The notes below the pieces were generated by a model. That model ran no database searches, was not told where the DNA came from, and saw only the letters and a program-made list of their open reading frames with translations. This document shows, piece by piece, positions 1 through 23,116 of a DNA stretch of 23,116 nucleotides; position 1 is the stretch's first letter; each line of letters opens with the position of its first letter. The position numbers and the translations under genes were made by a program. Source of the DNA: a virus; IMG/VR virus record IMGVR_UViG_3300022934_000196, positions 1 through 23,116 of that record; one strand, 5' to 3'.

Positions 1-2
1 CT

Positions 3-473
3 GCACTAACTGGTATTTCAGCAGGTGTTTCTGATGGTATTTTCCTTGAATATAATAAAGATGTAACATCGAATTATACAATTGACAATGGTGTAACTGC
101 ACTAACAGCATGTAACGATAGTGATGGTATTTCAATTGCTTCAGGAGTAACAGTTACAATTTCTGATAGTAGCGGTTGGGTACTTACTGGTGGTGATAAA
201 AATATGGGTCTGGATGCAATGGTTGCAACAAGTAACCAGACTGAAAGAACCATGCGTACTGGTACAATTAAACCTACACTTGATGAAACATACGATATAG
301 GTGATTCGGCTGTTGTATATAATATAGGACATTTTAGAAGAATAGGATTGAAACCTATCACTACAACAGTTAGAGATGCTTTATCTGGAATAGGTAATGG
401 TGATTTAGTATATAATAGCACAACAAATAAATTTCAAGGCTATGCAAACGGCTCATGGGTTGACTTACACTAA
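3..473 (+). CDS. Tail-fibre/decoration-type structural protein, C-terminal part
   Basis: The frame is open from the first bases of the window with no stop, so this is the last 156 residues of a longer protein whose start lies upstream. The fragment is rich in Ser, Thr, Gly and Asn, as in beta-structured phage fibre proteins. It holds a segment of the form IKPTLDETYDIGDS, which resembles the 'x-DIGDS' repeats of phage fibre and collar proteins. It ends with GDLVYNSTTNKFQGYANG..W, a C-terminal signature common in marine T4-like structural proteins (family resemblance from memory). An internal ATG at 204 has no need to be a start because the frame is open upstream. The stop TAA shares its last A with a downstream ATG at 473. 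The exact role (fibre, whisker or decoration) cannot be told from the fragment. Confidence 0.75.
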   Translation, partial: ALTGISAGVSDGIFLEYNKDVTSNYTIDNGVTALTACNDSDGISIASGVTVTISDSSGWVLTGGDKNMGLDAMVATSNQTERTMRTGTIKPTLDETYDIGDSAVVYNIGHFRRIGLKPITTTVRDALSGIGNGDLVYNSTTNKFQGYANGSWVDLH

Positions 474-475
474 TG

Positions 476-482
476 GAAGGTG
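476..482 (+). promoter_or_regulatory. Ribosome binding site favouring the start at 485
   Basis: GAAGGTG lies directly before the ATG at 485 and inside the alternative reading that begins at 473. The spacing is short, but the same AAGGTGAAA or GAGGTGAAA arrangement precedes the genes at 10912 and 13945, so it appears to be a local habit of this genome. Confidence 0.5.
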
Positions 483-484
483 AA

Positions 485-1423
485 ATGACTGAAGAAAACA
501 AAAATGAAGTAGCTATCTTTGAACAAATTCGTACGAATGTTCAAGTAGCAGATCGAAATGAATATAAAGTTCCGATGGCAATGGTTTTTGGAAAGGGATC
601 ATTAGCACGGACAGAAAGTTTTGGTGGTAGTTCTCTTGTTGAGAATTCTCAAAAGGTAGATCTTGCTATCCAAAATACAAATGAGTTACAGAATATTTGG
701 AACCATTCACATTCTCAATGGATGTGGAAACACCTCAATCTTTCTTATCATTCTCCTCATAAAAATATGAGGCAGATTGCAGCAGAAATGAATCGAAAAA
801 AAGCTGCACTGAATGAAGCAAAATGGCGTCAGGTAAAAAATGAAGTCAAGATTCGAAAGATTGAAGAAGAACTAGATTCTGGTAAATGTGACTACTGGAG
901 AGAAGTTGATCTTACAGTTAAACTAACTGAATTAAGAGAAGGCCTTGCCGAAGGTATTGTTACAATTGAAGGTGCAATGAAAGATGTTCTTGTACTGAAC
1001 GAATTATATGAACAGCTAAAAGCAAAGGTATCTGATTTCTCTGAAATCGATATTGAAATGGAAGAAAGTAAAACACACCTCAAAAGAAGTATTGTTCAGT
1101 CGATTCGTGATGTTCGTATGTCAGGCGCAATTACAAAAGCAGAACAAGAATACTTAGAACAAATTGGTGTAAACCCAATGAAGATGCAAAATCTGATTCG
1201 ACAGTATGTCAAAAAAGAAGCAGAAGCAACTTCATGGGATAATAAAGGTTTATATAATTTTGTTGATGATATTGTGAAAGATTTGATAGATAATCATAAG
1301 GTTGATATTGTAAGAATGGAATATATGGGATTTGATTCGAATCCTGTAGAAAACATGTCTTATGATACAGTCGTAGCAAGGAGATTAACAGACAATGAGC
1401 AAACTAGTCGTAACGACGATTGA
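485..1423 (+). CDS. Helical phage protein of unknown function
   Basis: I do not recognise this family. The product is 312 residues if it starts at 485, or 316 from the ATG at 473 that overlaps the previous stop. I prefer 485 because GGAAGG lies just upstream of it, while 473 has no purine-rich site. After a mixed N-terminal 60 residues there is a stretch with His and Trp (NHSHSQWMWKHLNLSYHS), then a long charged, probably helical and coiled-coil region rich in Lys, Glu and Ala from about residue 85 to 200, and an acidic C-terminus. No membrane segment or signal peptide is visible. Its place between a fibre-type gene and an S74-domain gene suggests a virion or assembly role, perhaps a scaffold or linker for the fibre module, but this is inference from position only. 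Confidence 0.8.
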   Translation: MTEENKNEVAIFEQIRTNVQVADRNEYKVPMAMVFGKGSLARTESFGGSSLVENSQKVDLAIQNTNELQNIWNHSHSQWMWKHLNLSYHSPHKNMRQIAAEMNRKKAALNEAKWRQVKNEVKIRKIEEELDSGKCDYWREVDLTVKLTELREGLAEGIVTIEGAMKDVLVLNELYEQLKAKVSDFSEIDIEMEESKTHLKRSIVQSIRDVRMSGAITKAEQEYLEQIGVNPMKMQNLIRQYVKKEAEATSWDNKGLYNFVDDIVKDLIDNHKVDIVRMEYMGFDSNPVENMSYDTVVARRLTDNEQTSRNDD

Positions 1424-1754
1424 GGATGCAAGTGGAGCATCAGGTACAGTTACCTTTACTGGTTCTGTAGAAGCTGTTGACTTCAACTCAACTTCTGATG
1501 CTCGTCTCAAAACAGAGATTACCAGTATTGAAGGAGGCCTTGATAAGGTTTCTCAAATGCGAGGTGTAACATTTAAGATTCATGATAAACCATCAGCTGG
1601 TGTTATTGCTCAGGAATTAGAAAAGATTATTCCAGCTGCAGTGAAGACTGGTGATGATGATTATAAATCAGTGAATTATAACGTCATTATTGGATATCTC
1701 ATTGAGGCTGTGAAAGAACTTCAAGAGGAAGTCAATACACTGAAAGGTCAGTAA
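1395..1754 (+). CDS. Mini-protein with peptidase S74 intramolecular chaperone domain
   Basis: The product is 119 residues. Residues 1-33 are a short beta-type lead (MSKLVVTTIEDASGASG...) like the first residues of many marine phage fibre proteins. From residue 34 it matches the S74 / endosialidase-type chaperone domain: S34-D35-A-R-L-K39 gives the Ser and the Lys five residues later used for self-cleavage in that family. Then come MRGVTF, AGVIAQELEKIIPAAV, SVNYN.I and a final helix LIEAVKELQEEV. Such domains trimerise a fibre and are then cut off. Here almost no fibre precedes the domain, which is unusual. The gene overlaps the previous gene by 29 nt; AAGGAG lies at 1378-1383, 11 nt before the ATG. 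It directly precedes the propeller array by one base, so it may act on those proteins in trans or trimerise a tiny tip. Confidence 0.85.
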   Translation: MSKLVVTTIEDASGASGTVTFTGSVEAVDFNSTSDARLKTEITSIEGGLDKVSQMRGVTFKIHDKPSAGVIAQELEKIIPAAVKTGDDDYKSVNYNVIIGYLIEAVKELQEEVNTLKGQ

Positions 1755-1755
1755 G

Positions 1756-2727
1756 TTGGCCTATCAAGTCAGTGGTACTGAAAAGATAAAAGATGATAAT
1801 ACCGTAACATTTAAGAACGTTACGGTAAAGAATTACTATACGTTCTTGCAACCATATACATTTCAGGGAGAAACAAGTGGATATACTACTAGTGGATCGA
1901 CTGTACCAGGAGCGGCTTACCAAAATGTAATCCAAAAGTTTCCACTTAGCTCGGATGCTAACGCAACAGATGTTGGTGATTTAACGGTAACTAGGAGTGT
2001 TTCAGCAGGACAATCATCTGATGCAAATGGATATACATCTGGTGGAGCTCCTGCTTACAACACTATTGATAAATTTCCTTTTAGCTCAGATGCAAATGCA
2101 ACAGATGTAGGCGATCTAACTCAGACAAGATACTACGGAGCTGGGGAATCATCTGATGCTAGTGGATATCATTCGGGCGGATATGCAGGTGGACTTACAA
2201 ATGTAATTGATAAATTTCCTTTTAGCTCAGATGCAAATGCAACAGATGTTGGAGATTTAACAACCAACCGATCAGGCGTAAGATCAGGACAATCTTCTAC
2301 CGAAAACGGATATACATCTGGTGGTGGATTTCCACAGCCTCCTGTTAATATTATCGATAAATTTCCTTTCAGTTCTGATGCAAATGCAACAGATGTAGGT
2401 GATATAACACAAGGAAGAAGTGAAAGTGCTGGTCAATCATCAACAACTCATGGATATACTTCTGGGGGATATACAACAACTTCCGTAAACCCTATAGACA
2501 AATTCTCATTCAGTTCTGATGGTAATGCAACAGATGTTGGGGATTTAACTACGGTTAGAAATGGTGCAGCTGGGCAATCTTCTACGGCGAGCGGATATTC
2601 ATCTGGGGGGTATATTTCATCACCTAGTAATATTATTGATAAGTTCCCATTTAGCTCTGATGCAAATGCAACAGATGTAGGCGATCTAATTGGCGCATCT
2701 TATAATACTACAGGCCAACAGGTGTAG
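1756..2727 (+). CDS. Propeller paralogue A (six kelch-like repeats), TTG start
   Basis: Predicted 323-residue structural protein. Residues 1-36 form a type 1 head (MAYQVSGTEKIKDDNTVTF...), closely matching the heads of paralogues B and D. The rest is six blade repeats ending in TGQQV. The start is TTG at 1756: the matching residue of paralogue D is an ATG followed by the same Ala-Tyr, there is no other Met in the protein, and AAAGG sits 8 nt upstream at 1743-1747. It begins one base after the stop of the S74-domain gene. The blade repeats should make a six-bladed beta-propeller with the cut of the ring between the C-terminal GQQV and the first GETSGY. Probable role: phage surface adhesin or decoration protein, by analogy to kelch-type lectin folds and by position; the ligand is unknown. 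The last blade lacks the usual terminal Arg. Confidence 0.8.
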   Translation: MAYQVSGTEKIKDDNTVTFKNVTVKNYYTFLQPYTFQGETSGYTTSGSTVPGAAYQNVIQKFPLSSDANATDVGDLTVTRSVSAGQSSDANGYTSGGAPAYNTIDKFPFSSDANATDVGDLTQTRYYGAGESSDASGYHSGGYAGGLTNVIDKFPFSSDANATDVGDLTTNRSGVRSGQSSTENGYTSGGGFPQPPVNIIDKFPFSSDANATDVGDITQGRSESAGQSSTTHGYTSGGYTTTSVNPIDKFSFSSDGNATDVGDLTTVRNGAAGQSSTASGYSSGGYISSPSNIIDKFPFSSDANATDVGDLIGASYNTTGQQV

Positions 2728-2732
2728 ATATG
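2720..2732 (+). promoter_or_regulatory. Ribosome site embedded in the preceding stop region (A to B)
   Basis: The last codons of A (Gln-Val-stop) contain AGGTG at 2720-2724, exactly 5 nt before the ATG of B at 2730. The same layout recurs before C, F and H. Confidence 0.7.
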
Positions 2733-3707
2733 GTTTATAAAGTAGCAACAAGCGAGGTAATTAAAGACGATAATACTGCAGTCTTTTATGATGTTATTGT
2801 TGGTGTTCATCATGATCTAGCTCCGTCGTATACATTCCAAGGATCAACGAGTGGTTATACATCTGGTGGAATCATACCACCCTATACGAGTGTTATCGAT
2901 AAGTTTCCTTTTAGTAGCGATGCGAATGCCACTGATGTTGGCTTTTTAACTCAAGCAAGATCTGGTGCAGCAGGTCAATCATCAGATGCTAGTGGCTATA
3001 CATCTGGTGGTGACGCGGCGCCTTTTACAAATGTAATTGATAAGTTTCCTTTTAGTTCTGATGCTAATGCTACCGATGTAGGTGATTTGACTCAAGTAAA
3101 AAATGGTAGTGCTGGTCAATCATCTGCAGATAATGGATATACATCTGGTGGATCCTCTCCAGCTATTATTAATATTATTGAGAAGTTTCCCTTTAGTGTT
3201 GATGCAAATGCAACGGATGTTGGTGATTTGACTCAAGTAAGATACTATACTTCCGGTCAATCATCTGCAGATAATGGATATACATCTGGTGGACTCGTTC
3301 CACCTTATACGAATGTTATCGACAAGTTCCCTTTTAGCTCGGATGCAAATGCAACAGATGTAGGTGATTTAACTCAAGCAAGAGCATTTATCCCGGCCAC
3401 GGGTCAATCATCTGCAGATAATGGTTATACTACTGGGGGATTCGCACCACCAACAGTTAATACCATTGATAAGTTCCCATTTAGCTCTGATGCAAATGCA
3501 ACGGATGTTGGTGATTTGACTCAAACGAGATACAGTCCTGCTGGTCAATCGTCAACAACTCATGGATACTCTTCTGGTGGTGCAACTTTTCCGCCAACCG
3601 TTGCTAGAAATACAATTGATAAGTTTCCTTTCAGTACTGATACGAATGCAACTGATGTTGGTGATTTAACTCAAGCAAGAGTATATTGTGTAGGTCAACA
3701 GGTGTAG
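2730..3707 (+). CDS. Propeller paralogue B (six kelch-like repeats)
   Basis: 325 residues. The type 1 head (MVYKVATSEVIKDDNTAVF...) is followed by FQGSTSGYTSGG and six blades, ending VGQQV. Blades 3, 4 and 5 all open with the same QSSADNGYT[ST]GG element; at DNA level 39 bases are identical at 3114-3152 and 3255-3293, exactly 141 nt apart, which points to a recent within-gene blade duplication or conversion. Proline-containing loops (IIPPYTS, LVPPYTN, FAPPTVN) lie between the GG doublet and the IDKFPF strand. The first blade has DVGFLT where the consensus is DVGDLT. The gene starts 2 nt after the stop of A, with AGGTG from the GQQV codons of A as its ribosome site. Probable virion surface protein; ligand unknown. 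Confidence 0.8.
   Translation: MVYKVATSEVIKDDNTAVFYDVIVGVHHDLAPSYTFQGSTSGYTSGGIIPPYTSVIDKFPFSSDANATDVGFLTQARSGAAGQSSDASGYTSGGDAAPFTNVIDKFPFSSDANATDVGDLTQVKNGSAGQSSADNGYTSGGSSPAIINIIEKFPFSVDANATDVGDLTQVRYYTSGQSSADNGYTSGGLVPPYTNVIDKFPFSSDANATDVGDLTQARAFIPATGQSSADNGYTTGGFAPPTVNTIDKFPFSSDANATDVGDLTQTRYSPAGQSSTTHGYSSGGATFPPTVARNTIDKFPFSTDTNATDVGDLTQARVYCVGQQV
2976..3017 (+). repeat. 42-base exact repeat, copy 1 (in paralogue B)
   Basis: This segment in blade 2 of B, covering QSSDASGYTSGGDA, is identical base for base to 5278-5319 in blade 4 of D, in a family where synonymous positions normally differ. It suggests gene conversion or recent recombination between paralogues. Confidence 0.85.
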
Positions 3708-3712
3708 ATATG
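3700..3712 (+). promoter_or_regulatory. Ribosome site embedded in the preceding stop region (B to C)
   Basis: AGGTG at 3700-3704 within the terminal GQQV codons of B lies 5 nt before the ATG at 3710. It supports 3710, not the in-frame ATG at 3686, as the start of C. Confidence 0.7.
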
Positions 3713-4732
3713 GTTTATAAAATAAATGTACCACTTGTTGGTGGAGGAACAAGAAAGAAAGAGATTATTGATGCGGATAATAATCTAACTGTTGATGAAA
3801 TTAGAGCTAGAACTGTCTCAACATTTTTTAAATTTCAAGGTTCTACTAGTGGATATTCATCTGGTGGAAATCTTCCTTCTCGTACTAATGTGATTGAAAA
3901 ATTCCCTTTTGCTAGTGATGCAAATGCCGCAGATGTTGGAGACCTAACAGAGGCAAGGGGCAATTCTGCAGGGCAATCTTCATCAACAAATGGTTATACA
4001 TCTGGCGGCAATAACGGACCATCCGACGTGAATACAATTGATAAATTTCCATTCAGTAGTGATACCAATGCTACCGATGTAGGTGATTTAACACAAGCGA
4101 GATTACGTGCCGCTAGCCAGTCATCACAGACAAATGGTTACACGTCTGGCGGTCTCGATCCACCTCTTCCTTCATCCTCAGAAGATGTCGACACAATCGA
4201 TAAGTTTCCATTTAGTTCTGATGCTAATGCTACAGATGTAGGTGATTTGACTCAAGGAAGAAGTTATCTGCACTCTGGTCAATCATCAGATTTTAATGGA
4301 TATACATCCGGAGGATACGACGGCACCTTTGGGGATATTTTTAATACAATTGATAAATTTCCTTTTGCTACTGATGCGAATGCAACTGATGTAGGAGATT
4401 TAACTCAAGCAAGAAGAAGTGCTGTAGGGCAATCTTCATCCACTCATGGATATACATCAGGTGGTGCTTCTGGCCCGCCTACTAACCATCAAAACACGAT
4501 TGATAAGTTTCCATTTAGTATAAATGTTAACGTAACTGATGTTGGTAATTTAACCGATGCAAGAATCAATTCTTCAGGACAATCTTCAACTGCAAGTGGG
4601 TATACTTCAGGAGGATGGTCACCACCACGAGTAAATATAATCGATAAGTTTCCATTTAGCTCTGATGCAAATGCTACCGATGTCGGTGATCTAACACAAT
4701 CAAAAAACAGTCCTACAGGACAACAGGTGTAA
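3710..4732 (+). CDS. Propeller paralogue C (six kelch-like repeats)
   Basis: 340 residues from the ATG at 3710. An in-frame ATG at 3686 would add eight residues inside the end of B and has no ribosome site, whereas 3710 gives the family start MVYKI and has AGGTG 5 nt upstream. The head of about 43 residues (MVYKINVPLVGGGTRKKEI...ADNNLTVDEI) is longer and more charged than those of A and B, and its second half (IDADNNLTVDEIRARTVST) matches the type 4 heads of F and H. Six blades follow, ending TGQQV. Blade 5 is off-consensus (INVNVTDVGNLT). Blade 3 carries a long Ser/Pro loop (LDPPLPSSSEDVDT). Probable phage surface propeller; binding partner not visible. Confidence 0.8.
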   Translation: MVYKINVPLVGGGTRKKEIIDADNNLTVDEIRARTVSTFFKFQGSTSGYSSGGNLPSRTNVIEKFPFASDANAADVGDLTEARGNSAGQSSSTNGYTSGGNNGPSDVNTIDKFPFSSDTNATDVGDLTQARLRAASQSSQTNGYTSGGLDPPLPSSSEDVDTIDKFPFSSDANATDVGDLTQGRSYLHSGQSSDFNGYTSGGYDGTFGDIFNTIDKFPFATDANATDVGDLTQARRSAVGQSSSTHGYTSGGASGPPTNHQNTIDKFPFSINVNVTDVGNLTDARINSSGQSSTASGYTSGGWSPPRVNIIDKFPFSSDANATDVGDLTQSKNSPTGQQV

Positions 4733-4743
4733 TAAATAGAGTC
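4733..4743 (+). promoter_or_regulatory. Conserved 11-nt junction before D, late-promoter-like
   Basis: TAAATAGAGTC separates the stop of C from the ATG of D. With the stop codon it reads AATAAATA (4731-4738), one mismatch from the T4 late octamer TATAAATA. The identical 11-mer precedes E and a 9/11 match precedes G. A late promoter here would start transcription at about the ATG itself. Confidence 0.4.
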
Positions 4744-5715
4744 ATGGCTTATAAAGTATCGGGCACAGAATCAATTAAAGACGATAAAACTGTTGTATTT
4801 GAAAGTATAACCGCAACTGTTAGTAGACAGGCTGCACCTTCCTCTCCTTATACATTTCAAGGGTCGACAAGTGGTTATAGATCTGGTGGGTTAAGTACTA
4901 ATGTAATTGATAAGTTTCCTTTTGCCTCGGATGCAAATGCGACTGATGTGGGAAATCTAATTCAAGCTCTTGAAGGTACATCTGGACAATCTTCTAGCAG
5001 TCATGGATATGTCTCTGGCGGATCGCCACCCACGACAAACGTTATACAAAGGTTTCCTTTCAGTTCTGATAATAATGCTACTGATGTCGGGGATTTAACT
5101 CAAGTAATCCGGAATAGTGCAGGTCATTCTTCTAGCGCTGCTGGATATGTCTCTGGTGGATTATCGTCACCGCCACCGTCTTTGCGATCTAACGTTATAC
5201 AAAAGTTTTCTTTTGCGGTCGATGAAAATGCAATAGATGTCGGTGACTTAACTCAATCAAGAGAAGATGTAACCGGCCAATCATCAGATGCTAGTGGCTA
5301 TACATCTGGTGGTGACGCGCCACCTTATACAAACTTAATTGATAAGTTTCCTTTTAGCTCGGATGCTAACGCTACAGACGTAGGTGATTTGACTCAAGCA
5401 AGAGGTGGTAGTGCTGGTCAATCATCAACAACAAATGGGTATACGTCTGGTGGAAATGGACCACCTTATACAAATGTAATTGATAAGTTTCCTTTTAGTT
5501 CAGATGCAAATGCTACTGATGTCGGGGATTTAACTCAAGCAAGATCTAATGGAGCAGGTCAATCTTCTACAGCAAGTGGATACACATCTGGTGGCCGGGT
5601 AGGAATTCCTAACAGTAATATTATTGATAAGTTTCCTTTTAGTTCAGATGCAAACGCAACAGATGTCGGCGACTTAACCTTAGAAACACGCGGCGCTTCG
5701 GGTCAACAAGTATAA
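4744..5715 (+). CDS. Propeller paralogue D (six kelch-like repeats)
   Basis: 323 residues with a type 1 head (MAYKVSGTESIKDDKTVVF...) nearly matching that of A, then six blades ending SGQQV. Blades 1-3 are the most divergent (NVIQRFPF, NVIQKFSF, AVDENAIDVGDLT, and GNLIQAL with no terminal Arg), while blades 4-6 are close to consensus. Blade 4 holds a 42-base stretch identical to blade 2 of B, evidence for exchange between paralogues. The start lies 11 nt after the stop of C, and the AGGTG in the end of C is 15 nt or more away, so translation start must differ from that of B, C, F and H. Likely a virion surface protein; no enzymatic residues are apparent. Confidence 0.8.
   Translation: MAYKVSGTESIKDDKTVVFESITATVSRQAAPSSPYTFQGSTSGYRSGGLSTNVIDKFPFASDANATDVGNLIQALEGTSGQSSSSHGYVSGGSPPTTNVIQRFPFSSDNNATDVGDLTQVIRNSAGHSSSAAGYVSGGLSSPPPSLRSNVIQKFSFAVDENAIDVGDLTQSREDVTGQSSDASGYTSGGDAPPYTNLIDKFPFSSDANATDVGDLTQARGGSAGQSSTTNGYTSGGNGPPYTNVIDKFPFSSDANATDVGDLTQARSNGAGQSSTASGYTSGGRVGIPNSNIIDKFPFSSDANATDVGDLTLETRGASGQQV
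5278..5319 (+). repeat. 42-base exact repeat, copy 2 (in paralogue D)
   Basis: Identical to 2976-3017 in paralogue B. Just downstream, the loop codons differ (Pro-Pro-Tyr here, Ala-Pro-Phe in B), so the exchanged tract seems to end inside the variable loop. Confidence 0.85.
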
Positions 5716-5726
5716 TAAATAGAGTC
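5716..5726 (+). promoter_or_regulatory. Conserved 11-nt junction before E, late-promoter-like
   Basis: TAAATAGAGTC, identical to the spacer before D. Here the end of D is GTATAATAAATAG, so the octamer AATAAATA again has one mismatch to TATAAATA. D ends in CAAGTA rather than CAGGTG, so no AGGTG ribosome site is present before E. Confidence 0.4.
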
Positions 5727-6752
5727 ATGGCATACAAGATTTCAGATACAGCAATTATTGTAGAATCAGACGGTGAAACTATTCTGATTGCTGAGTCTTT
5801 TCAGTATGAAAATAGTATTACCATTTTAGATTTTGATTTTAGTTTAAGTCCAGATTATATTGCAGATTATTTTAAGGCTCCTGCCCAAGGATCAACGAGT
5901 GGATATACGTCGGGAAGGAATCCCGGTTCTAATGTAATTGATAAATTTCCTTTTAGTACAGATGCAAATGCTACCGATGTAGGGGATTTAAGCGTAGGAA
6001 GAAATTCCTCGGCAGGTCAATCATCATCTGCCAACGGATATACTTCCGGTGGACAGGCTCCACTTGTTCCTGCAGATTATAATATAATTGATAAGTTTCC
6101 ATTTAGTTCTGATGCTAACGCAACTGATGTCGGAGATCTAACCGGTTCTAGATTTACATTAGCTGGTCAATCATCAATTAGCAGTGGTTATATATCAGGT
6201 GGGGAGTCTCCGACTCCTGCTGATCTAAATATAATAGAAAAATTTCCATTTAGTACTGATGCAAACGCGACTGATGTAGGAGACTTAACACAAGCAAGGA
6301 GTTTCGTAGCTGGTCAATCATCTGCAGATAATGGCTATACATCTGGTGGTGAAACTGGGGCCAGTAGAGTTAACACAATCGATAAGTTCCCATTTTCTTC
6401 AGATGCAAACGCTAGCGATGTTGGTGATTTATCTCAAGCAAGATCTCGGTTTGCAAGTCAATCTTCACGAGTAAGTGGATATTCTTCAGGAGGGATTAGT
6501 CCACCTGCAGTTAATACCATTGATAAGTTTCCCTTTGCCTCTGATGCTAATGCTACAGATGTAGGTGATTTGACTCAGTCAATATACGGAATGGCTGGAC
6601 AATCATCATCTACTAATGGTTATAGATCTGGTGGGGGATTTCCAAGTAGTTCTAATGTAATTGATAAATTTCCTTTTAGCGTTGATGCTGATGCTACAGA
6701 TGTAGGTGATTTGACTGTATCTGGGGGATTTTCTGCAGGACAACAGGTGTAA
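5727..6752 (+). CDS. Propeller paralogue E (six kelch-like repeats)
   Basis: 341 residues. It has the longer type 3 head of about 53 residues: MAYKISDTAIIVESDGETI, LIAES, then SLSPDYIADYF, shared with G and I. Six blades follow, ending AGQQV. Blade 5 ends LTQSIYG and blade 6 LTVSGGF, both lacking the framework Arg. The start is the ATG 11 nt after the stop of D, matching the head of I (MSYKISDTAIIIESDG). The type 3 head looks like a small beta-hairpin followed by a hydrophobic/acidic helix and may be the part that anchors the propeller to a specific place on the particle (inference). The SPDY[IF].DYF motif is the best handle for finding relatives. Confidence 0.8.
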   Translation: MAYKISDTAIIVESDGETILIAESFQYENSITILDFDFSLSPDYIADYFKAPAQGSTSGYTSGRNPGSNVIDKFPFSTDANATDVGDLSVGRNSSAGQSSSANGYTSGGQAPLVPADYNIIDKFPFSSDANATDVGDLTGSRFTLAGQSSISSGYISGGESPTPADLNIIEKFPFSTDANATDVGDLTQARSFVAGQSSADNGYTSGGETGASRVNTIDKFPFSSDANASDVGDLSQARSRFASQSSRVSGYSSGGISPPAVNTIDKFPFASDANATDVGDLTQSIYGMAGQSSSTNGYRSGGGFPSSSNVIDKFPFSVDADATDVGDLTVSGGFSAGQQV

Positions 6753-6757
6753 CGATG
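6745..6757 (+). promoter_or_regulatory. Ribosome site embedded in the preceding stop region (E to F)
   Basis: AGGTG at 6745-6749, from the GQQV codons of E, lies 5 nt before the ATG of F, with TAA as the stop instead of TAG. Confidence 0.7.
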
Positions 6758-7714
6758 GTCTATAAACTCGACGCAGGTACAGTTATTGATGCAGAAGGTA
6801 ACTTAGTTATCGAGAATCTGTATGCTGGTAGTGTTACACAAAAAACCCAAGCACAAGGAACAACATCTGGATATACATCAGGGGGATTTCCTGGACCAAC
6901 CGCCGTTAATGTTATCGATAAATTTCCTTTTAGTACTGATGCCAATGCAACAGATGTTGGCGATTTAACAGCTGCAAGAGCCTTAGTTACAGGTCAATCT
7001 TCTTCTGCAAGTGGATATACATCAGGCGGAAGTAGTACTAATACAATAGATAAGTTTCCTTTTAGTTCTGATGCAAATGCAACAGACGTTGGTGATTTAA
7101 CGGTAGCAAGGGATGATCTGACAGGTGGGCAATCTTCTACATCGAATGGATATGCTACTGGTGGTATGATAACTTTTACTAGTCAGAACATTATTGAAAA
7201 ATTCCCATTTAGCGCTGATGCAAATGCTACTGATGTTGGAGATTTGACAGCTGGAAGACATCGAACAGCTGGTCAATCATCAACTGCAAGTGGATACACA
7301 TCTGGGGGTCTTACAATGCCGGGATTTACATATCAAAATGTAATTGATAAGTTTCCATTTAGTTCTGATGCAAATGCTACGGATGTTGGCGACTTGACCC
7401 AAGGAAGATGGGAACTTACAGGTCAATCGTCATCTGCTAGTGGATATAATTCTGGCGGAGAAGCGCCACCACACGTTAATACAATTGACAAATTTTCATT
7501 TAGTTCTGATGCAAATGCTACTGATGTTGGGGATTTAAGTGTAGCAAGAGATGGTTCTGCAGGCCAATCATCTACCGAAAATGGATATTCATCAGGCGGT
7601 TCTGCTGCTGGGCCAAATGTAATCGACAAATTCCCTTTTAGTAGTGATGCAAATGCAACTGACGTTGGTGATTTGAGTCAAGGAAGAAGTTTTGGTGCGG
7701 GTCAGCAGGTGTAA
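6755..7714 (+). CDS. Propeller paralogue F (six kelch-like repeats)
   Basis: 319 residues, the shortest of the nine. The short type 4 head (MVYKLDAGTVIDAEGNLVIE, then NLYAGSVTQ) is followed by QGTTSGYTSGG and six regular blades ending AGQQV. All six blades keep the terminal Arg (LTAAR, LTVAR, LTAGR, LTQGR, LSVAR, LSQGR), so this is the most regular propeller of the set. It begins 2 nt after E. E and F together resemble the pair G and H in head type and junction type, which suggests that a two-gene unit was duplicated. Probable phage surface adhesin or decoration subunit; ligand unknown. Confidence 0.8.
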   Translation: MVYKLDAGTVIDAEGNLVIENLYAGSVTQKTQAQGTTSGYTSGGFPGPTAVNVIDKFPFSTDANATDVGDLTAARALVTGQSSSASGYTSGGSSTNTIDKFPFSSDANATDVGDLTVARDDLTGGQSSTSNGYATGGMITFTSQNIIEKFPFSADANATDVGDLTAGRHRTAGQSSTASGYTSGGLTMPGFTYQNVIDKFPFSSDANATDVGDLTQGRWELTGQSSSASGYNSGGEAPPHVNTIDKFSFSSDANATDVGDLSVARDGSAGQSSTENGYSSGGSAAGPNVIDKFPFSSDANATDVGDLSQGRSFGAGQQV

Positions 7715-7725
7715 TAAATAGTATC
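7715..7725 (+). promoter_or_regulatory. Junction before G, late-promoter-like
   Basis: TAAATAGTATC matches the 11-nt spacers before D and E at 9 of 11 positions. With the stop codon it again gives AATAAATA (7713-7720). Confidence 0.35.
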
Positions 7726-8835
7726 ATGGCAAAGTATAATATTAACGACAAAACAATATTAACAGATTCTGGAGGACGTACCCTTATTGCAGAATCCCTT
7801 ACCCATACAGGTACTTTTACTGCAACAAATACTATTGATAACCTGTCACCAGATTATTTTACAGATTATTTTGCTGCACCATATGTGTTCCAAGGATCTA
7901 CAAGTGGCTATAATGCTGGTGGGGGATTTCCTATAGCGACCCAAGGAAACATAATAGATAAGTATTCTTTTGCAACAGATGCAAATGCAACTGATGTTGG
8001 TGATTTATCTTTATTGAAAAATGTTGCTGCAGGTCAATCATCAAATGCAAATGGCTATGCTTCAGGTGGAACAGCAAACCCTGGTCAGGGATATGGTCCA
8101 GGTTCCAATCCTTCTACAGTTGGTGAAATAGATAAGTATCCGTTTGCTTCTGATGGTAACGCAACGGATATTGCCGATCTCTATGCTCGTATTAATAGTG
8201 CGGTTGGACAGAGTTCCGCAGATAATGGATACGTATCTGGCGGCACGACGACCAATCCCGCGCCAGGACAAGTATCAACAGAGCCCTTTACTAATAACAG
8301 TAATATTATTCAAAAATTTCCATTTGCGAGCGACACAAATGGATCAAATGTTGGGGATTTAACCGAAGGAAGAAAAAAACCAGCCGGACAAAGTAGTAGC
8401 ACACACGGATATAATGCTGGTGGGCTTCAGCCGCCACTTTATCTCAATACTATTGATAAATTTACTTTTGCATCAGATGCCAATGCAACAGATGTCGGGG
8501 ATCTAACAAATGGATATTTCGATGCTATGGGGCAGTCATCAAGTAGCAGTGGATATTCTTCTGGGGGAAATACTACTCCGCCTTTTCAATTAAGAGACAC
8601 CATTGAAAAATTCCCCTTTGCAACAGACGCTAATGCAAGTAATGTAGGCAGTTTAACATCAGCAAGAGACGAAGCAGGAACATCTTCTTCGACTGCAAGT
8701 GGATACACCGCAGGGGGTAGAAATCCAGGATACACCAACATTATTGATAAATTTCCCTTTGCCTCTGATGGTACTGCATCAGATGTTGGAGATTTAACTT
8801 CGAATAGGGGTCAAATAGCAGGTGCACAGGTGTAA
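7726..8835 (+). CDS. Propeller paralogue G (six kelch-like repeats, most divergent)
   Basis: 369 residues, the longest of the nine. The type 3 head is MAKYNINDKTILTDSGGRT, LIAES, a Thr-rich insert, then LSPDYFTDYF, as in E and I. The six blades are the most drifted of the array: DKYSFATDANAT, DKYPFASDGNATDIADLYARI, QKFPFASDTNGSNVGDLT, DKFTFASDANAT, EKFPFATDANASNVGSLT and DKFPFASDGTASDVGDLT. Blade 2 has lost the DVGDLTxxR frame and sits between long loops (TANPGQGYGPGSNPSTVGE; TTTNPAPGQVSTEPFTNNS). The gene ends AGAQV, not GQQV, but AGGTG is kept as the ribosome site for H. It starts 11 nt after F. Divergence with an intact frame argues for an older, selected copy and not decay. Confidence 0.8.
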   Translation: MAKYNINDKTILTDSGGRTLIAESLTHTGTFTATNTIDNLSPDYFTDYFAAPYVFQGSTSGYNAGGGFPIATQGNIIDKYSFATDANATDVGDLSLLKNVAAGQSSNANGYASGGTANPGQGYGPGSNPSTVGEIDKYPFASDGNATDIADLYARINSAVGQSSADNGYVSGGTTTNPAPGQVSTEPFTNNSNIIQKFPFASDTNGSNVGDLTEGRKKPAGQSSSTHGYNAGGLQPPLYLNTIDKFTFASDANATDVGDLTNGYFDAMGQSSSSSGYSSGGNTTPPFQLRDTIEKFPFATDANASNVGSLTSARDEAGTSSSTASGYTAGGRNPGYTNIIDKFPFASDGTASDVGDLTSNRGQIAGAQV

Positions 8836-8840
8836 CGATG
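8828..8840 (+). promoter_or_regulatory. Ribosome site embedded in the preceding stop region (G to H)
   Basis: AGGTG at 8828-8832 lies in the final Gln-Val codons of G, 5 nt before the ATG of H. It is kept although the protein end of G has changed from GQQV to GAQV. Confidence 0.7.
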
Positions 8841-9827
8841 GTTTATAGAGTTAACAGAGATCCAATCATTGACAATAATAGAACTCTTCGCGTTGACCGG
8901 ATGCGTGTTGGTTCTTTTTCAAAAACAGGGATTGGATCTAATACTACCCAAGGTTTTAGGACTGGCGGCGCGCCAGGCCCTGCAGCAGCTCAGGATACTA
9001 TAGAAAAGTTTCCATTTAGTTCTGATGCGAATGCTACTGATGTAGGCGATTTAACCGTAGCAAGAGGAGATCTTAGTTCTACAAGTTCAGGTGTAAGTGT
9101 ATATAGTGCTGGAGGTAAAGAGGGTTCGGGAATGACAACCGACGCAGGTAAAAATGAGATTGATAAATTCTCAATTAGTAGCGGGGGTAATGCTACTGAT
9201 GTAGGAGACATGAGTACTGCAGGATCGACCGGTGCTGGCCAGCAATCATCTTCTCATGGTTATGGTACTGGCGGGGGTCAGGCACCTCCTTTTACGCAGT
9301 TAGATAGAATAGACAAATATTCTTTTAGCTCAGACGGTAATGCTAGTGACATAGGTAATTTGACGGTTGCTAGATTTCGACAGTCAGGACAATCTTCTTT
9401 ATCTCATGGTTATACTTCTGGTGGTGGTACGCTTCCTCCTTTTACAGTTAGAAATGAAATTGACAAATTTCCTTTTAGCTCAGATACAAATGCTACAGAT
9501 GTTGGAGATTTAGTTACAAGCACTGAAGGTGCTGACGGTCAATCTTCAGGTGAAAGTGGATATAGTTCTGGTGGATGGGGACCTGGTAATTTAAATGTAA
9601 TCCAAAAATTTCCCTTTAGTGTTGATGCAGGATCAACTGACGTAGGAGATTTAACCACAGCAAGACCGAATGTTGGTGGGAGTAGTTCCTCAGAGAATAA
9701 TGGATATACACTTGGTGGTAATAATACAAATATTATCGATAAGTTTCCGTTTAGTAATGATACAAGCGCATCAGATGTAGGAGACTTAACTGTAACTACT
9801 CGAGACGGTGCTGGAAGTCAAGGATAA
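8838..9827 (+). CDS. Propeller paralogue H (six kelch-like repeats, divergent)
   Basis: 329 residues. The type 4 head (MVYRVNRDPIIDNNRTLRVD, then RMRVGSFS) is short and basic. Six blades follow, but several are irregular: blade 2 is DKFSISSGGNATDVGDMS and has a charged loop (KEGSGMTTDAGKNE), blade 3 is DKYSFSSDGNASDIGNLT, blade 4 ends DLVTST and blade 5 is SVDAGSTDVGDLT. The protein ends GAGSQG and not GQQV. It starts 2 nt after G. The next gene starts 3 nt downstream and uses AAGGA from the new ending as its ribosome site. Probably a phage surface propeller like its neighbours. Confidence 0.8.
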   Translation: MVYRVNRDPIIDNNRTLRVDRMRVGSFSKTGIGSNTTQGFRTGGAPGPAAAQDTIEKFPFSSDANATDVGDLTVARGDLSSTSSGVSVYSAGGKEGSGMTTDAGKNEIDKFSISSGGNATDVGDMSTAGSTGAGQQSSSHGYGTGGGQAPPFTQLDRIDKYSFSSDGNASDIGNLTVARFRQSGQSSLSHGYTSGGGTLPPFTVRNEIDKFPFSSDTNATDVGDLVTSTEGADGQSSGESGYSSGGWGPGNLNVIQKFPFSVDAGSTDVGDLTTARPNVGGSSSSENNGYTLGGNNTNIIDKFPFSNDTSASDVGDLTVTTRDGAGSQG

Positions 9828-9830
9828 AAA

Positions 9831-10865
9831 ATGTCATATAAGATTTCAGATACAGCGATCATTATTGAGTCAGACGGAAAGGTAATATTAATTGCTGAAG
9901 AAGCTGCGTTTAAAAACTCACTTAATGTTGATGGAACATTTTTTGATTTAGATGAAGATTATTTTACAGATTATTTTCCTTCATTCCAAGGATCTACAAG
10001 TGGATATACATCAGGTGGTACATTTATAACACCTCTTACATATGATGGTAACATAATAGATAAATTTCCTTTTAGCTCAGATGCAAATGCAACAGATGTA
10101 GGAGATTTAACACAGGGTAGATATGATGCTGGTGCAGGTCAATCATCATCTGAAAATGGATATACATCAGGTGGTGCGCTTTATCCGATCAGTTCGGTGG
10201 ATACAATCGAAAAGTTTCCATTTAGTTCTGATGCAAATGCTACTGATGTAGGAGATTTAACAGTAGCAAGATCTGGTGTTGCCGGACAATCTTCATCTTC
10301 TCACGGATATACTACCGCCGGTACCGGATCTCCGTTTCCCGTTACAGACGATAGAATTGATAAGTTTTCTTTTTCATCAGATGGAAATGCTACTACCGTA
10401 GGTGGTGTAGGCCCACCTTTCTCGGGTGTGAGATATGGATATTCAGGTGCTTCATCAGACGCAAATGGGTATGCATTCGGGGGAGGTAAAATTACAAAAT
10501 TTCCATTCGCAACAGATGCGAATGCCCCAGAGGTAGGAAATTTAATTGGGTATGATAGATATGGTTCGGGACAATCTTCAGATGCGAATGGATATAGATC
10601 TGGAGGAGATACAATTAATGTTATACAAAAGTTTCCCTTTTCAACAAATGCTAATTCATCAGATGTTGGTGATTTAACATCAACAAAACGTTCCCCAGCA
10701 GGTCAATCTTCTACAATAAGTGGATATGTATCAGGTGGAACAATTGGGCCGCCTGATACAGGATTTAATGTTATTGAGAAATTCCCATTTAGTTCTGACG
10801 CCAATGCAGCAGATGTTGGTGACCTTACTAATGAACGATATAGCGCCTCAGGCCAACAGATTTAA
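9831..10865 (+). CDS. Propeller paralogue I (six kelch-like repeats, last of array)
   Basis: 344 residues with a type 3 head (MSYKISDTAIIIESDGKVI, LIAEE, LDEDYFTDYF) very close to that of E. Blades 1 and 2 are regular. Blade 3 is broken in its second half (NATTVGGVGPPFSGVRYG). Blade 4 has lost the whole loop after the Gly doublet (FGGGKITKFPFATDANAPEVGNL), making it the smallest blade of the 54. Blades 5 and 6 return towards consensus. The protein ends SGQQI: the codons that elsewhere supply AGGTG are CAGATT here, and no gene follows within 45 nt, so the ribosome-site motif seems kept only where it is needed. AAGGA at 9820-9824 precedes the start at 9831. Role as for the other paralogues. Confidence 0.8.
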   Translation: MSYKISDTAIIIESDGKVILIAEEAAFKNSLNVDGTFFDLDEDYFTDYFPSFQGSTSGYTSGGTFITPLTYDGNIIDKFPFSSDANATDVGDLTQGRYDAGAGQSSSENGYTSGGALYPISSVDTIEKFPFSSDANATDVGDLTVARSGVAGQSSSSHGYTTAGTGSPFPVTDDRIDKFSFSSDGNATTVGGVGPPFSGVRYGYSGASSDANGYAFGGGKITKFPFATDANAPEVGNLIGYDRYGSGQSSDANGYRSGGDTINVIQKFPFSTNANSSDVGDLTSTKRSPAGQSSTISGYVSGGTIGPPDTGFNVIEKFPFSSDANAADVGDLTNERYSASGQQI

Positions 10866-10872
10866 AAGAACA

Positions 10873-10882
10873 TATATATATA
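10873..10882 (+). promoter_or_regulatory. Possible late promoter before the oxygenase cluster
   Basis: TATATATATA in the 46-nt gap after the propeller array contains TATATATA, one mismatch from the T4-type late octamer TATAAATA, 30 nt before the next start. The gap is otherwise AT-rich, with no hairpin terminator seen. Simple alternating AT could be chance. Confidence 0.35.
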
Positions 10883-10911
10883 ACTTTACATAATTACTTT
10901 ATGAGGTGAAA

Positions 10912-12171
10912 ATGAATTCCGCAGAATATTTTGAAAAAAATCGATACATTTATCTTTCAGAGGTTTTATCTAAAGATATATGTCAGGATCTTACCCAACA
11001 TATGCACAATCTTCACAAGGAAGGTCAACTTGTTCAGGATGAACAATGTCCGCTTTCTTGGTCAGTTTATGGTGACCCAAAGTTTGATGCATTACTTGCA
11101 AACCTAGCAAAACCAATTGGTGAAAAGTTAGGAGTAGAAATACTTCCAACATATACCTATGCACGTCTTTATCAGCCAGGCGACATTCTGAAAAAACATA
11201 CAGATAGACCATCGTGTGAAATTTCTGGAACAATGACTCTTGGTTATGATCCTGATTCAGCAATTTGGCCAATTTTCTTTGGTAAAGATCAGGATGATCC
11301 TGGTACATCTTATCAAATTGATGTTGGCGATTTGGTTATGTATCGTGGAAATGAACTCGTACATTGGAGACCTGCTTACAAAGGTAAATGGCAAGTACAA
11401 GTATTCTTCCACTATGTTGATGCAAATGGACCACATAAAGAATGGGCAAATGATAAAAGACCTGAACTTGGTTTGGATTCAAATACAAGGGAAGAAGTAA
11501 AATTGAAGCCTAAAGAAGAACCTGATGCCTATGAATTCAAATATCATTTCTCACCGAATACAATGGCCGTTTTACCACAAGCAGATCATATGCCTGGATA
11601 TGCAGCTTTTTATAGCGGATTTAAACCAAACCTAGCTTTTACACCTGAAGAATGTGATCGTATTATTGCAACAGCAAATCAACAATATGCATCGAAAGCA
11701 AGGGTTGGTTCTGAAGCAACTTCAAAAACAGATCTCAGTATTCGAAATGTAGATCAGTACCATATTGGATTGAATGACGATACAAGATGGATTTATGATA
11801 AGTTAATGTTAGCAACTGCAATGGCTAACCACGAACATTTCAAATATAATATTAGTGGTATTACCCATGAACTTCAGTTACTGCATTACCGTTCAGATGA
11901 TGGTAATGGTCATTATGACTGGCATGTTGACGTAGGTCATGGTCATTCTGCATGTCGTAAAATTTCTATTTCAGTTATGCTTTCACCCGATGATAAATAC
12001 AAAGGCGGAGATTTAGAAGTAAACGATCATGGAATATTTAGACAAGGTATTCGTGAACAGGGATCAATTAACTTATTCCCAAGCTATATGCCGCATCGTG
12101 TTGCACCTGTTACCGAAGGTGAAAGGTGGGCACTTGTTATATGGATTAATGGGCCAGATAGATTCAAATAA
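10912..12171 (+). CDS. Tandem-domain 2OG-Fe(II) oxygenase
   Basis: 419 residues with two dioxygenase-like domains in one chain. The N-terminal domain (about 1-180) has H96-T-D98 in ILKKHTDRP as the iron-binding HxD, DVGDLVMYRGNELVHW with distal H151, and a basic strand KGKWQVQVFFHY. The C-terminal domain (about 230-419) is of the prolyl-4-hydroxylase/PKHD type: YDWHVDVGHG with H338-V-D340, ISISVMLSPDDKYKGGDLEV, then SYMPHRVAPVTEGERWALVIW with H395 and R405 for 2OG. Enzymes of this fold use O2 and 2OG to hydroxylate protein side chains or small molecules; the substrate here is unknown. I start at the ATG at 10912, after GAGGTGAA; the in-frame GTG at 10906 lies inside that ribosome site. Being next to the propeller genes makes virion proteins a reasonable substrate guess. 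Confidence 0.85.
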   Translation: MNSAEYFEKNRYIYLSEVLSKDICQDLTQHMHNLHKEGQLVQDEQCPLSWSVYGDPKFDALLANLAKPIGEKLGVEILPTYTYARLYQPGDILKKHTDRPSCEISGTMTLGYDPDSAIWPIFFGKDQDDPGTSYQIDVGDLVMYRGNELVHWRPAYKGKWQVQVFFHYVDANGPHKEWANDKRPELGLDSNTREEVKLKPKEEPDAYEFKYHFSPNTMAVLPQADHMPGYAAFYSGFKPNLAFTPEECDRIIATANQQYASKARVGSEATSKTDLSIRNVDQYHIGLNDDTRWIYDKLMLATAMANHEHFKYNISGITHELQLLHYRSDDGNGHYDWHVDVGHGHSACRKISISVMLSPDDKYKGGDLEVNDHGIFRQGIREQGSINLFPSYMPHRVAPVTEGERWALVIWINGPDRFK

Positions 12172-12181
12172 GGAGAAATAA

Positions 12182-12529
12182 ATGCCTGTTGTAGAATATA
12201 AAATGCACGTTGTTACAAATAAAGGTGGAGCAACTGCGCCTCTCTGGGTAGATGATGGTGGTTATCATACATCTCCTATTGATAAAACAAAAGTTGGTTG
12301 GGTATTACCCGAAGCCGATCGTGAGTACTATGTACCAGATACTGTAACTGAATTATCGAAAAGTGAATTTGTTACACGTCAATTAGCTATCCATGCCGTT
12401 CAGCCGTTCCAAAATCAACCGGAGGATTCAGATGGCCAACCTGATGGCGATCCTGTTGATATGACAAATGCTGAAGTAACTACTGAAATGGAATCATGGT
12501 ACGATTCTTTTGTGAGTGATCATAGCTAA
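12182..12529 (+). CDS. Small conserved-looking phage protein of unknown function
   Basis: 115 residues, not recognised. It starts MPVVEYKMHVVTNKGGATAP with a beta-rich first half containing aromatic residues (GGYHTSPIDKTKVGWVLPEA), then a stretch LSKSEFVTRQLAIHAV, an acidic Pro/Asp/Gly linker and an acidic helical tail ending ESWYDSFVSDHS. AAGGAGA at 12171-12177 gives a good ribosome site. It lies between two modification-type genes and begins 10 nt after the oxygenase. The 'EFVxRQLxIHA' stretch recalls small phage fibre-accessory proteins, but this is too weak for a name. Confidence 0.8.
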   Translation: MPVVEYKMHVVTNKGGATAPLWVDDGGYHTSPIDKTKVGWVLPEADREYYVPDTVTELSKSEFVTRQLAIHAVQPFQNQPEDSDGQPDGDPVDMTNAEVTTEMESWYDSFVSDHS

Positions 12530-12657
12530 TGGAAATCTTTCTTGCAAAGAAAATACTTGAGCTTGATGAACACGATCTTGAAAGTATTTTAATGAAATTG
12601 AAAATGGAAGATCGCGATGCTTATGAAAAATTGCAGGAGATAGTTGAAGACTTATAA
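12529..12657 (+). CDS. Very small acidic helical ORF (42 residues)
   Basis: The ATG at 12529 overlaps the preceding TAA by one base (TAATG), an arrangement also used at 13396 and 16192 in this window. The translation starts MEIFLAKKILELDEHDLESI and ends with a Lys/Glu/Asp-rich helix (YEKLQEIVEDL). It fills a gap that would otherwise be about 114 nt in a genome with almost no gaps, and its 3' end overlaps the next gene by 14 nt if that gene starts at 12644. The function is unknown. Its length makes chance possible, but the TAATG coupling and the full use of the gap support it. Confidence 0.6.
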   Translation: MEIFLAKKILELDEHDLESILMKLKMEDRDAYEKLQEIVEDL

Positions 12658-13396
12658 TATTATGAATCATTATGAACGTTTTTTGAAACTAAAACAATTT
12701 ACGGATTGTGTCGGACCGATATACGGTACTGAGGATTTTGGAATATATTTTTATTCGGTTATCAAAATGATGAAACCGAAGAGTATTCTAGAACTTGGTA
12801 CTGGTCTTGGAACAACAATGTTATGGGCTGCACAAGCACTTGACGAAAACAATCAAGGTGAAATTCATACCATCGATGACGGAAGTGAGTGGGATCACTT
12901 AAAGAAAGCCCGTGACCAAATGGGGGAATACTTCCGTGAAGATTATCTTTTCTATATTGAAAATCTAATTGATTCATTTAATGTAAGAAAGTTTGTAGAA
13001 TTTCATCCTGTTGAAATAAAAGAAATCCAATCTGATAATCCAATTGATATACTCTTTTCTGATTTTGCACACGGTCCAGGTGATGTACTTCAATTGCTTG
13101 CGGAATTTCTTCCTCAGATGAATAGCTATAGTAAAATCTATATCGATTCTGCTTCTACACATTATGGATCATATCATACACTTGAAAAAGTAATTGATAT
13201 GTTTAACCAGAATACAATACCACTTTCAATACTTGAAAGATCAACAAACGAAAAAATACATCAGGTAATACATACAAGCCAGTTTCAATTAGATCACATT
13301 GTAGAAAACAAAGATCGTTCACAAAATAGTACTGCTTGTATTACAATACAGCCATATGATGTGTTTCCTTATCCGAGAGTAAATGTGAGATATTAA
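12644..13396 (+). CDS. SAM-dependent methyltransferase-like protein
   Basis: 250 residues from TTG 12644, or 244 from ATG 12662. The TTG has AGGAG at 12635-12639 upstream, while the ATG has no ribosome site at usual spacing, so I list the TTG with reserve. The motif I signature is clear: SILELGTGLGTTMLWAAQAL (I48-T57 with GTGLG), followed by an acidic end of strand 2 at HTIDDGSEW and a motif IV-like strand PIDILFSDFAHGPG. This fits the class I Rossmann methyltransferase fold, closest in feel to the Methyltransf_24 group that acts on small molecules or sugars. The substrate cannot be read. The gene is flanked by 2OG oxygenases and its stop overlaps the next start (TAATG), so it is likely co-expressed with them and may act on the same target. 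Confidence 0.75.
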   Translation: MKTYNIMNHYERFLKLKQFTDCVGPIYGTEDFGIYFYSVIKMMKPKSILELGTGLGTTMLWAAQALDENNQGEIHTIDDGSEWDHLKKARDQMGEYFREDYLFYIENLIDSFNVRKFVEFHPVEIKEIQSDNPIDILFSDFAHGPGDVLQLLAEFLPQMNSYSKIYIDSASTHYGSYHTLEKVIDMFNQNTIPLSILERSTNEKIHQVIHTSQFQLDHIVENKDRSQNSTACITIQPYDVFPYPRVNVRY

Positions 13397-13941
13397 TGAA
13401 CGTAATTGATAATGTAATTGGCGACAAATATTCTCAATTAATTTTTGATGAATGTGCAAAACTACCATGGACATTTGTACCAGATATATCATTCGGTAAC
13501 CAAGCAAAACGTAGTGTTCCTGGATTTTCACATAGCTTTTATCTTGATAAAGAATTCAATAATAATGAACCAGTTACAATTGAATCTGAAAAATATTCTT
13601 TTATCAAACCAATGCTTCTCGAGGCATTTGATAAACTTGGTCTTGATGTTAACCTCAATAATGTTTTTCGTAGTCGGGCAAGATTAACACTTGATCGGCC
13701 TGAACTACCTGAAGAAGATCGTATTGACAACGTTCATGTAGATTATCAAACACCACACCTTGTACTCATTTATTATGTTAATAACGTTGATGGTGATACT
13801 CTTGTTTATGAAAATAACAAATTAATTGAAAGTGTAACACCAAGAAGAGGGAGATGTTTACTTTTCAATGGTTCTTTACATCATACATCAACAACCCCAG
13901 CTCTTGGTCCAAGAATTATTATTAATAACAATATAAGGTGA
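13396..13941 (+). CDS. 2OG-Fe(II) oxygenase (prolyl-hydroxylase-like)
   Basis: 181 residues. The dioxygenase core is H114-V-D116 in DNVHVDYQTP, the strand HLVLIYYVNNVDGDTLVYEN, then PRRGRCLLFNGSLHHTS with distal H162 or H163, and R173 in GPRIIINNNI for 2OG binding. This is the compact phage-type 2OG oxygenase frequently found in T4-like marine phages. It differs from the tandem enzyme at 10912, so it is not a recent copy. The start overlaps the methyltransferase stop by one base. The C-terminal codons AGG-TGA double as the ribosome site (AAGGTGAAAC) for the next gene. The substrate is unknown; protein Pro, Asn or Lys are possible. Confidence 0.85.
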   Translation: MNVIDNVIGDKYSQLIFDECAKLPWTFVPDISFGNQAKRSVPGFSHSFYLDKEFNNNEPVTIESEKYSFIKPMLLEAFDKLGLDVNLNNVFRSRARLTLDRPELPEEDRIDNVHVDYQTPHLVLIYYVNNVDGDTLVYENNKLIESVTPRRGRCLLFNGSLHHTSTTPALGPRIIINNNIR

Positions 13942-13944
13942 AAC

Positions 13945-14499
13945 ATGCATCATAATCAACATAATCTTTTTGAAACACCTATCTGGGGATTTGTACTCAA
14001 CGACCAAAATTTTCAAACAATTGATTATAGTGAATATATTTTAGATCTGGCAGATACAGAACAATCCGAAACAAAGAGTAATATGGGTGGTTGGCAATCG
14101 AGAGATAACCTTTATCAAGATCCAATCTTTCAGGAATTTAATAAAGCAATATTAGTAGCTGCTGCTGGTGATGTGCTGAAAGATTATACAGATAAAGAAC
14201 CTTATATCCAAAGCATGTGGGCAAATATTAATGTAAAAGGTGATTATAATGCTCACCATGCACACGAAGGTGAACTTTCAGGGGTATATTATTGTCAGGT
14301 TCCAAAGAATCCTGGAAGATTAGTACTTGTAAATCCGGCTGTTAGGTCATATATTTCTGTAATAAAAAATAAGAATTTTTATATTAATCCTGAAAGGCTT
14401 GCCTTAATTATGTTCCCAAGTTGGTTAGAACACTATGTCGAACCAAACCAAAGTGATAATCCAAGAATTAGCATTAGCTTTAATATAGGAATTAAATAA
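13945..14499 (+). CDS. 2OG-Fe(II) oxygenase, 2OG-FeII_Oxy_5-like
   Basis: 184 residues. It opens with NLFETPIWGFVL, then NMGGWQSRDNLY, MWANINVKGDYNAHHAHEGE, LSGVYYCQVP, LIMFPSWLEHYVEPN and PRISISFNIGIK. This order is typical of the putative oxygenase family PF13759 found in marine phages and bacteria (identified by eye). The iron ligands would be H105-A-H107 (HxH in place of HxD) and distal H163, with R174 for 2OG. It is the third oxygenase gene and a third sequence type within 3.6 kb. It starts 3 nt after the previous stop and ends just before a perfect late promoter. Role: probable hydroxylation of an unidentified substrate. Confidence 0.85.
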   Translation: MHHNQHNLFETPIWGFVLNDQNFQTIDYSEYILDLADTEQSETKSNMGGWQSRDNLYQDPIFQEFNKAILVAAAGDVLKDYTDKEPYIQSMWANINVKGDYNAHHAHEGELSGVYYCQVPKNPGRLVLVNPAVRSYISVIKNKNFYINPERLALIMFPSWLEHYVEPNQSDNPRISISFNIGIK

Positions 14500-14500
14500 T

Positions 14501-14508
14501 TATAAATA
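14501..14508 (+). promoter_or_regulatory. T4-type late promoter before gene 13
   Basis: TATAAATA is a perfect match to the late promoter octamer read by the T4-type gp55/gp33/gp45 system. It lies in a 39-nt gap, 30 nt upstream of the gene 13 ATG, giving a short leader that still contains the GGAG site at 14529-14532. Confidence 0.8.
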
Positions 14509-14538
14509 GCCATAGATATTTTTAATACGGAGATCTCT

Positions 14539-15294
14539 ATGGCAAATCCTAACTCCCGTGCTACACTGATAGATTATTGTAAAAGAAGACTCGGAGATCC
14601 TGTCATCGAGATTAATGTTGATGAGGATCAGCTTGAAGATCGTGTAGACGAGGCATTACAATACTATCAAGAATATCATTCAGATGCTACAGTACGTACA
14701 TATTTGAAACACTTGGTAACTTCTACTGATATTGCAAATGAATATATTTCATTATCATCAAACATTCTATTTGTTACAAAACTTTTCCCAATAGCAAGTT
14801 CTTTTAATAGCTCATTTAACTTCTTTGATATTAAATATCAAATGATGCTAAACGATATTGCTGACTTACAGAACTTTGCTGGTGATTTAGCATATTACGA
14901 ACAGATGCAGCAATACTTGGCTTTGCTTGATGTAAAGCTAAATGGCCATCCGCAAGTACAGTTTTCCCGTAGACAGAATCGTCTTTATATCTTTGGTGAC
15001 TTTGCTGATGAAGATATTAAAGAAGGCGAATACGTTGTTGCAGAAACATTCCAAATTGTAGATCCGGATACACATACATCAGTTTATAATGATATGTGGC
15101 TCAAAGAATATACAACTGCACTCATTAAACAACAATGGGGAGCAAATTTAATTAAGTTTGAAGGTATGCAACTTCCTGGTGGTGTAATTCTAAATGGAAG
15201 ACAGATTTACGATGATGCAACAACAGATATTGATAAACTAAGAGAAACTATTCGGATGGAACATGAAATGCCACCTGACTTCTTTATAGGTTAA
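14539..15294 (+). CDS. 13: gp13 neck / head-completion protein
   Basis: 251 residues, shorter than T4 gp13 (309). The N-terminus MANPNSRATLIDYCKRRLGD followed by PVIEINVDEDQLEDRVDEALQYYQEYHSDA is the signature of this family. The rest is mixed alpha/beta with FTKLFPI-type and DIKYQMMLNDI segments. In T4, gp13 and gp14 form the neck that seals the portal after packaging and docks the tail. Gene order (13-14-15-16-17-18-19-20) confirms the call. The site GGAG is 6 nt before the ATG, and a perfect late promoter stands upstream. Confidence 0.93.
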   Translation: MANPNSRATLIDYCKRRLGDPVIEINVDEDQLEDRVDEALQYYQEYHSDATVRTYLKHLVTSTDIANEYISLSSNILFVTKLFPIASSFNSSFNFFDIKYQMMLNDIADLQNFAGDLAYYEQMQQYLALLDVKLNGHPQVQFSRRQNRLYIFGDFADEDIKEGEYVVAETFQIVDPDTHTSVYNDMWLKEYTTALIKQQWGANLIKFEGMQLPGGVILNGRQIYDDATTDIDKLRETIRMEHEMPPDFFIG

Positions 15295-15298
15295 TCGA

Positions 15299-16192
15299 AT
15301 GGCAAGAAACGTATACTTTACTGATAAGGTTAGATCAGAACAAAATCTTTATGAAGATATTGTCATTGAATCTCTGAAGATTTATGGGCAAGACGTTTAT
15401 TATATTCCAAGAGATATTGTATCTGAAGATAAAATCTTTGGTGACGATATACCATCACGTTTTAATTCTTCGCATAAGATTGAAATGTATATTGAAAATA
15501 TTGAAGGCTTTGAAGGTGAAGGCGATCTCTTTACACGATTCGGTGTAGAGATTCGTGATGAAGCTACATTCGTTGTATCACGTCGTAGATGGACACAAAC
15601 AGTTGCACGTATGGATAACGGTGTAACATCAGTTCGTCCGCTCGAAGGCGATTTAATTTTCCTTCCGCTTTCAAATAAACTTTTCCAAATTATGCATGTT
15701 GAACATGAACAACCTTTTTATCAGTTAAGTAACTTACCAGTTTATAAACTACGTGCACAACTCTTTGAATATAACGATGAAGATCTTGATACTGGCGTTG
15801 ATGTAATTGACAATATTGAAAAGCAATATGCATACACATATCTACTGAAACTCGACGAAGCAAGTAGTATTATTGTACCAGGCGAAACAGCTACACAAAC
15901 ACTTTCAAGTGGCGTAACTATTTCTGGCGAAATTACAAAATGGTCTGATTCTGATAAGCTTCTCCATCTTGTACATATTGATACAAGCGATAATAAGTAT
16001 CACGAATTTACGACTGGTACAATTACAATTACAGGTGATCGAAGAGATGTTGATTCGGATATGACTGTTAGCTCGATTACTGAAGATAATCGTATTTCTT
16101 CGAACGAGCAGAATGATGACTTTAGTACTCTTGCCGGTGACTTCCTTGACTTTAGTGAAGATAACCCGTTTGGCGATCCGGAGAATAATTAA
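15299..16192 (+). CDS. 14: gp14 neck protein
   Basis: 297 residues, somewhat longer than T4 gp14 (256). The start MARNVYFTDKVRSEQNLYED, YGQDVYYIPRDIVSEDKIFGDD and FTRFGVEIRDEATFVVSRRRW are characteristic of the family. Residues of about 185-275 form a Thr/Ser-rich stretch (GETATQTLSSGVTISGE...) that reads like an inserted beta domain, common in marine T4-like gp14. It works with gp13 at the head-tail joint. It starts 4 nt after gene 13 with AGG 8 nt upstream, and its last bases overlap the start of gene 15 (TAATG). Confidence 0.93.
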   Translation: MARNVYFTDKVRSEQNLYEDIVIESLKIYGQDVYYIPRDIVSEDKIFGDDIPSRFNSSHKIEMYIENIEGFEGEGDLFTRFGVEIRDEATFVVSRRRWTQTVARMDNGVTSVRPLEGDLIFLPLSNKLFQIMHVEHEQPFYQLSNLPVYKLRAQLFEYNDEDLDTGVDVIDNIEKQYAYTYLLKLDEASSIIVPGETATQTLSSGVTISGEITKWSDSDKLLHLVHIDTSDNKYHEFTTGTITITGDRRDVDSDMTVSSITEDNRISSNEQNDDFSTLAGDFLDFSEDNPFGDPENN

Positions 16193-16968
16193 TGTTTGGT
16201 ACTCACTTTTATCATCAAAAAGTTAGAACATGTGTAGCTATTTTTGGCAAATTATTTAATAACATTTATGTTGTAAGACCAAATAGCCAAATTAAAGTTC
16301 CTCTTTCTTATGCACCAAAACAAAAGTATCTTGAAAGAATAAGAGAAAATCCAGATCTTTATAATAATACGCAGGTAGCAATTAAGCTTCCAAGAATGTC
16401 TTTTGAAATTACTTCTTTCGCGTATGATACACAAAGACAGCTAACAAAAGTAAGTAATTTTAATACTATTGGATCTGCAAATACTAATCGACAAAAATTT
16501 TATTCACCTGTTCCATATAATATTAACTTCCAGTTAAATGTATATGCAAAAAACCAGGACGATGCTTTACAAATTGTAGAGCAAATACTTCCTACATTTA
16601 ATCCACAGTATACTCTTACGATTAAACCTTTTAGTGAGGAATACGCTACATTTAAAGAAGATATCCCAATTATTATACAAGGATTAAGTTTTGCTGATGA
16701 CTTTGAAGGTGCAATGGAACAAAGACGTACCATCATTTATACTCTTGACTTTGAAATGAAAGTTAGTTTCTATGGCGCAATAAATACTGGAGACATTATT
16801 CGTCAAGCTAAGACTACAATCTTTGATATGGTAGGTGGCGCAGGTGGGGATTCGGATGTTGCAATTGAAAGAATCGATACAATACCAGATCCAGTATCAA
16901 CTATTGGATTAGCAGACAGTGACTTTGGATTTACAAATACTATAACATTATTAAGCGATAGCTCATGA
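16192..16968 (+). CDS. 15: gp15 tail terminator / sheath stabiliser
   Basis: 258 residues, near T4 gp15 (272). It begins MFGTHFYHQKVRTCVAIFG, as is usual for the family, and contains NNIYVVR, VPLSYAPKQKYLERI and a long beta-rich core with LPRMSFEITSFAYD. In T4 a gp15 hexamer caps the finished tail tube and sheath and forms the contact with the neck. GGAGA lies 7 nt upstream in the end of gene 14. The last codons overlap the start of gene 16 (ATGA), so expression is probably coupled. Confidence 0.93.
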   Translation: MFGTHFYHQKVRTCVAIFGKLFNNIYVVRPNSQIKVPLSYAPKQKYLERIRENPDLYNNTQVAIKLPRMSFEITSFAYDTQRQLTKVSNFNTIGSANTNRQKFYSPVPYNINFQLNVYAKNQDDALQIVEQILPTFNPQYTLTIKPFSEEYATFKEDIPIIIQGLSFADDFEGAMEQRRTIIYTLDFEMKVSFYGAINTGDIIRQAKTTIFDMVGGAGGDSDVAIERIDTIPDPVSTIGLADSDFGFTNTITLLSDSS

Positions 16969-17312
16969 CAGTTGATGAAAAAAATATTAAATCAGATTAT
17001 GAATATTCTAGAGAAACCTATTACGATCTATTAGAAAAAGGTCGTGCTTCCCTTGAGGATATGATTGAGGTTGCCCGTTCGTCCGAGCACCCGCGGGCGT
17101 ACGAAGTATTAGCTGGAATGATTAAGAACTTATCTGATGTAAACGATAAGTTAATGGATCTCAATAAAAAGAACAAAGATATCAATCAAGAAGAAGTGAA
17201 ACAGATTGCAGGAAATACGACGAATAATGTATTTCTTGGATCGACTGCTGATTTGCAGAGATTATTACAAGATGAGAAAGATATAATTGATGTCACTCCC
17301 AAATCAGAATGA
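16965..17312 (+). CDS. 16: gp16 small terminase subunit
   Basis: 115 residues, shorter than T4 gp16 (164) but near the size expected of marine relatives. It shows the core SRETYYDLLEKGRASLEDMI, then SSEHPRAYEVLAGMIKNLSD and a coiled-coil-like KLMDLNKKNKDI. In T4 the small subunit forms rings, recognises the DNA for packaging and regulates the gp17 motor. It overlaps gene 15 by 4 nt and gene 17 by 23 nt. Codons for the SSEHPRAY stretch are strikingly GC-rich compared with the rest of the gene (see findings). Confidence 0.9.
   Translation: MTVDEKNIKSDYEYSRETYYDLLEKGRASLEDMIEVARSSEHPRAYEVLAGMIKNLSDVNDKLMDLNKKNKDINQEEVKQIAGNTTNNVFLGSTADLQRLLQDEKDIIDVTPKSE
17069..17106 (+). other. GC-rich palindromic patch within gene 16
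   Basis: Bases 17071-17100 are about 73% G+C (22 of 30 counted) inside an AT-rich gene, with the perfect 8-base palindrome CCCGCGGG at 17090-17097. It encodes the conserved HPRAYE region but with codons (TCC, GAG, CAC, CCG, CGG, GCG) that the rest of the window seldom uses. Confidence 0.6.
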
Positions 17313-18894
17313 AAACTATTTAGGGAATCCAAATGTAAAACGTGATGGTGTTTTACAGGAGTGGACACAGGATTCCGTACAAGAATATGCGAGGTGTATG
17401 AATGATCCAGTTTACTTTGCCGAAAAATATTGTAAAGTTATATCGCTTGATCAAGGATTGGTCCCTTTCGATCTATATCCTTATCAAAGAAAAATGTTTA
17501 AGCAGTTTCAAGAACATCGTTTCAACGTTGTACTTGCTTGTCGACAGTCTGGTAAATCGATTTCGGCATGTGCATACCTTCTCTGGTTTGCGCTTTTCCA
17601 TTCAGAAAAAACAGTTGCAGTTCTTGCAAACAAAGGAGCAACTGCAAGGGAAATGCTCTCAAGGGTTACACTCATGCTTGAGAATATTCCATTCTTTCTG
17701 CAACCGGGTACAAAAGCCCTTAACAAAGGATCACTTGAGTTTTCCAACAACTCTCGTATTATCGCTGCTGCTACATCTGGCAGTTCTATTCGTGGCCTTT
17801 CTGTCAACCTACTCTACCTGGATGAGTTTGCTTTTGTTGAGCGTGCTGCTGAGTTCTATACTTCTACTTATCCAGTTGTATCTTCCGGTAAAGACACCAA
17901 GATCATCGTTACATCTACGGCAAATGGAATCGGAAATACGTTTTATAAAATCTGGGAAGGCGCGACACAAGGAGTAAACGAATTTAAACCATTTCGTGTT
18001 GACTGGTGGGATGTACCAGGAAGAGATAAAGAATGGAAAGAACAAACTGTAGCAAATACATCACAACTACAGTTTGACCAGGAATTTGGTAATACGTTTT
18101 TTGGTACTGGTGATACACTCATTAATGCAGAAACATTAATGGGTCTAAGAGCAAAGCCACCAAAAAAATATATGGAGGGTGGTGATCTACTTATCTATAA
18201 GCAGCCTGAAAAAGATCATGACTATATTATGACTGTCGATGTAAGCAAGGGAAGAGGTCAGGATTATTCTACATTTAACTTGATCGATATTAGCGTTCGC
18301 CCGTTTGCACAGGTTGCTGTATATCGCAATAACACTATCTCTCCTTTGCTCTTCCCAAATATTATTTATAAGTATGCAAAGTCTTATAACAATGCTTATG
18401 TTGTAATTGAATCGAATGACCAAGGTTCATTGGTTTGTAATGGTCTTTACCAAGATTTAGAATACGAAAATGTGCATGTAGAATCAGCAATCAAGGCAAA
18501 TGCTGTTGGTGTTGAGATGACACGTAAAACCAAAAGACTTGGTTGTTCTGCAATTAAAGATATATTAGAAAATAATAAACTCGAGGTTATTGATGAAAAT
18601 ACTATCTTAGAAATATCTACATTCATTGCAAAAGGCCAATCGTATGAAGCATCGATTGGTAACCATGATGATTTAATGATGAATTTAGTTATGTTTGGTT
18701 ACTTTAGTTCATCTCAATACTTTGGCGATATGACTGATATTAATTTAAAAGATATGATTTTCAAAAAGCAAATGAAAGAAATAGAAGATGATATTGTTCC
18801 TTTTGGGTTTATCGATGATGCAAGCGATGAAATTGAAAGATTAGAAAACGAAGGTAAGTTTTATTGGCAAGTAGAATACGACCCAAATTTCTAA
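17290..18894 (+). CDS. 17: gp17 large terminase, ATPase-nuclease
   Basis: 534 residues from the ATG at 17290; an in-frame TTG three bases earlier would add one Met. T4 gp17 is longer (610). ATPase domain: Walker A CRQSGKS at 84-90, Walker B LLYLDEF at 174-180 with catalytic E179, and the coupling motif TSTANG at 208-213. RNase H-fold nuclease: D317 in IMTVDVSKGRGQDYSTF, E374 in VVIESNDQGS and the D460-D461 pair in SIGNHDDLMM. All expected catalytic residues are present, so the motor and headful nuclease should be active. It docks on the portal gp20 and is fed by gp16. It overlaps gene 16 by 23 nt and ends just before a late promoter. Confidence 0.96.
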   Translation: MSLPNQNENYLGNPNVKRDGVLQEWTQDSVQEYARCMNDPVYFAEKYCKVISLDQGLVPFDLYPYQRKMFKQFQEHRFNVVLACRQSGKSISACAYLLWFALFHSEKTVAVLANKGATAREMLSRVTLMLENIPFFLQPGTKALNKGSLEFSNNSRIIAAATSGSSIRGLSVNLLYLDEFAFVERAAEFYTSTYPVVSSGKDTKIIVTSTANGIGNTFYKIWEGATQGVNEFKPFRVDWWDVPGRDKEWKEQTVANTSQLQFDQEFGNTFFGTGDTLINAETLMGLRAKPPKKYMEGGDLLIYKQPEKDHDYIMTVDVSKGRGQDYSTFNLIDISVRPFAQVAVYRNNTISPLLFPNIIYKYAKSYNNAYVVIESNDQGSLVCNGLYQDLEYENVHVESAIKANAVGVEMTRKTKRLGCSAIKDILENNKLEVIDENTILEISTFIAKGQSYEASIGNHDDLMMNLVMFGYFSSSQYFGDMTDINLKDMIFKKQMKEIEDDIVPFGFIDDASDEIERLENEGKFYWQVEYDPNF

Positions 18895-18898
18895 ATAT

Positions 18899-18906
18899 TA
18901 TAAATA
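18899..18906 (+). promoter_or_regulatory. T4-type late promoter before gene 18
   Basis: A perfect TATAAATA lies 4 nt after the gene 17 stop, 63 nt upstream of the sheath gene start. With AAAAGGA at 18956-18962 as ribosome site, it would give a leader of about 58 nt, the longest in the window. High late expression of sheath and tube fits. Confidence 0.8.
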
Positions 18907-18969
18907 ATATGAAATTGAAGATAACCGTATTATGAGAACATATAATTAGTAACCGAAAAGGAAAAAAGT

Positions 18970-20919
18970 ATGGCACTATTTACACCGTCCGAATCTCCTG
19001 CGGTTGTCGTCAAAGAAGTAGACCTGACTGGCGGTGTGCCTAATGTCCAGTCAACTACAGGCGCATATGTAGGAAATTTTAGATGGGGACCAGTCGAACA
19101 GAGGACTTTGGTTTCGAATGAAGCAGGTCTTGCTGAAACGTTTGCATCCCCGGACACACTTAACAATAGAAATATCGATTTCGTCGGCGCAACTCAATTC
19201 TTGCGCTATTCTAATTCACTTCAAGTCGTAAGAGCAGTTGATAGCGCTGCTAAAAATGCTCGAGCGCAAACAACTTCAACTCGTAGAGTACTTTGGGATG
19301 GTGTTGGCGATTCTGCCGGCGATATCCGCGATTCCAGTGAGGGCCCTCACGTTGGAATAGCAGGAACTGTCACAGTATATGACTTTACTCCTGGTACGAT
19401 TCCAACGAATTACACCGATGACAGTACTGATGGTATTAACAGTGAATTAACCGCTCTTGGTCTTCAGTCTATCAGTCAACCATTAGTTAAGAATAAATCT
19501 AGCTTTGATGCAACCCAATCCAGTTTAGATTCAGATCTTCATACATTCGTAGCACGTTTCCCAGGTGATCTTGGAAATAGTTTACGTGTATCTATCTGTC
19601 CATCATCGATGATCTCGGCGGATTCCGCATTTAATGGTTGGACTTACAAATCATCATTTGATGCAGCTCCTGGTACATCAACATATGCATCTAACAGAAA
19701 TGGTACAAAAGACGAAGTACACGTAGCAGTTGTAGACCTTAAAGGAACTTTAACTGGTACAGCTGGAACAGTTCTTGAAACTTATCCGTTTGTTTCTGTA
19801 GCTTCAGATGCAAAAAATACTGATGGTTCAACTAACTATGTAAAAGACGTTATCAATGAGAGATCCGAATATATTCACATGTTGAACTTTGATTCGGATT
19901 ACACTCTTGTTAATGCTGGTACAGCACTGACTCCTGGCGTGGCGAAAACATTCCTAGATTCATCGACGACTACCATAACAAATTATGATTTTGATTCTGG
20001 GGTTAACTCTGGCACATTAGGTGCTTCAGAATATGCAACTGGATTTGATCTTTTTGAAGACAAAGATCAAGTAGAAGTTGATTTCTTAATCGCTCCTGGT
20101 ATGGCAACAACAACAGATCAAACAACTGTAGTTAATGATCTGATTTCAACAGCTGGTACAGTTCGTAAGGATTGTGTAGCAGTGACTTCTCCGGCGAGAG
20201 ACGATGTTGTTAATCTCACTAATGCTGCTACTATTACTTCTAATATCACTGCAACTGCAGATACATTCACTAACTCCTCTTATCTCGTTATGGATGGTAA
20301 CTATCTGAAAGTCTATGATAAGTATAACGACGTGTATGTACAAGTGCCGGCGGCATCTTCTACTGCTGGTATTATGGCAGCAACAGATAGGGAAAGAGCT
20401 CCATGGTTCTCACCTGCTGGTGCTAGAAGAGGTCAATATCTTGGAATCACTGCGATCGATTATACTCCGACTAAGGCTCAAAGAGATACTCTCTATAAGG
20501 CTAGTGTCAATCCGATTGCTAATATCCCAGGACAAGGCGTGATTCTCTTCGGTGATAAAACTGGACTGAACAGACCTTCTACAATCGATAGGATCAATGT
20601 AAGAAGGCTTCTTTTAGTTCTGGAAAGAGCAATCGCAAGAGCAGCAGAATCTGTCCTCTTTGAATTCAATGATGAATTTACGAGAGCAGAGTTCGTTAAT
20701 ATCGTTGAGCCTGTACTGAGAGAAGTAAAGGGTCGTCGTGGTCTTACTGACTTTAGGGTTGTTTGTGATGAAACAAATAACACTGCAGAAGTCATCGATC
20801 GCAACGAGTTTATTGCAAGTATCTTTATCAAACCGGCTCGTTCTATCAACTATGTCACTCTGAATTTTGTGGCTGTGAGAACTGGTGTTGACTTCGAAGA
20901 AGTCGTAGGCACAGTGTAA
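18970..20919 (+). CDS. 18: gp18 contractile tail sheath protein
   Basis: 649 residues, close to T4 gp18 (659). The N-terminus MALFTPSESPAVVVKEVDLT, then TTGAYVGNFRWGPVEQ, is the family pattern. The C-terminal sheath domain is well conserved: PIANIPGQGVILFGDKTGL, INVRRLLLVLERAIARAAES, FNDEFTRAEFVNIVEPVLRE and a final ARSINYVTLNFVAVRTGVDF. The middle (about 110-440) is a Thr/Ser/Asp-rich variable region, expected for the surface-exposed domains. It polymerises around the gp19 tube and contracts on infection. It has its own late promoter and is followed after 11 nt by the tube gene. Confidence 0.96.
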   Translation: MALFTPSESPAVVVKEVDLTGGVPNVQSTTGAYVGNFRWGPVEQRTLVSNEAGLAETFASPDTLNNRNIDFVGATQFLRYSNSLQVVRAVDSAAKNARAQTTSTRRVLWDGVGDSAGDIRDSSEGPHVGIAGTVTVYDFTPGTIPTNYTDDSTDGINSELTALGLQSISQPLVKNKSSFDATQSSLDSDLHTFVARFPGDLGNSLRVSICPSSMISADSAFNGWTYKSSFDAAPGTSTYASNRNGTKDEVHVAVVDLKGTLTGTAGTVLETYPFVSVASDAKNTDGSTNYVKDVINERSEYIHMLNFDSDYTLVNAGTALTPGVAKTFLDSSTTTITNYDFDSGVNSGTLGASEYATGFDLFEDKDQVEVDFLIAPGMATTTDQTTVVNDLISTAGTVRKDCVAVTSPARDDVVNLTNAATITSNITATADTFTNSSYLVMDGNYLKVYDKYNDVYVQVPAASSTAGIMAATDRERAPWFSPAGARRGQYLGITAIDYTPTKAQRDTLYKASVNPIANIPGQGVILFGDKTGLNRPSTIDRINVRRLLLVLERAIARAAESVLFEFNDEFTRAEFVNIVEPVLREVKGRRGLTDFRVVCDETNNTAEVIDRNEFIASIFIKPARSINYVTLNFVAVRTGVDFEEVVGTV

Positions 20920-20930
20920 GGAGATAAGAA

Positions 20931-21467
20931 ATGGCAGTTTTAGGAGTTGATGACTTTAAGTCTAAGTTGAGAGGTGGAGGTGCTCGCCCTAATCTATTCA
21001 AGGCGACGATTAACTTCCCAGGATATGCAAATGGAGATGCTGAACTGACATCTTTCCTTTGCGAAACCGCACAGCTTCCTGGTTCCACAATGGGAACTAT
21101 CGTAGTTCCTTTCCGTGGACGTCAGTTGAAAATGGCAGGAGACCGTACATTTGATGTGTGGACTGTTACCATTATCAACGACACAGACTTTGCGATTCGC
21201 AATGCAACGGAAAGATGGATGAATGGTATGAACGCTCATTCGGCTAACACCGGATTAGCTTCTCCCGTCTTGTATGAAGCAGACTTAAGAGTAGAACAAC
21301 TGGACAGAGCTGGTGAATCAATTAAGGAATATATCTTTAGAGGTGCATTCCCAACTGATTTATCACCGATAGATTTAAGTTACGCATCTACTGATGAGAT
21401 TGAAAGATTCCAAGTAACCTTCCAATATCAGTATTTTGATTCGCTTAATCCAGTGACTACCGCTTAA
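20931..21467 (+). CDS. 19: gp19 tail tube protein
   Basis: 178 residues, slightly longer than T4 gp19 (163). Recognised by DFKSKLRGGGARPNLFKATI, CETAQLPGSTMGTIVVPFRG, then RTFDVWTVTIINDTDF and ATERWMNGMNAHSANTG. This protein forms stacked hexamers that make the inner DNA conduit of the tail. AAGGAG lies 7 nt upstream. It starts 11 nt after the sheath gene, the expected pairing, and is followed by a hairpin terminator. Confidence 0.96.
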   Translation: MAVLGVDDFKSKLRGGGARPNLFKATINFPGYANGDAELTSFLCETAQLPGSTMGTIVVPFRGRQLKMAGDRTFDVWTVTIINDTDFAIRNATERWMNGMNAHSANTGLASPVLYEADLRVEQLDRAGESIKEYIFRGAFPTDLSPIDLSYASTDEIERFQVTFQYQYFDSLNPVTTA

Positions 21468-21476
21468 ATAAATATA

Positions 21477-21503
21477 GGGAGGACTTAACGGTCCTCCTTC
21501 TTA
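21477..21503 (+). terminator. Hairpin terminator between genes 19 and 20
   Basis: GGAGGAC (21478-21484) pairs perfectly with GTCCTCC (21491-21497) around a 6-nt loop, with a possible extra U-G pair closing a UAAC tetraloop and a G-U pair at the base. It is followed by TTCTTAT, a short and imperfect T-run. Position after the abundant tube/sheath genes suits a late transcription stop or attenuator before the portal. Confidence 0.8.
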
Positions 21504-21518
21504 TAAAGGGATTTTTAA

Positions 21519-23078
21519 ATGGCAGATAGAAGTATTAAATTATTTGGTTTTGAAATTAAAAGGGCCGCATCCGAAATAGATGATCCAAAGAAAAAGCCCT
21601 CGATCGTGCCATCACGTGATGATGACGGCGCAGGATACGTAACTGCTGCAGGAACACATTACGGACAGTATATTAATATTGATGGCGATGATGCTAAAGA
21701 TAACTATAATATGATTATGAAATATCGAGGCGTTTCAATGCATCCTGAAGTTGATGCTGCAATTGAAGATATTGTAAATGAATCTATTTCCGGAAGTGAA
21801 TTAGAACAGCCTATCGATATCAATATGGACAATTTAGACCAGTCCGATAAGATTAAGAAAACAATTAAAGAAGAATTTGACAACATTGTAAGTATGATGG
21901 ATTTCAAAGAACTTGGTCATGATATCTTCCGTAGATGGTATGTTGATGGAAGATTATATCACCACTTGGTTGTAAATGAATCTAATCTTAAAGCCGGAAT
22001 TCAAGAAATAAGACCAATTGATTCTGCAAAGATGCGGAAGGTCAAACAAGTTAAAAAGAAAAAAGATCCAGAAACTGGTGTACAATTAATTGAAAAAGTA
22101 GACGAATATTATATCTATCAAGAAAAGCCTGGATCACAACACAATGCTGGTGTAAAGCTAACAATCGATTCTGTTAGCTATTGTACATCCGGTCTTCTCG
22201 ATGAAAATAGAAAAAGGGTCGTTTCATATTTACATAAGGCTCTCAAGCCAATTAACCAATTAAGAATGATGGAAGATTCTTTGGTTATTTACAGGTTGGC
22301 AAGAGCACCAGAACGTCGTATGTTCTATATTGATGTTGGTAATATGCCACGTGGTAAAGCTGAACAATATATGAAAGATATTATGGCTCGTTACCGCAAC
22401 AAGCTAGTATATGATGCAAAGACTGGTGAGATTAGAGATGATCGTAAACACCAATCAATGATTGAAGACTTCTGGTTACCAAGACGTGAAGGTGGTCGTG
22501 GTACCGAAATTAGTTCATTACCAGGTGGTCAGAATCTTGGCGAGATTGATGATATTCTCTATTTCCAAAAGAGAATGTATCGTTCACTCAATGTACCAAT
22601 TAATCGTCTTGAACAAGAAGCACAATTTAGTCTTGGTCGGTCAACAGAGATATCGCGTGACGAATTAAAATTCCAAAAGTTTATTGATAGACTACGTCGC
22701 AGGTTTGCACATCTATTCTACGATATTCTTCGTAAACAACTTATCCTCAAAGGTATTATTACCCAAGAAGATTGGGATACAATGAAGAATGATATTGTTG
22801 TAGACTATGTTCGTGATAACCACTTTACAGAATTAAAAGATGCGGAACTATTAAGAGAAAAGCTACAGACATTAGATTCAATTAGTAATTATGTAGGTGA
22901 ATATTTCTCGAAAGAATGGATTCAAAAAAATGTTCTTCATTTTACTGATGAGGATATTGAACAAATTAATAAAGAAATTACTGGCGAAACAGAAGAAGAA
23001 GAGCCAGAAGAACAAGAACAAGAACAGCAGCCAGCTGCTCAAAGATTTGAATTAAAACCAGTTGCTCAAGGAGAATAA
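21519..23078 (+). CDS. 20: gp20 portal vertex protein
   Basis: 519 residues, near T4 gp20 (524). Typical stretches are YNMIMKYRGVSMHPEVDAAI, EDIVNESI, DIFRRWYVDGRLYHHLVV, IRPIDSAKMRKVKQV, then RAPERRMFYIDVGNMPRGKA, EDFWLPRREGGRGTEISSLP, and FQKRMYRSLNVPINRLEQEA. The C-terminus is an acidic Glu/Gln tail (ETEEEEPEEQEQEQQP). The dodecameric portal starts head assembly, forms the DNA channel and is the docking site for gp17 and gp13. AAAGGG lies 8 nt before the ATG. The gene stands just after a hairpin terminator and has no clear TATAAATA of its own, so it may depend on read-through. Confidence 0.97.
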   Translation: MADRSIKLFGFEIKRAASEIDDPKKKPSIVPSRDDDGAGYVTAAGTHYGQYINIDGDDAKDNYNMIMKYRGVSMHPEVDAAIEDIVNESISGSELEQPIDINMDNLDQSDKIKKTIKEEFDNIVSMMDFKELGHDIFRRWYVDGRLYHHLVVNESNLKAGIQEIRPIDSAKMRKVKQVKKKKDPETGVQLIEKVDEYYIYQEKPGSQHNAGVKLTIDSVSYCTSGLLDENRKRVVSYLHKALKPINQLRMMEDSLVIYRLARAPERRMFYIDVGNMPRGKAEQYMKDIMARYRNKLVYDAKTGEIRDDRKHQSMIEDFWLPRREGGRGTEISSLPGGQNLGEIDDILYFQKRMYRSLNVPINRLEQEAQFSLGRSTEISRDELKFQKFIDRLRRRFAHLFYDILRKQLILKGIITQEDWDTMKNDIVVDYVRDNHFTELKDAELLREKLQTLDSISNYVGEYFSKEWIQKNVLHFTDEDIEQINKEITGETEEEEPEEQEQEQQPAAQRFELKPVAQGE

Positions 23079-23081
23079 ATT

Positions 23082-23116
23082 ATGAGTGAAGTAGCAGAAG
23101 CCAATCCAATCCAAGA
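23082..23116 (+). CDS. Start of the next head gene (partial)
   Basis: An ATG 4 nt after the portal stop, with AAGGAG at 23068-23073 and 8 nt spacing, opens MSEVAEANPIQ before the window ends. In T4-like gene order a small prohead core protein or the prohead protease gp21 comes next. Eleven residues are too few to choose. Confidence 0.7.
   Translation, partial: MSEVAEANPIQ

Follow-up and report, generated by a model that had tools for sequence, protein, structure and literature searches.

Nine proteins encoded in tandem by a T4-like virus are probably surface-binding heads of the virion, diversified by the swapping of whole heads and by changes within their loops. The sequence analysed was the 23,116-bp virus record IMGVR_UViG_3300022934_000196 (positions 1–23,116), hereafter the window, in which the genes form a tandem array of nine consecutive ORFs (genes A–I) at positions 1756–10865 of the + strand. 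Each gene would encode a tail or baseplate-fibre protein of the virion, a location that is inferred, and each protein would consist of two parts: an N-terminal plug of about 38–60 residues, which may dock the protein at a single, specific virion site, and a C-terminal six-bladed Kelch-type propeller, which is inferred, without ligand data, to bind a molecule on the host surface. The docking can only be inferred, because the plug regions were predicted with low confidence in the AlphaFold2 models of genes B and I (pLDDT about 43–68). Equipped with nine genes whose plugs are distinct, a single phage could display several binding heads, and a multi-receptor repertoire of the array is inferred.

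The array and its genomic setting

A blade HMM built from the repeats identified six full repeats, no more and no fewer, in each of the nine genes (54 in total), with scores of 46.8–89.7 bits per blade. The lowest scores, 46.8 and 49.6 bits, belonged to gene I (blades 3 and 4) and were still unambiguous. The repeats are ~47 residues long, and the six-per-gene pattern far exceeds chance. The first-pass annotation, which had described nine tandem paralogues with six blades each, was correct in both coordinates and number. The array genes and their neighbours, all on the + strand, are as follows.

473–1423, +: companion gene (316 aa) of no known family; six-bladed genes nearby in 16 of the 18 viral contigs with this gene
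1395–1754, +: Peptidase_S74/chaperone of endosialidase domain (fibre-trimer chaperone type); PF13884, E = 2.9e-16; PHROG tail families
1756–2727, +: gene A; plug 1756–1878, six-bladed propeller from 1879; TTG start
2730–3707, +: gene B; plug 2730–2852, propeller from 2853; predicted Kelch fold (AlphaFold2 pLDDT 93.4)
3710–4732, +: gene C; plug to 3850, propeller from 3851
4732–4738, +: ATAAATA late-promoter-like site before gene D (sequence match)
4744–5715, +: gene D; plug 4744–4872, propeller from 4873
5727–6752, +: gene E; plug 5727–5900, propeller from 5901
6755–7714, +: gene F; plug 6755–6868, propeller from 6869
7726–8835, +: gene G; plug 7726–7905, propeller from 7906; blades 2 and 3 with long B–C loops
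8838–9827, +: gene H; plug 8838–8951, slot-orthologous to plugs of the related loci L014 and L020; propeller from 8952
9831–10865, +: gene I; plug 9831–10001, propeller from 10002; blades most drifted, still six
10906–12171, +: 2OG-Fe(II) oxygenase, first gene 3' of the array; PF13640, 1.3e-14; beside 37 of 65 array loci
12182–12529, +: 115-aa companion ORF of no known family; in 32 of 65 array loci
14539–23078, +: T4-like gp13, gp14, gp15, gp16, gp17, gp18, gp19, and gp20 (late block)

For gene C, the ATG at 3710 is a more probable start than an alternative TTG at 3686, which overlaps gene B; the alignment took this gene from 3713, one codon late, with no effect on the outcome. The stretch between the array and gp13 holds one methyltransferase gene, three genes for 2OG-Fe(II) oxygenases, and a small ORF, and gp16 and gp17 were assigned by synteny and by similarity to phage C48C1. 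In pelagi-/cyanomyophages, a hypervariable host-recognition cluster adjoins the neck genes (PMC7029224), and the position of the array just upstream of gp13 is the site of this cluster. Phage C48C1, whose terminase is 73.5% identical, is the nearest complete phage; at the array site it has a large gene for a tail fibre, without any propellers. Some relatives carry propeller genes between gp14 and gp15. The fibre position in a T4-like phage, as first assigned from the sequence, is supported by gp13–gp20 downstream, by the S74 chaperone gene upstream, and by the C48C1 fibre gene at the same site. The assignment to a cyanophage was rejected: psbA was absent from nine related records and present only in S-SKS1. 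Nor could a host be taken from cellular genomes, in which the six MAG contigs that carry relatives are possibly viral sequences that were binned together with bacterial ones.

Searches of 50,697 phage records, of Pfam, and of the PHROGs gave no match to the product of the companion gene at 473–1423. The two contigs that carry this gene without six-bladed genes nearby are short. If the array has a partner dedicated to its assembly or attachment, the product of this gene is the strongest candidate.

The motif ATAAATA resembles the core of the T4 late promoter. Besides the site before gene D, it occurs at 5715 (before E), 7714 (before G), 14502 (gp13), 18900 (gp18), and 21468 (gp20). Its total count in the window was not above chance; its placement alone was, with six of the eight + strand copies falling within the 1.75% of positions that are non-coding. 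The copies before D, E, and G share one intergenic sequence and are hence not fully independent. The placement fits late expression without proving it.

Predicted fold and the constancy of repeat number

None of the nine proteins matched Pfam Kelch at E ≤ 1, and Pfam matches such as those to THDPS_M, DUF4907, and NucA/NucB, which were below or near the cut-off, were discarded as repeat artefacts. The PHROG matches were to families 19111 and 27227, both of unknown function. A phmmer search of gene B against the PDB returned only chance matches, so a comparison of folds was needed. The AlphaFold2 model of gene B, built from 89 sequences, had a mean pLDDT of 93.4 (~98 over the propeller) and a pTM of 0.89, and its top PDB matches in Foldseek were six-bladed Kelch propellers (E about 1e-20), including the designed SAKe6 (TM 0.94, target length), Keap1 (0.91), and KLHL12. 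Gene I, the most drifted, gave a pLDDT of 87.7 and PDB matches of the same kind. The modelling of individual paralogues had been proposed as a check, and these two were both predicted to be six-bladed Kelch-type propellers.

In the nonredundant set, the double glycine that ends strand B is present (G94% and G96%; repeats 1–5), strand C carries F (93%) where Kelch has a conserved Tyr, and strand D (TDVGDL) is without the Kelch Trp. Since both of these aromatic residues of the Kelch motif are missing, we call the proteins Kelch-like by predicted fold and not Kelch-motif proteins by sequence. With high confidence, the propellers are a divergent sequence family with a Kelch propeller fold, the fold itself being predicted. 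The strand order within each repeat is B-C-D-A, and in the AlphaFold2 models a terminal strand, GQQV or GQQI (residues 321–324 in B and 340–343 in I), occupies the place of strand A in blade 1. In Keap1, a C-terminal A strand likewise closes blade I (PMC4668279). On the evidence of prediction only, the GQQV strand would complete blade 1, the opposite terminus thereby supplying the strand that closes the ring. With such a predicted closure, the repeat number could not drift.

To examine repeat number more widely, relatives' loci were collected from IMG/VR by scans that started from a six-bladed protein and list its closer relatives first. Six repeats were found in 236 of the 247 unique closed ORFs of the propeller family at these loci, the remainder comprising fragmentary short ORFs, copies that have diverged strongly, and a small number of genes with five blades. 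In one five-blade gene (contig L029), precisely one 147-bp blade is missing relative to the near-identical contig L030, which may reflect assembly collapse. At the 18 loci picked through the companion gene (473–1423 family), not through the propeller, six was again the predominant number. A sister family, which includes a cultured representative in Synechococcus phage S-SKS1, had twelve repeats in 50 of 69 ORFs, arranged as six, a linker, and six, with a conserved linker (GGAS.RIKGSRTY) and extra spacing between repeats 6 and 7; the ORFs scored as eleven mostly contained one double-length gap, that is, a missed repeat. The repeat number is quantised in sixes, as the closed-ring reading independently predicts, and six or two times six provides a clean evolutionary demonstration of ring closure limiting repeat number. 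The closed six-bladed propeller inferred at first pass is borne out by the models and fold matches of B and I, by the prevalence of six among the relatives, and by the doubled arrangement of the sister family.

Conserved residues in the window were encoded by identical codons in 52% of comparisons, against the 45% expected from independent synonymous choice. The synonymous sites of the window are near saturation and the gene copies are old, which indicates that selection maintains both the frame and the number; the same saturation means that the events cannot be dated. Recent duplication or gene conversion as the source of the uniformity was rejected for the window by this codon analysis. Another locus, L011, differs in showing recent homogenisation (identical-codon fraction 0.76). 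The earlier claim that six is held by selection, and is not that of a free repeat array, is strengthened by the near-saturated synonymous sites together with the counts in the propeller and sister families. A free array, in which six would be an accident of recent duplication or assembly, could still account for the clean 147-bp loss in L029 and for the S-SKS1 copies, which are split into ORFs of unequal repeat number, but it is already contradicted by the 236 of 247 ORFs with six, by the sister family, by the age of the copies (0.52 against 0.45), and by the loci selected through the companion gene, and we regard it as practically untenable.

Variable loops, plugs, and exchange of heads

Per-column entropy was computed over 1,080 blades of the nonredundant set, and the columns with entropy >2.8 bits fell in the B–C and D–A loops. 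The B–C loop, which follows the double glycine, had entropies of 2.9–4.0 bits and frequent insertions, and the D–A loop, around and after the conserved arginine, reached 3.7 bits; the C–D loop was nearly fixed, and the A–B loop was intermediate. The first-pass annotation had recognised a constant frame and a variable loop between the Gly doublet and IDKFPF, both of which hold, but it missed the D–A loop, a second and equally variable segment. In an up-and-down four-stranded blade, the B–C and D–A loops share one face, and in Keap1 these loops form the substrate pocket (PMC4668279). By this topology, and without a measured surface, the twelve variable loops of each protein are predicted with high confidence to lie on one side of a rigid disc. 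Strands A–D and the C–D loop form a near-constant frame, with the A–B loop moderately variable, and the hypervariable B–C and D–A loops, twelve together on one face, may constitute the binding surface.

The propeller forms the C-terminal end of the protein, with 0–1 residues beyond it in 170 of 187 proteins, and the N-terminal plugs that precede it belong to many unrelated families. Among relatives, the parts that precede the propeller include Mtd_N (PF18454, E = 1.4e-15), collagen repeats with tail-fibre PHROG matches (8e-40), and TIG domains; judging from these domain matches, such parts are phage fibre stems and anchors. No known fibre domain was found by Pfam in the nine plugs of the window itself.

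The window was compared with its close relatives L014/L015, which overlap, and L020, whose flanking genes are 72–94% identical to those of the window. Several plugs could be recognised as belonging to the same slot, at 53–87% identity, whereas propellers in the same slot were only 52–71% identical. Plug identity did not predict propeller identity: propellers behind matching plugs resembled each other no more than those of other pairs did (mean 58.6 vs 58.4%, p = 0.93). On these comparisons, the plugs appear to stay with their slot between related phages and the propellers to be shuffled. The clearest case involves the genes at L020:9971 and L014:2098, whose propellers are 88% identical and whose plugs are 28% identical. 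The switch falls at a shared GGATCTACGAGTGGATATGC, which codes for the GSTSGY junction, and we take this alignment as direct evidence of head exchange between slots. It is the only clear head swap at the nucleotide level, and the other pairs also fit fast divergence on a conserved frame. Whole heads would be exchanged between plugs at the conserved QGSTSGY junction, which gives one source of diversity; exchange at QGSTSGY has one direct case and is implied in many pairs. Change within the loops would be the second source, and no reverse transcriptase was found in relatives: RVT_1 (PF00078) was absent from ten related records, some of which are possibly incomplete. On its absence from these ten records, diversification by a DGR was rejected. 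The proposal of a modular surface-binding set is supported by the plug and head swapping and by the fibre-stem fusions in relatives, and the presence of the proteins in the virion remains undemonstrated.

Alternative readings and relation to known systems

For none of the members examined did we find data on virion proteomics, ligands, or adsorption, which counts against the reading as virion binding heads. The proteins might instead be virion components that do not bind a receptor, such as decorations or whiskers of the head, neck, or tail that bind particles, mucus, or other virions or stabilise the virion, with neutral variation in the loops. The array adjoins the neck genes gp13/gp14, the propellers that some relatives encode between gp14 and gp15 agree with such a role, and in jumbo phage CBB the virion contains a Kelch protein whose role is unknown (PMC5259590). 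Against this, the variation is limited to the ligand face of the fold, the Mtd_N, collagen, and TIG stems of relatives are typical of fibres, and the site is that of a known host-recognition cluster (PMC7029224), so we consider decoration unlikely.

Two further readings take the fold as their starting point. The fold and binding face are those of the Keap1 and KLHL domains, and the proteins could be intracellular Kelch-like binders of host proteins, acting in counter-defence or host takeover in the manner of eukaryotic BTB-Kelch adaptors. This is highly improbable, given that Pfam detected no BTB domain in the nine proteins, that the plugs vary by slot and relatives have fibre stems, and that the genes lie within the late structural block with late-promoter-like sites. 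Kelch-type carbohydrate enzymes of the galactose-oxidase or sialidase type, degrading host glycans, are hardly credible: some phage Kelch proteins among the BFVD matches bear a galactose oxidase label, but the variable face has no conserved polar cluster, the invariant residues are framework, and no enzyme family exceeded the cut-off in Pfam or PHROG. For an entire lineage among the T4-like phages, we suggest tentatively, as an idea about as open to doubt as to belief and leaning slightly to doubt, that binding heads on a rigid six-bladed scaffold form a DGR-free repertoire, with many heads per virion, slot-specific plugs, cassette-like trading between sockets and phages, and a 473–1423-family protein that assembles or connects the heads.

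The array proteins share with the Kelch domains of Keap1, KLHL12, and SAKe6 six predicted four-stranded antiparallel blades, of a length within the superfamily criterion of about 44–56 residues, the double glycine that ends strand B, the predicted closing C-terminal A strand, and B–C and D–A loops on one face by topology. They differ in sequence, with about 15% identity, in lacking a Pfam Kelch match, the tryptophan of strand D, and a BTB domain, and in their phage fibre context. PHROG 19111/27227 and the S-SKS1 repeat proteins belong to the same repeat superfamily as the array; among 50,697 phage records, S-SKS1, which is grown on WH7803, gave the sole match from a cultured phage. The S-SKS1-type family differs from the array in its twelve repeats (six, linker, six) and 35% identity, and the copies in S-SKS1 itself are fragmented. 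Receptor-binding proteins diversified by DGRs, such as Mtd, also combine an N-terminal anchor with a variable C-terminal head, and Mtd_N itself occurs in some relatives, whereas the head in the array is a Kelch propeller and not a C-type lectin fold, and its diversity arises by swapping and loop change. Tail-fibre receptor-binding proteins share the anchor and variable-head layout, and the array, like them, is encoded in the late region for fibres and host recognition, with the S74 chaperone gene on one side and gp13 on the other. In pelagi-/cyanomyophages, the host-recognition cluster is likewise hypervariable and sited by the neck genes, and contains fibre genes, collagen, and Mtd domains; Kelch or propeller proteins are unmentioned in the main text of the paper that describes it (PMC7029224).

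The first-pass annotation knew of no array of this kind, but similar arrays proved to be common in uncultured T4-like viral contigs. No description of such arrays was found in the open-access literature, most subscription papers not being searchable. What appears to be new is the arrangement in tandem arrays that are anchored by slot and whose heads can be swapped, together with the six/twelve rule and the companion gene 473–1423. Little is known about the proteins by which aquatic T4-like phages recognise their hosts, and most of their fibre genes carry the annotation 'hypothetical'. For PHROG 19111, a family of unknown function, there is now a predicted fold along with a predicted binding face, a junction for head swaps, and a location in the genome, which makes the family immediately recognisable in metagenomes and testable with purified proteins, and the twelve varying loops on a fixed Kelch frame offer a natural scaffold.

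The occurrence of Kelch proteins in phage virions is already known. Jumbo phage vB_PcaM_CBB encodes the Kelch proteins CBB_550, 552, and 554, of which CBB_552 was detected in the virion by mass spectrometry (PMC5259590). These resemble the array in being Kelch-type propellers in a small cluster, and differ in that there are three genes, that InterPro Kelch models recognise them, and that no modular plug array has been described. P-HM2 also carries a Kelch-repeat gene (PMC3037559), and in BFVD the virion proteins of PhiPA3, Noxifer, and Phabio share the fold.

Possible sequence exchange among the array paralogues

The nine tandem propeller genes (A–I), each with six Kelch-like blades, contain one pair of unusually similar repeats. 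Blade 2 of gene B and blade 4 of gene D share 87% DNA identity, variable loops included, against a median of 63%, which suggests, from sequence comparison alone, that a single blade moved between these two paralogues. In one related phage (loci L011 and L012), 76% of the codons at framework residues are identical across its propeller genes, indicating that these genes, in contrast to those of the window, were homogenised or expanded recently.

At the ends of genes A–H (e.g., positions 3696–3712), the conserved C-terminal GQQV, predicted to be the closing strand, is encoded by CAACAGGTG. In several array genes, the GQQV codons place AGGTG, a Shine–Dalgarno-like string, immediately 5' of the following start codon, and these strings could mediate translational coupling down the array.

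Genes accompanying the array

Features near the array:
473–1423: companion gene, 316 aa, no known family
10906–14499: three 2OG-Fe(II) oxygenase genes and one methyltransferase gene, between the array and gp13
12182–12529: small ORF, 115 aa, no known family

The companion protein had no match among 50,697 phage records, and its gene was array-linked in 16 of the 18 viral contigs that carry it; its product is a candidate assembly partner of the propellers. The small ORF was found at 32 of 65 array loci. The oxygenase and methyltransferase genes accompany arrays in many relatives, and their products possibly modify fibre proteins or host glycans, an activity that remains untested.

Propeller genes at other positions

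In the cultured Synechococcus phage S-SKS1, the propeller genes fall across the two termini of the linear sequence record (loci L009 and L010), where, as deposited, they are broken up into partial ORFs; IMG/VR holds intact twelve-repeat relatives. Some relatives (L019, L048, L058, L060, and L074) have propeller genes interspersed with those of the neck, chiefly between gp14 and gp15. In these relatives, this region is a second insertion site within a conserved structural operon.
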